Positions 1 to 64,000 of a stretch of DNA of 64,000 nucleotides are shown piece by piece. How positions within the stretch are numbered: the stretch's first letter is position 1; every line of letters begins with the position of its first letter. The stretch is from Pseudomonas sp. SJZ079 (GTDB taxonomy: Bacteria > Pseudomonadota > Gammaproteobacteria > Pseudomonadales > Pseudomonadaceae), in contig NZ_VIUH01000024.1 of assembly GCF_007993865.1 (NCBI RefSeq), positions 1-64,000 on the forward strand, in the 5' to 3' direction. A program made the position numbers and the translations under genes. The notes under the pieces were generated by a model. It saw nothing but the letters and a program-made list of their open reading frames with translations, was not told where the DNA came from and searched no databases.

Positions 1-2
1 GC

Positions 3-50
3 ATCACCCACAACATCGAAAAACTGGCCCATCGCGGAGCCTGGGCATGA
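3..50 (+). CDS. 3' end of an unidentified gene (partial)
   Basis: An open frame enters from the left edge and ends in TGA at 48-50, giving a C-terminal tail of ITHNIEKLAHRGAWA. The piece is too short to assign to a family and may be a chance frame. It is listed only because codon use looks ordinary for this genome and no other reading of the first 50 bases is evident. Confidence 0.3.
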   Translation: MTHNIEKLAHRGAWA

Positions 51-251
51 ACCACGCGCCCCGCAGAACAGCTTTGCGGCCCTGTACACCCCCCCTACGG
101 GTTACAGGACGGTCAAAACAACTTCAATGGCCCCAAAACAGCCACGCCCCGACATTCGCCCGGTCACTTCAAAAAAGTGCCCTGAGGGACGAAGGGCTGA
201 GTGTTGCTGGGCTTTTTCTACAGCTTCGTTAGCAGTTAAAGGAGTCGCACC

Positions 252-827
252 GTGGCATGGAAGCTCGTTTTATATGGCTCTGAGGAAACATCAAAAGTCA
301 GAATTATTATGCTTAACTTTGTCTTCGTGATTGCGATTCTTGGCGGATATGGATACTGGGTTGACTTTGTACCATCGTCAGAATGGGCAGGAATCGGCTT
401 TAACTTGGCAATCGCAGCAACTATATTATTTGTATCTACATACTACTTTGCACTTGCAATCGGGCGTGCGAAATTTCAACCAAAAACCTCAATGCCAACA
501 AAAATTTTAGCCATCACACTACTACCATTTCTGGCATTTTTGCTTTTTTTTCTGGCCATAACGCACGGCTCCGGCGACATTGCAACGCAAGTATTTGGCC
601 ATGATACAAAATTAACGACTGAGCTTTCTAAAGAGCAACGGCACAGCAAAAGGGGCTGCGAATATCACCTTAAAGGTTATGCCATTGAAAAAGCACTGCC
701 TGATCATATATGTGTATCTAAAGCAGAATTCGACACCCTCCCAAAAACTGGAGAATATACGTTACAAGTAGAACAAACTCCGCTGGGAGTTCACATCAAA
801 CATATTGCCCCTGCCATTAACCGCTAA
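252..827 (+). CDS. Low-GC hypothetical membrane protein
   Basis: This 191-residue protein is not recognised. The GTG start at 252 follows a good ribosome site (AAAGGAG, 237-243). About three hydrophobic segments lie in the first 115 residues (roughly 20-40, 47-70 and 85-105). A polar C-terminal domain of about 75 residues follows, containing Cys residues in RGCEYHL and DHICVS. The gene is much richer in A and T than its neighbours and has no operon partner, which suggests recent acquisition. GTTAGC (228-233) before it and GCTAAC (823-828) over its stop codon are reverse complements, as at the ends of an integron cassette, but no folded attC was found behind it. An immunity or phage-exclusion role is possible but unsupported. 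Confidence 0.7.
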   Translation: MAWKLVLYGSEETSKVRIIMLNFVFVIAILGGYGYWVDFVPSSEWAGIGFNLAIAATILFVSTYYFALAIGRAKFQPKTSMPTKILAITLLPFLAFLLFFLAITHGSGDIATQVFGHDTKLTTELSKEQRHSKRGCEYHLKGYAIEKALPDHICVSKAEFDTLPKTGEYTLQVEQTPLGVHIKHIAPAINR

Positions 828-1072
828 CAATGCGTATATGGACTCTCCCCGCAAACGGTGAGTAATGCTTTTTCTGCCCTGTCGTCAGTGCGGTTGCATT
901 CGTATATCCGGCCTGTGCGGGGCGTTACCGCCCTGGCCACTCTGTAGTTCGCGCAACGGGGGCCAAGCGTTCAATCGATCCCGAGGATCATGATTGTTAT
1001 CGGCCTTGTTCCGTCGCAGCACTCGCCTGTTCCGACAGCGCTGTTGGTCTCACCCCTGCGGGGTTGCCGTCC

Positions 1073-1753
1073 TCATCTCAACAGAAACTCCGCCACTTCA
1101 TCGGCCGCACGCTGCAGGTGCTGCTCATGGCTGAAACCCGAGCTTTTCAGCGGTTTGAGGTCGTGATCCCCGGTTTCCAGCCAATGCAGCCGAATCGCCG
1201 CGGACAATGGGTAGTTCGCCACTGCCGGTCGATTGCCCAGGGCGTCGCGTTCGCCCTGGACGATCAGAGTCGGCGTGTGCAGCTCCGCCAGGTGCGCGAC
1301 CCGCGGCTTTTCCGGTTTGCCCACGGCATAGAACGGATAGCCCAGGCACACTAAAGCATCCACTCCGAGCTCATCGGCCAGCAGACTGGCCATGCGCCCG
1401 CCCATTGACTTGCCGCCGATGGCCAATGGCCCGGCGACCTGTTGCCGCACCTGGCCATAGACCTCACGCCACTGCTCGAGCAACTTGGCCTGCGGATTGG
1501 GCGGGCGTTTCTTGCCGTCCACCCGGCGCGCCGCCATATAGGTGAACTCGAAGCGCAGCACCGCAACGCCGCGCGCGGCCAGTAGTTCAGCCATTTGCGT
1601 CATGAAAGCGCTATCCATCGGTGCGCCGGCGCCGTGGGCGAGTATCAGGGTCGCCCTGCTCGCCCCAGTGGGTCGGCTCCATAGCCAGCCATCCTGTTCC
1701 TGCCCTTGCCCGTATTGATCCCCGTCAATACCCGCGCTCTGTCCTTTGCTCAT
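1073..1753 (-). CDS. Alpha/beta hydrolase of the KANL3/Tex30-like family
   Basis: The 226-residue protein is a probable cytoplasmic hydrolase of unknown substrate. It has an oxyanion-hole HGAGAPMDS segment near the N-terminus, a nucleophile elbow GGKSMGGR (G-x-S-x-G), an acid in the QGERDALG loop and the catalytic His in TGDHDLKP. ATG at 1751-1753 is chosen because GAGG lies just upstream and the family starts shortly before HGAGAP. The longer frame to 2038 has no family-like content. It is transcribed away from ccoN and appears monocistronic. A small hairpin (ACCCC-TGC-GGGGT, 1052-1064) lies just after the stop and could help end transcription. Confidence 0.85.
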   Translation of the reverse strand: MSKGQSAGIDGDQYGQGQEQDGWLWSRPTGASRATLILAHGAGAPMDSAFMTQMAELLAARGVAVLRFEFTYMAARRVDGKKRPPNPQAKLLEQWREVYGQVRQQVAGPLAIGGKSMGGRMASLLADELGVDALVCLGYPFYAVGKPEKPRVAHLAELHTPTLIVQGERDALGNRPAVANYPLSAAIRLHWLETGDHDLKPLKSSGFSHEQHLQRAADEVAEFLLR

Positions 1754-2241
1754 GCTTGCCTCGTTTTGGAAATCCGTCGCTGCGCGCCGGCACTTTTGCC
1801 CGCGCGCCCGAGCTTTTCGAACGTTCTGCCACAACCCAGGATAGAAGCCCAGAGATGAACACAATAACCAGCACCGCCTACTCGCCCACTTACCGAACAC
1901 TGCCCTCCTCACGAGAGCCTTGTTCGCTAAAATAGTGCCTTTTAGATCGATGCGACTGAGTGTCGCACCTCGACATCCGCGCCCTGCCGGAGGCTGTCTT
2001 GGACTAAGCTGCCTGCAACCAGCGCTCCCCCATAACACCTAGGCGATTGCCCCCTCCACCTGGTGCCGGCATGGAGCCACTGGAGAGCGACACTGCGTTG
2101 CCGAACTGCGCAAAAACGCGTGCCTGAAGCCCTCGAAAGCCCGTTTGTATCGGCGTGTGTCGTTGCAATGACCACCTGCTTTCTACATACTTGCCGCCGT
2201 TTTTTGCCCCTCTAAAACTCCATTAACCATGGAACCCCAGC
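1754..2241. other. Intergenic region upstream of the cco operon
   Basis: These 488 bases hold the divergent promoters of the hydrolase and ccoN. No TTGAT-N4-ATCAA box was found by eye, which would fit a constitutively expressed cco operon rather than an ANR-induced one. A perfect inverted repeat TGCGAC-TGAGT-GTCGCA lies at 1951-1967 and could be an operator. No other gene is supported here. Confidence 0.5.
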
Positions 2242-3684
2242 ATGAGCACAGCAATCAGTCAGACTGCTTATAACTACAAGGTGGTTCGCCAGTTCGCCGT
2301 TATGACGGTGATTTGGGGAGTCATTGGCATGGGTCTAGGCGTGTTCATCGCCTCGCAACTCGTGTGGCCGGAACTCAACCTGGGCCTGGAGTGGACGAGC
2401 TTCGGCCGTCTGCGTCCGCTGCACACCAACGCGGTGATCTTCGCCTTCGGCGGTTGTGCGCTGATGGCAACGTCGCTTTATGTGGTGCAGCGCACCAGTC
2501 AGGTCCGCCTGATTTCCGACTCCTTGGCGGCGTTCGTCTTCTGGGGTTGGCAGTTGGTGATCGTGCTGGCGGTAATCACCCTGCCCCTGGGTTACACCAG
2601 CTCCAAGGAATACGCCGAGCTCGAGTGGCCGATCGACCTGCTTCTGGGCGTCGTCTGGGTCGCTTATGCAGTGGTGTTCTTCGGCACCATCGTCAAGCGC
2701 AAGACCAAGCACATCTATGTCGGCAACTGGTTCTTCGGTGCCTTCATCCTGGTCACCGCGCTACTGCACGTCGTCAACAGCGCCGCGGTTCCGGTCAGCC
2801 TGTTCAAGTCCTATTCGGCTTACTCGGGCGCAACCGACGCGATGATTCAGTGGTGGTACGGGCATAACGCCGTGGGCTTCTTCCTGACCACCGGCTTCCT
2901 CGGCATGATGTACTACTTCGTACCGAAGCAGGCCGAGCGCCCGATCTACTCCTATCGTCTGTCCATCGTGCACTTCTGGGCGCTGATCACCCTGTACATC
3001 TGGGCCGGTCCGCACCACCTGCACTACACCGCTCTGCCGGATTGGGCGCAGAGCCTCGGCATGGCCATGTCGATCATCCTCCTGGCGCCGAGCTGGGGCG
3101 GCATGATCAACGGCATGATGAGCCTGTCCGGCGCTTGGCATAAGCTGCGCACCGACCCGATCCTGCGCTTTTTGGTGGTGTCCCTGGCCTTCTACGGCAT
3201 GTCCACCTTCGAAGGCCCGATGATGGCGATCAAGACGGTCAACGCCTTGTCCCACTACACCGACTGGACCATCGGCCACGTACATGCCGGTGCCCTCGGC
3301 TGGGTGGCGATGATCTCCATCGGTGCGCTGTACCACATGCTGCCCAAGGTCTATGGCCGCGAGCAGATGCACAGCATCGCCCTGATCAACGTGCATTTCT
3401 GGCTGGCGACTATCGGCACCGTGCTGTACATCGCCTCGATGTGGGTCAACGGCATCACCCAGGGCCTGATGTGGCGTGCAGTCAACGAAGACGGCACCCT
3501 CACCTACTCCTTCGTCGAAGCGCTGGAAGCCAGCCACCCGGGTTATGTGGTGCGCATGATTGGCGGCGCGTTCTTCGCCACCGGCATGCTGTTCATGGCT
3601 TACAACACCTTCCGCACCGTGCGTGCCGCCAAGCCGGCTGAATACGATGCGGCTGCGCAGATTCCCGTCGGAGTGGCTCACTGA
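2242..3684 (+). CDS. ccoN: Cytochrome cbb3 oxidase subunit I, CcoN
   Basis: Catalytic subunit of the high-affinity cbb3 terminal oxidase, which reduces O2 to water and pumps protons in the inner membrane. The 480-residue length is normal. About twelve membrane helices and the haem and copper ligands are visible: H61 in LHTNAVIF, H208 in [10 protein letters not shown]258/H259 in GPHHLHY, and H346/H348 in IGHVHAG. It opens the order ccoN-O-Q-P, and its TGA overlaps the ccoO ATG by one base (TGATG), indicating translational coupling. Pseudomonads often carry two cco operons and this window holds one. No ANR box is seen upstream, so it may be the constitutive type. Confidence 0.98.
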
Positions 3685-4292
3685 TGAAACACGAAATCAT
3701 CGAGAAGAATATCGGTCTGATGGCGCTGCTGATGGTACTCGCCGTCAGCATCGGTGGCCTGACCCAGATCGTTCCGCTGTTTTTCCAGGATGTCACCAAC
3801 GAGCCGGTGGAGGGCCTCAAGCCTTACACCGCACTGCAGCTGGAAGGCCGTGACGTTTACATCAAGAACGGCTGCGTCGGCTGCCACTCGCAGATGATCC
3901 GTCCGTTCCGCGCCGAGACCGAGCGCTATGGCCACTACTCGGTCGCCGGTGAAAGCGTCTACGACCACCCTTTCCTGTGGGGCTCCAAGCGTACCGGCCC
4001 GGACCTGGCCCGGGTCGGCGCGCGCTACTCGGACGAATGGCACCGCGCGCACCTGTACAACCCGCGCAACGTGGTGCCTGAGTCGAAGATGCCGGCCTAC
4101 CCCTGGCTGGTCGAGCACAAACTCGACGGCAAGGACACCGCGAAAAAGCTGGAAGTCATGCGTGGCTTTGGCATCCCCTATAGCGATGAAGACATCGCCG
4201 GGGCTAAAGACGCCGTGAAGGGCAAGACCGAAATGGACGCGCTGGTCGCGTACCTGCAGGTTCTCGGCACCTCCATCAAGAACAAACGGTAA
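3684..4292 (+). CDS. ccoO: Cytochrome cbb3 oxidase subunit II, CcoO
   Basis: Membrane-anchored monohaem cytochrome c that passes electrons to CcoN. The 202 residues comprise an N-terminal signal anchor (about residues 10-32) and a periplasmic domain with the haem-binding motif CVGCH (C64, C67, H68). The likely axial Met is M136 in ESKMPAYPW. The start overlaps the ccoN stop by one base, and ccoQ begins six bases after its stop, so all three are co-translated. Confidence 0.98.
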
Positions 4293-4298
4293 CGCGAC

Positions 4299-4484
4299 AT
4301 GGATATCGGGACTATTCGCGGCATAGGCACGGCAGTGGTGTTCATCGCCTTTATCGGCGTGGTGCTCTGGGCCTATAGCAGCAAGCGCAAATCGAACTTC
4401 GACGAAGCCGCCAACCTGCCATTCGCCGATGATCCCAAACCCAAAGCGCGTGACGAGCAATCTTCCAGGAGCAATAACCAATGA
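4299..4484 (+). CDS. ccoQ: Cytochrome cbb3 oxidase small subunit CcoQ
   Basis: A 61-residue protein with one membrane helix (about residues 8-28) and a charged cytoplasmic tail, of usual CcoQ size. In other bacteria CcoQ stabilises the link of CcoP to the core enzyme. Its position between ccoO and ccoP and the four-base ATGA overlap with ccoP support the call. Confidence 0.95.
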
Positions 4485-5470
4485 CCACATTCTGGAATTG
4501 GTATGTAACCATCCTCTCCCTCGGTACCATCTTCGCCCTGACGTGGCTGATCTTCGGCACCCGCAAGGGCCAGCGTCAGGAGAGCACCGAAGAAACCGTC
4601 GGCCACGTGTTCGACGGCATCGAGGAGTATGACAACCCGCTGCCCAAGTGGTGGTTCATGCTGTTCATCGGCACCATCATCTTCGCCCTCGGCTACCTGG
4701 TGCTCTACCCGGGCCTGGGTAACTGGAAAGGCCTGCTGCCGGGCTACGACCACCTCGATAACGAGGCCAAGACGCCGTTCGCCGCCAACGTGCAAATCGC
4801 CGATGGTGGACAGCGCAACGCCGGCTGGACCGGTGTGCACCAGTGGGAAAAGGAAATGGCCAAGGCCGACGCTCAGTACGGGCCGATCTTCGCCAAGTAC
4901 GCGGCGATGCCGATCGAACAGGTTGCCCAAGACGAGCAAGCGCTGAAAATGGGCGGTCGCCTGTTCGCCTCCAACTGCTCGGTGTGCCATGGCTCCGACG
5001 CCAAGGGCGCTTATGGCTTCCCCAACCTGACTGACAATGACTGGCTGTATGGCGGCGAAGCAGCAACCATCAAGACCACCATCATGGGTGGTCGTCAGGC
5101 GGCCATGCCGGCCTGGAAGGACATCCTCGGCGAGGAAGGCATCAAGAACGTTGCCGGCTACGTACGCAGCCTGTCCGGCCTGAAGAGCCCGGAAGGCGTG
5201 GAAGTCGATTTGGCCGCCGGCCAGCAGATCTTCGCCGCCAACTGTGCGGTGTGCCATGGCCCCGACGCGAAAGGCCAGCAGGCCATGGGCTCGGCAAATC
5301 TGACCGACAAGACCTGGCTCTACGGCTCCAGCTTCGCTCAGGTGCAGCAGACCCTGCGTTACGGCCGCAACGGTCGTATGCCGGCTCAGGCAGATCACCT
5401 CGGTAACGACAAGGTGCACCTGTTGGCCGCCTATGTGTACAGCCTGTCGCAGAAGCCTGCGCAGCAGTAA
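4481..5470 (+). CDS. ccoP: Cytochrome cbb3 oxidase subunit III, CcoP
   Basis: Dihaem cytochrome c subunit that receives electrons from soluble cytochromes. The 329 residues have two N-terminal membrane helices (about 5-25 and 57-77) and two periplasmic c-type domains with CSVCH (C166, C169, H170) and CAVCH (C255, C258, H259). Start and ccoQ stop overlap as ATGA. It closes the structural operon. A 146-base gap with two hairpins separates it from ccoG. Confidence 0.98.
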
Positions 5471-5479
5471 GCTTGACCG

Positions 5480-5587
5480 GACAAGCCCTGTATCAAGCGC
5501 GACCCACCGTCGCACCCAAACAGGGCCTTGTCAGGCGTACCATAGCGTAAGAGTGAAATGACCCCGGCTGGCATGTATCGGCCGGGG
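5480..5587 (+). terminator. Two hairpins between ccoP and ccoG
   Basis: The first is GACAAGCCCTGT (5480-5491) pairing with ACAGGGCCTTGTC (5520-5532), with one bulged C and a 28-base loop. The second is CCCCGGC (5562-5568) pairing with GCCGGGG (5581-5587). No U-run follows, so these may attenuate or stabilise transcript ends rather than act as a strong terminator. They fit separate expression levels of ccoNOQP and ccoGHIS. Confidence 0.4.
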
Positions 5588-5616
5588 CAGCCAACCAACC
5601 GCTGTGGTAGCAACTG

Positions 5617-7029
<1,413 letters not shown>

Positions 7030-7043
7030 CGAGTAACCACGGC

Positions 7044-7550
7044 ATGCCTAACGAAACACCGGTCAAACCCTGGTACAAGCAATTCTGGCCCTGGTTCATC
7101 CTGGCGCTCCTGGGCTATTCGGTAGTCCAAGGCCTGACTTTGCTGACCATCGCCACCCGCAATCCGCCAGGGCTGATCTCCGATGACTATTACGAGGTCG
7201 GCAAGGGCATCAACCAGTCACTGGAACGCGAGAAACTCGCCGAGCAGCTGAAGCTACACGCCAGTCTCAAGCTCGATGAAGAGGCCGGCGTGGCCGAGCT
7301 GCATCTGCAAGGCTACAGCGGCCCGGCGCAGTTGGTACTGAACCTGTTGTCGCCGACTCAACCCGAACGCGATCGGCGCATCGTCCTGCAACACCAGGGC
7401 CAGGGTCTGTATCGCGGACAGATGCAGGACGTGGTGCGCGGTCGTCGTTTCGTCGAGCTGATTGGCCAGGAAGGCGGCAAGGATTGGCGCCTGTTCGAAG
7501 AGCGCACCCTGGAAACCGGCAAGACCATCCGCCTCGGCGTTGCGCAGTAA
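7044..7550 (+). CDS. ccoH: FixH-like cbb3 assembly protein CcoH
   Basis: A 168-residue protein with a single N-terminal membrane helix (about residues 13-35, after the charged TPVKPWYKQ leader) and a periplasmic beta-rich domain, as in FixH/CcoH. In other bacteria CcoH is needed for stable cbb3 assembly. It sits between ccoG and ccoI as usual. Confidence 0.95.
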
Positions 7551-7622
7551 GCAATCGGACGACCGATGATGCCCGCTGCCGGACGCACTACGTCCCAACG
7601 TCAGACTCAAGACTGTCCCCCC

Positions 7623-10031
7623 ATGGCGAGTCCCATCCCCTGCTACCACTGCGGCTTGCCGGTTCCAGCCGGCAGCCAGTTTCACGCCCAGGTGCTGGGC
7701 GAGAGCCGGGCGCTGTGCTGCCCCGGCTGCCAGGCGGTGGCCGAAGCCATAGTCGCCGGCGGCCTCGAGCACTACTACAAGCACCGCAGCGAGCGCGCCG
7801 CCAACCCGCAGGAACTGCCGCAAGCGCTGCCCGACGAGCTGGCGCTGTACGACCGCGCCGAGGTGCAGGCGCCCTTCGTCGAACATCAGGGCGCGCTCAG
7901 CGAAACCAATCTATTGATTGAAGGCATCAGTTGCGCCGCCTGCGCCTGGCTGATCGAAAAACACCTGCGTGGCCTGCCCGGCATAGCCGCAGCCAACCTC
8001 AACCTGTCCAACCACCGCCTGCAGGTGCGCTGGGCCGACAGCCAGCTGCCGCTCAGTCAACTGCTAAAGGAACTGCGCAGCATCGGTTATGCAGGCCATC
8101 CCTGGCAGGCCGATGCCGCGGCCGAGCAACTTGCCCGGGAAAACCGCCGGGCCATGCGCCAATTGGGGGTGGCCGGGTTGCTGTGGATTCAGGTGATGAT
8201 GGCCACCATGGCCACCTGGCCGGAATTCAACATCGACCTCAGCCCCGAGCTGGACAAGATTCTGCGCTGGGTCAGCCTGTTCCTCACCACACCGATCGTC
8301 TTCTACTGTTGCGGGCAGTTCTTCCGCGGCGCCCTGCGCGATTTGCGCACCCGCCACCTGAGCATGGACCTCTCGGTCTCCCTGGCGATAGGCGGCGCCT
8401 ATGCGGCCGGCATCTGGTCGACGGTCACCGGAGATGGCGAGCTGTATTTCGACGCGGTGGGCATGTTCGCCCTGTTCCTCCTGGCCGGCCGCTACCTGGA
8501 ACGCCGAGCCCGCGAGCGCACGGCGGCGGCCACCGCGCAGCTTGTGCAACTATTGCCGGCCTCCTGTTTACGCCTCGACGCCGATGGCCAGACCCAGCGC
8601 GTTCTGCTCAGCGAGTTGCAGACTGGCGAACGGGTGCTGGTGCCGCCCGGCGCCCTGCTGCCTGCCGACGGACGCATCCTCAGCGGTCAGTCCAGCGTCG
8701 ATGAGTCCCTGCTGACCGGCGAATACCTGCCTCAGCCACGCGGTGTCGGCGATAGCGTCACCGCCGGCACCCTTAACGTCGAAAGCCCGCTGACGGTCGA
8801 GGTCGAAGCCCTTGGCGATGCCACCCGTCTGTCGGCCATCGTGCGCCTGCTCGAACGCGCGCAGAGCGATAAGCCGCGCCTGGCCGAAATAGCCGAACAG
8901 GCCGCGCAATGGTTCTTGTTGATCGTCCTGCTTGCCGCGACCATCGTCGGCCTGGTCTGGTGGCAGATCGACTCGTCCCGCGCCTTCTGGGTGGTGTTGG
9001 CCCTGCTGGTCGCCACCTGTCCCTGCGCCCTGGCACTGGCGACCCCGACTGCATTGACCGCGGCGACCGGCAGCCTGCACAAACTCGGCATGCTGCTGAC
9101 CCGCGGCCATGTGCTGGAAGGCCTCAACCAGATCGACACGGTGATCTTCGACAAGACCGGCACCCTCACCGAAGGACGCCTGACCCTGAGCGCCATTCAT
9201 CCGCTCGGCGCGCTGGACAGCGACGCCTGCCTGGCCCTGGCGGCCGCCCTGGAGACTCGCTCCGAACACCCCATCGCCCGCGCCTTCGGCCGTGCCACGC
9301 AAGCCGCCGAACGGGTCGACAGCATTCCCGGATTGGGCCTGCAGGGCTGGGTTGCGGATCGCCAGTTGCGCATCGGTCAGGCCGCCTTTGTCTGCGAACT
9401 CAGCGGCCAGTCCCCACCAGCGATTCCCGCCGATCGGGGCCAATGGCTGTTGCTCGGCGACCGCCTGGGCCCGCTCGCCTGGTTCGTCCTCGACGACCGC
9501 CTGCGCGACGACGCCCCCGCGCTGCTCGCCGCCTGCCGCGAGCGTGGCTGGCAGGTGCTGCTGCTGTCCGGCGACAGCTCGCCGATGGTCGCCGAAGTGG
9601 CGCGTCAACTGGGCATCGAGCAGGCCTATGGCGGCCTGACGCCCGATGCGAAACTGGCCGAGCTGAAAAAGCTGCATGAACAAGGCCGCCGCGTACTGAT
9701 GCTCGGCGACGGGGTGAATGACGTGCCGGTGCTGGCAGGCGCCGATATCAGCGTGGCCATGGGCAGCGCCACCGACCTGGCGAAAACCAGCGCCGACGCC
9801 GTGCTGCTGAGCAACCGATTGACCGCCCTGATCCAGGCCTTCACCCTGGCGCGACGCACGCGTCGGATCATCATCGAGAACCTGGCCTGGGCCAGCCTGT
9901 ACAATGGCCTGGTCCTGCCGTTCGCCGCCCTTGGCTGGATCACTCCGATCTGGGCCGCCCTCGGTATGTCGCTCAGCTCGCTGCTGGTGGTGCTCAATGC
10001 CTTACGCTTGACCCGAGTACCCAAGCCGTAG
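7623..10031 (+). CDS. ccoI: Copper-exporting P1B-type ATPase CcoI for cbb3 maturation
   Basis: Moves Cu(I) across the inner membrane for the CuB site of cbb3 oxidase. From ATG 7623 it is 802 residues. An N-terminal Cys-rich segment (CYHCGLP, then CCPGC) is followed by a heavy-metal domain with CAAC in GISCAACAW, membrane helices, the actuator motif LLTGE, the transport motif CPC in ATCPCALA, the phosphorylation site DKTGTLTEG and the hinge GDGVNDVP. The start at 7623 matches my recollection of the family N-terminus just before CYHCGLP. ATG 7566 is in frame and cannot be excluded. The stop codon lies in an inverted repeat (10028-10106). Confidence 0.95.
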
Positions 10032-10106
10032 GCTGGGTAGAGCCGTTTTTTGGCGAAACCCAGTCTGCTCAACCGCTGGATTGCGCTGCGCTCTAGGCCA
10101 GCCTAC
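10028..10106. repeat. REP-like inverted repeat between ccoI and ccoS
   Basis: GTAGGCTGG (10028-10036) and CCAGCCTAC (10098-10106) are perfect inverted ends of a 79-base segment with inner partial symmetry (CTGGGTAGAGC, GCGAAACCCAG). This resembles the dispersed extragenic palindromes common in Pseudomonas. The left arm overlaps the ccoI stop codon. The element may stabilise the upstream transcript. Confidence 0.5.
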
Positions 10107-10136
10107 CCCGACCCTCACCAGTCGCCCGGAGACCCC

Positions 10137-10346
10137 ATGCCCGCGCTGTACATCCTGATTCCCGTCGCCCTGGTGCTGGTCGCCTTCGCCATCTGGCTGT
10201 TCTTCTGGGCGGTCGACAGCGGCCAGTACGACGACCTGGACGGCCCCGCCCATAGCATCCTGTTCGACGACGACGACCCGATGCACAAGGCCGGTGTCGA
10301 CCAGGCGCAAAAACAGGACGAACCCAAGGACCCGCCGCATGCCTGA
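10137..10346 (+). CDS. ccoS: cbb3 oxidase maturation protein CcoS
   Basis: A 69-residue protein with one N-terminal membrane helix (MPALYILIPVAL onward, residues 2-24) followed by the typical CcoS stretch FFWAVDSGQYDDLDGPA and an acidic tail. CcoS is required for insertion of haem and copper into CcoN in other bacteria. The longer frame from 10050 reads through the upstream repeat and is rejected. The downstream gene overlaps by 8 bases. Confidence 0.95.
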   Translation: MPALYILIPVALVLVAFAIWLFFWAVDSGQYDDLDGPAHSILFDDDDPMHKAGVDQAQKQDEPKDPPHA

Positions 10347-11022
10347 GCTGGCACCTCTGCTGTTGTCCGCGTTGATTCTCGGCTTGCTCGGTGGCGGGCA
10401 TTGCCTGGGCATGTGTGGCGGCCTGATGGGCGCCTTGACCCTGGCCATTCCCGCCGAGCATCGGGCCCAACGCTTTCAGCTGTTACTGAGCTATAACCTC
10501 GGGCGCATTTGCAGTTACGCCATCGCCGGCCTGCTGCTTGGCCTGGCGGGCTGGGCCGTGGCCAGCAGCCCGGCGGCCATGGTGCTGCGGGTGATCGCGG
10601 CGCTGCTGCTGATCGCCATGGGCCTGTACCTGGCCGGCTGGTGGAGCGGCCTGACCCGCATCGAAGCGCTCGGCCGCGGCGTGTGGCGGCATATCCAGCC
10701 ACTGACCCGGCGCTTCATGCCGGTCACCAGCCTGCCACGCGCCTTACTGCTGGGCGGCTTGTGGGGCTGGCTGCCCTGCGGCCTGGTCTACAGCACCCTG
10801 CTCTGGGCGGCGAGCCAGGGCGACGCACTCGATAGCGCGGCGCTGATGCTGGCCTTCGGTCTCGGCACCCTACCGGTGCTGCTGGCCACCGGCATGGCCG
10901 CCGAACGCCTGACGGCCTTGTTGCGCAAACGCGGAGTACGCATGGCCGGCGGCCTGCTGGTCATTCTATTCGGCCTGTGGACCTTGCCCGGCCCTCATCA
11001 GCACTGGTTGATGGGCCATTAA
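10339..11022 (+). CDS. Sulfite exporter TauE/SafE- or UreH-like membrane protein
   Basis: A 227-residue polytopic membrane protein with about six helices, overlapping the end of ccoS by 8 bases. It carries GGGHCLGMCGGLMG near the N-terminus and GLWGWLPCGLVYS in the middle. These paired Cys/Gly-rich motifs are typical of the UreH-like family that follows ccoS in proteobacteria. A role in metal or thiol handling for oxidase assembly is inferred from linkage and the conserved Cys residues. It is not proven. Confidence 0.88.
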   Translation: MPELAPLLLSALILGLLGGGHCLGMCGGLMGALTLAIPAEHRAQRFQLLLSYNLGRICSYAIAGLLLGLAGWAVASSPAAMVLRVIAALLLIAMGLYLAGWWSGLTRIEALGRGVWRHIQPLTRRFMPVTSLPRALLLGGLWGWLPCGLVYSTLLWAASQGDALDSAALMLAFGLGTLPVLLATGMAAERLTALLRKRGVRMAGGLLVILFGLWTLPGPHQHWLMGH

Positions 11023-11055
11023 GCAGGCACCAGCTTCTGCGGTGCCCAGTAAGCT

Positions 11056-11087
11056 CGGCCTGTCTTGATCTGTATCAAGACAGGCCG
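11056..11087 (+). promoter_or_regulatory. ANR/FNR box inside a 32-bp perfect palindrome, hemN promoter
   Basis: TTGAT-CTGT-ATCAA at 11065-11078 is a perfect ANR/FNR site. Its centre (11071.5) is 41.5 bases before a predicted start near 11113, and a plausible -10 (TAGACT, 11101-11106) sits correctly, matching a class II activated promoter. The box is the core of a longer perfect inverted repeat with 14-base arms (11056-11069 and 11074-11087). Confidence 0.85.
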
Positions 11088-11140
11088 AACCCGGCCTCTC
11101 TAGACTCCCCGGACTGTTAGCCCATCCAGGGAATGCCCGC

Positions 11141-12523
11141 ATGCTCGATGCCATCCACTGGGATAGCGAGCTGATCCGCCGCTATGATCAGGCCGGACCA
11201 CGCTACACCTCCTACCCAACCGCCCTGCAATTTCATCCAGGCATCGGCGCGTTCGACCTGCTCCACGCCCTGCGCGACAGTCGCAAGGCGCAGCGTCCGT
11301 TGTCGCTGTATGTGCATGTGCCGTTCTGCGCCAACATTTGCTACTACTGCGCCTGCAACAAGGTCATCACCAAGGATCGCGGTCGCGCCCATGCCTATCT
11401 ACAGGCACTGGCGCAGGAAATGACACTGGTTGGCCGGCATCTCGATGAACGGCAAAGGGTTGAGCAGTTGCACCTGGGCGGTGGCACACCGACCTTTCTC
11501 AGCCACGACGAACTGCGCCTTCTTATGAACCAGCTGCACCAGCACTTCACTCTGCTGGATGACGACTCGGGGGACTACGGCATCGAGATCGACCCGCGCG
11601 AGGCTGATTGGCCGACCATGGGTCTGCTCCGCGAGCTGGGCTTTAACCGGGTGAGTATTGGCGTACAGGATCTCGACCCCGCCGTGCAGCGCGCCATCAA
11701 CCGCCTGCAAAGCCTCGAAGAAACCCGCGCCATCGTCGAAGCCGCGCGCACCCTGCAGTTCCGCTCGGTGAGTATCGACCTGATCTACGGCCTACCCCTG
11801 CAAACCCCGGAGCATTTTGCCCGTACCGTCGAGGCGGTCATCGACCTGCAACCCGACCGCCTGTCACTGTTCAACTACGCCCACCTGCCCGAACGCTTCA
11901 TGCCGCAGCGGCGCATCGACTGCGGCGAGCTGCCCAGCGCCGGTAAAAAACTGGCCATGCTGCACAACAGCATCGAACAACTGAATGCCGCAGGTTACCG
12001 CTACATCGGCATGGATCACTTCGCCCTGCCCGATGACGAACTGGCCAGCGCTCAGGAGGATGGCAGCCTGCAGCGCAACTTCCAGGGCTACACCACCCAC
12101 GGCCACTGCGACGTGATTGGCTTGGGCGTCTCGGCCATCAGTCAGATCGGCGACCTCTTTTGCCAGAACAACAGCGACCTCGGCGCCTACCAGCAGAACC
12201 TCAGCAGTGGCCAACTGAGCATTCAACGCGGCCTGCAGTGCACCGCCGACGACCGGGTACGCCGTGCGGTGATCCAGCAATTGATCTGCCACTTCCAGCT
12301 GGATTTCGCCATGATCGAGCAGGCGTTCGGGATCGACTTCCGCGACTGCTTTGCCGATATCTGGCCGCAGCTGCAGCAGATGGCCAAGGACGGGCTGCTT
12401 GTGTTGAGCGACAGGAGCATTGATGTGCGTCCCTCCGGTCGACTGCTGGTGCGCTCACTGTGCATGCTGTTCGACCATTACCTGAACCAGCACAGTCGCC
12501 AACGTTTCTCCCGGGTGATTTAG
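11141..12523 (+). CDS. hemN: Oxygen-independent coproporphyrinogen III oxidase HemN
   Basis: Radical-SAM enzyme converting coproporphyrinogen III to protoporphyrinogen IX without oxygen, so that haem for cbb3 oxidase can be made at low oxygen. The 460-residue length is normal. The SAM cluster motif is C-x3-C-x2-C (C63, C67, C70 in FCANICYYC), and GGGTPTFL and the family C-terminal domain are present. The promoter carries a perfect ANR box, and anr lies immediately downstream. Confidence 0.97.
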   Translation: MLDAIHWDSELIRRYDQAGPRYTSYPTALQFHPGIGAFDLLHALRDSRKAQRPLSLYVHVPFCANICYYCACNKVITKDRGRAHAYLQALAQEMTLVGRHLDERQRVEQLHLGGGTPTFLSHDELRLLMNQLHQHFTLLDDDSGDYGIEIDPREADWPTMGLLRELGFNRVSIGVQDLDPAVQRAINRLQSLEETRAIVEAARTLQFRSVSIDLIYGLPLQTPEHFARTVEAVIDLQPDRLSLFNYAHLPERFMPQRRIDCGELPSAGKKLAMLHNSIEQLNAAGYRYIGMDHFALPDDELASAQEDGSLQRNFQGYTTHGHCDVIGLGVSAISQIGDLFCQNNSDLGAYQQNLSSGQLSIQRGLQCTADDRVRRAVIQQLICHFQLDFAMIEQAFGIDFRDCFADIWPQLQQMAKDGLLVLSDRSIDVRPSGRLLVRSLCMLFDHYLNQHSRQRFSRVI

Positions 12524-12543
12524 CGCTATTTCTTCGCCGAGCC

Positions 12544-12581
12544 GCCCCTGCGCGGCGCCAGATTTGGCGCCGCGCAGGGGC
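12544..12581 (+). terminator. 17-bp perfect hairpin after hemN
   Basis: Arms 12544-12560 and 12565-12581 are perfect reverse complements of 17 bases around a GATT tetraloop. This is the strongest hairpin seen in the window. It starts 21 bases after the hemN stop. There is no U-run, so it may act as a transcript end stabiliser or a bidirectional barrier between hemN and anr. Confidence 0.6.
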
Positions 12582-12740
12582 AACCTCAAGCGGCTCCCCA
12601 AGCGGTCGAAGCTGGTACTTGCAGATTGCGCCGTCGACAGGCCAAACCCGCCTCGCCGGTAAGCACTCATCGACTGGCTGAGGCCACCGCCCTGCTGTAC
12701 CCTTACATCTATTGTGTGTTTAACCCAGGAAGCAAGGTCG

Positions 12741-13475
12741 ATGTCCGAGAGCATCAAGCTGCGTACGCCACACCAAGCCCATTGCAAGGATTGCAGCCTG
12801 GCCAGTCTGTGCCTGCCGCTTTCGCTGAACCTCGAAGATATGGACGCACTGGACGACATCGTCAAACGCGGGCGGCCGATAAACAAAGGCGAATTCCTGT
12901 TTCGCCAGGGCGATGCCTTCGGTTCGGTTTTCGCCGTGCGCTCAGGCGCACTGAAGACCTTCAGCCTGAGCGATGCGGGTGAAGAGCAGATCACCGGCTT
13001 CCATCTCCCCAGTGAGCTGGTCGGTCTGTCGGGAATGGATACCGAAACCTATCCGGTCTCCGCTCAAGCCCTGGAAACCACCTCGGTCTGCGAGATCCCC
13101 TTCGAACGGCTCGATGAGCTGTCGGTGCAACTGCCGAAACTGCGTCGCCAGCTGATGCGCGTGATGAGCCGGGAGATCCGCGACGACCAGCAAATGATGT
13201 TGCTGCTGTCGAAAAAAACCGCCGATGAGCGCATCGCCACCTTCCTGGTCAACCTGTCGGCGCGCTTCCGTGCGCGCGGTTTTTCCGCCAATCAGTTCCG
13301 CCTGGCCATGTCGCGCAACGAAATCGGCAACTACCTGGGCTTGGCGGTGGAAACCGTCTCGCGGGTATTTACCCGTTTCCAACAGAACAAGTTGCTCGAA
13401 GCCGAAGGCAAGGAAGTCATTATTCTTAATCCCATCGAGCTGTGCGCCCTGGCTGGCGGCAACTACGATGGCTGA
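12741..13475 (+). CDS. anr: Oxygen-sensing transcriptional regulator ANR (FNR/CRP family)
   Basis: Master regulator of the low-oxygen response. The 244-residue length matches Pseudomonas ANR. The N-terminal [4Fe-4S] ligands are in [13 protein letters not shown] (C20, C23, C29), with the fourth Cys expected in TTSVCEIP. A cyclic-nucleotide-binding-like beta barrel and a C-terminal helix-turn-helix ([18 protein letters not shown]) follow. ATG 12741 is preceded by AGGA. The upstream in-frame ATG at 12714 is rejected because it lengthens the conserved N-terminus. hemN next door is a predicted direct target. Confidence 0.98.
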
Positions 13476-13543
13476 AGTGCCGCTGCCGACTAATCTGAAA
13501 TAGACCCGTTGTCCCTTCGCCCGACAGGCACAGGAGTCTTGCG

Positions 13544-14092
13544 ATGATTTTCGACGAATTCAGCATCAAATCCCTGATCCGCCCGGTCATCGACTTCCCC
13601 AAGCCCGGCGTGGTGTTTCGCGATATCACCCCGCTGTTTCAGTCGCCACGCGCCTTGCGCATGGTCGCCGACAGCTTTATCCAACGCTATGTCGAAGCCG
13701 AGTTCAGCCATATCGCCGCCATGGATGCCCGCGGTTTCCTGATCGGTTCGATCATCGCCTACGAGCTGAACAAACCGCTGATTCTGTTTCGCAAGCAAGG
13801 CAAACTGCCGGCGGCCGTACTCAGCGCCGGCTACCAGACCGAGTACGGCGAAGCCTTCCTCGAAGTGCATGCCGACAGCCTCTGCGAAGGCGACCAGGTG
13901 CTGATCTTCGATGATCTGATCGCCACCGGCGGCACCCTGTTGGCCGCCGCGCAACTGGTGCGGCGAATGGGCGCCAGCATTTATGAGGCCGCGGCAATCA
14001 TCGACCTGCCGGAACTGGGTGGCTCGCAGAAACTGCAAGACATAGGAATTGCGACCTTTACCCTGACCGCCTTCGCCTTGGACGAGCGCTAA
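13544..14092 (+). CDS. apt: Adenine phosphoribosyltransferase
   Basis: Purine-salvage enzyme making AMP from adenine and PRPP in the cytoplasm. The 182-residue length is normal. The type I PRTase PRPP-binding motif is [14 protein letters not shown], and the N-terminal [13 protein letters not shown] segment is typical of Apt. A good ribosome site (AGGAG) precedes the ATG. Confidence 0.97.
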
Positions 14093-14160
14093 ACGCCTTC
14101 CTCGCGTTTAACCGCTGCAACAGTCGCAATAATCTTGCCCGCGACCTTCACGGCCGGCGC

Positions 14161-14874
14161 CTACTCAAAAAACGCCGCGAAGTAGCGGTCCAGCTCACCC
14201 TCATACTGGTCCAGCGAATACAGGGTATCGGCGGCCAGTAAATCGAGCAGGACCATCCCATTCGGCCCAGAGTCCTCGACGAGTGCGGCCCGCAAGCGGT
14301 TGGTCATGCCCAGATTGACCAGACGCACGTTGCGATACACCTCGCGCAGTTCACTCATCGACCAGTCCGCACTCAGCCCGCGCTGCTCGCGCAAGTATTG
14401 ACCCAGCAAGTAGGTGCCAAATGCCCGATAGAGGGTTTCGTCCGTACCGCTGAAGGGCAGATGAAACCAGGCCATGGCCTTGAACAATCGCGTGTACGGA
14501 CAGCCGGAGGTCGCGCCCAACACGCCGAGCAAGGAGCCCATGGCGCGCTGCAAGGTGGTGCGCTGGCGAATCTCGCGCCCGCGCCAATGCACTTCGACCC
14601 CGACCCGCTCATAGGACGGCGACTGTTCCAGCAGCACCACCGGTGCCACCAACGCCACGGCAAAGGGACAGTGCAGCGTCCGTTCGACCTGCAACGGGCA
14701 ATGGGCACATTGATGGAAAGCCAACCGCGTCCAGGCTGGCAGGTTCGCGCCCTTTGCGGGGTCAGACTCCATCTCTACGCCAGGCTCCATCTCTACGCAA
14801 TGTTGCCAGCTGCGGCCGTCCGAAAACTGAAATCGGTAGCGAATCAGCGAGTCATCTACAGTGTCTGGAACCAT
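14161..14874 (-). CDS. Conserved hypothetical protein, possibly DUF6901
   Basis: A 237-residue soluble protein that I associate, from memory, with the Pseudomonas DUF6901 family. Its hallmark is a Cys/His cluster QCAHCPL....HCPFAVAL (about residues 55-72), followed by the conserved ATSGCPYTRLFKAMAWFHLPF. Function is unknown, and a metal-binding or redox role is possible. The N-terminus contains a short tandem duplication: two copies of CTCCATCTCTACGC (14767-14780 and 14785-14798) encode repeated PGVEME. It is oriented opposite to its neighbours and appears alone. Confidence 0.75.
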   Translation of the reverse strand: MVPDTVDDSLIRYRFQFSDGRSWQHCVEMEPGVEMESDPAKGANLPAWTRLAFHQCAHCPLQVERTLHCPFAVALVAPVVLLEQSPSYERVGVEVHWRGREIRQRTTLQRAMGSLLGVLGATSGCPYTRLFKAMAWFHLPFSGTDETLYRAFGTYLLGQYLREQRGLSADWSMSELREVYRNVRLVNLGMTNRLRAALVEDSGPNGMVLLDLLAADTLYSLDQYEGELDRYFAAFFE

Positions 14875-15035
14875 GGTCTAACCTGATTTCAGGGAGTGCT
14901 GGAAAGAAGTATGGTTGCCACCGGCAGGTGTCGCCACAATTTAAGCGTCATTTAACTGACGGACAAAATATCGCCTATTATTGAGGCAGGCATCGTAAAC
15001 CCCGTTGCCTCTTCGCCCTCACCCGGGAGCCAGCC

Positions 15036-16322
15036 ATGGACGACAGCCAAAGCAATTTGGCCAGTGCTCTGATCGAACACCTGGACATCGGCGTAATCAT
15101 CCTGGATTCAGAGCTGCGCATTCAGTATTGGAACGGCTTCATCAGCCAGTGTGTCGGCAAGGCGCTCGAGCACGCCAGGCAACAGCCGCTGACCCAGGTT
15201 TTCCCCGAAGCCGATACCCCTCGCCTCGACCAGATGGTGATCCAGGCCCGCGATCAGGGGTTGCACGTCATCACCCAGTGGCACGAAAACGCCCCCCTCA
15301 TCCACTTGCCCTATACACCCTCAGGTCAATCGGTGCCCTCCGTGCTGCAGAGTAGCCTGATATTTCCTTTCAGCGACCCGGGTGGCCAGCAATGCTTCGG
15401 CCTGCTGCTCTATGACACCAGCGAATTCGCCCGTTCCAACGAGCAGCTGGATGCGGCGCTGAATGCCTTGAGCAGCAAGCAGATCGATCAAGAGCAATTG
15501 ATCAAGAAGCTGGAGACAGCCAATGCGCAGCTCCTGCAATCGGAAAAGCTCGCCGCCATCGGTCAGCTCGCGGCCGGCGTGGCGCATGAGATCAACAACC
15601 CGATTGGCTATGTCTTTTCTAACCTGAAGACCCTCGCCAGCTACGTCCAGGACCTGCTGCGCATCATCGACGCGGTGGACAGCGTGGCCAGCCTCGACGA
15701 GTTGCGCCAGCTCAAACGCAGCCTGGAGTACGACTACATCCGTAGCGATGTCGAAGCGCTGATCAACGAATCCGAGGATGGCATCGATCGGGTCAAGAAA
15801 ATCATCACCGCACTCAAGGACTTTTCGCACATAGAGGAGGAGGAGTTTCGTCTCGCCGACCTGCACCGTGGCCTGGACACCACACTTAACGTGGTCAATA
15901 ACGAGCTCAAGTACAAAGCCGAGGTCGTCAAGGAGTATGGCGAGCTGCCAGAACTGGAGTGCATCCCCTCGCAGATCAACCAGGTGGTGATGAACCTGCT
16001 GGTCAACGCCGCTCACGCCATGGATAAGTTCGGCCGCATCACCCTGCGTAGTGGCCACGAGGGGGATTGGGTCTGGCTGGAGGTGGAAGACACCGGCAAA
16101 GGCATCGAGCCGCACCTGCTCCACCGCATCTACGAACCCTTCTACACCACCAAACCGGTGGGCAAAGGGACCGGTCTGGGCTTATCGCTGTCGTACAACA
16201 TCGTGCAGAAACACCATGGTCGTATCGAGGTGAGCAGCGCGCTCGGCCAAGGCACGCGTTTCCGCATCTGGCTGCCGGTCTGTCAGCCGCTCGCGGTACA
16301 TATGGGGGGCGTAACCTCATGA
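15036..16322 (+). CDS. PAS-domain sensor histidine kinase
   Basis: A 428-residue soluble kinase with no membrane segment. It has a PAS-like sensor (about residues 10-125), a coiled coil, a HisKA box with H in GVAHEINNPIGYV, an N box in NLLVNAAHAM, and G boxes EDTGKGIE and GKGTGLGLS. The HEINNP H-box is typical of kinases feeding FixJ- and RpfG-like regulators. It starts a run of four same-strand genes. Its TGA overlaps the next ATG (ATGA, 16319-16322), so it is probably partner to the following response regulator. Confidence 0.93.
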   Translation: MDDSQSNLASALIEHLDIGVIILDSELRIQYWNGFISQCVGKALEHARQQPLTQVFPEADTPRLDQMVIQARDQGLHVITQWHENAPLIHLPYTPSGQSVPSVLQSSLIFPFSDPGGQQCFGLLLYDTSEFARSNEQLDAALNALSSKQIDQEQLIKKLETANAQLLQSEKLAAIGQLAAGVAHEINNPIGYVFSNLKTLASYVQDLLRIIDAVDSVASLDELRQLKRSLEYDYIRSDVEALINESEDGIDRVKKIITALKDFSHIEEEEFRLADLHRGLDTTLNVVNNELKYKAEVVKEYGELPELECIPSQINQVVMNLLVNAAHAMDKFGRITLRSGHEGDWVWLEVEDTGKGIEPHLLHRIYEPFYTTKPVGKGTGLGLSLSYNIVQKHHGRIEVSSALGQGTRFRIWLPVCQPLAVHMGGVTS

Positions 16323-17662
16323 ACGAACAACCCAGGGCGACCTTGCTGCTGGTTGACGATGAGGAAAACATCCTCAACAGCCTGCGCCGTATCCTCCGTC
16401 ATGAGCCCTACCAGGTCCTCACCGCCAGTGACGGCGTTCAGGCATTGCAGCAACTCAGCCAACAGCCGATCGATCTGGTGATATCCGATTCGCGCATGCC
16501 GGGCATGGACGGCGCCACCCTGCTGGCCAAAATTCATCAGCGCTGGCCCGATTGTCTGCGCATCCTGTTGACCGGTCACACCGACATCGGCGCCACCATC
16601 AAGGCGATCAACCAGGGACAGATCTACCGCTACATCAGCAAACCCTGGGATGACGATGAAATGCGCCTGATGATCCGCCAAGCCCTGGCGTTTCAGCACT
16701 CCGAGCGCGAGCGCGAGCGCCTTGAACAGCTGACCCATGAGCAGAACCAGCGCCTGCAAGAACTCAACGCGACCCTCGAGCAACGGGTGCGCGACCGCAC
16801 CAGCGAGCTGCAACAGACTGCCGACATGCTCGACCTGGCCTTCGCCGAGCTGAAACACAGCTACATGACGGCCACCGAGGTGTTTTCACTGCTACTCAAC
16901 CAACGCTTGCCCAAGGACAAGCAGACCAACGCCCAGGTCATCGCACTGGTGCGTGCCTACGCCGACCATCACAACCTCGATGAGGGGCCCAGCCGTGACC
17001 TGAGCATGGCTGCCGCGCTGTACAACCTCGGTAAGCTGAGCTGGGATGACCGGCTGCTCAACCGGCCGGCGGATGTGCTGTACCGCGAAGAGCGCCAGCG
17101 CTACCAACTTTACCCGGTTATTGGCGAGAACCTGCTGATGACCCTCGAGCCGCTGCAGGATGCGGCCCTGCTGATACGCCATCATCAGGAACGCTGGGAC
17201 GGTCGTGGCTTCCCCGACCATCTGAAGGAGCTGGAGATTCCCTTCGGTTCACGCCTGATCAAACTGGCCGTGGACTTTATCGAGTTGCAGTGCGGCCTGT
17301 TCCTGGATCGCCACCTGAACCGTGATGAGGCGCTGCTGCTGATCAAGAAATACGCCGGCACCCTCTATGACCCGCAGCTATGCGAACGCTTCATCAATCT
17401 CTGCACCAGCCTGGCGCCAGACCTGGCCATGGCTGACGCCACTATCGTGCCTCTGGATACCCGCCGCCTGGCACCCGGCATGACCCTGGCACGCAACCTT
17501 CACGCGGCCAACGGCATGTTGCTGCTCAACGAAGGCAAACAACTGACTCGCCTGCTGATCGACAAGCTGGTCGCGTTCGAAGCCGCCGAGGGCTCGCACT
17601 ACACCCTCTTCATCCACAAGCCCGAAGTCACCCCCATCAGTCAGCAGGAGCACGTCGGATGA
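16319..17662 (+). CDS. Response regulator with REC and degenerate HD-GYP domain
   Basis: The 447-residue protein has an N-terminal REC domain with acidic pocket D13/D14, phosphoacceptor D57 and K108. A coiled coil spans about 125-180. A C-terminal domain is aligned with RpfG-type HD-GYP phosphodiesterases. The HD metal dyad is replaced by Y235-N236 (ALYNLGKLS where ALLHDIGK is expected). The first motif His is also missing, while HH288-289 and DGRGFP remain. It is therefore probably not an active c-di-GMP phosphodiesterase and may instead bind the nucleotide or a partner. The ATG 16319 start overlaps the kinase stop, and the longer frame from 16067 is rejected. Confidence 0.9.
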   Translation: MNEQPRATLLLVDDEENILNSLRRILRHEPYQVLTASDGVQALQQLSQQPIDLVISDSRMPGMDGATLLAKIHQRWPDCLRILLTGHTDIGATIKAINQGQIYRYISKPWDDDEMRLMIRQALAFQHSERERERLEQLTHEQNQRLQELNATLEQRVRDRTSELQQTADMLDLAFAELKHSYMTATEVFSLLLNQRLPKDKQTNAQVIALVRAYADHHNLDEGPSRDLSMAAALYNLGKLSWDDRLLNRPADVLYREERQRYQLYPVIGENLLMTLEPLQDAALLIRHHQERWDGRGFPDHLKELEIPFGSRLIKLAVDFIELQCGLFLDRHLNRDEALLLIKKYAGTLYDPQLCERFINLCTSLAPDLAMADATIVPLDTRRLAPGMTLARNLHAANGMLLLNEGKQLTRLLIDKLVAFEAAEGSHYTLFIHKPEVTPISQQEHVG

Positions 17663-18195
17663 TCAAAATTCAACTGCTGGATGATGAACCACACGTACTC
17701 AGCGCCCTGCAACGGCTGTTACATCCCTACGACTGGGTGGTGCATGCATTCAGCAACGCGCAGACGGCCCTCGAGGCATTGACCGAACATGAGTACGCGG
17801 TAATCGTCTCTGACCTGAGGATGCCGGAGCTGGATGGCATCACCTACCTGCAGTTCGCCCGCCAGCGGCAGCCCAACGCCCTGCGCATCCTGCTCAGCGC
17901 GCACGGCGACCGCCAGTCGATGTTGCAAGCGATCAACCAGGCAGAAATCTACCGTTTCATCTCCAAGCCCTGGGCCGACTTCGAAGTCGAAGCCGCCTTG
18001 CGTGCCGCCATCGATCTGTTTTTGCTACGCGACGAGAACCAGCGCTTATTGCTACAAGTGCGCCGGCAACAGAGTGACCTGGACCGCCAGGAGCAGGAGT
18101 TGCTGCGCCTGGAGGTCGAGTACCCAGGTATTACCCGCGTACGCCGCGACAGCGACGGCTCGGTGCTGATCGACGAGGTTGACGACCCGCTCTGA
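17659..18195 (+). CDS. Single-domain REC response regulator with coiled-coil tail
   Basis: A 178-residue protein with a REC domain (acidic residues in LLDDEPHV, phosphoacceptor D52 in VSDLRMPELDG, conserved Lys in ISKPW), then a helical coiled-coil tail (about 125-158) and a short acidic end. It has no DNA-binding or enzymatic output, so it may relay phosphate or compete for the kinase. The start overlaps the previous stop (ATGA). The REC sequence is close to those in the genes either side. Confidence 0.88.
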   Translation: MIKIQLLDDEPHVLSALQRLLHPYDWVVHAFSNAQTALEALTEHEYAVIVSDLRMPELDGITYLQFARQRQPNALRILLSAHGDRQSMLQAINQAEIYRFISKPWADFEVEAALRAAIDLFLLRDENQRLLLQVRRQQSDLDRQEQELLRLEVEYPGITRVRRDSDGSVLIDEVDDPL

Positions 18196-18243
18196 GCTAA
18201 ACGTTCCTTCAGGCTCCAGTCAGGCGCAGACAAGGACAACAGG

Positions 18244-21200
18244 ATGGATATCAAGACTCGCCACCTGAGCTATCAAGCTTTCTTGCACGTCCAGGGTTTT
18301 GCCCTGCTGATCATCGGCAGTATCAGCCTGTGCGGTTATCTAGTCGCCGAAACCCCTAGCGCTTTTAGTCTGGTGCTGCTGCCCGACAGCGCCTTGGCTG
18401 TTCTGCTGCTGGGCCTTGGCCTGCTGGGCTGCGCCAATCAGCGGAACCCGCTCTGCCAACTGTCCTCAACCCTGGTGCTGGGCATTGGCCTGTACAGCCT
18501 GGCCCACAACCTTCAGCTCGCGGACAGCAACCAGGGCCGCTCACTGATCAGTGGTTTCCTGCACATGCGCAGCCCTACGGCGCTGCTGTTCTGTCTGCTG
18601 GCGGTTGGCCTGCTCAGTCAACCATTGGGCACCTGGGGTAAAAGGCTGAGTACCGGGCTGGGGTTAATGGTGATTGGTCTCAGCGGCCTCTCGCAGCTGG
18701 CGCCCAGCGTAGCGCCCCTCGGCGCTTGGCGCCTGGGCTTCAGCCACGACGTGAATAACCTGGCCAATCTCTTCGGCCTGAGCATGGGCCTGGCCCTGTT
18801 CTGTCTCAACGGGCTGCCCAGCAAACGGGAACACCTGCTTGATCGCCGGACTTTGCTCGCGGGTGCCCTGGGTACCCTACTGACCTGTGGTAGTTGGTAC
18901 CTGCTGAGCCTGCAGAACATCGAGGCGAACCAGCGGCAAAGTACGCTGTTACTGTCCGAGCTGGGTAGCTCCATCGAGCGGACATTCGATACTCACCGGC
19001 TGACGATCCAACGCATGGCTGAGCGCTGGCAGATTGATGGGCAGCTACCCAGCCCAGCTAAATGGCAGCAAGAGTCCAGTGGCTATTTGCGTGACTTCCC
19101 CGATATCGCACTCATAGCCCTACTGGACGAACAGCTCCGTCCACAACGGTTGTTCAGCCGCGACCATACCGAAACGGACTGGTTGGATGATCTGCTCCGC
19201 CGTCCCAGCCAGCGCGACTGGCTGCAGCGCTCTCCCCCTGCGTTCCAAGCACGCCTGAGCCCGGCACTCAGCCTGGCGGCCCAGCACAACAGCCTGATCG
19301 CCATCCCGCTGAACCTGTCCGCCAAACCTGGTTGGACCTTGGTCGCCAGCCTCGATCTGGTTCGCACACTGGACGGGGTGCTGGGCACGCAACCGCAGGG
19401 TCTGAGCATGCGCCTCTACGAGGACCAGCAGCTGCTGTTCGACTCGGCGCCGCAACACCCCAGCGCATCGCTCAACTCGCTGGGCGAACGACTGCTGCAC
19501 GGTCCGGGCAGCGACACTTGGCGTTTGGTCACTTACCAGAACCTCAATGCCTCCAGTCAGACCGCAAGCCATCTACCCAGCCTGGTGATGCTGTTCGGCC
19601 TGACCTTCAGTTTTTTCATCATGCTCAGTCAGCGGCTCGGACGCCTGGCCGTCGAGCGCTCGCGCCACCTGCACCTGGTCAACCGGGCACTGGAAACCAG
19701 CCTGCGATATCAAGATAACCTGCAGGCCCTGAACCAACGGATCATGGATTTTTCCATGGACGTACTCTGTTCCATCGACGAACACGGTCTTTTCGCCCAG
19801 ATCAGTCCCTCGGCCAGCAGCGTGCTCGGCTACCGGCCGGACGAACTGATCGGTCGGCCCTACCTGAGTCATGTAGTGCCGGAGGATCGCCAGGGCACCC
19901 AAGCAATAGTCCAGGCCATGATGGCAGGCGAGGAGCACACGGGCTTTCGTAACAGCTACCAGCGCAAAGACGGCAGCATCGTGCATCTGCTCTGGTCCGG
20001 CGGCTGGTCCGAGAGTGATCGCACCCTGTTCGCCGTGGCGCATGACATTACTCGTCTGGTACAGAACGAGGCCTACGCCGAGGATCAACGCGACATCCTC
20101 AGCATGATTTCCACCGACCAGCCGCTGGCGGACATCCTCAAAGTCATCTGTCAGGTGACCGAGGTCCAGTTGCCCGGCACCTACTGCTCGGTGCTACTGG
20201 TGGACAAGGAACAGCAGCACCTGTTGCTCGGTGCCGCGCCGAACCTGCCGCACAGCTACACCCAGGCCCTGCACGGGATGAAAGTCGGTCCCGCTGCCAG
20301 CGCTTGCAGCACTGCGGTTCAGCGCCGCCAGTTGGTGATAAGCGAAGACATCGACGGCGACCCGCTCTGGCAGGGCTACCGCGCCCTGGCCCTCGGTCAC
20401 GGCCTGCAGGCTTGCTGGTCGATTCCATTGATTTCCCATCACGGCGCTGTACTGGGCACCTTCGCCATCTACCATCACGAACCCAAGCAACCAGACGACG
20501 ACCAGTTGCAGCTGATCGGCACGGCTGGACAACTGGCCGCCATCGCCATCGAACGCCAGCACGACCGTCTGCGCTTGCAGGAAAGCGAGCAGCGCTACCG
20601 TTCGCTGTTCACCTTCAACCCCGATCCGGTGTTCTCCTTCGACCTGGACGGCCAGATCGAGAGCATGAACCAGGCGGGCTGCCAGCTCTCCGGTTACAGC
20701 GAGGAAGAACTGCTTGGCCAACCCATCTCGTTGCTGCTGCAGAACGACGACCTGGAAGCCTTCCACAGCCACCTCAAAGCCGCCCGCGAGGGTGGCACCC
20801 AGCGTCACGCCGCGCGTTGTAACAGCCGCGACGGTCACGTGCTGGAGCTGGACATCACGACCCTGCCGATCATCATCGACGCGCAGATAGTCGGGGTGTT
20901 CTGCATCGCCAAGGACATCAGCGAACGCAACCGCATGACCCGTGCACTGCGCGAGGCGTTGCAGCACTCCGAGCACCAGGCCGAACTGCTGCGCGGGATG
21001 ACCGACACAGCGGTGAACATCAACAGCATCGTCGACAGTCAGACATTGCTCGACTACCTGAGCGAACGGCTGCGCGGGCTGATCGGCAGTCACCAGGCCA
21101 TCGTCAGCCTGCTGCATGGCAGTGACTGGCGGGAGGCCGTTCATGCGGTAGCGCTCTCGGAACGCTATGCCGACTGGCAGCAAGACGACGGCCAAACCGC

Positions 21201-23994
21201 CGGCAGCGATCTCTATGCACTGGTGTGCAGCACCGACCAATCGGTACTGCTCAGCCAGGCAGAACTGGGCAGCCACCCGCACTGGCGTGAGCACGCCAAG
21301 CAAAGCCTCAACCTTCCGCCGATGCGCGGCTGGCTGGCCGTGCCGCTAAAGGACTATGCCGGCAACAACCTGGGTCTGCTGCAACTGTCTGACAAACAGC
21401 ATGGCGAGTTCAATCAGGATGACCTGGCCATCACCCAGCAGTTCGCTCAGATGGCCGTGGCGGTGCTCGAGAATAACCGCCTGATGCGTGCAGTGATAAA
21501 GGGCGAACAGCGCCTGAAAGCACAACTGGAGTTCACTTCGGCAATCACCGACAGCATCGCCGAGGGGCTGCTGGCGATTGACCGCGAGGGCCACCTGAGC
21601 TTCATCAACCCAACCGCCGCCGCCATGCTTGGCCAATCTGTCGACAGGCTGCTCGGCCAGCCGTTGGCCGAGCACCTGCCGTTCCCGCTCGAACAAACCC
21701 AGGGCAAAGGCAGTCAGCATGGCGAACTGAACCTGCCGCAAGGCGCACAGAGCGAACGCTATATTGCCTACGACAGCGCACCGTTGCTCGACGACGACGG
21801 CCCGCAAGGCTGGGTCGTGGCATTTCGCGACATCACCGCGAACAAGGAGGCCGACAAGCAACTGCGTCTGTTCCAGCGCAGCCTGGAGGCCAGCTTCAAC
21901 GGTGCCTTGATCTGCGATGCTCAGGCCGACGACATGCCGATCATCTACGTAAACCCAGCCTTCGAGCGCATCACCGGTTACAGCGCGGCCGAAGCCCTGG
22001 GCCGCAACTGTCGTTTCCTCCAGGGCGAGGAACGCGAACAACCGGGGGTCGCTGAAATCCATCGGTGCCTGGCCCAGCATCGAGACGTGCACGTCGTGCT
22101 GCGCAACTTCCGCAAGGACGGCACACCATTCTGGAACGCCCTGTACATTGCCCCGGTCCCCAACGAGCACGGGCAGGTCACCCACTTCATCGGCGTGCAG
22201 AACGATATTTCCGAGCAGAAACGCTTCGAGTCCGAGTTGGCCTACAACGCCAGCCACGATGTACTCACCGGCTTACCCAATCGCTCGCTGCTGGAAGATC
22301 GCTTAAGCCAAGGCTGCCGGATCAGCCATCGCTACAAACGCAGCCTGGCGGTGATGTTTATCGATATGGATGGCTTCAAACCGATCAATGACAGCCTGGG
22401 CCATAACGTGGGTGACCAGATTCTGGTCGAGGTGGCGCGGCGCCTGAACCAGCAGGTGCGCCCTGGAGACACGGTCGCGCGTCTTGGCGGTGATGAATTC
22501 ATTGTCATTCTGCCGGACCTGGCCCGCGAGGAAGATGTGTTACTGGTGGCCGAGCGGATAGTCCAGAACCTTGCCCGCCCTTACCACGTCGCGCATGTCG
22601 AACAGCACATCACCGCGAGCATCGGCATCACCCTCAGCGATGGCAGCATCGCGCAACCGATGTTGCTGATTCAGCAGGCCGATATGGCGATGTATAAGGC
22701 CAAGCAACAAGGACGTAATAACTATCAGTGGTACACAGAGGATCTCAACCAGAAGGTCAGCGAACGCGTCACCCTGCGCAATGAGTTGCAGAAGGCCATC
22801 GAAGCCGAGGCCTTCCAGCTCTATTACCAGCCGCAGATCGACGGGCGTAGTGGCCGAGTCGTGGGCTACGAGGCACTCCTGCGTTGGCATCACGCCGAGC
22901 GCGGCTTCATTCCACCGGCACACTTTATCCCGGTGGCCGAAGATACCGGACAGATCATTCCGCTCAGCGAGTGGGTACTGAGCACCGCCTGCCGCGCAGC
23001 CCGCTCGCTGGCCAACCAGGGGTTCAACGGCGCGGTGATGGCCGTGAATGTCTCGCCCGTACAGTTCCAGCGAGCCGGCTTCGTCGAGCAGGTGCGCAAC
23101 ACCCTGGAGCAGACCCAGTTGCCGGCCGATTTGCTGGAACTGGAGATCACCGAAACCGTATTACTGGATAACGCGGAAAAGGCCATTATCACCCTGCATG
23201 CACTGAAAGAGCTCGGTGTACACATCTCCATCGACGACTTCGGCACGGGTTTCTCCAGCCTGAATTACCTCAAGCGCCTGCCGATCGACAAGGTCAAGAT
23301 CGATCGCTCCTTTGTCCAGGAGGTGATCAGCGACCGTCACGACTCCGCCATCACCCAGGGCATCATCTCCATGGCCCACCACCTGAAACTCAAGGTGCTC
23401 GCCGAAGGCGTGGAGACCGAGCCACAACTCGCCTTCCTGAAAAAAAGTCGCTGTGACGAATTCCAGGGCTACTACTTTGCCAAGCCCATGCCGCTGCCGC
23501 AGCTGGAGAGTTACCTGCGCAAACAGCATGAGACACGCGACTCGCAGCAACAGAACCGCGCGCCAGACAGCCAGGCGCAAACCCTGCTGCTGCTCGATGA
23601 CGAAGAAAACATTCTGCGGGCACTAACCCGGGTACTGCGCCGCGATGGCTATCGAATCATCACCGCCAGCCGCGCTCAAGATGCCTTCGCCCTGTTGGCC
23701 AAGCACAATGTGCAGGTGATCCTCTCGGACCAGCGCATGCCGGAGATGAACGGTACCGAGTTCTTCAGCCGGGTGAAGAGCCTCCACCCCGAGACCATCC
23801 GCATCGTACTGTCCGGCTACACCGACCTGAAATCGGTGACCGATGCGATCAACCAGGGCGCGATCTACAAGTTCCTCACCAAACCCTGGGACGACGAACA
23901 CCTGCGCACCACCATTGCCCAAGCCTTCCAGCATCACAGTCTGGCGATGGACAAAGACGACAACGCCCGGCCCGCGGATGAAGAGCAGGCCTAG
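18244..23994 (+). CDS. Giant PAS-GAF-LOV-GGDEF-EAL-REC membrane signalling protein
   Basis: A 1916-residue c-di-GMP signalling protein. It has about six N-terminal membrane helices (to about residue 225), a likely periplasmic sensor (230-445), a further helix (about 447-465), PAS (500-605), GAF (630-770), PAS (784-900), GAF (930-1085), PAS (1099-1205) and a LOV-type PAS (1209-1335). GGDEF (about 1340-1500, RLGGDEF), EAL (about 1520-1765) and a C-terminal REC (about 1780-1895) follow. EAL residues appear intact (YEALLRW, NVSP, DDFGTGFSS, KIDRSF, EGVETE). The LOV motif GRNCRFLQG with adduct Cys 1256, plus RNFRKDG and GVQND, predicts blue-light sensing. The C-terminal REC is unusual and resembles the RECs upstream. 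Confidence 0.93.
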   Translation: MDIKTRHLSYQAFLHVQGFALLIIGSISLCGYLVAETPSAFSLVLLPDSALAVLLLGLGLLGCANQRNPLCQLSSTLVLGIGLYSLAHNLQLADSNQGRSLISGFLHMRSPTALLFCLLAVGLLSQPLGTWGKRLSTGLGLMVIGLSGLSQLAPSVAPLGAWRLGFSHDVNNLANLFGLSMGLALFCLNGLPSKREHLLDRRTLLAGALGTLLTCGSWYLLSLQNIEANQRQSTLLLSELGSSIERTFDTHRLTIQRMAERWQIDGQLPSPAKWQQESSGYLRDFPDIALIALLDEQLRPQRLFSRDHTETDWLDDLLRRPSQRDWLQRSPPAFQARLSPALSLAAQHNSLIAIPLNLSAKPGWTLVASLDLVRTLDGVLGTQPQGLSMRLYEDQQLLFDSAPQHPSASLNSLGERLLHGPGSDTWRLVTYQNLNASSQTASHLPSLVMLFGLTFSFFIMLSQRLGRLAVERSRHLHLVNRALETSLRYQDNLQALNQRIMDFSMDVLCSIDEHGLFAQISPSASSVLGYRPDELIGRPYLSHVVPEDRQGTQAIVQAMMAGEEHTGFRNSYQRKDGSIVHLLWSGGWSESDRTLFAVAHDITRLVQNEAYAEDQRDILSMISTDQPLADILKVICQVTEVQLPGTYCSVLLVDKEQQHLLLGAAPNLPHSYTQALHGMKVGPAASACSTAVQRRQLVISEDIDGDPLWQGYRALALGHGLQACWSIPLISHHGAVLGTFAIYHHEPKQPDDDQLQLIGTAGQLAAIAIERQHDRLRLQESEQRYRSLFTFNPDPVFSFDLDGQIESMNQAGCQLSGYSEEELLGQPISLLLQNDDLEAFHSHLKAAREGGTQRHAARCNSRDGHVLELDITTLPIIIDAQIVGVFCIAKDISERNRMTRALREALQHSEHQAELLRGMTDTAVNINSIVDSQTLLDYLSERLRGLIGSHQAIVSLLHGSDWREAVHAVALSERYADWQQDDGQTAGSDLYALVCSTDQSVLLSQAELGSHPHWREHAKQSLNLPPMRGWLAVPLKDYAGNNLGLLQLSDKQHGEFNQDDLAITQQFAQMAVAVLENNRLMRAVIKGEQRLKAQLEFTSAITDSIAEGLLAIDREGHLSFINPTAAAMLGQSVDRLLGQPLAEHLPFPLEQTQGKGSQHGELNLPQGAQSERYIAYDSAPLLDDDGPQGWVVAFRDITANKEADKQLRLFQRSLEASFNGALICDAQADDMPIIYVNPAFERITGYSAAEALGRNCRFLQGEEREQPGVAEIHRCLAQHRDVHVVLRNFRKDGTPFWNALYIAPVPNEHGQVTHFIGVQNDISEQKRFESELAYNASHDVLTGLPNRSLLEDRLSQGCRISHRYKRSLAVMFIDMDGFKPINDSLGHNVGDQILVEVARRLNQQVRPGDTVARLGGDEFIVILPDLAREEDVLLVAERIVQNLARPYHVAHVEQHITASIGITLSDGSIAQPMLLIQQADMAMYKAKQQGRNNYQWYTEDLNQKVSERVTLRNELQKAIEAEAFQLYYQPQIDGRSGRVVGYEALLRWHHAERGFIPPAHFIPVAEDTGQIIPLSEWVLSTACRAARSLANQGFNGAVMAVNVSPVQFQRAGFVEQVRNTLEQTQLPADLLELEITETVLLDNAEKAIITLHALKELGVHISIDDFGTGFSSLNYLKRLPIDKVKIDRSFVQEVISDRHDSAITQGIISMAHHLKLKVLAEGVETEPQLAFLKKSRCDEFQGYYFAKPMPLPQLESYLRKQHETRDSQQQNRAPDSQAQTLLLLDDEENILRALTRVLRRDGYRIITASRAQDAFALLAKHNVQVILSDQRMPEMNGTEFFSRVKSLHPETIRIVLSGYTDLKSVTDAINQGAIYKFLTKPWDDEHLRTTIAQAFQHHSLAMDKDDNARPADEEQA

Positions 23995-24000
23995 GCCTGC
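23985..24000. repeat. 16-bp perfect palindrome at the end of the signalling operon
   Basis: GCAGGCCTAGGCCTGC is a perfect palindrome overlapping the stop codon of the giant gene, between two convergent genes. It could form a short hairpin in both transcripts. There is no U-run. Confidence 0.35.
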
Positions 24001-24077
24001 AGGTGGAGGCTATAGCGCTGCCCTATTCAGCTGCGCCGAACGGCCATCGGTTGCCGACCTGCCGGCTTCAGTAGGGA

Positions 24078-25451
24078 TTAGTGCGGCAGTTGCTCGAAGG
24101 TCAGATCCAGACTCAGGCGCGCCTTGGTCAGCAGTTCGTCGATCTGCGCCTCAGTGATCACCAGCGGTGGAGCGATGATCATGGTGTCGTCCGCGGCGCG
24201 CATGATCAGACCATTGGCAAAACTATGGTCGTGACAGAGTTTGCCGACACCCAAGGCACTCGGGTAACGCGTGCGACTGGGCTTGTCCTTGACCAGTTCG
24301 ATGGCGCCGAGCATGCCGAGGCCGCGCACTTCACCCACCAGCGGGTGATCGGCCAACTCGCGCAGGCGCCTCTGCAAATAAGGCCCCGTCTGATTTCGCA
24401 CCCGCTCGATGATGCCCTCCTGCGCAAGGATGCGCAGGTTCGCCAGCCCCACGGCGGCGGCCACCGGGTGACCGGAATAGGTGAAGCCGTGATTGAAGTC
24501 ACCGCCCTGGCTGATCACCTCGAACAGCTTGTCGCTGACGATCAAACCACCCATGGGCACGTATCCGGAGGTTAGGCCCTTGGCGATGGTCATCAAGTCA
24601 GGTGTATTACCGTAGTAGTCACTGCCGAACCACTCGCCGGTGCGGCCGAAACCGCAGATCACTTCATCGGCGACGAACAGGATGTCGTACCTGGCGAGGA
24701 TCTCGCGGATACGCGGCCAGTAGCTGTCCGGCGGAATGATCACCCCGCCAGCGCCCTGGATCGGCTCGGCGATAAAGGCCGCGACGTTGTCCTCGCCCAC
24801 TTCGAGAATTTTCTTTTCCAGCTGGTCGGCAGCCCAGATCCCGAACGCCTCGGGGCTCATGTCGCCGCCCTCGCCAAACCAATACGGCTGGGGGATGTGC
24901 ACGATGCCCGGAATCGGCAGGTCGCCCTGCTCGTGCATCTCCTTCATGCCGCCCAGGCTGGCACTGCCCATGGTAGAGCCGTGATAGGCGTTGTGGCGGC
25001 TGATAACGACTTTCTTGTGCGGCTGGCCCTTGGTTGTCCAGTAGTGACGGACCATGCGCAGCACGGTGTCATTGCCTTCCGAGCCGGAGCCGGTGAAGAA
25101 CACATGGTTCATTCCGGCTGGGGCGATCGCGGCAATCGCCTTGGCCAGCTCCAGAGCCGCTGGTGTGGCGGTCTGGAAGAAGGTGCTGGAGAACGCCAGC
25201 TCGCGCATCTGCCGGCTGGCCGCCTCGACCAGCTCTTCGCGACCGTAGCCGACGGCCACGCACCACAGACCGGCCATGCCGTCGAGTATCTTGTGCCCCT
25301 CGCTGTCCCACAGGTACACACCTTCGGCCTTGGTGATAATCCGCGGCCCGTTCTCCGCCAGCTGTTTGTAATCACTAAAGGGGGCTAGATGATGCTCGCG
25401 ACTCATGGCCTGCCATTCGCGGGTCTTGCTGTTAAGTTCGGCATTACTCAT
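24078..25451 (-). CDS. spuC: Polyamine (putrescine)-pyruvate aminotransferase, SpuC-like
   Basis: A class III PLP-dependent transaminase of 457 residues, closely resembling Pseudomonas SpuC, which moves the amino group of putrescine and other diamines to pyruvate. Visible features are GTGSEGND-type cofactor binding ([11 protein letters not shown]), the [13 protein letters not shown] motif, and PLP Lys in [16 protein letters not shown] at 25449-25451 has an ideal AAGGAGG ribosome site, and the longer frame is rejected. It is last in a four-gene polyamine operon. Activity with beta-alanine or GABA cannot be excluded. Confidence 0.88.
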
Positions 25452-25488
25452 CTCGCCTCCTTGTGAGGAAAATCGATGGACAGCTAGC

Positions 25489-26835
25489 TCAGAGATACCA
25501 GCGGTATTCGCGCGGGCTGATGGCGTGCATGAAGGCCTGGTGATCTTGTCGTTTGTTCTCACAATAGACCATGACGAACTCCGCACCCAGACCCTGGCTG
25601 ACCACCGGGTGGTCGGTCATCTGGCGCACAGCCTCCAGCATATCCTTGGGAAAGTCGATACCGCTGTTGCGGTCCTCATTTAACGGCGCAATTGGCTCAC
25701 ACCCCGCTTGCAGACCGTACTCAAGACTGCTCAACAAGGCTGCCAGCACCAGATAGGGGTTGGCGTCGGCGCCGGGCAGACGGAACTCGATGCGCAGGTT
25801 GTCCACGTCCGACTCCGGGATGCGCACGCTGGCGTCGCGGTCTTCATAGCCCCAACTGGCACGGCTGGCCGAATTGACCATGGCACCGAAGCGGCGATAG
25901 GCGTTGTGGTTCGGTGCATAGATGGGCATCAGGTGCGGTAACAGCTCCAGGCAACCGGCCACGGCATGCCGTAGGGGGCGCTGCTCATCCTGCGCCAGCA
26001 AGTTGCGCCCTGCTGGATCGTACAGGCTGATGTGTACGTGCATGCCGCTGCCCGGGTATTGCAGGTAGGGTTTGGCCATGAAGCTGGCACGCTGGCCATG
26101 CTTGAGCGCTACGCCGCGCGTGCTGCGGCAGAACAGCGCCGACCAGTCGGCGGCCTGCATCGGGTCTTCACAGTGACCGAAGTTGATCTCGAACTGTCCG
26201 GGGCCTAACTCGGCGGTGATCACCGTGGCGTCTATGCCCTGCAGGCGAGCCGTTGCGACCATATCGTCCAGCACCGGGGCGAAGCGCGACAGGCGCTCGA
26301 TATGCATATTGGGCTGGTCGTCGAGGTCGCCACTCAGCTCATCGCGGGGGAACTGCGGCAGTCCTTTTTCCAGCGCTTTATCGAACAGATAGAACTCCAG
26401 TTCGAAGGCCACCACCGGGCGAATGCCCTTGTCGCGCAGGCGCTTGACCACCCGCGCCAGCACTTCGCGCGGTTCGAACTCGATAGGCGCCTCGGTACCG
26501 TCGGAGCTGATCAGCATCTGCCCCAGCGGCTGCGCTTCCCAGGTCACCGGCTTCAAGGTGCCGGGAATCAGTCGGCGCGGCGCATCCGGGTCGCCGTCAT
26601 GGAAACAGTACTCGCCGATTTCGTAGAGGCCGCCTTGAGCGCCGAGCAGCACACAGTTTTGCGGCAGTTTAAGGGCACTACCGGCGGCGACCTTTTCCAG
26701 CATGTCCACCGGGTAGCGTTTGCCGTAGAAGTGTCCTGGAATGTCCAGGCAGATCAAGTCGACGAAACGTACCTCGGGATGGCTCTTGCGAAAGGCGCGA
26801 ACCTCGGCCAGCACGTCGGGAAAGACGGCGTTCAT
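25489..26835 (-). CDS. Glutamine synthetase-like gamma-glutamylpolyamine synthetase
   Basis: A 448-residue GS-fold ligase, shorter than classical GlnA. In Pseudomonas, such proteins next to polyamine genes (PauA/SpuI type) attach glutamate to putrescine, cadaverine or spermidine as the first step of catabolism. GS signatures include EFYLFDK, the [13 protein letters not shown] segment, [10 protein letters not shown] and [17 protein letters not shown] 26833-26835 is preceded by AAGGAAA. It follows the regulator by 32 bases and precedes the aminotransferase by 37. The exact substrate is inferred from context only. Confidence 0.85.
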
Positions 26836-26867
26836 CAATAGTTTCCTTGCAGGAATGGATAGGCTGA

Positions 26868-27425
26868 TCAGGTGTAAACCCAGAGCACGCGGGTCGGTTT
26901 GTCGCTCTGGTTGGCATAACGACATTGGGCATAGCTGGGCACCTGGAAGGCATCGCCCACGTGCAAGGTCGCGCACTCCTCATCCTCACCGACCCAGAGG
27001 GTCAACTCCCCCTCCAGGACATAGCCGCCCTGCTGCGAACGATCACTCATCTGCCGTTCGCCGCTACTGGCACCTGGCTCGAGCAGGCTTTCGAGCATGG
27101 AGAAGGCGGCCGACATTTTCGGCGAGGCGAGGATGTCGGTAATACCGTTGGCGAAGTACAGGGTGCGCCGCTCCTCGGGGCGAGTGACCCAGGACAGCGC
27201 CTTGGGTTTAGGCAGGCTGTAAAAATAGGTGGTGGGTACGTCCAGCGCCTCACTGATGGCGGTGAGGTCGGCCACGGTCGGCCACGACAAGCCTCGCTCG
27301 ACCTGTGACAAGAAGCCCACCGAACGACCGATACGTTCGGCCAGATCGCGCAGGGTCATCTTCTTGTGCTTGCGCAGGTCATGGATGAGGATCGCCAGCG
27401 CCGCTATTTCTTCCTGCTTGTCCAT
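26868..27425 (-). CDS. XRE-cupin transcriptional regulator (PuuR/PauR-like)
   Basis: A 185-residue regulator. The N-terminal helix-turn-helix (about residues 10-65, MTLRDLAERIGRSVGFLSQ) is followed by a C-terminal cupin (about 105-185) that would sense a small molecule. This architecture is typical of polyamine repressors such as PuuR and PauR. It lies inside the operon, 14 bases after the FAD oxidase gene and 32 before the ligase gene, so autoregulation by polyamines is likely. Confidence 0.88.
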   Translation of the reverse strand: MDKQEEIAALAILIHDLRKHKKMTLRDLAERIGRSVGFLSQVERGLSWPTVADLTAISEALDVPTTYFYSLPKPKALSWVTRPEERRTLYFANGITDILASPKMSAAFSMLESLLEPGASSGERQMSDRSQQGGYVLEGELTLWVGEDEECATLHVGDAFQVPSYAQCRYANQSDKPTRVLWVYT

Positions 27426-27439
27426 GATGATTGCCCTTG

Positions 27440-28729
27440 TCAGATGAAGTCACGCAACCGGTACCAGGCCTTGCCCAGCGCTTCCAGTGGGGCGGCCAAG
27501 CGCTCGCCCCCCGGAAATACCGGGTTGCGCAGACTTTGATAAAGCTTGAGGTCGTCGTCGTTCCCCAGAATCGCATCGGCCACCGCCCGCGCGCCGGCCA
27601 GGGTCGGCAGCACGCCGTGCCCGGAGTAGCCCTGCAGCCAGTAGCGATCGGCGTCGCGGCCGATATCCGGGGTCCGCTGCAAACTGATGTCGAGATGCCC
27701 GCCCCAGGCGAACTCCAACTCGACCCCGGACAACTGCGGAAACACCCGCTCGAGGAAGGGCCGGGTAGCGGCGGCCATATCCTTGGGCAAACCGCCCAGG
27801 TAGCTGCAACCGCCGCCAAACAGCAGGCGGTTGTCCGGAGTCCGGCGAAAATAGTCGAGCACGAACTGGTTATCGGTCACGCAGACATTGCGCGGCAGCA
27901 GCGCCTCGGCCTGCTGCACCCCCAGAGGCGCAGTGGCCACCTGATAGTTGCCCACCGGCAGGATGCGCCGCGCCAGGTCCCGGTCCAGGCGGTCGATATA
28001 AGCGTTGCAGGCCAGCACCAATACCTCTGCCTGTACGCTACCGCTGTCGGTTTCTACCCGGTAGCCAGTGTCATTCTGTTCATAACGCAGCGCCCGGCTC
28101 TGCTCATGGATAGATCCGCCCGCGCGTTCAATGGCCTCGGCCAGACCCAGGGCCAGTTTCAACGGGTTGAGGTGGCCACCCAAAGGATCGAACAGTCCGG
28201 CCTGATAGCGCTCGCTGGCCACCCACTCGGGTAGCTCCTGACGGGGCACGAAGCGCAACTGGTCATGCCCCCACTTATGGCCGGCCTGCTCCTGCCACTC
28301 GTGGAGAAGAGCCACCCGGCGCGGCATCACCGAGGTCCATAAATGGCCCGGTCGATAATCGCAATCGAAGCCATGCCGCTCAGGCAAAGCGCGTATCTCA
28401 TCGGCGGCCCAGCGCATGCTGTCCCACAGCCTGCGTGCGCGCTCCAGACCCAGTGCTTTCTCGAGAGGTGGCATATCGCACGACCAGCCGAGAATCGCCT
28501 GACCGCCATTCCGCCCGGAGGCCGCCCAGGCGACTCGACTGGCCTCGAGCAGGATTACCCGCTTGCCGGCCAACGCCAGGCGTAACGCGGTGTGCAGGCC
28601 GCTAAAGCCGGCACCAATGACCAGTACTTCGGTGCTCTGCGCCCCCCGCAAAGGTTGGCGTTCGCACAGCAGTTCACGACAGCTAGCGGAGTAATAGGTA
28701 CGGAGGTGCTGAGTGGATTGTTTGAACAT
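27440..28729 (-). CDS. FAD-dependent oxidoreductase, gamma-glutamylpolyamine oxidase type
   Basis: A 429-residue DAO-family flavoprotein. The N-terminal dinucleotide fold carries VIGAGFSGLHTAL and a downstream acidic residue (LLEAS). ASGRNGGQAILGW is typical of PuuB/PauB enzymes that oxidise gamma-glutamyl-polyamines to aldehydes. It is the first gene of the operon. Its promoter must lie in the AT-rich region just upstream (28730-28850). No clear ribosome site was seen before ATG 28729. Confidence 0.85.
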   Translation of the reverse strand: MFKQSTQHLRTYYSASCRELLCERQPLRGAQSTEVLVIGAGFSGLHTALRLALAGKRVILLEASRVAWAASGRNGGQAILGWSCDMPPLEKALGLERARRLWDSMRWAADEIRALPERHGFDCDYRPGHLWTSVMPRRVALLHEWQEQAGHKWGHDQLRFVPRQELPEWVASERYQAGLFDPLGGHLNPLKLALGLAEAIERAGGSIHEQSRALRYEQNDTGYRVETDSGSVQAEVLVLACNAYIDRLDRDLARRILPVGNYQVATAPLGVQQAEALLPRNVCVTDNQFVLDYFRRTPDNRLLFGGGCSYLGGLPKDMAAATRPFLERVFPQLSGVELEFAWGGHLDISLQRTPDIGRDADRYWLQGYSGHGVLPTLAGARAVADAILGNDDDLKLYQSLRNPVFPGGERLAAPLEALGKAWYRLRDFI

Positions 28730-28891
28730 AGCGAAATGAAATTATTTATTATTAATTTCATGAAAAAATACATAAAAACCTTCATGCAAGCAAGTCCGAT
28801 TTCAATAGACTGGCAGCACGAGCACACACCATCTAGATACAAGCTTACGGCCACGCCCCAATGTGTAGCCGCGAAACCATTCGTTCTGCGC

Positions 28892-28999
28892 CTAAAGCCC
28901 CATCTGCTTGCTGATGATCTCGTTCATGATCTCCCGCGAACCGCCGCCGATCGACAGGATGCGGTTGTCGCGATACAGCCGTTCGACCAGGCTTTCGCG
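28892..28999 (-). pseudogene. 3' relic of a second acyl-CoA dehydrogenase gene
   Basis: These 108 bases repeat the last 36 codons (including stop) of the intact acyl-CoA dehydrogenase gene at 29036-29143, in the same orientation and separated by 36 bases. Six bases differ, in five codons. Every change is synonymous, so both copies encode the same 35 residues ending KQMGL. There is no upstream coding sequence, so it is a truncated, dead copy. Confidence 0.85.
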
Positions 29000-29035
29000 C
29001 CATAAGGGCCCAAATGCCGGATTCCGCTGGAGCAC

Positions 29036-30184
29036 CTATAAGCCCATCTGTTTGCTGATGATCTCGTTCATGATCTCCCGCGAACCGCCACCGATCGACA
29101 GGATGCGGTTGTCGCGATACAGCCGTTCGACCAGGCTCTCGCGCATATACCCCATGCCACCCATGATTTGTACCGCGTCATAGGTCAGGCGATCGGCTAT
29201 ATCGGTGGCGAAATTCTTGGCCATGGAGATTTCCTTGATCACGCTCTTGCCTGCAGCCATTTTGGCGGCCTGGCGATAGGTGAACTCACGAGAGACTTCC
29301 AGCTGCGTGGCCATTTCCGCCAGCCGATGCTTGAGTACCTGAAACTTGCCGATGGGCTTACCGAACGCCTCGCGCTCCCTGGCCCAGTTCAGCGACTCTT
29401 CCAGCGCCAACTGGGCGGTCATGTTGGCCATGATGGCCAGCGACAGCCGCTCACTCTGGAAGTTGGCCATGATGCAGGCAAAGCCAGCGTTCTCCATACC
29501 GATCAGATTTTCCACCGGCACTTTGCAGTCGTCGAAGAACAACTCGGCAGTGTCCGAGGCCCACCAGCCCATTTTCTTCAGCTTGCGCCCGACGCTGAAA
29601 CCAGGCGTACCCTTCTCGATCAGCAGCAGGCTTATACCGCCAAAGCCGTCGCCGCCGGTGCGCACTGCAACGGTGTAGTAGTCGGCGCGCACGCCGCTGG
29701 TGATAAAGGTCTTGCTGCCGGTCACCCGGTAACAGTCGCCGTCGCGCACCGCGCGAGTCTGCAAGTGGGCCACATCGGAGCCGCCAGACGGCTCGGTCAC
29801 CGCCAGGGCCATGATCTTCTCGCCAGCCAAAACCTGCGGCACGATGCGCTCGCGCAACGCCGGCTTGCCCCACTTGAGCACCGGCGGCAAGCCGATATCC
29901 AGAGAGCCCAGCCCAGCCACCAGGCCACCTGAGCCGGAGCGCATCAACTCCTCGCTAGCGGCGACCTTGGCGAAGATATCGCCCGCATGACTGCCGCCAA
30001 ACTGCTCCGGGTAGCCAACGCCGAGAATCCCGGCGGCACCGGCCTTGAGATACAGCTCGCGGGGAAACTCCTCGGCCTCCTCCCACTCATTGATCTGCGG
30101 GAGGATCTCCCGCTCAACAAAACGCCGCACCGAATCGCGCACCAGTTGATGGGAGTCGTCGAAGTATTCCTGGAAGACGGACAT
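29036..30184 (-). CDS. Acyl-CoA dehydrogenase
   Basis: A 382-residue FAD flavoprotein that oxidises acyl-CoA to enoyl-CoA in fatty-acid or branched-chain catabolism. Family signatures include ALAVTEPSGGSD, the VTGSKTFITSG segment, an RLTYDAVQIMGGMGYM C-terminal region and RDNRILSIGGGS near the end. ATG at 30182-30184 is used because MSVFQEYF fits the family N-terminus, and an ATG 18 bases upstream is less likely. The substrate chain length cannot be read from sequence. It is followed by a relic of a second copy. Confidence 0.93.
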   Translation of the reverse strand: MSVFQEYFDDSHQLVRDSVRRFVEREILPQINEWEEAEEFPRELYLKAGAAGILGVGYPEQFGGSHAGDIFAKVAASEELMRSGSGGLVAGLGSLDIGLPPVLKWGKPALRERIVPQVLAGEKIMALAVTEPSGGSDVAHLQTRAVRDGDCYRVTGSKTFITSGVRADYYTVAVRTGGDGFGGISLLLIEKGTPGFSVGRKLKKMGWWASDTAELFFDDCKVPVENLIGMENAGFACIMANFQSERLSLAIMANMTAQLALEESLNWAREREAFGKPIGKFQVLKHRLAEMATQLEVSREFTYRQAAKMAAGKSVIKEISMAKNFATDIADRLTYDAVQIMGGMGYMRESLVERLYRDNRILSIGGGSREIMNEIISKQMGL

Positions 30185-30469
30185 GGCAGAGCTCCTGAGC
30201 AAGTCAGACGAACTTACCGAGCGCTTGCTTGGCTTTCAAGACGAGACATCGGCCATAACAGCGGGTGATACGCAAAACCTCAGCCATCACCAGGCTCCGC
30301 AGCTCCAGGATTGGCCATCAGTTCAGCCTGAAGTGATTACCAGCAGGCCTGTACATTCACAGGCATCGAACGACTTCAACTCGCGCTCAGCCAAGGTGAG
30401 GGGTACAGAAATGAGTAGCGGAAAAGTTATCCGCGATGGAGCCTCACCAGCAACCGTTTGGTCAGAGGG

Positions 30470-31069
30470 TCAGAGACCGATTGGTCGACGCCCGGCCAAC
30501 GCATGTGCCAAGGTGCCGCCGTCGACCAACTCCAGTTCGCCCCCGAGCGGCATGCCGTGAGCGATACGCGAGGCGATCAGGCCCTTATTGGCCAGAAGCT
30601 GGGCGATGTAATGCGCGGTTGCCTCGCCCTCTACCGTCGGATTGGTCGCGAGTATCACCTCACTGAAGCTGGCCTGGTTGATGCGGGCCAACAGTTCGGG
30701 AATGCCGATCGCCTCAGGGCCCAGACCGTCGAGAGGCGAGAGGTGGCCCTTGAGTACGAAATAGCGTCCGCGATATCCGGTCTGCTCCACCGCATACACG
30801 TCCATGGGCCCCTCAACCACACACAAAAGACTGTCATCACGGCGCGGGTCGAGGCACAGCTGACAGACCTCGTCCTCGCTCAGGCTACGACATTGCGTGC
30901 AGTGACCAACCCCTTCCATCGCCTGGGTCAAGGCCTGGGCCAGACGCAACGCGCCACTGCGATCACGCTCGAGCATCTGCAACGCCATGCGCTGGGCCGT
31001 CTTCTGCCCTACACCCGGCAGGATGCGCAAAGAATCGATCAGTTGACGGATCAGTGGGCTGAAACTCAT
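30470..31069 (-). CDS. recR: Recombination mediator RecR
   Basis: With RecF and RecO, RecR loads RecA onto gapped DNA. The 199-residue length is normal. It has an N-terminal helix-hairpin-helix ([16 protein letters not shown]), a four-Cys zinc finger ([16 protein letters not shown]), and a Toprim domain with [10 protein letters not shown]. The gene lies downstream of dnaX-ybaB as in many bacteria, separated from ybaB by about 200 bases. Confidence 0.97.
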
Positions 31070-31271
31070 GGGGGGATACTCGATGACAGCGGAGTGGTGG
31101 GAACGCCTGCGTTACACTTCTGCCCTACTGGCTGACCAGCACAGCAGTGCGTTCAGCCGGTGTGCAGGGCAAGGCGCCGTCGGGCGAGGAACCGCAGTGT
31201 GCTGGTGCACATGAGGATTCCGAGCCCGGCGGCAACGCAGCCATGTGCGCCGACTGGGCGCACGAGACCGA

Positions 31272-31598
31272 TCAAAAAGGCATTTTGAAGCCAGGGGGGA
31301 GCTGCATACCCGCAGTCATACCCGACATCTTGTCCTGGCTGTTCTGCTCGATCTTGCGTACGGCGTCATTCACCGCAGCCGCGATCAGGTCTTCGAGGAT
31401 GTCCTTGTCTTCTTGCATCAGGCTGTCATCCAGGCTGACGCGCTTGACGTCGTGACGACCGGTCATCACCACGCTGACCAGGCCGGCGCCGGATTGACCA
31501 GTAACTTCGGCGTTCGCCAACTCTTCCTGCATCTTCTGCATTTTTTCTTGCATCTGCTGGGCCTGCTTCATCAGGCCGGCCATGCCACCTTTCATCAT
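31272..31598 (-). CDS. ybaB: YbaB/EbfC nucleoid-associated protein
   Basis: A 108-residue DNA-binding protein. A Met/Gln-rich coiled coil (about residues 1-35, [20 protein letters not shown]) is followed by the typical [21 protein letters not shown] region. It starts 18 bases after the dnaX stop, the widely conserved dnaX-ybaB-recR arrangement. Confidence 0.97.
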
Positions 31599-31616
31599 GG
31601 TGCTAGTCCTCGGTAA

Positions 31617-33731
31617 TCAGGGGTTAACTGCGGTTTCAATGGGTTCGATGCTGTCCGCACGTACGACGGCGGCGAACTGCTGAATCATCTGTTGCACCAA
31701 CGGATCGTTGTGGATCGACGCTTCGGCTTCGCGTTGACGATTGGCACGTTTGCGCGCGGCCGCCTGCGCCGGCGTTTCCTGTTCGGGCTTGCACAACTCG
31801 ACCTGCAGACTCAACTCACGCCCATGGTACTGGTTTAACGCGTCATTCAACCGGCGTTGCTGGGTCGCATTGAACAGTGCACTGTGCCCTGGATCCAGAT
31901 GCAACAACCAATTATCGCCTTCGACCGCAATCAAGCTGCAGTTGGCACCGATGCTACCGGTCATCCCGGACAGGCCGAGTTTCGGGAACAACTCCAACCA
32001 ATCGGCGGCCAAGCCGGTGGCCGCTTGCCTGGCGGGCAGCGGTTCCGGCTCATCTGGGAGAGCCGGCTCTACGCCCGCGAAGTCGTAGTCAAACGACTCG
32101 GCGTCCATCTCCACATAATCGTAATCAGCCAAAGGCGGCTCATCATCGCTATCGGCGTCGACCAGCAACGCCTTGTCGATGGCATCCGTAACCTCGGGCT
32201 GCAGCACGGGCTCAGGTTCAGATTCAGCGGGAGTTTCTTCTGGCTTCTCGGCCGCTGACGTATCGAGTCCGCCCTGGGAGCGCTGTTCTTCCCAAGGCAA
32301 ATCAACCACAGCAACTGGGAGTGCAGGGATCGCAGCAGGCGTTTCAGCGACCACAGGGTCGGCAGCCTGTACGGCAGGAGCTTCGCCACTCTCTACCTCT
32401 GCCTCTGCCTCTGCTGGCGCTGCGATGGTTTCAGGAACTGCAGACGTCAGCGCAGGGACGGACTCCACCACTGCCTCAACCGCAGCTGCAGGTGCAGGCG
32501 TGACAGAAACAGGTGCACGCTCAGGCGCGGGGGCATCACTTACCGGCACCGCCATAGCAGTGCCGGCCACTGGGTTGGTACGGGGATCAGCAGTGGCCTG
32601 ACTAATCCCTAGCGGCTTTAACGCCACCCTCGGCGCATCGTCCGTACCGGCAGGCCTGAACGCCAACATGCGCAACAGCACCATTTCGAAGCCGCTGCGC
32701 GGATCCGGCGCCAGCGGCAAATCGCGCCGGCCGATCAGGCCCATCTGGTAATAAAACTGCACATCTTCGGCTGGCAAGGCCTGCGCCAAGGCCAGCACCC
32801 GCTCGCGATCGCCCTGACCGTTATCCACCGCATCCGGCAGTGCCTGGGCGATGGCCACGCGGTGCAGCACATTGAGAATTTCCGCCAGCACGCCATTCCA
32901 ATCCGGCCCCTGCTCCGCCAGATGCCGAACGGCATCGATCAGACCGCGCGCATCGCCCTCCAGCAGGGCATGCAGCACGCCATACACCTGCCCATGGTCC
33001 AGGGTGCCGAGCATCGCACGCACGTCGGCGGCCAGCACCTTGCCTTCACCGAAGGCAATCGCCTGGTCGGCCAGGCTCATGGCATCACGCATCGAACCAT
33101 CGGCCGCACGACCGAGCAGCCACAGGGCGTCTTCCTCGAAAGGAATGTTTTCTGCGCCCAGCACATGGATCAGGTGCTCGACTACGCGCTCCGGCGGCAT
33201 ATTCTTCAGGGAAAACTGCAAGCAGCGCGAGAGGACGGTCACTGGCAATTTCTGCGGGTCGGTGGTCGCCAGCAGAAATTTAACGTGGGGCGGCGGCTCT
33301 TCCAGGGTTTTCAGCAGCGCGTTGAACGAGTGCGAGGAGAGCATGTGCACTTCGTCGATCAGGTAGACCTTGAAGCGCCCACGGCTGGGCGAGTACTGCA
33401 CGTTATCCAGCAGTTCACGGGTGTCCTCCACCTTGGTGCGGCTGGCGGCATCGACCTCGATCAGGTCGACGAAACGCCCTTCATCGATCTCCTTGCAGAT
33501 CGAACACACGCCACAGGGGGTCGAGCTGATCCCGGCTTCGCAGTTCAGGCACTTGGCGATAATCCGCGCGATGGTGGTTTTGCCCACCCCTCGAGTACCG
33601 GTAAACAGGTAGGCGTGGTGCAGGCGCTGACTGTCGAGCGCGTTGATCAAGGCCTTGAGCACATGGGTCTGGCCGACCATTTCGCGGAACGAGCGCGGAC
33701 GCCATTTACGTGCAAGAACCTGATAACTCAT
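31617..33731 (-). CDS. dnaX: DNA polymerase III tau subunit, DnaX
   Basis: Clamp-loader ATPase of the replisome. The 704 residues show Walker A GTRGVGKTT, a zinc module (CLNCEAG....CGVCSIC), Walker B DEVHML and an arginine-finger SRC motif (LSRCLQFS). A long Ala/Glu/Pro-rich linker (about 395-580) follows, then the C-terminal polymerase-binding domain. ATG 33729-33731 is set by the conserved MSYQVLARKWRP. No A-AAA-AAG-type slippery heptamer was seen by eye, so the E. coli mode of making gamma is not supported. Confidence 0.96.
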   Translation of the reverse strand: MSYQVLARKWRPRSFREMVGQTHVLKALINALDSQRLHHAYLFTGTRGVGKTTIARIIAKCLNCEAGISSTPCGVCSICKEIDEGRFVDLIEVDAASRTKVEDTRELLDNVQYSPSRGRFKVYLIDEVHMLSSHSFNALLKTLEEPPPHVKFLLATTDPQKLPVTVLSRCLQFSLKNMPPERVVEHLIHVLGAENIPFEEDALWLLGRAADGSMRDAMSLADQAIAFGEGKVLAADVRAMLGTLDHGQVYGVLHALLEGDARGLIDAVRHLAEQGPDWNGVLAEILNVLHRVAIAQALPDAVDNGQGDRERVLALAQALPAEDVQFYYQMGLIGRRDLPLAPDPRSGFEMVLLRMLAFRPAGTDDAPRVALKPLGISQATADPRTNPVAGTAMAVPVSDAPAPERAPVSVTPAPAAAVEAVVESVPALTSAVPETIAAPAEAEAEVESGEAPAVQAADPVVAETPAAIPALPVAVVDLPWEEQRSQGGLDTSAAEKPEETPAESEPEPVLQPEVTDAIDKALLVDADSDDEPPLADYDYVEMDAESFDYDFAGVEPALPDEPEPLPARQAATGLAADWLELFPKLGLSGMTGSIGANCSLIAVEGDNWLLHLDPGHSALFNATQQRRLNDALNQYHGRELSLQVELCKPEQETPAQAAARKRANRQREAEASIHNDPLVQQMIQQFAAVVRADSIEPIETAVNP

Positions 33732-34195
33732 CGAAAACCGTCGCGAGAGGAAGCAAAAGTGGGCTAATCCTAGCGGAGCATCGGCTAAATTGCATCCGAT
33801 GCGCAGCACCGGCCATTATGATGCATCACACGGCAAAGATCGCACTGGCTAAAATTTAATCAACAGGTTACCATCCGCCCCGTTCGTACCACGCTGCAAG
33901 TCAATCAGGCGTTCCCGCCTCCTCGATGGTTCCTTGGTAATGAGCGCATCCGACCCCGCCCAGCGATGTCGCACAGCACTCTACCTGACCCACCCCGCTG
34001 ACTGATCAGGCCGTCTCGCTCAAGCGCTGACTCAAGCCTGCCTCCGAAGTACCGACCCCGTTAAAGCACCGTCAAAACGGAACTTTCTCGTGCAGTCCCG
34101 CTCCGATCAGACACTTACCGCCGACAACAAAGTCGACCGTTTGGAGCTTTATTCAGCGCAATGACGCGCAAGCTGTTTTAGGAAACACCCAAAAA
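33732..34195. other. Intergenic region between dnaX and two small genes
   Basis: These 464 bases separate divergent genes and must hold both promoters. I saw no open frame with family-like content, no strong hairpin with a U-run and no recognisable RNA. Confidence 0.4.
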
Positions 34196-34417
34196 ATGAA
34201 TACTCAACACCAGATTCAGGATGCCATTCGCACCCTATCCAGCGCATTTGCGCCACTCGATTGCCGCATCCTGGCTGCCCGTAAAGGCAACTTCAGTTTC
34301 ACCATCGTCAATCAAGCCGGCATAGCCCAGCATACCCAGCGCCTATACCCCGACCAGTACAGCAGCGAATCATTGCCGCTGGTAATCGAGCGCACTCGCC
34401 AACTGCTGCTGGCCTGA
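34196..34417 (+). CDS. Small conserved hypothetical protein
   Basis: A 73-residue soluble protein with mixed helix and strand, no Cys cluster and no membrane segment. I do not recognise a family. Its place next to dnaX and ffs suggests it belongs to the conserved Pseudomonas backbone. AGGAA upstream is a usable ribosome site. Confidence 0.65.
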   Translation: MNTQHQIQDAIRTLSSAFAPLDCRILAARKGNFSFTIVNQAGIAQHTQRLYPDQYSSESLPLVIERTRQLLLA

Positions 34418-34493
34418 TCACCCACAGTAGGTGGACTGAACTTAAAAACAAGTTCATGGTCTACCTCTGTCAACCTCAGGATGGAGTACGGTC

Positions 34494-34781
34494 ATGGATA
34501 GCACTAATCGCCAGCTAGCCGAGCAATTATTCGCCCCCTTACGCGTTTCTTTCGGTGCCCCCCGCCCAGATGGCAGCACCGTTCTATCCTTGCTTGACGA
34601 AGCCGATGCCGCCGCTTACAGCCGCGTGCTCAGCAGCGTTCAATTGCAGGATTCGCTGGCCTTTGCACAGTGCCTCGAGGAGATTCGCCAGGAACTCGCC
34701 GTACGCTCCGGCAACATTCCCACGGAGATGCGCAAAGCGCTGAAGGAACACGCCAGCGTGCTCAGCTATCACAACGCCTGA
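34494..34781 (+). CDS. Small conserved hypothetical protein
   Basis: A 95-residue, mostly helical acidic protein with no membrane segment and no recognised family. The ATG follows GGAG. It lies 76 bases after the preceding small gene and is followed by a clear intrinsic terminator, so the two probably form one transcript ending before the convergent ffs gene. Confidence 0.7.
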   Translation: MDSTNRQLAEQLFAPLRVSFGAPRPDGSTVLSLLDEADAAAYSRVLSSVQLQDSLAFAQCLEEIRQELAVRSGNIPTEMRKALKEHASVLSYHNA

Positions 34782-34797
34782 TAGTTACGGATCAAAG

Positions 34798-34824
34798 CCT
34801 CGCCACACAGCGGGGCTTTTTTCT
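34798..34824 (+). terminator. Rho-independent terminator
   Basis: AGCCTCGC (34798-34805) pairs with GCGGGGCT (34812-34819) around CACACA, with one T-G pair, and runs directly into six T residues. It ends the small-gene transcript before the convergent ffs gene. Confidence 0.85.
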
Positions 34825-34921
34825 GCGCGTCAGCCGACAAGACACAGCAAAGCGCGCAACTGAGCGCGTCGAGAGATTCAAATTGGGGTTACGCGAGCCA
34901 AGCCCGAATGGACTTGAGAGA

Positions 34922-35035
34922 TGGAGGCGATCCTGCCAGCCACACCCCGGCACACAATGTCACCGCTGCGGCTGCTCCCTTCCAGGCCTGACCGGGTTCA
35001 CGGCTGATCGTTGCGAGGGGACCGGCAGGACCACC
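34922..35035 (-). ncRNA. ffs: Signal recognition particle 4.5S RNA
   Basis: On the minus strand the universally conserved SRP apical core appears as GGTCAGGCCTGGAAGGGAGC followed by AGCC. The ends close a long stem: GGTGGTCCTGCC at the 5' side pairs with GGCAGGATCGCC at the 3' side. The size of about 114 bases fits bacterial 4.5S RNA. Ends are estimated from pairing. A promoter 25-60 bases upstream implies a short 5' leader that would be removed, as in E. coli. Confidence 0.93.
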
Positions 35036-35066
35036 ATAACGCTGCCCGCCAGTGGCGAGCCGCGCC

Positions 35067-35094
35067 ATTGTACCGGCTTGTTTTGAACTTACAA
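35067..35094 (-). promoter_or_regulatory. Promoter of ffs
   Basis: On the minus strand TTGTAA (35094-35089) and TACAAT (35072-35067) are separated by 16 bases. Transcription would start near 35060, about 25 bases before the mature 5' end. Confidence 0.6.
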
Positions 35095-35435
35095 CCGCCT
35101 CAAGCACTTAGCAGCGTAAAACCGCCTGCTCTGGACAAATAGCGGGCGCTGCATCAGCCAGCACGCCCGCCCATCTCTCCAAAAAACCGCACGGCAATCC
35201 CTCGTCCACGCGCCTCGCCAGACCGCACTCATTGCCCTGGACGGCGGAGTCCACAACTGCTCGACCTGGTCATCGCGCCGCTCATAGCCCTGCGCCTTCC
35301 CGACCGCCTTACCTGCCCCGCAAGGCAGTACTTCTGCGACACGACCAAACCCTCGCATCATTTCGTACCCAGCATCGCTTGCCTTACCCGGCATTCGAAC
35401 ATACGCTTAACCATATATTTAAATGAGACACCGCC
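35095..35435. other. Region upstream of the arsenic operon
   Basis: No gene is supported in these 341 bases. The last 45 are AT-rich and contain CATATATTTAAATG (35412-35425), a plausible -10/ArsR operator region placed just before arsR. This segment is the likely left junction of the arsenic-gene insertion next to ffs. Confidence 0.4.
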
Positions 35436-35777
35436 ATGCTCACGCCCGTTCGGCTGTTCAAAGCGCTTTCCGACGAGACCCGCCTACGCTGCCTGGCGCT
35501 AATCGACCAACAGGGCGAACGCTGTGTCTGCGAACTCACCAGCGCCCTCGAACTGTCGCAACCCAAGATTTCGCGTCACTTGGCGCAACTGCGTAGCGCC
35601 GGCATTCTGCTGGATCGCCGCCAGGGTCAGTGGGTGTATTACCAGATCAATCCTTACCTGCCTGAATGGGCTGGCACCATCCTGCGTGAAACCCTGACTG
35701 CCTGCGCGCGCGATCCGCGTTTTAGCGTTAATCCCGTGTCGAGCGACGCCCAGGAAGATGCGCCCTGCTGTGCCTGA
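35436..35777 (+). CDS. arsR: Arsenite-responsive repressor ArsR
   Basis: A 113-residue winged-helix metalloregulator. The recognition helix region (ALELSQPKISRHLAQLR) is preceded by the As(III)-binding motif CVCEL in GERCVCELTSAL, the classic ArsR site. The C-terminus has an extra CCA pair. It heads the operon arsR-arsI-arsC-acr3 and should repress it until As(III) binds. Confidence 0.95.
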   Translation: MLTPVRLFKALSDETRLRCLALIDQQGERCVCELTSALELSQPKISRHLAQLRSAGILLDRRQGQWVYYQINPYLPEWAGTILRETLTACARDPRFSVNPVSSDAQEDAPCCA

Positions 35778-35833
35778 CATATTTTTCAGAGCCAATATAT
35801 CTGCCTATCCGTATAAACGTATAAGGAGAGCCC

Positions 35834-36316
35834 ATGAAACGCATGCATATCCACCTCGGCGTTACCCACCTCGAACAATCGGTGACCTTCTACTCCAACC
35901 TGTTCGGCGCTCAGCCAAGCGTGTTGCACGCCGACTATGCCAAGTGGATGCTGGACGACCCACGCGTCAACTTCGCCATCTCCACCCGCTCGGGCAAGGT
36001 CGGCCTGGACCACCTGGGTATCCAGGCCGAAGACGCCCTTGAGCTGGCCGAACTGGAAAGCCGTGCCAAGGCTGCCGGCGCTCCGGTGATCGAGGAAAGC
36101 GGCGCATGCTGTTACATGGAATCGGACAAATACTGGACCGTTGACCCGACTGGTATTCCCTGGGAGCAGTTCCACTCACTGAACGCCATCCCCACCTTCA
36201 ACCACAGCGAAGCCAGCGCTTCTGATAACGCCTGTTGCGCACCCAAAGTAGAAAAGCCACGGGTGACCGCGAATCGCAAACCAACCAGTTGCACGCCCGG
36301 CTCCGGCTGCTGCTAA
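35834..36316 (+). CDS. arsI: ArsI/CadI-family dioxygenase (C-As lyase type)
   Basis: A 160-residue vicinal-oxygen-chelate protein. ArsI enzymes split methyl or aryl groups from trivalent organoarsenicals. It has metal ligands in MHIHLGV, DHLGIQ and PWEQFHS, and the vicinal Cys pair in SGACCYMESDKYW that binds As(III) in ArsI. The C-terminal tail carries two more pairs (DNACCAP and GSGCC), which may bind metal. A duplicated CGTATAA precedes the ribosome site AAGGAG (35810-35828). CadI-type cadmium binding is an alternative. Confidence 0.88.
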   Translation: MKRMHIHLGVTHLEQSVTFYSNLFGAQPSVLHADYAKWMLDDPRVNFAISTRSGKVGLDHLGIQAEDALELAELESRAKAAGAPVIEESGACCYMESDKYWTVDPTGIPWEQFHSLNAIPTFNHSEASASDNACCAPKVEKPRVTANRKPTSCTPGSGCC

Positions 36317-36364
36317 ACCACTGGCCACCGCCCATCATCCGCACTTCAGTCAACGGAACCAGCC

Positions 36365-36844
36365 ATGCGCAATATCCTTGTCCTCTGCACCGGCAATTCC
36401 TGCCGCTCGATCATCGGCGAAGCGTTGATCAACCACTTGGGTGCCGGCCGCCTACGGGCCTGGAGCGCAGGCAGCCAACCGACCGGCCAAGTCAATCCCG
36501 GCGCCGCGGCCATCCTCCGGGAACACGGGGTGGCCAGCGAGGGCTACCGCAGCAAGTCCTGGGACAGCCTCGCCGACGTGAATTTCGACATGGTAATCAC
36601 CGTGTGCGATAACGCTGCCGGCGAAGCCTGCCCACTGTTCCGCGGCAAGGCGTTGAAAGCCCACTGGGGTATTCCCGACCCGGCCCATGTGACAGGTAAT
36701 GAAGCAGAAATTCATGCCGCTTTCGCCAAAGCGTACGCACAACTGGAGGCGCGAATTCAGCAATTGTTGAACCTGCCCCTGGACGACATAGACGACGAGC
36801 GCTTGCGCGCCGCCCTCAACCAGATCGGAGCCAACACGCCATGA
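36365..36844 (+). CDS. arsC: Arsenate reductase ArsC, low-molecular-weight phosphatase type
   Basis: Cytoplasmic enzyme reducing As(V) to As(III). The 159 residues begin with the P-loop CTGNSCRS (the C-x5-R phosphatase signature), with a further Cys pair expected in [12 protein letters not shown] for the thioredoxin-coupled cascade, and DPAHVTG near the end. The stop overlaps the acr3 start (ATGA), so reduction and export are coupled. Confidence 0.95.
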
Positions 36845-37890
36845 CCGCCGCTGTCCTCGCACCAAGCAGCCCACTGGGCTCGTTCGAGCGCTATCTGAGT
36901 CTCTGGGTCGGACTGTGCATCGTCACCGGCGTAGTACTTGGCAGCGCACTGCCGAGCCTATTCGAAGCCCTGGCGGCCCTGCAGTTGGCAAGCGTCAACT
37001 TGCCGGTTGCCCTGCTGATCTGGGTGATGATCTTTCCGATGATGGTGCAGATCGATTTCGCCTCGATCAAAGCAGTCGGTCGTGAGCCGCGCGGACTGCT
37101 GATGACCCTGGCGATCAACTGGCTGATCAAGCCGTTCAGCATGGCCGCGCTCGGCATATTGTTCTTCGAGTACCTGTTCGCGCCCTTCGTCGACCCGCAC
37201 AGCGCCCAGGAATATATCGCCGGAATGATTCTGCTAGGCGTAGCGCCGTGCACCGCCATGGTGTTTGTCTGGAGCCAACTGACCAAAGGCGACGCGGCCT
37301 ACACCCTGGTGCAGGTGTCGGTGAACGACGTGGTGATGGTATTCGCCTTCGCGCCCATCGCCGCCTTCCTGCTCGGGGTCACCGACGTCAACGTACCCTG
37401 GGCAACCCTGTTGCTTTCCACCCTGCTGTATGTGGTGATGCCTCTGCTGGCCGGGATGCTGGTACGCCATATCCTGATGAGTAAAAGTCAGACCAGCTAC
37501 GACGGCTTCCTGCACAGGATCAAACCCTTTTCGATCATTGGTCTGCTCACCACCGTGGTGGTGCTGTTCGCCTTTCAGGCCCAGACCATCCTCGACCAGC
37601 CCTTGATCATCCTGCTGATCGCCATTCCACTCACGCTGCAAACCTATGGCATCTTCGCCATCGCTTTTGTCTGGGCGCTGTACTGGAAACTGCCGCACCG
37701 CATTGCCGCGCCGGCCTGCCTGATTGGTACATCGAACTTCTTCGAGCTGGCGGTGGCCGTGGCTATCGCCCTGTTCGGCCTGCACTCTGGAGCGGCGCTG
37801 GCCACTGTGGTTGGCGTGTTGGTGGAAGTCCCGGTGATGCTCTCGCTTTGCGCGATAGCCAACCGCACGCGGCACTGGTTTCCCGCCTGA
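36841..37890 (+). CDS. acr3: Arsenite efflux transporter ACR3
   Basis: A 349-residue inner-membrane As(III) exporter with about ten helices. The conserved Cys lies in [19 protein letters not shown], the signature helix of ACR3, and the conserved Glu-containing helix [13 protein letters not shown] is present. It is the last gene of the operon. The sequence is ACR3-type rather than the unrelated ArsB type. Confidence 0.95.
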
Positions 37891-38068
37891 TGCCCGGACA
37901 CTTGAGTCGCGAACCCTCCCTCTGAGACGGAATTTCCTGGGGCTAGACAAGTCACATGCAGGTCTCGACCGCTCTATATTCATCTCGAACGATGCCTGCG
38001 GCGCAAAATCACAGTACCCTGCGCAAGGCAACTACAACGCCCCCTCTCTTCACTCAAGGAGCTACAAC

Positions 38069-38347
38069 ATGGCCATGACTAAAGATCAGCTGATTAGCGA
38101 CATCGCAGAAGCCATCGACACCCCGAAGGCCACTGTGCGTGCAGCGCTCGAACAACTCAGTGAGATCGTCAGCGATGCCTTGGAAAATGCCGAGGAAATC
38201 ACGCTGCCGGGTATCGGCAAGCTGAAGATCAGCGAGCGCCCCGCCCGCACCGGCCGCAACCCGCAAACCGGCCAGGCGATCCAGATCGCGGCAAAGAAAG
38301 TGGTCAAGTACGTGCCTGCCAAAGCCCTGACCGACGCGATCAACTGA
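38069..38347 (+). CDS. HU-family DNA-binding protein
   Basis: A 92-residue histone-like protein with the HU/IHF signature GIGKLKISERPARTGRNPQT and the flexible beta-arm. The arm has RNPQTGQ in the normal position, and the C-terminal strand ends in PAKALTDAIN. ATG 38069 follows AAGGAG, and ATG 38075 is an in-frame alternative. It is divergent in sequence from typical HupB, so it is probably an HU paralogue. It sits alone between the arsenic operon and ligA. Confidence 0.9.
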   Translation: MAMTKDQLISDIAEAIDTPKATVRAALEQLSEIVSDALENAEEITLPGIGKLKISERPARTGRNPQTGQAIQIAAKKVVKYVPAKALTDAIN

Positions 38348-38532
38348 GCCACATCAGCAGCAAGCCGCTGTCATCCTCGCTTAGGGAAAGCGGTAACCGC
38401 CTGAGCGAGACAGCAGCAGCCCCAGGAGGGGCCATGGCCGCGATAGCGACCGAGAGTCGCGGCAAGCGCATGCGACTTACGCCCCTCCCACTCAACGCGA
38501 CTATCTCTTGACCCACAAGCTACTCGCCTGAC

Positions 38533-40935
<2,403 letters not shown>

Positions 40936-40942
40936 TCAAACG

Positions 40943-40970
40943 AGAAAGAGCAGCCTGGGCTGCTCTTTCT
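40943..40970 (-). terminator. Hairpin between zipA and ligA
   Basis: Perfect 13-base arms (40943-40955 and 40958-40970) form a hairpin with a two-base loop. Transcription from zipA meets it 20 bases after the zipA stop. It lacks a strong U-run on the minus strand, so it may attenuate ligA or end a fraction of transcripts. Confidence 0.55.
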
Positions 40971-40989
40971 ATTAAAACGGCGGCGCTTG

Positions 40990-41817
40990 TTAACGCTTGC
41001 TGGTCAACTGCCGGCGCTCGAACTCGACGATGCGCTGGCGATAATGCTCGATGGTTTGCGCGGTCATCACGCTGCGCTGATCATCCTTCAGCTCACCGTT
41101 CAGCTCATGGGCCAACTTGCGCGCGGCGGCGACCATCACGTCGAATGCCTGCTTGGGATGACGCGGGCCTGGTAACCCGAGGAAGAAGCTCACCGCACGG
41201 GTGCTGAAACCATCGATGTCGTCCAGGTCGAAGGTGCCCGGCTTGAGCGCGTTGGCCATGGAGAACAGTACTTCACCGTTGCCGGCCATGCTTTCGTGGC
41301 GATGAAAGATATCCATCTCACCGAAGCGCAGACCGCTCTCGAGGATATTCTGCAACAACGCCGGCCCTTTGAAGCCGTCCCCTTCGCGGGCGATCACGTT
41401 GATCACCAGGACTTCCTCAACTGGCGGCAGCTCTTTGCCAGCGTTTTTGGCCGCGCCGTTGTGCGTGCCCGACGCCTCGCTATCGACCGGATTGAGCAAG
41501 GTCGGTACCGGCTCATCCAGATCCAGGTTCAAATCACCCTGTTCCGGCTCACCAACGCGGTGACGGTTCAGCTCGCGGGCGCTCATGGAGGGCAGATTTT
41601 CATCGTCCAGCGAGGGTTCCTTATGTCGACCGACCACCCGCGCCGGGCTCAGCAGATTGGGATCACTGTCGTCATCCGGCAAGTCGGCCACACTGCGGTC
41701 GAGCTTGAACTTCAACTTGCCCTTGCCGCCACGCATCCGCCGCCAGCCATCGAACAAGATGCCAGCAATCACAATGATGCCGATGACGATCAGCCACTCG
41801 CGTAGACCGAATTCCAT
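40990..41817 (-). CDS. zipA: Cell division protein ZipA
   Basis: Inner-membrane anchor for FtsZ at the division site. The 275 residues have an N-terminal membrane helix ([15 protein letters not shown], about 8-22), a basic stretch, a charged flexible linker to about residue 135, and a C-terminal FtsZ-binding domain (about 140-265). The order smc-zipA-ligA is typical of gamma-proteobacteria. Confidence 0.95.
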
Positions 41818-41849
41818 GAAATACCCTGACCCCTAATGAAAATTAATAT

Positions 41850-41876
41850 AAAAAAAGAGCATCCAGCCCATGCCTC
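41850..41876 (-). terminator. Intrinsic terminator after smc
   Basis: On the minus strand a GAG(G)CAT...ATGCTC stem-loop (41876-41857) is followed by seven T residues (41856-41850). It lies between smc and zipA, so zipA-ligA probably has its own promoter in the AT-rich bases just downstream. Confidence 0.6.
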
Positions 41877-41988
41877 GGTAACTCTAAAACGTGGCGCCAA
41901 CTCCATGTTCTGACAGGCGTTTTCCACGTGCAACAAAAGTGGCCATTAAGCTAGCACGACGAAAGGCAACTTTACACCGCCAGACGCA

Positions 41989-44900
41989 TCATGCATCCAC
42001 CATTGCCAGTGCCTCCTCCACATCCACCGCCACCAAACGCGAGCAGCCCGGCTCGTGCATGGTTACGCCCATCAACTGATCGGCCATTTCCATGGCGATC
42101 TTGTTGTGGGTGATATAGATGAATTGCACCTTTTCCGACATTTCCTTGACCAGGCGCGCATAGCGACCGACGTTGGCGTCGTCCAGCGGCGCATCCACCT
42201 CATCGAGCATGCAGAACGGCGCCGGATTGAGCTGGAAGATGGCGAACACCAGGGCCAGCGCGGTTAGCGCCTTCTCGCCGCCCGAGAGCAGGTGGATGGT
42301 GCTGTTCTTCTTGCCCGGCGGCCGCGCCATGATAGTCACCCCGGTATCGAGTAAATCTTCGCCGGTGAGTTCCAGGTAGGCATTGCCGCCGCCGAACACC
42401 TTGGGGAACAGCGCCTGCAGGCCGCCGTTGATCTGATCGAAGGTTTCCTTGAAGCGATTGCGGGTTTCCTTGTCGATCTTGCGGATGACGTTTTCCAGGG
42501 TGTCCAGGGCCTCCACCAGGTCGGCATCCTGCGCGTCGAGGTAGCGTTTACGCTCTGATTGCTGTTGATATTCGTCGATGGCCGCCAGGTTGATCGGCCC
42601 CAGCCGCTGAATCCGCGCCGCGAGCCGCTCCAGCTGCTCTGCCCAGTCATTCTCGCCGGCCTCTGCCGGCAAGGTCGCGAGTACGCCATGCAAGTCGTAG
42701 TTGTCTTCCAGCAGCTGCTCCTGCAACGCCTTGCGCCTCACGCTCAGCGACTGCCACTCCATGCGTTGCTGCTCCAGTTGTCCACGCAACAGTTGTGACT
42801 GCTGCTCGGCCTGGCTACGGCGCTTCTCCGCGTCGCGCAATTCGCGATCGGCGTCTTCCAAGGCCAGGCGCGCCAGCTTGAGTTCCTCTTCCACGCCCAT
42901 GCGCCGGTCGAGCAACTCTTCCAGCTTCATGCGCAACTCTTCCAGCGGCGCCTCCCCTTCTTCAAGGTTGAGGTTGAGCTGTTCACGCTTCTCGTGCAGA
43001 CGCTCGGCCTGCAGTTGCAGACGCTCCAGCGCCTGACGCGTGGAGTCATGCTGGGCTTTCAGCGAGCCCAGGCGTACGGCCAACTGGTGCGCATGATCCT
43101 TGTGTTGACGGGCCTCTTGACGCATCCGGTCGAGTTGCTCGCGCAACTCATCGCGAATGGCCAGCAGGCTTTCGCGCTGCTGGTTATCCTCGGCCATGGT
43201 ATCCAGGGCATCCTGCAGTTGCAGACGCCCCTCACCCAACTGTTCGATTTCAAGCTCGCGCTGCTCGGCCAGCTCGCTCAGCTCGCTATCGAGACGACGA
43301 CGACGCAGGGTCAACTGCTCGGCCTTGGCCTGACCGGCCGACAGCTGCGCCTTCAACTCACCCAGACGACGGGCCTGATCCTGCAGCTGGCGACGTTGCA
43401 GTTCACGCAACTCCTCCTGCTGGCGCTGCGTGTCGCGCAGCAGCACTAGGCGCTCGTCCAACACTGCCAGCGCGGCATCACGCTCGTCGCGCTCCAGGCT
43501 CAGGCGTTCCAATTCCTGGCCCCGCGCCAGCACGCCGCTTTCCGCTTCGCTGGCGCGGCGAATACGCAAGAAGTGCCGGCCGACCCAGTAGCCATCGCGG
43601 CTGATCAGGCTCTCACCCTCAGCCAGCGCCGTGCGCGCCGCCAGCGCCTGATCGAGGGACTCCACCGGCTTGACCTTGGCCAACCAGGGTGCCAAATCGA
43701 CGCTGGCCTCGACCTTGTCCAGCAGGCTACCGACTACCCGCACGCTGCCTTTACTCGGACAGACCAGACGCAGATCGCCCTGCTCAAAGTCGCTGAAGTC
43801 CAGCCCGGCGAGCGCCGCGCCGGCACCGTCATCCAGGAGCACCGCTTGCAGATCGGCGCCGAGCACGGTTTCCACCGCCAGCTCCCAGCCCGTCTCGACC
43901 CGCAGCCCCTCGGCCAGCCGCGGCCGCTGATTCAGCTGATGTTCGCGCAACCACTCGCCAGCCCCCTTGCCCGGGTCCAGCGCCGCCTGTTGCAACGCCT
44001 CCAGCGAGGCCAGTCGGCCGTTCAGCCGCTGCAGCTCGCCCTGGGCTTGCTGTTGCGCCTGACCGGCTTGCTGCAACTCCGTGCGCAGCAGCTGCAAGCG
44101 CTCGGCTTGCTGCTCTTCCGCGATCTGTAGATCTTCCTGGCTCAGTTCGCTGGCGGCAATCTGTTCGCTCAGCTCGACAATCGCCGCGTCTTCCGGGTCG
44201 GCGGCCAATTGCTGCAATTCGTCGTTGAGCCGACGCTGACGCTCCGCCAAGCGCTCCAGGCTCTGTTCCAGTTGCTGGCTGCGCGCCTGCTGCACTTCGG
44301 CCTGGCGGCGAGGTTCGGCCGAACGCAGGTTGAAGCCGTCCCACTGCTCCTGCCAGCCATGCATCGCGCTCTCGGACTCTTCCAGCGCGGCCGCCGCCTC
44401 TTCCGCCGCCGCGGCGGTCAGTTGCTGCTCGGGCTCGAGCATGGCCAGCTCTTCGCCCAGCGTGGCCAGCAGGGTCTGGTCGTGGCCCAAGTGCGATTCG
44501 GTTTCCAGACGGGTTCGCTCGGCCTCCTGCAAGTCCTCCTGCAACTGGCGCAGGCGCTGCTGACCATGCTGGATGCTCTGTTCGACCCGGGCGATATCGC
44601 CGCCGACCGAATAGAAACGCCCCTGCACCAGATTGAAGCGCTCGGACAGTTCGTGGTGACCATCACGCAGGCGCTCGATGCTCGCATCGGCATTGCGTTG
44701 CTCGGCGACCAGCGCCTCGAAACCGACTTCCTGGTTGCCGATCACCGCTTCGCGCTGGCCGACCTGTTCATTCAACGCCTGCCAGCGCAAGGCCGTGAGC
44801 TGAGCCTTGAGCTGACGTTCCTCGGCCTTGTATTCCTGGTACTTCTCCGCCGCCTGGGCCTGACGGTGCAAGCGCTCCAGCTGACGTTCCAGCTCTTCAC

Positions 44901-45492
44901 GCAGGTCGCTCAGGCGCGCCAGGTTCTCGTGGGTGCGGCGAATGCGGTTCTCGGTTTCGCGGCGACGCTCCTTGTACTTGGAGATGCCGGCGGCTTCCTC
45001 GATGAAGTTGCGCAACTCTTCCGGCTTGGCCTCGATCAGCTTGGAGATCATGCCCTGTTCGATGATCGAATAGCTGCGCGGGCCCAGGCCGGTGCCAAGG
45101 AAGATGTCGGTGATGTCGCGGCGGCGGCACTTGGTGCCGTTGAGGAAATAGGTGTTCTGCGCATCGCGGGTGACGCGGCGACGAATGGATATCTCGTTAT
45201 AGCTGGCGTATTCGCCGACCAGGGTGCCGTCGGAGTTATCGAAAATCAGCTCGATGCTGGCCTGGGTCACCGGCTTGCGCGTATTGGAGCCGTTGAAGAT
45301 GACATCGGTCATCGACTCGCCACGGAGGTTCTTCGCCGAACTCTCGCCCATCACCCAGCGCACGGCGTCGATGATATTGGACTTGCCGCAGCCGTTAGGT
45401 CCTACCACCGCCGCCATGTTGCTGGGAAAAGTCACGGTGGTCGGGTCGACGAAGGATTTGAAGCCCGCCAGCTTGATGCACTTGAGGCGCAT
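41989..45492 (-). CDS. smc: Chromosome condensation protein SMC
   Basis: A 1167-residue SMC ATPase that organises and segregates the chromosome. The N-terminal head has Walker A GPNGCGKSN. Two long coiled coils flank a hinge (about residues 510-660). The C-terminal head has the ABC signature LSGGEKALTALAL and Walker B with DEVDAPLDD. The length is normal. It begins 12 bases after the GntR regulator's stop and probably shares its transcript. Confidence 0.97.
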   Translation of the reverse strand: MRLKCIKLAGFKSFVDPTTVTFPSNMAAVVGPNGCGKSNIIDAVRWVMGESSAKNLRGESMTDVIFNGSNTRKPVTQASIELIFDNSDGTLVGEYASYNEISIRRRVTRDAQNTYFLNGTKCRRRDITDIFLGTGLGPRSYSIIEQGMISKLIEAKPEELRNFIEEAAGISKYKERRRETENRIRRTHENLARLSDLREELERQLERLHRQAQAAEKYQEYKAEERQLKAQLTALRWQALNEQVGQREAVIGNQEVGFEALVAEQRNADASIERLRDGHHELSERFNLVQGRFYSVGGDIARVEQSIQHGQQRLRQLQEDLQEAERTRLETESHLGHDQTLLATLGEELAMLEPEQQLTAAAAEEAAAALEESESAMHGWQEQWDGFNLRSAEPRRQAEVQQARSQQLEQSLERLAERQRRLNDELQQLAADPEDAAIVELSEQIAASELSQEDLQIAEEQQAERLQLLRTELQQAGQAQQQAQGELQRLNGRLASLEALQQAALDPGKGAGEWLREHQLNQRPRLAEGLRVETGWELAVETVLGADLQAVLLDDGAGAALAGLDFSDFEQGDLRLVCPSKGSVRVVGSLLDKVEASVDLAPWLAKVKPVESLDQALAARTALAEGESLISRDGYWVGRHFLRIRRASEAESGVLARGQELERLSLERDERDAALAVLDERLVLLRDTQRQQEELRELQRRQLQDQARRLGELKAQLSAGQAKAEQLTLRRRRLDSELSELAEQRELEIEQLGEGRLQLQDALDTMAEDNQQRESLLAIRDELREQLDRMRQEARQHKDHAHQLAVRLGSLKAQHDSTRQALERLQLQAERLHEKREQLNLNLEEGEAPLEELRMKLEELLDRRMGVEEELKLARLALEDADRELRDAEKRRSQAEQQSQLLRGQLEQQRMEWQSLSVRRKALQEQLLEDNYDLHGVLATLPAEAGENDWAEQLERLAARIQRLGPINLAAIDEYQQQSERKRYLDAQDADLVEALDTLENVIRKIDKETRNRFKETFDQINGGLQALFPKVFGGGNAYLELTGEDLLDTGVTIMARPPGKKNSTIHLLSGGEKALTALALVFAIFQLNPAPFCMLDEVDAPLDDANVGRYARLVKEMSEKVQFIYITHNKIAMEMADQLMGVTMHEPGCSRLVAVDVEEALAMVDA

Positions 45493-45504
45493 GGATGAAA
45501 GTCC

Positions 45505-46164
45505 TTAGCGCTCGGCCAGTGCAGCCAGCACCAGCTGGCAATTGTGTTCACCGTAGCCGAGCAGCAGGTCGCGCGCTTGCCCATGGTCGCGGGCAATGAT
45601 CGCCTGCAGCAAGGTGGCGAAGGTCGCGAGGAACTGGCCCATCTCGCCTTTACGCCGCTCCAAAGCCAAATGATAAGTGCGGCTGATCGCCGGCAGCAGG
45701 TTCTCGACGGTTTCCTGCAGATAGGGGTTGTTCGAGAACGGGAATGCCGCGCGCATGATATCGAAGCTGCCTTGCACGAAGGCGTGGATGTCCTCGCGCT
45801 GCGAACTCACCTGCAAGCGTTGCTGGATCGCCAGAAACGGCGCCAGATCGGTCTCCTCCTGCCAGCTGTCGGCCACCGCACGGGCGAGCAGGATGTACAG
45901 CTCCATGACCAGGGCGTAGAGGCTTTTCACATTGTGCGGCGTCAGTTCGCTGACCTGGGCACCGCGGCGCGGCAGGATGACGATCAAGTGGCGGCGTTCG
46001 AGTATCAGTAACGCCTCGCGTACCGAGCCGCGACTGACGTTAAGCGCCTGGGTGACTTTCTGTTCCTGAATGCGCTCACGTTCCTTCAATTCACCACGGA
46101 TGATGCGCTCAGCTAGGTAATGAGCAATCTGCTCAGCGAGGCTGTCCGGTGCCTTGAACGTCAT
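45505..46164 (-). CDS. GntR-family (FadR-like) transcriptional regulator
   Basis: A 219-residue regulator. The N-terminal winged helix (about residues 10-75, QKVTQALNVSRGSVREAL) is followed by an all-helical FCD-type effector domain. ATG 46162-46164 follows AAGGAA. It lies directly upstream of smc. The divergent neighbour is a remnant of alkB, so it may once have controlled alkane use. A palindrome about 40 bases upstream is a candidate self-operator. Confidence 0.9.
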   Translation of the reverse strand: MTFKAPDSLAEQIAHYLAERIIRGELKERERIQEQKVTQALNVSRGSVREALLILERRHLIVILPRRGAQVSELTPHNVKSLYALVMELYILLARAVADSWQEETDLAPFLAIQQRLQVSSQREDIHAFVQGSFDIMRAAFPFSNNPYLQETVENLLPAISRTYHLALERRKGEMGQFLATFATLLQAIIARDHGQARDLLLGYGEHNCQLVLAALAER

Positions 46165-46205
46165 GGTGTTCCTTGAAATCGTAGAGACCGCGGAGGGCCG
46201 CGAGT

Positions 46206-46222
46206 GTAACACAGGGTGTTAC
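46206..46222. promoter_or_regulatory. Candidate operator for the GntR regulator
   Basis: GTAACAC-AGG-GTGTTAC is a perfect 7-base inverted repeat with a 3-base spacer. It lies between the GntR gene and the alkB relic, 42 bases before the regulator's start codon, where an autoregulatory site would sit. Confidence 0.5.
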
Positions 46223-46231
46223 CGGGCCAAG

Positions 46232-46729
46232 ATGGCGGCGCGCGGACTGGCTACCCAAAAGCTAGGTTTCAACGGATTGCCACTTCCTGCTCGGCTCGGT
46301 TTGGCCTTAGGTTGGCTCGGCGTGCGGTTCGTTCTCGGCCAGCCCTTCGTTGCCCTGACCCTGCTGGCGATCGTCAACTATGCCGAGCACTGCGGCCTGC
46401 ACCGACGCACGCTGGACGACGGTCGCTACGAGCGCACCAACCCAAGACACTCCTGGAACAGCAACTTCCTGTTGACCAACCTGTTTCTGCTCCACCTGCA
46501 GCGCCACTCCGACCACCACGCTTTCGCCAAGCGGCGCTACCAGGTATTGCGCCACTTCGATGACAGCCCACAGCCGCCCACTGGCCATGCCGGAATGATC
46601 GTACTGGCCCTGATCCCGCCACTCTGGCACGCGGTGATGGACCCACGGGGCCGCGCTTACTATGCCGGCGCTGAGCACCAGCTGAACGACTCGCAGTCCT
46701 TCAGCCACTGTACCTGCTGCGTGGCCTAA
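46232..46729 (+). pseudogene. alkB: 5'-truncated alkane 1-monooxygenase (alkB) relic
   Basis: The open frame encodes only the C-terminal part of an AlkB-type membrane di-iron hydroxylase. It keeps NYAEHCGLHRR, RHSWNSN, LQRHSDHHAF and the trailing HFDDSPQPPTGHAGM segment. Full enzymes have about 375-400 residues with HELxHK and EHxxGHH motifs and more membrane helices. Here everything before the last histidine motifs is missing, so three or more iron ligands are gone. Its stop overlaps the stop of the convergent gene by three bases. The position beside a GntR gene and smc matches where P. aeruginosa keeps alkB2, by recollection. Confidence 0.82.
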
Positions 46730-47310
46730 CAGGACTCCGCAGTCGCATCGCCCTGTTCGGCAACCGCCTCGGCACCCGCCGCCCGTACCACCATAATCGC
46801 TACGGCGCAGGCCACCAGCAACAACGCGGCAAAGGCACCCATCATATGCAGGTAAGGCATGGCATGGTTCCACGGCCGGGCCACGCCGAGAAAGGCCGCG
46901 AACAGCCAGCTGCTCATCGACAGGGCGCCCAAGAGCCCGAGGCGAGTCCGGGCAGAGCCGGACAGGGAGACGAAAGGCGCCTTGTGCAACAAAGGAAAGC
47001 CTATTTTGTGCAGCAGCACCCCGTTCAGCGTCAGCAGCGTCACCACGCTCGCCTTGGCCCAGAGCTTCTGATTGAGCAGATAGTCGACCCCCTCTTCACG
47101 GTAGCCCAGCAGCACCAGCAACAAACCCGAGCCCCACAAACACAGCAGCGCCAGGCTAACGATCATCTGAATCTCGGCCAGCTGCTCGCGCTGCGCCGGG
47201 TCCAACAACTCCTTGCGCCAGCGCCAGAGCTTGTGATCCGCCTGCAGCAGGGTGCCGAGGGCGATGCAGGTAGCGAGCAAGTGGCCATAGACCAGGAGCA
47301 GTTTGAGCAT
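46726..47310 (-). CDS. Predicted inner-membrane protein, possibly DUF2214
   Basis: A 194-residue protein with about four or five hydrophobic helices (around residues 4-20, 50-70, 80-105, 125-150 and 155-180). Conserved polar positions occur in KLLLVYGHLLATC and WAKASVVTLLTLNG, resembling DUF2214-like membrane proteins. ATG 47308-47310 is chosen because AAGGTG lies just before it. ATGs at 47325 and 47343 are alternatives. The function is unknown. It overlaps the alkB relic at the stop codons. Confidence 0.7.
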   Translation of the reverse strand: MLKLLLVYGHLLATCIALGTLLQADHKLWRWRKELLDPAQREQLAEIQMIVSLALLCLWGSGLLLVLLGYREEGVDYLLNQKLWAKASVVTLLTLNGVLLHKIGFPLLHKAPFVSLSGSARTRLGLLGALSMSSWLFAAFLGVARPWNHAMPYLHMMGAFAALLLVACAVAIMVVRAAGAEAVAEQGDATAESC

Positions 47311-47416
47311 GGGGTTCACCTTCATTGTTATCCAGGCGAGCATTCCCTGCGGCCATCATTGAAGGCGAATGATACGGCTTATCATTTGTATCAACAAGTA
47401 ACTTAACTGCAGCACC

Positions 47417-48970
<1,554 letters not shown>

Positions 48971-49099
48971 GGCAGGCCCTGAGCACTGGGTTTTAGTGGG
49001 CTACGGAGCAATCTATCGCTCGCTGAGCCGTAATTTCCGTCAAGAATATGTGACAGCTTAGCCTGGCAGCAAGACGAGACTTGGCTGCGGCGGCGACTA

Positions 49100-49117
49100 C
49101 GTAATCTTTTCTTTACG
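49100..49117. promoter_or_regulatory. Candidate PhhR/TyrR box upstream of phhA
   Basis: CGTAAT-N6-TTTACG resembles the TyrR-type box TGTAAA-N6-TTTACA, with 4 of 6 and 5 of 6 matches. It lies in the phhR-phhA divergent region, about 110 bases before the phhA start. A weak -24/-12-like sequence (49156-49171) is also present but is not convincing. Confidence 0.45.
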
Positions 49118-49227
49118 AAATCATGCCCTGTTGCGGCCCCATCCAGCTGCATCCCTGGCTGAAAAACAGCACCACCTGCGGTATCCATAGTCCAACACAA
49201 CAACAAAAGCCCCCGCAGGAGGCAATG

Positions 49228-50013
49228 ATGAAGAGCACGCAGTACGTGGCTCGGCAACCGGACGAAAGCGGCTTTATCCACTATTCCGAAGCCGAGGATC
49301 GAGTGTGGAACACCTTGATCAGCCGACAGCTGAAGGTGATCGAGGGCCGCGCCTGCCAGGAGTACCTGGACGGCATCGAACAGCTGGGCTTGCCGCATGA
49401 GCGCATTCCACAACTCGCCGAGGTGAACAAGGTGCTGCAGGCCAGTACGGGCTGGCGGGTGACTCGGGTGCCCGCACTGATTCCTTTCCAGACCTTTTTC
49501 GAGCTGCTGGCCAGCCAGCAATTCCCCGTGGCGACCTTTATCCGCACCCCGGAAGAACTGGACTACCTGCAGGAACCGGACATCTTCCACGAAATCTTCG
49601 GCCACTGTCCGCTGCTGACGAACCCCTGGTTCGCCGAGTTCACCCACACCTATGGCAAGCTCGGCCTCAAGGCCAGCAAAGAGGAGCGCGTCTACCTCGC
49701 CCGGCTGTACTGGATGACCATCGAGTTCGGCCTGGTCGACACCCCGCAGGGCCGCAAGATCTATGGCGGCGGCATCCTCTCTTCGCCGAAAGAAACCGTC
49801 TACTGCCTGTCTGGCGAGCCCGAGCATCAACCCTTCGATGCCCTGGAAACCATGCGTACGCCGTACCGTATCGACATCCTGCAGCCACTGTATTTCGTCC
49901 TGCCGGAACTCAAGCGCCTGTTCGACCTGGCCCATGAAGACATCATGTCGCTGGCGCATCAGGCCATGCGGCTGGGCCTGCGCGCACCGAAATTCCCGCC
50001 GAAAGCGGCGTAG
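49228..50013 (+). CDS. phhA: Phenylalanine-4-hydroxylase PhhA
   Basis: Iron- and tetrahydropterin-dependent enzyme turning phenylalanine into tyrosine. The 261 residues contain the 2-His-1-carboxylate iron site: H121 and H126 in FHEIFGHCPLL, and E166 in WMTIEFGL. ATG 49228 is chosen over the adjacent ATG 49225 for spacing from AGGAGG (49217-49222). A 7-base hairpin (50035-50059) follows the stop before phhB. Confidence 0.96.
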   Translation: MKSTQYVARQPDESGFIHYSEAEDRVWNTLISRQLKVIEGRACQEYLDGIEQLGLPHERIPQLAEVNKVLQASTGWRVTRVPALIPFQTFFELLASQQFPVATFIRTPEELDYLQEPDIFHEIFGHCPLLTNPWFAEFTHTYGKLGLKASKEERVYLARLYWMTIEFGLVDTPQGRKIYGGGILSSPKETVYCLSGEPEHQPFDALETMRTPYRIDILQPLYFVLPELKRLFDLAHEDIMSLAHQAMRLGLRAPKFPPKAA

Positions 50014-50115
50014 GCTGGAACCACGACAGGACTTTTCCACCCGTATTCATCAGGTGGAATAGGCCTAGCAGGTGCCTTACCTACTTGTGTTTATCGACCT
50101 ATTCTGGAGCCCCCA

Positions 50116-50472
50116 ATGACCGCCCTTAGCCAAGCCCAATGCGAAGCCTGCCGCGCCGATGCCCCGAAAGTCTCGGATGAAGAACTGGCCGAGCTGATCA
50201 GAGAAATCCCCGACTGGAACATCGAAGTCCGTGACGGGCACATGGAACTGGAAAGAGTCTTCCTGTTCCGCACCTTCAAGCACGCCCTGGCCTTCAGTAA
50301 CGCCGTCGGCGCCATCGCCGAGGAAGTCGGCCACCACCCTGCGCTGCTCACCGAGTGGGGCAAGGTCACAGTGACCTGGTGGAGCCACGAGATGAAAGGT
50401 TTGCACCGCAACGACTTCATCATGGCCGCGCGCACCGACGTGGTCGCGAGCACTGCCGAGGGTCGCAAGTGA
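50116..50472 (+). CDS. phhB: Pterin-4a-carbinolamine dehydratase PhhB
   Basis: A 118-residue enzyme that regenerates the pterin cofactor of PhhA. The family signature [10 protein letters not shown]....[12 protein letters not shown] is intact with its active-site histidines. It lies downstream of phhA, and its TGA overlaps the GTG start of phhC (GTGA). Confidence 0.96.
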
Positions 50473-51668
50473 GCCATTTCGCCCAGATCGTCCGGGTGCC
50501 CGGCGATCCGATTCTCGGCCTGATGGAGGCCTTCCGTGCCGACACTAACCCGGACAAGCTCGACTTGGGCGTGGGGGTCTACAAGGATGCCCAGGGCCTG
50601 ACGCCTATCCCCCAGGCGGTCAAACTGGCCGAACAGCGCCTGGTCGACCAGCAGACCACGAAAAGCTATGTCGGTGGCCATGGCGATCCGCTGTTTACCG
50701 CACGCCTGGCCGAATTGGTGCTGGGCGAGGACTCTTCTGCGCTCGGCGAACAACGTGCAGCAGCCACTCAGACCCCTGGTGGCACGGGCGCACTGCGCCT
50801 GGCTGCCGACTTTATCGCCCACAGCCTGCCGGGGCGCGGCATCTGGCTGAGCGACCCGACCTGGCCAATCCACGAGACCCTGTTTGCCGCAGCCGGCCTG
50901 AAGGTCGGTCATTACCCCTATGTCGATGCGGACAACAGACTCAACGTCGAGGCGATGCTGACTGCCTTGGCCCAGCTGCCGCGGGGCGACGTGGTGCTGC
51001 TGCACGCCTGTTGCCATAACCCGACCGGTTTCGACCTGAGCCATGACGACTGGTATCGCGTACTGGAAGTGGTCAAGGCGCGCGAATTGCTGCCATTGAT
51101 CGACTTCGCCTATCAGGGCTTCGGCGATGGTCTGGAACAGGATGCCTGGGCCGTGCGGCTATTCGCCACGCAACTGCCCGAGCTGTTGATCACCAGTTCC
51201 TGCTCGAAAAACTTCGGCCTCTACCGCGAACGCATCGGCGCCTTGTTGGTGTGCGCCAGCAACAGCGAACAGCTGCTGAATATCCGCAGTCAGCTGGCTT
51301 CGATAGCCCGCAATCTGTGGTCGACACCACCGGCCCACGGCGCCGCCATAGTCGCCAGCATTCTCGATGACAGCGAGCTCAAAGCGCTGTGGATGAGCGA
51401 GTTGGAAAGCATGCGCCAGCGCGTGGCGAGCCTGCGCCTAGGCCTGGTCGAGGCCTTGCAAGTACATGGCTTGGCCGAGCGTTTCGCGCATATCGGCGTG
51501 CAACGCGGGATGTTTTCCTACACCGGCCTGTCGCCGCAGCAGGTGCAACGCCTGCGCGACGAGTACAGCGTGTACCTGGTCGGCTCCGGTCGTGCCAATG
51601 TCGCCGGCCTGGATGCCAGCCGCCTCGAGCAACTGGCTCAGGTGATCGCCCAGGTGTGTAAGCACTGA
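50469..51668 (+). CDS. phhC: Aromatic amino acid aminotransferase PhhC
   Basis: A 399-residue class I PLP aminotransferase converting tyrosine or phenylalanine to the 2-oxo acid. The PLP Lys lies in [15 protein letters not shown], and HACCHNPTG carries the conserved Asn. The start is GTG 50469, overlapping the phhB stop. The open frame further upstream is inside phhB and is rejected. phhABC thus forms one translationally coupled unit for phenylalanine and tyrosine breakdown. Confidence 0.94.
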
Positions 51669-51780
51669 GTATTGCCCCCTCCGCCCATAGCCGGCCTTGC
51701 GCCGGCTATGGGCTGTTCGCGACACCGGCTGCGCACTCGCTATAGTCTTAGCACCCTCCTTCGCCGAAGCAGAAGCTCCA

Positions 51781-53112
51781 GTGAGCAAACTCTCCAATAG
51801 CGTGTTTCGCGCCTACCAACGGGTCATTCACAGCCTGGCGTTCTACCCGACGCTGATCGCCCTGGGGTTCTTTGGGCTATGCCTGCTGAATATCACCATC
51901 GAATATCAGCCCTGGCTGCTGGCCATCAAAGAGCGCGTCGACGTTGGCCTGGTGCGCAATGCGGAGAATGCCCGACTGATTCTCGGCACCCTGGTCGGTG
52001 GCATCCTGACGTTGATGGTGTTCAGTTTCTCCATGGTCATGGTGGTGCTCAACAACGCCTCCGCGGCACTGTCGCCGCGGGTGATCCCCGGCCTCATCAG
52101 CAGTAAGAGCCATCAGAAAACCCTGGGCTTCTACCTCGGCACCATCCTCTACGCGCTGCTGCTGATCACCACCATCGAGCAGGCTGGCATCGATAAGGTG
52201 CCCAGCCTGGGCGTGCTGATTACGCTAGGGCTAGGCATCGCCTGTCTGGGTCTGTTCGTGCACTTCATTCGCTCCATTTCCCAGTCGATCCAGGTCGAGT
52301 ACATCCTCAGCAGCCTCTACCACACCACCCTGGATAAACTCGCGGGGCGCGAACGCAAACTCTCGGAGTGCGACGAGCCGCCCTGCTGGCCCGATAACCA
52401 AGACTGGCCGCTGGTCCGCTCGACGCGCAACGGCTACTTCAAGGCGGTGAATGTCTCGGCGGTCAACGCTCTGCTGTGTCAGCACAAGCTACGCATGACC
52501 GTGCTGGCTCACCGAGGCTTTTTTGTCACCAAGGGCTACCCCTTGTTCAAGCTGGACCGTGAAGTCGAGGAGGCTGTGCGCGAGCAACTGCTCGACTGCT
52601 TCGGCTTTTTCATCGAGGAGTACGCCAGCTCGCACTACTACTTCGGCTGTAAGCAAATTTCGGAAATCGCGGTAAAAGCCCTGAGCCCCGGAATCAACGA
52701 CCCAGGCACGGCGATAAAAGCCATCGACATGCTCAGCGTGCTGTTCAGTCAGCGCCTGGTGCTTCCCGACCTGGATATCGCACCGTTGGCTCAAGAGCCA
52801 CCGCGCTTGTTCTACCGCGAGCTGACTCTGGATCAGATGCTGCAGCAGATCCTCGGGCCGATCCGCGCCTATGGCAGCAATGACGTCAGCGTGCTGGTCT
52901 GCCTGCTGCAGGCGTTCAAGAACCTGTTGTATCAAACCACCCGAGCGGATCAACGCAGCGAGCTGATCAGGCACGCCAAGAGCGTACTGGACAGTGCCGA
53001 CCAGCAGCTGGCCATTCGCCGCGATCGAGAAGAAATCAATGCACTGGTCACGCGAATTAACCGGGTGTCTGGCATGCGAACACCCGCATTAAAACCGATC
53101 AATATTCCATAA
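51781..53112 (+). CDS. DUF2254 inner-membrane protein
   Basis: A 443-residue protein with four membrane helices in the first half (about residues 17-38, 62-86, 108-128 and 135-160), followed by a cytoplasmic domain. RVIPGLISSKSHQKTLGFYLG and ALSPGINDPGTAIKAID are hallmark motifs of DUF2254. The function is unknown. The GTG start at 51781 places the first helix at the family position, and the weak ribosome site makes it less certain. Confidence 0.85.
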   Translation: MSKLSNSVFRAYQRVIHSLAFYPTLIALGFFGLCLLNITIEYQPWLLAIKERVDVGLVRNAENARLILGTLVGGILTLMVFSFSMVMVVLNNASAALSPRVIPGLISSKSHQKTLGFYLGTILYALLLITTIEQAGIDKVPSLGVLITLGLGIACLGLFVHFIRSISQSIQVEYILSSLYHTTLDKLAGRERKLSECDEPPCWPDNQDWPLVRSTRNGYFKAVNVSAVNALLCQHKLRMTVLAHRGFFVTKGYPLFKLDREVEEAVREQLLDCFGFFIEEYASSHYYFGCKQISEIAVKALSPGINDPGTAIKAIDMLSVLFSQRLVLPDLDIAPLAQEPPRLFYRELTLDQMLQQILGPIRAYGSNDVSVLVCLLQAFKNLLYQTTRADQRSELIRHAKSVLDSADQQLAIRRDREEINALVTRINRVSGMRTPALKPINIP

Positions 53113-53282
53113 CGCCGAGTACGTCCGCACCAAACCAGTGCACTCGCCAGCTCGGAATAATCCAAACATTTTTAATAACCTAAAATAACCATTTAAAAAC
53201 AAATACTTAGACCATCTACCTACAATCCCCTGGCGCGATTCATGCTTGCTATCGAGGTCATACTTCCCTAGGGTAGTTCGCC

Positions 53283-54548
53283 ATGTGGTCTTATATTGTC
53301 CCGATCAGCTCACTGCTGAGCGGGGTTGCGCTACTCCTGCTCGGCAATGGCCTTCTCAATACCTTACTGACTCTGCGTGGCGTAGCCGAAGGCTATTCCA
53401 CCGGGATGCTCGGACTGATTATGTCCGGGTACTTCGTCGGATTTCTTCTCGGCACCTGGCTGGCGATTCCGCTGGTGCGTCGCGTTGGGCACATCCGTGC
53501 GTTCGCCTTTTGTGCCGCGCTGGCTGCCATCACCGCGCTGCTCCACGTGCTGATCGTCGACCCCTGGGTATGGCTGGGTCTGCGCGTGCTCTATGGCCTG
53601 GCACTGGTTAGCCTGTATATGGTGATCGAGAGCTGGCTCAATGCACAGGCGCCTAACGACAAGCGCGGCCAGATTTTCGCCGTCTACATGGCGGTCAACC
53701 TCGGCGCCCTGGCGGCCGCACAGCAGTTGCTTGGTTTGGCTCAACCGACGGATTTTATCCTATTCGTCCTGGCGGCCATGCTGATCAGCGCTGCGCTGAT
53801 GCCCATTACCTTGACCCGACAAGCTCAGCCCAGCTTACCGGAGTCGCTGCACACCAATCTGCGCCAGCTGGTCAACGTGGCGCCCCTGGCACTGGTCGCC
53901 GCAGGCCTGTCCGGCCTGGCCCTCGGCGCGTTCTGGGGCATGGCGCCGGTGTATGCCAGCCTGCTGGGGTTCGAGGCGCCGGGCGTCGGTCTGCTGATGA
54001 GCAGTGCGATTCTCGGCGGCGCCCTGTTGCAGTGGCCAATCGGCCATTACTCCGACAGCCATGATCGGCGCCTGGTGCTGCTCTGGGTGGTGATACTGGC
54101 GGTACTGGTCTCGGTGCTAATGAGCCTGCTGCCAGCGGGTAACCTGCTACTCGGGCTGATCTTCGTCTGGGGTGGCCTGGCCTTCGCCATCTACCCGATT
54201 GCCGTCGCACAGCTGATCGACCAGTTGCACAGCGATGAAATTCTCGCCGGTTCCAGCGGTTTGTTGATGGTCAACGGCATCGGTTCGGTGTGTGGCCCGA
54301 TGGTTGCTGGGATATTGATGCAACAGCTCGGTGCGCAAACGCTGCCGCTGTATTTCGCCGCCGTTCTGGGGCTGCTGGCAGCCTATACTTTCTACCGCTT
54401 GCGCCACGTCAGCGACCTGGTCAGCGAGCCTCACGGGCACTTCATGCCAATGCTGCGCACCAGCCATACCGTGCTGGAATTGATGCCCGATGCGCCGCCC
54501 CTCGAACACGGCGACAGCCACGAGGAAGCGCCAGCCCCTTCACTGTAG
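53283..54548 (+). CDS. Major facilitator superfamily transporter, YcaD-like
   Basis: A 421-residue transporter with about twelve helices. The loop 2-3 motif reads GTWLAIPLVRRVGHIRA. The GLRVLYGLALVSLYMVIESWLNA segment is characteristic of YcaD-like proteins. It lies 125 bases upstream of ggpPS on the same strand. From memory, YcaD-like genes accompany ggpPS in Stenotrophomonas and Pseudomonas, so it may move glucosylglycerol or a precursor. That role is inferred only. Confidence 0.85.
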   Translation: MWSYIVPISSLLSGVALLLLGNGLLNTLLTLRGVAEGYSTGMLGLIMSGYFVGFLLGTWLAIPLVRRVGHIRAFAFCAALAAITALLHVLIVDPWVWLGLRVLYGLALVSLYMVIESWLNAQAPNDKRGQIFAVYMAVNLGALAAAQQLLGLAQPTDFILFVLAAMLISAALMPITLTRQAQPSLPESLHTNLRQLVNVAPLALVAAGLSGLALGAFWGMAPVYASLLGFEAPGVGLLMSSAILGGALLQWPIGHYSDSHDRRLVLLWVVILAVLVSVLMSLLPAGNLLLGLIFVWGGLAFAIYPIAVAQLIDQLHSDEILAGSSGLLMVNGIGSVCGPMVAGILMQQLGAQTLPLYFAAVLGLLAAYTFYRLRHVSDLVSEPHGHFMPMLRTSHTVLELMPDAPPLEHGDSHEEAPAPSL

Positions 54549-54572
54549 GTGCAGCAGTACGTGCATCTACAG
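54543..54572 (+). terminator. Hairpin at the end of the MFS gene
   Basis: CTGTAGGTGCA (54543-54553) pairs with TGCATCTACAG (54562-54572) around an 8-base loop, with one G-T pair. It overlaps the MFS stop codon and has no U-run. It may stabilise the transcript end before ggpPS. Confidence 0.4.
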
Positions 54573-54673
54573 GAGCACAGCGGCGGCCTCCTCGCAGGGA
54601 GCTCGCCCACTACTTAGCACGTCGGCCCAGGTCGGCGCGTCCACTTAGCCACTCTTGGACAGGGAGACAGCGC

Positions 54674-56932
54674 ATGCTACTTGCTACCGATCTCGATGGA
54701 ACCTTTCTCACCGGCGATTCCAAGGATCGCCTCAGCCTCTATCAGGCCATCACCTCGCACCCGGACATCCAGTTGGCCTACGTCACCGGGCGCAGCCTGG
54801 AAACGGTTCTGCCGCTGTTGGACGACCCGACTCTGCCGCAGCCGGATTACATCATCGCCGACGTCGGCGCCAGCCTCTATCACGGCGACACCCTGCAACC
54901 GATCCAGCCGCTGCAGAACGACATAGATGCGCGCTGGCCGGGCGAATCCCTGGTGGCCTCGGCCCTGATCGATTACCCCGACATGCAGCGCCAGGACGTG
55001 CCGCAGGCACGCCGCTGCTCCTACTTCTGCAGCCCCGAGCGCAGCGTCGATCCGGCCCTCAAGGCCATCGCCGAGCAGTTCGACTGCGACCTGCTGTACT
55101 CCGCCGAACGCTACCTGGACTTTCTGCCGCGCGGGGTCAACAAAGGCAGCAGCCTGCTGGCGCTGGTCGACTTGCTCGGCCTCGAGCGCGACCAAGTGCT
55201 GGTCGCCGGCGACACCCTGAATGACCTGAGCATGCTTACCAGCGGCCTGATGGGTGTCTGCGTGGGTAACTCCGAGGCGGAGCTGCTGGAGCAGACCCGC
55301 CAGTGCCCGCAGGTGCTGCACGCCAGCCGCTCTGGCTGCGGCGGTATCCTCCAGGCCATTGCCCACTTCGGCTTCCTCGGTGAACGCGGCATCGCCGCCG
55401 AGACGCGCCAGGCCGCGCAACCGGGCAACGCCGATCTGGTCATGGTCTACCACCGCCTGCCCTATGAAGAGCACCGCGTCGACGGCAAATTGCAACGCCG
55501 CCGGCCGACTTCGCCGAACGGCATCATCCCCACCCTGCTGAGCTTCTTCGGCGATGGCCGCAAGGGTTCCTGGGTCGCCTGGGCCGTGCATGAAGACGCC
55601 GACGAGCCCTTCGACACCCACACCACCGTGGATGCCGAGCGCTACCCGCTGCTCACCGCGGCGCGCGTGGCGTTGACCAAGGAAGAGGTCGATATCTTCT
55701 ACAAGCGTTTCTCCAAGGAAGCCTTCTGGCCGACGCTGCACACCTTCTGGGAGCGCGCACAATTCCGCGAAGAAGATTGGCAGGTGTTCCTCAAGGTCAA
55801 CCGCGCCTTCGCCGAGCGCACCGCCCTGGAAGCCGCAGAAGGCGCGACCGTGTGGTTGCATGACTACAACCTGTGGATGGTCCCCGGTTACCTGCGCGAA
55901 CTGCGCCCGGATGTGCGCATCGCCTTCTTCCACCACACCTACTTCCCCTCGGCAGACGTGTTCAACGTGCTGCCGTGGCGCCGGCAGATCATCGGCAGCC
56001 TGCTGCAGTGCGACTACATCGGCTTCCACATCCCGCGTCAGGTGGAAAACTTCGTCGACGCCGCCCGTGGCGTCACCCCGCTGCAAACCGTAAGCCGGCA
56101 GAACTGCGCGCCGCGCTTTATCACCTATGGCTGCGCGGTGGGCCTGGAGCGCATGACCACGGCGGTCGACACCGGCAGCCGGGTGGTCAAGCTCGGCGCT
56201 CATCCGGTGGGTCTGGATATCGACCGGGTGCGCAACGCCCTGGCCGCCCCGAAGATCCGCGAGATGATGACCCGCCTGCGCGAAGACCTGGCCGGGGTCA
56301 AGCTGATCCTCTCGGTCGAACGCCTCGACTACACCAAAGGCATTCTGGAAAAGCTCAACGCTTACGAACGACTGCTGGCGGAAAACCCGGAACTGCTCGG
56401 CAAGGTCACCCTGGTCACCGTCTGCGTGCCGGCAGCCAAGGAAATGACCATCTATGACGAGCTGCAGGCGCAGATCGAACAGGCAGTCGGACGTATCAAC
56501 GGACGCTTCGCGCGGATCGGCTGGACGCCGCTGCAATTCTTCTTCCGCAGCTTGCCGTTCGAGGAAGTCAGCGCCTGGTACGCCATGGCCGACGTGATGT
56601 GGATCACCCCACTGCGTGACGGGCTCAATCTGGTGGCCAAGGAATTCGTCGCCGCCCAGGGTTTGCTGGGTGGCCGTGGCGTCTTGGTGCTCTCCGAGTT
56701 TGCCGGCGCCGCCGCCGAACTCAAAGGCGCCCTGCTGACCAACCCCCACGACCCGATGGACATGGTGCAAACCTGCTACATGGCCTTGAACCTGCCCAAG
56801 GTCGAAGCCGAAGCCCGCTTGCGTGAGCTGTTCGACATCGTCAGCTACAACGACATCCGCCGCTGGGGCGATGAGTTCCTCGCCGGTGTGGCAGAGCCAG
56901 AGGTGGAAGAGCCGCTGATCCTGGCGTCCTGA
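54674..56932 (+). CDS. ggpPS: Fused glucosylglycerol-phosphate phosphatase/synthase (GgpPS-like)
   Basis: A 752-residue bifunctional enzyme for compatible-solute synthesis. The N-terminal HAD phosphatase domain (about 1-250) has D6 and D8 in ATDLDGTFL and VAGDTLNDLSM. The C-terminal GT20 glycosyltransferase domain (about 260-740) shows HDYNLWMVP, FHHTYFPS, VERLDYTKGI and TPLRDGLNLVAKEF. This phosphatase-first order matches glucosylglycerol enzymes described in Stenotrophomonas and Pseudomonas. OtsA/OtsB-type trehalose synthesis is the main alternative. ATG 54674 follows AGGGAG. Salt stress is the expected inducer. Confidence 0.8.
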   Translation: MLLATDLDGTFLTGDSKDRLSLYQAITSHPDIQLAYVTGRSLETVLPLLDDPTLPQPDYIIADVGASLYHGDTLQPIQPLQNDIDARWPGESLVASALIDYPDMQRQDVPQARRCSYFCSPERSVDPALKAIAEQFDCDLLYSAERYLDFLPRGVNKGSSLLALVDLLGLERDQVLVAGDTLNDLSMLTSGLMGVCVGNSEAELLEQTRQCPQVLHASRSGCGGILQAIAHFGFLGERGIAAETRQAAQPGNADLVMVYHRLPYEEHRVDGKLQRRRPTSPNGIIPTLLSFFGDGRKGSWVAWAVHEDADEPFDTHTTVDAERYPLLTAARVALTKEEVDIFYKRFSKEAFWPTLHTFWERAQFREEDWQVFLKVNRAFAERTALEAAEGATVWLHDYNLWMVPGYLRELRPDVRIAFFHHTYFPSADVFNVLPWRRQIIGSLLQCDYIGFHIPRQVENFVDAARGVTPLQTVSRQNCAPRFITYGCAVGLERMTTAVDTGSRVVKLGAHPVGLDIDRVRNALAAPKIREMMTRLREDLAGVKLILSVERLDYTKGILEKLNAYERLLAENPELLGKVTLVTVCVPAAKEMTIYDELQAQIEQAVGRINGRFARIGWTPLQFFFRSLPFEEVSAWYAMADVMWITPLRDGLNLVAKEFVAAQGLLGGRGVLVLSEFAGAAAELKGALLTNPHDPMDMVQTCYMALNLPKVEAEARLRELFDIVSYNDIRRWGDEFLAGVAEPEVEEPLILAS

Positions 56933-57043
56933 ACCAAGCCGCACGGCCTGGCCCCAAGTCTGCTTCGCTTGAGGCCAGTCGCCCGCCTTGACGCACCTGG
57001 CTTAAGCGCGCCAGGCATTCCTTCCGCTAGCGATTTTGCCCGG

Positions 57044-57061
57044 AGCCTGCACAAGCAGGCT
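57044..57061. terminator. Short hairpin between convergent genes
   Basis: AGCCTGC-ACAA-GCAGGCT is a perfect 7-base stem with a four-base loop, between the ends of ggpPS and the convergent VOC gene. It could serve both transcripts. There is no clear U-run. Confidence 0.4.
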
Positions 57062-57125
57062 GTGGCAAGCAGCCCCGTTCAGCCTTTGACTGGCTCCCGG
57101 GGTAGCCGCCTCAGGTAGCCCTGGC

Positions 57126-57539
57126 TCACTGATCGGTTTCGCAGTTGATCATCCAGGGCACGCCGAAGCGATCGACCAGCATGCCGAAGCGCACGGCCCA
57201 GAAGGTTTGCTGCAGTGGCATCTCAACCCTGCCCTGCTCGGCCAGGGCGCTGAAGATGCGCTCGGCCTCTGCAATGCTGTCGACGTTGAGTGAGACGGTG
57301 CAACCCTTGATGCCCTCATAGGGGCGTTCCGGGTGGTTGTCGGAGGCCATCAGCACCTGATCGCCGACCACCAGGCGGGCATGCATGATTCTGTCGCGTA
57401 AGCCCGCAGGCACATCGCCAGCGGCGGGGGTGTCGCCGAAGGTGAACATCGCCTCGAGGGTGCCGCCCAAGCATTGCGCGTAGAACGTGAAAGCGGCCTC
57501 GCATTGGCCGTCGAACGTCAGATAGGCATTGATTTTCAT
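57126..57539 (-). CDS. VOC-family protein, PhnB-like
   Basis: A 137-residue glyoxalase-fold protein. MKINAYLTFDGQCEAAFTFY, TFGDTPA and the C-terminal WAVRFGMLVDRFGVPWMIN motif are typical of the PhnB/3-demethylubiquinone-methyltransferase-like group. The reaction is unknown. It starts 26 bases after the adjacent YCII-domain gene on the same strand, a common pairing. Confidence 0.88.
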   Translation of the reverse strand: MKINAYLTFDGQCEAAFTFYAQCLGGTLEAMFTFGDTPAAGDVPAGLRDRIMHARLVVGDQVLMASDNHPERPYEGIKGCTVSLNVDSIAEAERIFSALAEQGRVEMPLQQTFWAVRFGMLVDRFGVPWMINCETDQ

Positions 57540-57565
57540 ATTGGACTCCCTTGGCTATCAGTGCT

Positions 57566-57991
57566 TCAGGCCTTGCTGCTGAGTTGTGCGCGAATGGACT
57601 CTTCCTGCTCGCGCAACTCGGGGGTGAACTCGGCGCCGAAGTCTTCGGCCTCGAATACCTGGCGTATCTCGATCTCGGATTCGCCCGGCATAGGGTTTGG
57701 ACAACGTTTCACCCATTCGATTGCCTCTTGCAGTGACTTCACCTGGAATATCCAGAAACCGGCGATCAGCTCCTTGGTTTCACTAAAGGGGCCGTCAGTC
57801 ACCGTGCGCTGGCTGCCAGAGAACCTCACCCGCGCGCCCTTGGCGCTCGGCTGCAAACCCTCGCCGGCGAGCAGTACGCCGGCCTGCACCAGTTCCTCGT
57901 TGTACCGCCCCATCGCCGTGAGCAACTCCTCACTGGGCATCACGCCTGCTTCAGATTCCTGGCTGGCCTTGATCATCACCATAAATCGCAT
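57566..57991 (-). CDS. YCII/DGPF-domain protein
   Basis: A 141-residue small protein of the YCII-related family. It begins MRFMVMIKA and carries the DGPF motif in RTVTDGPFSETKELIAGFW. The function is unclear, and relatives are often linked with sigma factors or VOC proteins. ATG 57989-57991 follows GGAGG. The longer open frame upstream is non-homologous and rejected. Confidence 0.9.
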   Translation of the reverse strand: MRFMVMIKASQESEAGVMPSEELLTAMGRYNEELVQAGVLLAGEGLQPSAKGARVRFSGSQRTVTDGPFSETKELIAGFWIFQVKSLQEAIEWVKRCPNPMPGESEIEIRQVFEAEDFGAEFTPELREQEESIRAQLSSKA

Positions 57992-58382
57992 CGTCTTACC
58001 TCCTCGTAATGGATAGCGAGCCAGGGCCACTGTCCCCTGACTCTGCTTACTAGTCGAACCGACAACAGCAAAATAGACAGGACGTGGAATTTTTCTAGTT
58101 TTTTTGCGGCCGACAAAGCCATCTTCTGCGCGAGCGCTCACCCGCCGAATGCCGAGGAACAGTAAGCTTGTTTCCCGCGGCGCACGGCAGTTCGGGCCGC
58201 CAAGGCCCGCTGCGGCAGAAGAACGCGCGCTGGATTGGTAATCGAATAGCGAGCGATAGCCAGCGTCGTCGCCGACCCGAGCGCAGCGCTGCAAGCGACT
58301 GCGCTCCCACCAGGCAGCTCTGCAGCGACCAGAATGACGGCAGGAATACCGCCTGCCACTCGCTCACGCCCGAACCAAACTG
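57992..58382. other. Intergenic region between YCII and DUF302 genes
   Basis: These 391 bases contain the promoter of the YCII-VOC pair at the left. AT-rich runs lie at 58088-58103. I saw no supported gene or RNA. The rest is GC-rich with short imperfect symmetry only. Confidence 0.35.
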
Positions 58383-58835
58383 CTAGCGTGCGACCGCGGC
58401 CTTGGCGATGCTGGCCAGCGCCTTTTGCAGGTTCTCGATGGCCGGACACTGGCCGACGCCATGTCGCTGAGCCAAATAGGCCGGATCGTTGTAACCCAGC
58501 CAGACCTGACCGGTGTCATCTTCCCAGACCAGCGCCTTGAGCGGCAGATCGATGCCCATGGACTGCGCGCACTGCATCAGCGGCGTGCCACCCTGGGGGT
58601 TACCGAAGATCAGCACTTCGGTAGGTCGCAGGGTCTTGCCGATCTTGGCGGCACCGGCAGCATGATCGATGCGTGCAAATACCTTGAGGCCGCGCTGCTT
58701 CACGACATTCTCAAGGCGGCTCATGGTGCCGTCAGCGCTGTGCGGACTATTGACCACAATCAAACCATCGGCGGCCACAACGATCGAGGCGAACGTGAAA
58801 AACGTCAGGGCGACGAGCGAGCGTATTAGCTTCAT
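58383..58835 (-). CDS. Periplasmic DUF302 protein
   Basis: A 150-residue secreted protein. The signal peptide (MKLIRSLVALTFFTFASIVVAA) is followed by a DUF302 domain with VKQRGLKVFARIDHAAGA and EVLIFGNPQGGTPLMQCAQ, the core motif of the family. The function is unknown. ATG 58833-58835 with AAGGAG upstream is preferred to the ATG 42 bases earlier. Confidence 0.9.
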   Translation of the reverse strand: MKLIRSLVALTFFTFASIVVAADGLIVVNSPHSADGTMSRLENVVKQRGLKVFARIDHAAGAAKIGKTLRPTEVLIFGNPQGGTPLMQCAQSMGIDLPLKALVWEDDTGQVWLGYNDPAYLAQRHGVGQCPAIENLQKALASIAKAAVAR

Positions 58836-58895
58836 GGAGAACTCCTTGCAGAACCGAGCGTTTGGGGGAGGCGCCATAAACGCCCAGGTAGAGGT

Positions 58896-59303
58896 TCAGG
58901 TTGGAAAGCCATCGAAATGCTCGGCACTGACCCCGGGCTCAAGCCACGCCGCTCTTTCCGCCCAGAAAATGTTGGCTTGTGGAGCGATATTCGGTTCATC
59001 GTTCAGCGAGCCGGCCGGCACAATCAAGGCTTTGCCGCTCTTGCTGAGAAAGGGCAAACCCGAACCACACTCGGTACAAAACACGGTCGTGAACCCCCTA
59101 CCCGGATAGTCGAATCGCTTCATGCTCGCCTGGCCCGACAGCCATTCGATATTCTGCGGCGCGGTGAACAGGTTTGCGGCATTCGAGCTGCCGGTGATTT
59201 TGCGACACTGACTGCAATGACACAGATAAAACTTCGCAAACTCGTTGTTCAGCGAGAACCTGACTGCCCCGCACAAACACCCACCCTCGATTACTGCCTG
59301 CAT
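58896..59303 (-). CDS. GFA-family zinc protein
   Basis: A 135-residue protein of the glutathione-dependent formaldehyde-activating (GFA/CENP-V) fold. Zinc ligands are seen as C9-L-C11-G, C28-H-C30-SQ-C33 and FCTECGSGLPF. The exact activity in bacteria is usually unknown. It is followed by the DUF302 gene 60 bases downstream on the same strand. Confidence 0.9.
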   Translation of the reverse strand: MQAVIEGGCLCGAVRFSLNNEFAKFYLCHCSQCRKITGSSNAANLFTAPQNIEWLSGQASMKRFDYPGRGFTTVFCTECGSGLPFLSKSGKALIVPAGSLNDEPNIAPQANIFWAERAAWLEPGVSAEHFDGFPT

Positions 59304-59614
59304 CCCTCACCCCCTCTGAACTGATGACCCTCGGCAACACCTGAAAGGCTGTCGATAATCGCACCGTAGCAGGCTAGCATTTCTGCTCGGTTTGGGTGGT
59401 CAGCGCGAAGGGCACGGCTCCAGCCTATGACTGAAACCGAAAAAGGTATTACACGCGGGCCGGCATAATTGGAATATCCATAGTGCTTCCGGCCCAGGCC
59501 TCAACCCGCCCAATGGCGACCGTCACTCAATCCGCGCCGCAGGACAGCCTGGAGATGCTCGCCTCTAGCAACCCGCTGGGCAACACCAACCTCGGCCCGC
59601 TATCATCGGAGCCT
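59304..59614. other. Divergent intergenic region
   Basis: These 311 bases lie between the divergent GFA gene and the hypothetical gene at 59615. An open frame extends upstream of 59615 to 59483, but its Ser/Pro/Asn-rich content looks non-conserved. No other structure was seen. Confidence 0.35.
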
Positions 59615-60016
59615 ATGACGCCCTCTTCCCCGATCCGCCAGCCCTGCCCGCCCGGTGCCTGCACCTGCGAGCGTGAGCGCCTGCTGGACACACCCGGAGC
59701 CGATCAGCGCATCCTGCGTCTGACCCGCCAGGAGGAAACGCGCCTGCTCGAGCGCCTGGAAAATATTCAGAGCCTGACCGACCTCGAGCACATGCAGCGT
59801 CGGATATATGAACAGTTAGGCATCCGCCTGGAAATCGCCCCAAGCCACAACGAAGTGCGCAGCATGCGCGGCATCGCTATCCACATCGACGCACTGCCCG
59901 GACTCTGCCGCAAAACCCGCCAGTCGATCCCGACGGCGATTCGCCGCGGCTTGGAGAAGCACCCAGAAATTGCCTACCGCCTGCTGGATGCCCACGACCT
60001 GTTTCGCGATGCCTGA
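59615..60016 (+). CDS. Conserved hypothetical protein with Cys-rich N-terminus
   Basis: A 133-residue soluble protein. The N-terminus has a Cys motif (QPCPPGACTCERERLL), followed by a helical, charged middle (about 35-75) and a C-terminal basic region (PGLCRKTRQSIPTAIRRGLEK). I do not know a family name. It looks like a conserved pseudomonad protein that could bind a metal or nucleic acid. ATG 59615 follows GGAG. An in-frame ATG at 59483 would add 44 residues. Confidence 0.65.
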   Translation: MTPSSPIRQPCPPGACTCERERLLDTPGADQRILRLTRQEETRLLERLENIQSLTDLEHMQRRIYEQLGIRLEIAPSHNEVRSMRGIAIHIDALPGLCRKTRQSIPTAIRRGLEKHPEIAYRLLDAHDLFRDA

Positions 60017-60357
60017 GGTCCCTCTGCAAGGTCGACACAGACAGGACTCGGGGCCGCCGGAAGTGGGCGTTCAAGCCATGGATAATTAATCCCTCCCCCT
60101 CTTCCTTTTCCTCTTTCAACCATCGCCCACAGCGCCTCTAAGTACTGCTGTCGATCGTCACAATTGAGCAGCACTTGACCGACCGCTTGTCGGCAGAATT
60201 GATCAAAAAACGAACAATTCGCTCATTTGGCGTTCTGACCCTCCTAGTGAGTGTTCGAGTGTCCCGCCTCGTTTCCCCTCAACCCCCCCGGAGCAAAACT
60301 CTCTTATGTGCATAGCCGCACGGGGGTGTTCTATGTCCAAAAATTGGAGGACGGAAA
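60017..60357. other. Region upstream of rnfC
   Basis: No gene is supported in these 341 bases. A GAATTG...CAATTC repeat lies around 60198-60220. TCCAA-AAA-TTGGA (60336-60348) overlaps part of the rnfC ribosome site GGAGG (60346-60350). There is no trace of rnfB, which normally precedes rnfC. Confidence 0.4.
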
Positions 60358-61758
60358 ATGTCCAGTCATTCGTTGCAGAGCGTTGAGCGCATGCCGCCCC
60401 ACCTCCTCGCCCAGCGCCAGTCGCCTGCGAAACCCTTCTGGCGCAGGCTGATCTCCATCGCCGCACCGGCACCACACAGCTGGCGCGGAGGGATCAAGCT
60501 CAAGGGCTACAAGCAGTTATCCAACAGCACGCCGATTGCTCCGCTGCCGGCCGGACACATGCTGCTAGCGATCCCCCTCGAGCGGGGTCGCCGATGCGCC
60601 CAGCCCTGCGTGCAGCCGGGGCAATACGTGCGCAAGGGCGAGGTGATCGGCATGGGCGATGGCAACACCCCCTGGGTACATGCCAGCACCTCTGGCACTG
60701 TGCAACAGATCGGCCCCGCCTTCGCGGCCGACTCCGCCGAGCCGGTTTTGGCGGTTACCCTGCGCGCCGATGGTCTGGATCAGTGGGTCGAGCGTCCTGC
60801 CCTGATGCCACCGCAAACGCCCGAGGCCCTCGTCGAACGGGCCTTGCAGATGGGCATCGTTGGCTTGGGTGGGGCGGGCTTCCCCACGGGCCTCAAGCTG
60901 GCCGGTGCCCAGCAGCCCGATCTGTTACTGATCAACGGTGCCGAATGTGAACCCTTCCTGACCTGCGACGACCGCCTCATGCGCGAGCGCGCCGAGGCGC
61001 TGATCGAGACCGCCGACTACCTGGCCACCCTGCTGGGCATTTCGCAGACCCGCTTCGGCGTCGAAACCAACAAGCCCGAGGCAATGGCGGCGTTGCGCGA
61101 TGCAGCCAGCCAGGCACGCACCCAGGTCAAGATTTACCCGCTGCCGACGCGCTACCCGGCCGGCGGCCAACCGCTGATGATCAAGAGCCTGAGCGGCCGC
61201 AACCTGGCGCCAGGTGCCCGGCCCGCCGAGATCGGTGTGCTGGCGCTGAATGTCGCGACCCTTTACGCCCTGGGCCGCGCCGTGTTCCACGCCGAGCCAC
61301 TGATATCGCGCGTGCTGACCCTGACCGGGGGCTGTGAGCAGCCCGGCAACGTCGAGGTGCCGATTGGTTATCCGGTCATCGCACTGCGCGCGGTTGCCGG
61401 TGCCTTTCCCGAAGGCCAGCTGACCCAGGTCGGCGGCCCGATGATGGGACAGCCCCTGTCGGACCCCACCGCCGTCATCAGCAAGACCAGTAGCTGCCTG
61501 ATTTTCGGCGCCGAGCGCTACCTGCCGGCAGCTGAGCCCGCGGCCAGCTGCATCCGTTGTAATCGCTGCGTAGACGTCTGCCCGATGTCGCTAAGACCGC
61601 TGGACCTCTACTCCGCAGCCCAAAGCCAGGACCAGGCCAGCCTGCAGGACCTGCGGCTGGACGCCTGCATCGAATGCGGCAGCTGCACCAGCACCTGTCC
61701 CAGCAATCTGCCGCTGCGCGATAGCTTTCGCCAGAGCAAGATGGAGATGCGCCGATGA
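60358..61758 (+). CDS. rnfC: RnfC-like electron transport subunit
   Basis: A 466-residue peripheral iron-sulfur flavoprotein of the Rnf ion-translocating ferredoxin:NAD oxidoreductase type. An N-terminal barrel-sandwich domain precedes GLGGAGFPTGLKL and INGAECEPFLTCDDRLM (NADH/FMN region). Two [4Fe-4S] motifs lie near the C-terminus, CIRCNRCVDVCP (about 398-409) and CIECGSCTSTCP (about 437-448). A strong GGAGG precedes ATG 60358. It overlaps rnfD (ATGA). The expected neighbours rnfA, B, G and E are absent from this window. Confidence 0.92.
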   Translation: MSSHSLQSVERMPPHLLAQRQSPAKPFWRRLISIAAPAPHSWRGGIKLKGYKQLSNSTPIAPLPAGHMLLAIPLERGRRCAQPCVQPGQYVRKGEVIGMGDGNTPWVHASTSGTVQQIGPAFAADSAEPVLAVTLRADGLDQWVERPALMPPQTPEALVERALQMGIVGLGGAGFPTGLKLAGAQQPDLLLINGAECEPFLTCDDRLMRERAEALIETADYLATLLGISQTRFGVETNKPEAMAALRDAASQARTQVKIYPLPTRYPAGGQPLMIKSLSGRNLAPGARPAEIGVLALNVATLYALGRAVFHAEPLISRVLTLTGGCEQPGNVEVPIGYPVIALRAVAGAFPEGQLTQVGGPMMGQPLSDPTAVISKTSSCLIFGAERYLPAAEPAASCIRCNRCVDVCPMSLRPLDLYSAAQSQDQASLQDLRLDACIECGSCTSTCPSNLPLRDSFRQSKMEMRR

Positions 61759-62714
61759 GCCTGGTCCAGCGTCCAACCCCGCACCGTCTGAGAACGCTGA
61801 TGCTGCTGGTCAGCCTGTGCCTGCTGCCGGGCACCGCCCTGTATGCCTGGCAATTCGGCATCGTGGTCTGGCTGCAGGCCTTCTGGTGCGTGCTCCTGGC
61901 CCTGGGCTTCGAAGCCGGTCTGCTGCACCTGCGCGGACGCAATGTACGTGAGGGGCTGAGCGACCTGAGTTGGCTGGTGCTAGGCCTGATTCTGGCTCGG
62001 GCACTGCCGCTGATGGTCCCGCTGTGGATGATCGCGCTGGCCAGCTTTGCCGCCATCGTCCTGTGTAAACACGGCAGTGGCGGCCTTGGCCGCAACCGTC
62101 TCAACCCCGCCATGGTTGGCCTGGGGATCATCGCCATCTGCTTCTACCAACAGTTGTACCCGGCGCCAGCGAACCAGGCCCCCTGGACCCTCGCCTTGGA
62201 TGCTAAAGAGGTTCTGCTGCAGCAGTTGCAACTGGCGCCGCGCCTCAGCCTCGATGCCTTCGCCGGCGCCACCCAGCTGGCCCTGGGGCAGTTCACCCCG
62301 ACCACTCCCAATCTGTCGGGGTTCGGCTATATAGCCGGTGGTTTAATACTGGTTGTCTTGCGGGTGATCCGCATCGAGATTCCCCTGGCGATGCTCGGCA
62401 GCACGGCATTGCTGTGCCTGGCAGCCGGCCACACCCTACAGGAAAGCCTGTACAGCCTCAGCCTCGGCGGCCTTCTGTTCACCGCCTTCTTCATCGCTAC
62501 CGATCCGGTCACCAGTCCCGATACCCGTGCCGGCCGCATTCTGTTTGGCGCTGCCATTGGCGTGCTGACCGAACTGATCCGCGAATTCGGGCTGTACGCC
62601 GACGGTCTCTGCTTCGCCGTACTGGCCGCCAACCTGCTGGTGCCGCAGATCGATCGCCTGGTGCAGAGCATGCAACGCCCCTGGTATGACCAACGCGCGG
62701 TACTGGCAGGATAA
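61755..62714 (+). CDS. rnfD: RnfD-like membrane subunit
   Basis: A 319-residue membrane protein with about nine helices. The covalent-FMN motif of RnfD/NqrB is recognisable as DAFAGATQLALG, with T173 as the likely flavin-bearing residue. NRLNPAMVGLG and TDPVTSPDTRAGRILFG are conserved family segments. The start overlaps the rnfC stop by four bases. Two inverted-repeat elements begin immediately after its stop. Confidence 0.92.
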   Translation: MSLVQRPTPHRLRTLMLLVSLCLLPGTALYAWQFGIVVWLQAFWCVLLALGFEAGLLHLRGRNVREGLSDLSWLVLGLILARALPLMVPLWMIALASFAAIVLCKHGSGGLGRNRLNPAMVGLGIIAICFYQQLYPAPANQAPWTLALDAKEVLLQQLQLAPRLSLDAFAGATQLALGQFTPTTPNLSGFGYIAGGLILVVLRVIRIEIPLAMLGSTALLCLAAGHTLQESLYSLSLGGLLFTAFFIATDPVTSPDTRAGRILFGAAIGVLTELIREFGLYADGLCFAVLAANLLVPQIDRLVQSMQRPWYDQRAVLAG

Positions 62715-62718
62715 AAAA

Positions 62719-62842
62719 GGACATTATTGAATAGCTGAATCTCGCAGTGTCTGCCGGATCAAAGGAGTTGGAGTGATTCGAAACAAATCACTCCGATCCC
62801 TTTAGTTCCTTACCCCTTTAGTTCCTCAGACAGATAATGTCC
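62719..62842. repeat. 124-bp inverted-repeat-bounded element
   Basis: GGACATTAT (62719-62727) and ATAATGTCC (62834-62842) are perfect 9-base inverted ends. Inside are a perfect GGAGTGATT...AATCACTCC hairpin (about 62770-62794) and a tandem CCCTTTAGTTCCT repeat. It could be a small non-autonomous element or a compound terminator for rnfCD. Confidence 0.5.
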
Positions 62843-62844
62843 TA

Positions 62845-63109
62845 GGGTCTGTTGCCGTTTCATTCGCGGCCGCGCCGTAGCTTGTTTTTGCTCGAGGCAA
62901 GGCACGAGGAGCGCGGTTTGGTTGCTCCAAATGAGCGACGAGAAACGCCGCATCGCGCAAAAACAGGCCCGGCCCTTCGGGTTGCGCGGGAAATGGCCCC
63001 CGCTGTTGTTGCAGGACTTGGCAAGGGAATGACCATTACCTGCGTCCTGCGCCTAATCGGGGGCCATTTCTCGCGGCAACGCGGCTCGCAATGAAACGAC
63101 AACAGACCC
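62845..63109. mobile_element. 265-bp MITE with TA target duplication
   Basis: The ends are inverted repeats of about 20 bases (GGGTCTGTTGCCGTTTCATT against GGGTCTGTTGTCGTTTCATT) with one mismatch. They are flanked on each side by TA (62843-62844 and 63110-63111). A second, inner inverted pair of 18 bases (centred near 63000 and 63065, containing AAATGGCCCCCG and CGGGGGCCATTT) has one mismatch. There is no transposase gene. The TA duplication suggests mobilisation by an IS630/Tc1-type transposase. Confidence 0.8.
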
Positions 63110-63178
63110 TAGCAGGGCACCTATGAGGCCTGTGACTACTGAAAGAAGCACTGCTAGCGTGGATGTCATTTGAATACC

Positions 63179-63279
63179 GCTAGCGTTTGACATGAGCGGC
63201 ACACAACGGCGGCATCAGCCTTGACGGAGCGGGAGATTGTGCGCCGCCGTTGTGCGTCCGATCGATGGAAGGGTTAGGC
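63179..63279 (-). repeat. attC-like integron recombination site
   Basis: Read on the minus strand, GCCTAAC (63279-63273) is followed by CCTTCCATCGATCGGAC, then GCACAACGGCGGC. After a loop of about 25 bases come GCCGCCGTTGTGTGC, CGCTCATGTCAAAC and GCTAGC. The arms pair over about 18 bases with unpaired bases on one side, as in folded attC sites. The gene's stop codon (63274-63276) lies inside the first core site, as in integron cassettes. The last core box (GCTAGC) departs from GTTAGGC, so the site may be decayed. Confidence 0.6.
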
Positions 63280-63927
63280 ATCCGGCTGGCGATCAAGACG
63301 AATGGTTCCGACTTCACCGTGCTCGGTGAAATAGCTGAGCTTTAGATTCGTCGCCAGGTTGCAGTGCAGCGCAGGCAGATCCACGAACGCCGCCCCATTG
63401 TGCGTCACCAATTGGTTGTCTGGATCGTGAATTGCGTGCGCGATGTACTGATACTCCAAGCGCAAGACGCCGCCATTGACGACCAGTGCTGCGGAAGAGC
63501 TTTGCGACGTTATTCGATCAGTGCGCAAAGTGATGCTCATCGTCCGCCAGCTTTGGTCGACAACAAGCGTTCCGGCGTCTTCCGCCCTGACTGTGCCCGT
63601 GGCCTTCTTGACGGTGGCAGTCCACGTGCCATAAATCCTCGGGGTTACTATGCCAAGCAGAAAGCGCGACCAGCCCCAGCGCCATAAGTGCGAAGACGTC
63701 CAGTCTGCTAGCCAGATATAGACCAACGCTGTTGATACCGGCACGACAAATAGCCCGGCCAAAGGCGAGAACTCAACAGGAAGCGTAGCGATTACCTCAA
63801 TGGCCCGCTTGCCTAGAAGCGCTACGGCCGTTCCGAGAAGCGATGCTGCAAGCCCAAGTCTCCAGTACACGGTAACGGATTCGCTCGGCTTATTGAGGTT
63901 TGTCACGGTATATCGGTGGTTGGACAT
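63274..63927 (-). CDS. Two-TM beta-rich protein resembling CBASS effector Cap15 (S-2TMbeta)
   Basis: A 217-residue protein. Two membrane helices (about residues 22-39 and 55-74) are followed by a beta-rich domain (about 97-213) with YGTW, VVDQSWRTMSITLRTDR, ITSQSSSAAL, LRLEYQYIA, THNGAAFVDL and LKLSYFTEHGEVGTIRL. This order (GxW, QxW, S-rich strand, LxYxY, hGxxxL, LxGxYxT-like, GxIxL) is what I recall of S-2TMbeta effectors such as Cap15, which attack the membrane on sensing a cyclic nucleotide. No cyclase gene is in this window. GTTGGGC lies 30 bases upstream (63957-63963) and attC overlaps the stop, so it looks like a gene cassette. The family call is by eye. Confidence 0.65.
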   Translation of the reverse strand: MSNHRYTVTNLNKPSESVTVYWRLGLAASLLGTAVALLGKRAIEVIATLPVEFSPLAGLFVVPVSTALVYIWLADWTSSHLWRWGWSRFLLGIVTPRIYGTWTATVKKATGTVRAEDAGTLVVDQSWRTMSITLRTDRITSQSSSAALVVNGGVLRLEYQYIAHAIHDPDNQLVTHNGAAFVDLPALHCNLATNLKLSYFTEHGEVGTIRLDRQPDA

Positions 63928-64000
63928 GGACGACTAGCCCTCGGTTTGAAGCGGATGCCCAACTATATTAGTAACCCGCAGCGGCTCGGCAATCTTCTTA

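Follow-up and report, generated by a model that had tools for sequence, protein, structure and literature searches.

Does light control c-di-GMP turnover by a very large sensor protein of Pseudomonas sp. SJZ079, which of its two enzymatic domains would respond and is light its only input? The protein (1916 residues) is encoded at 18244–23994 of the stretch of DNA analysed here (64,000 nucleotides, hereafter the window; all features below lie on the + strand). A preliminary description made from the DNA letters had recognized in its last PAS unit a LOV blue-light domain joined directly to intact GGDEF and EAL domains, and had predicted light control of c-di-GMP turnover. Judging from the sequence, the protein is rather probably a membrane-anchored c-di-GMP enzyme, predicted to act mainly as a phosphodiesterase and to be gated by both light and phosphorylation.

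The N-terminal part (18244–19713) is predicted by AlphaFold2 and Foldseek to comprise a helical membrane region (residues ~5–265), a Cache-like alpha/beta domain (~271–432) and a last membrane helix. The model has a pLDDT of 82.8 and a pTM of 0.72. Among its Foldseek matches (E between 2e-5 and 1e-3), periplasmic ligand-binding sensor domains prevail, several being named Cache, and TM-scores are low (0.25–0.39 by query in nearly all rows). The Pfam search assigns no family to this N-terminus, and dCache_1 is matched (0.00088) in the N-terminal region of one of 25 aligned members. Downstream are found PAS1 (residues ~490–610, 19711–20073; one of four PAS stretches in Pfam, limits set by eye), GAF1 (627–770, 20122–20553; best stretch of Pfam GAF_2), PAS2 (784–892, 20593–20919; best Pfam PAS stretch), GAF2 (~925–1075, 21016–21468; second of two Pfam GAF stretches, limits set by eye) and PAS3 (1104–1204, 21553–21855; a weak PAS_7 stretch below its cut-off). 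They are followed by the LOV domain (1210–1325, 21871–22218), identified from Pfam, NCBIfam, PDB sequence matches, conservation and alignment, and then by the GGDEF (22249–22722), EAL (22777–23487) and C-terminal receiver (REC) domains (23587–23916; Pfam Response_reg, 77.6 bits). The LOV, GGDEF and EAL domains of the preliminary description are thus recovered; the two GAF stretches, the membrane and Cache-like N-terminus, the REC domain, the kinase operon and the residue His1273 were absent from it. The AlphaFold model of the LOV-GGDEF-EAL-REC part has a pTM of 0.47 and does not give the mutual placement of the domains. Fold searches, which hardly test LOV and REC in this part, return ordinary GGDEF-EAL and Cache-type matches, including PaMorA and BifA for the EAL region, from which no function follows.

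The identity of the last PAS unit can be judged from the residues of a published LOV filter (PMC9098866), namely BsYtvA Gly59, Asn61, Cys62, Arg63, Phe64, Leu65, Gln66, Asn94 and Asn104, to which Gln123 was added here. All nine are present (G1253, N1255, C1256, R1257, F1258, L1259, Q1260, N1288 and N1298), as is the signalling glutamine (Q1319). The motif GRNCRFLQG starts at residue 1253 (nucleotide 22000) and its adduct-forming Cys is indeed residue 1256 (codon TGT, 22009–22011), as had been proposed; RNFRKDG is found at residue 1287 and the hallmark GVQND at residue 1317. The range previously given (21871–22245, residues 1210–1334) takes in the LOV domain and the beginning of the linker. Searched against PDB sequences, the LOV stretch yields 163 distinct matches at E ≤ 1e-3, the best of which (7r5n, 5.3e-37) is named only 'Sensory box protein'. 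LOV proteins (3sw1, 7a6p, YtvA, phototropins, aureochromes) dominate among the 60 matches listed; the nearest solved relatives among them are LOV photoreceptors, some top chains bearing generic names. PpSB1-LOV (3sw1, 2.4e-35) and PpSB2-LOV (7a6p, 5.1e-34) rank among the closest of these; the LOV identity of 3sw1, 7a6p, 2pr5, 6rhg and 6hmj was taken from further look-ups and not from chain names. Two PAS domains of the same protein served as controls: PAS3 gives seven matches at E ≤ 0.01 (best 2.6e-5), none to a chain of the short-LOV group, and PAS2 gives 16 (best 5.9e-9, 3lyx), with short-LOV chains appearing only at 4e-4 or weaker. The E-values, these controls and conservation rule out a chance motif or a non-LOV PAS domain.

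Conservation was assessed in an alignment of 41 sequences, the window protein and 40 relatives selected for a long match over LOV-GGDEF-EAL among the best 80 of at least 558 confirmed loci. The two LOV asparagines are kept in 41/41 sequences and the adduct Cys in 37/41, while both Cys and signalling Gln are retained in the 11 closest sequences, window included. Furthermore, the Cys is kept in all 26 LOV domains retrieved from the genus. Among the 24 REC-bearing rows (window included; L092, whose Asp at the REC column reflects a misaligned tail, is excluded), the Cys is missing in two (L053 and L095) and the Gln in six; therefore, the LOV-GGDEF-EAL-REC core does not always keep the light chemistry. 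The prediction of a LOV photosensor that binds flavin and is joined to GGDEF-EAL is well supported. Alternatively, the LOV domain could bind flavin but act chiefly as a structural or redox module, light being physiologically minor and other inputs dominant, a reading to which the losses of Cys in REC-bearing relatives and the several other sensor domains of the protein lend some weight. Two comparisons point the same way: RprR of Ralstonia, for which little light effect and phenotypes in the dark are described (PMC12802281), and RmcA of P. aeruginosa, described as carrying a LOV-like PAS without the Cys and linked to phenazines and light (PMC8846402). However, the retention of Cys and Gln in the closest sequences, of the two Asn in all 41 and of the Cys throughout the genus set speaks against a purely redox role, which would presumably not need the Cys, and we regard this reading as unlikely.

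The light-sensing reading must also accommodate the FMN-phosphate site, for which the criterion used was a pair of arginines, Arg54 and Arg70 of PpSB2-LOV. The equivalent of Arg54 is present (Arg1257); the position of Arg70, an FMN-phosphate arginine in PpSB1-LOV also, is occupied by His1273 (codon 22060–22062, placed by alignment). The 41 aligned sequences display Arg (38), His (2) or Lys (1) at this position, and of the sequences examined, only the window protein and its nearest relative have His. PpSB1-LOV and PpSB2-LOV of Pseudomonas putida differ from the window protein in being short proteins without effector; Arg54 and Arg61 of PpSB1 are both Arg in the window protein (Arg1257 and Arg1264, PpSB2 having His at the latter position), whereas Arg66 is replaced by Val and Arg70 by His. 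The replacement by His1273 could weaken FMN binding or alter dark recovery. That it breaks the site and leaves the LOV domain largely flavin-free in this species pair appears very improbable: a short LOV, W619_1-LOV, can indeed be only ~10% loaded (PMC5314338), but it loads poorly despite having all four arginines (same source), Arg1257 and Arg1264 are present here and the LOV domain of the His1273-bearing pair itself is under purifying selection (dN/dS 0.046). The likeliest reading is that light controls c-di-GMP turnover; we infer rather than assert it because of His1273 and of the minor light effects reported for RprR (PMC12802281).

Among the window protein and its nine nearest relatives (L041–L049; L050 was left out of these counts since its sensor half is another ORF), invariant residues amount to 64% of the LOV domain, the most conserved sensor domain, versus 31–46% of the five other PAS/GAF domains; REC is the most conserved domain of all (74%). 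In one pair, the window protein and that of P. taeanensis (L041), dN/dS is 0.046 for LOV, 0.032 for REC, 0.052 for EAL and 0.083 for GGDEF, and ranges from 0.079 to 0.363 in the other PAS/GAF domains. The low LOV ratio is partly due to a high dS (0.830), and dN alone is lower in GAF1 (0.031) than in LOV (0.038). The ratios of this pair rule out a decaying gene.

As previously noted, the LOV domain is directly followed by GGDEF and EAL domains whose motifs are intact, according to Pfam, alignment and inspection of residues. The GGDEF domain carries GGDEF at 1415–1419 and an I-site, RPGD, at 1406–1409, and the EAL domain has its catalytic residues. In the same alignment of relatives drawn from the best 80 of at least 558 loci, all 41 sequences retain the EAL motif together with the other catalytic residues that were checked, except that N1602 is found in 40/41, the presence but not the catalytic state of EAL owing something to the selection. 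The GGDEF motif is kept in 24/41 and altered in 17/41, including the seven REC-bearing Marinobacter forms aligned. This difference makes a mainly phosphodiesterase activity the best prediction. The linker between LOV and GGDEF (D1321 to L1341, 22204–22266) has 21 residues in all 41 sequences, which corresponds to the short class. LadC proteins (LOV-activated diguanylate cyclases, 8c05) share this linker length and lack the EAL, REC and upstream sensor domains; those tested raise c-di-GMP synthesis in light, by an order of 15-fold for the 21-residue class (PMC10396304). Given this precedent and the intact GGDEF and I-site of the window protein, light might drive synthesis through GGDEF instead of hydrolysis through EAL. 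This is improbable, as the frequent alteration of GGDEF contrasts with the constancy of EAL, in relatives chosen for a long match, and as earlier LOV-GGDEF parts of LOV-GGDEF-EAL proteins, also of the short linker class, are described as giving no light-regulated synthesis, control of EAL being considered plausible (PMC10396304). In the phosphodiesterase reading, blue light would lead to a flavin–Cys1256 adduct, the resulting change would reach GGDEF-EAL via Gln1319, the DIS motif and the fixed linker, and c-di-GMP turnover would be altered, most likely by switching of the EAL phosphodiesterase.

The C-terminal REC domain has a complete set of residues (acidic pair D1785 and D1786, acceptor D1829, S1857 and K1880), and three genes precede the LOV gene. 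The first (15036–16322) encodes a histidine kinase that lacks a membrane segment (its hydropathy averaged over 19 residues peaks at 1.15), with a weak N-terminal PAS, a HisKA domain with an H-E-I-N-N box and HATPase_c (Pfam and sequence). The second (16319–17662) encodes a REC-HD-GYP response regulator of the NosR family (NF053512, 570.4 bits for a cut-off of 400), its degenerate HD-GYP reading YN for HD and GFP for GYP in 13/13 aligned sequences, window included. The third (17659–18195) encodes a stand-alone receiver with a C-terminal extension (Pfam Response_reg). Start and stop overlap at the kinase/regulator and regulator/lone REC junctions. This order, ending with the LOV gene, recurs in nine of the ten nearest loci (among the best 80 of at least 558), which rules out chance neighbours; the kinase is retained in L041–L049, and at the tenth locus (L050, P. 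indica) HD-GYP finds no match and a kinase lies on the other strand.

A wider count used the best 80 of at least 558 confirmed loci, of which 72 with GGDEF and EAL after LOV were retained and eight without EAL excluded; frames in this count extend from stop to stop and may be longer than the true proteins. A kinase gene, taken as any tblastn match longer than 180 residues to the operon kinase within fetched stretches of varying length (distant kinases being missed), lies near 21/22 REC-bearing versus 2/50 REC-less loci. The exceptions are partly explained: L077, the sole REC-bearing locus without match, has just 592 bases upstream of its frame, and L051, one of two REC-less loci that have a kinase (the other is L109), is scored REC-less only because an insert of ~1 kb parts EAL-REC from LOV-GGDEF. 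L062 is scored REC-less by a 90-residue cut, although its receiver Asp aligns. Within this sample, the kinase accompanies 10/10 REC-bearing loci in Pseudomonas (REC-less: the broken L051 yes, L056 no) and 7/7 in Marinobacter versus 0/1 REC-less (L120); Fisher p-values ignore the relatedness of the loci. From this linkage, across loci that are related and not independent, the operon kinase is predicted to phosphorylate Asp1829 as a second input, with the NosR-like regulator and the lone REC acting alongside and the Cache-like, PAS and GAF domains possibly adding further inputs. Light is therefore probably one of several inputs, the intact receiver being tied to a co-encoded kinase. The proposal of a flavin-binding LOV joined to GGDEF-EAL, upheld by sequence, conservation and selection, was incomplete in leaving out receiver and kinase.

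The regulator is the HD-GYP response regulator expected of a NosR-type pathway (NF053512). The NosP-NosK-NosR system of Burkholderia and the Hno network of Shewanella are likewise described with a soluble HEINN-box kinase and a REC and degenerate HD-GYP regulator, and the Hno network with an EAL phosphodiesterase as target (PMC12570481, PMC6335343). In contrast, the window operon has no FIST (NosP) gene, the sole FIST match of the genome lying on another contig (C32), and its likely EAL partner has LOV, GGDEF and its own REC. It is conceivable, as a tentative proposal, that the operon is a light-sensing variant of the NosR/Hno circuit in which the kinase would phosphorylate the HD-GYP regulator, the lone receiver and the receiver tail of the LOV-GGDEF-EAL enzyme, blue light and phosphorylation forming a logic gate on one phosphodiesterase.

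Among known proteins, SL2 of Synechococcus elongatus, likened here by description and not by sequence, unites LOV, GGDEF and EAL and is reported as a blue-light phosphodiesterase; REC, Cache and GAF parts are not mentioned for it in the text available (PMC8846402). RprR (Rsp0254) of Ralstonia pseudosolanacearum is described as a membrane protein with periplasmic Cache, PAS, LOV, GGDEF and EAL domains, the last three highly conserved there too; it differs by a HAMP domain and the motif GRNCRFLH, and the available text mentions neither REC nor GAF (PMC12802281). An earlier study had called RprR light-responsive, as told in the same paper, which reports minor light effects on transcription, largely independent of the gene, and phenotypes in the dark.

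LOV-GGDEF-EAL proteins are known, and no description of the REC- and kinase-linked form was found in the literature searched. Elsewhere in the genome, searches for phytochrome (PHY) and BLUF domains gave no match, each giving a match in one of 14 control genomes. A 2014 survey of 1390 bacterial LOV proteins found GGDEF or GGDEF-EAL in about 18% of them (PMC4844311). The LOV-GGDEF-EAL-REC family offers a natural test of how a single c-di-GMP enzyme integrates light and two-component signals, since its naturally occurring variants include Gln-to-Leu and Arg-to-His changes, loss of the Cys, altered GGDEF motifs and presence or absence of REC. Its core is found in Pseudomonas, Marinobacter, Phytohalomonas and Burkholderiales, with upstream sensors that vary or lie in a separate protein.

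The 1916-residue protein (18244-23994, forward strand) carries four PAS stretches and two GAF stretches recognised by Pfam, which also places a GGDEF domain at residues 1336-1493, an EAL domain at 1512-1748 and a C-terminal receiver (REC) at 1782-1891. At E 0.01, its first 490 residues gave no hit to any Pfam family. An AlphaFold2 model of the N-terminus (pLDDT 82.8, pTM 0.72) displays a helical region that is presumably embedded in the membrane and, after it, an alpha/beta domain (about 271-432). Foldseek matched this domain mainly to periplasmic ligand-binding sensor domains (KinD, Tlp3, PctC and CqsR; E 2e-5 to 1e-3). The domain order is membrane/Cache-like, PAS, GAF, PAS, GAF, PAS, LOV, GGDEF, EAL and REC. 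The LOV motifs reported in the preliminary description were all found at the positions that it gave. Furthermore, the LOV domain (residues 1210-1325) displays all nine residues of the LOV filter described in PMC9098866 as well as the signalling Gln (Q1319). It matched 163 PDB sequences; the 60 listed (E 5.3e-37 to 4.8e-23) include PpSB1-LOV and PpSB2-LOV of Pseudomonas putida, YtvA, aureochromes, phototropins and blue-light histidine kinases, some top chains carrying general names only. PAS3 and PAS2, used as controls, did not give a LOV-like pattern of PDB matches. The NCBIfam YtvA model spans residues 1209-1334 with 149.7 bits, below its whole-protein cut-off of 250, a shortfall that we attribute to the different effector.

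A genome scan confirmed 558 loci, of which the best 80 were retained. Nine of them, L041-L049, are orthologous over the full length of the protein and come from records titled Pseudomonas, P. taeanensis, P. resinovorans and P. aestuarii among others. Across the window and these nine loci, invariant positions amount to 74/116 (64%) in LOV, 69% in GGDEF, 68% in EAL and 74% in REC, to 43% in PAS1, 46% in GAF1, 35% in PAS2, 31% in GAF2 and 44% in PAS3, and to 15-20% in the N-terminal parts. In the single pair formed with P. taeanensis, dN/dS is 0.046 for LOV, whose dS is the highest (0.830), 0.052 for EAL, 0.032 for REC, 0.083 for GGDEF, 0.079 for GAF1, 0.110 for PAS3, 0.149 for PAS1, 0.261 for PAS2 and 0.363 for GAF2; ranked by dN only, GAF1 comes out just under LOV (0.031 versus 0.038). 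The constraint on LOV is about that of a catalytic domain. The gene is patchily distributed in the genus: a LOV match at E<=1e-45 occurs in 19 of 398 genomes (own genome included), and one of at least 80% identity within a frame of 1,798-1,943 residues in seven of 398. P. indica (L050) keeps LOV-GGDEF-EAL-REC and encodes the sensor half as a separate ORF, which suggests a fusion or a fission of the sensory part; its ORFs lie at 2156-6826 and 6534-10508, the sensor half covering residues 3-1248 at 50% identity.

LOV-GGDEF-EAL proteins are a known kind (PMC4844311). In an alignment of the window with 40 of the 80 loci, picked for a long match across the LOV-GGDEF-EAL region, the EAL motif and the checked Glu, Asp, Lys and Gln residues are kept in 41/41 sequences and N1602 in 40/41; the GGDEF motif is kept in 24/41. 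Counting by the method of PMC10396304 gives a LOV-GGDEF linker of 21 residues in all 41. According to that paper, no light-regulated synthesis was obtained from LOV-GGDEF parts that had earlier been taken from LOV-GGDEF-EAL proteins with a 21-residue linker, one of these parts being devoid of its GGDEF residues, and light may target the EAL domain in such proteins. SL2 of Synechococcus elongatus is described as a blue-light phosphodiesterase (PMC8846402). Taken together, EAL and GGDEF conservation, linker length and these precedents favour hydrolysis, and less probably synthesis, as the activity that light would control. In Marinobacter, all seven LOV-GGDEF-EAL-REC proteins examined (L060, L066, L067, L068, L072, L075 and L078) have an altered GGDEF (SGDEF or SGDEY) and an intact EAL.

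Several points bear against light control. Among the 24 REC-bearing sequences of the alignment, window included, two (L053 and L095) have lost the adduct Cys and six have replaced the signalling Gln; therefore, light sensitivity need not accompany this core in every case, even where REC and a kinase are present. The window and its ten nearest relatives keep both residues. For RprR, the Cache-PAS-LOV-GGDEF-EAL protein of Ralstonia, named light-responsive in an earlier study, the published account describes light effects on transcription as minor and mostly rprR-independent. A gap-free alignment pairs the LOV domain with 7r4s, a chain of the PpSB type; with residue numbers from PMC5314338 and PMC13322254, and an offset read from this alignment, C1256, R1257, R1264, V1269 and H1273 correspond to C53, R54, R61, R66 and R70. 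According to these papers, R54 and R70 lie at the FMN phosphate, and the slow dark recovery of PpSB1 is linked to R61 and R66. The protein has His at the R70 position, which is the weakest point of the photosensor claim. The 41 aligned sequences have Arg in 38, His in two (window and L041, from P. taeanensis) and Lys in one; among 26 LOVs retrieved from the genus, His is likewise restricted to the window and its nearest relative. We expect the domain to bind flavin, with an altered recovery.

No description of LOV-GGDEF-EAL-REC with a linked kinase was found in the open-access literature searched. Upstream of the LOV gene lie genes for a histidine kinase with a HEINN box and no membrane segment (15036-16322), a REC-HD-GYP response regulator of the NosR family (16319-17662) and a lone receiver (17659-18195), with ATGA overlaps at two junctions. 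This order is kept in L041-L049, nine of the ten nearest loci. Among the 72 loci with LOV and EAL from the best 80 of 558, which are related to one another, a kinase gene occurs in the fetched stretch in 21/22 REC-bearing versus 2/50 REC-less loci, and an HD-GYP gene in 11/22 versus 2/50. The kinase contrast also stands within Marinobacter (7/7 versus 0/1) and, one broken gene aside, within Pseudomonas. The HD-GYP regulator, 67-93% identical to its counterparts in nine loci, has YN in place of HD in all 13 sequences aligned and is probably not catalytic. In Burkholderia, NosK phosphorylates the degenerate HD-GYP regulator NosR (PMC12570481). HnoD of Shewanella, also a degenerate HD-GYP protein, keeps the EAL phosphodiesterase HnoB suppressed, and the kinases lift this block (PMC6335343). 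The EAL partner of the regulator encoded in the window would likely be the LOV protein itself. The sole FIST match of the genome sits on a different contig from the operon. In P. fluorescens HK44 (L051), an insert of about 1 kb (about 9347-10404), perhaps an insertion sequence, separates LOV-GGDEF from EAL-REC and holds a stop-to-stop frame of 350 residues on the opposite strand.

The genome encodes other LOV proteins, whose domains were assigned by eye. Contig C26 carries a REC-GAF-PAS-LOV-GGDEF-EAL-REC protein (1329-residue frame, L121) with the Cys and with Leu for Gln; its C-terminal receiver is probably not phosphorylated, as Gln replaces the acceptor Asp and Thr the conserved Lys. The Cys with Leu for the signalling Gln occurs in nine of the 26 genus LOVs (L148/L002, at 11144-11542 of C26, L132, L139-L143, L149 and L150), and LOVs with this replacement can still signal (PMC9098866). 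On C2 (379157-379519), the LOV-like domain of a membrane PAS/GGDEF protein (L003) has GSNDRFLL, with Asp for the adduct Cys and the Gln kept, and is possibly a light-blind relic. Searches of the genome for PHY and BLUF gave no match. A short LOV of the PpSB type on C20 (1294-1647, L004), with an intact YQDCRFLQ, is a candidate second photoreceptor. GGDEF matches in the genome number 53, with two of the frames appearing twice.
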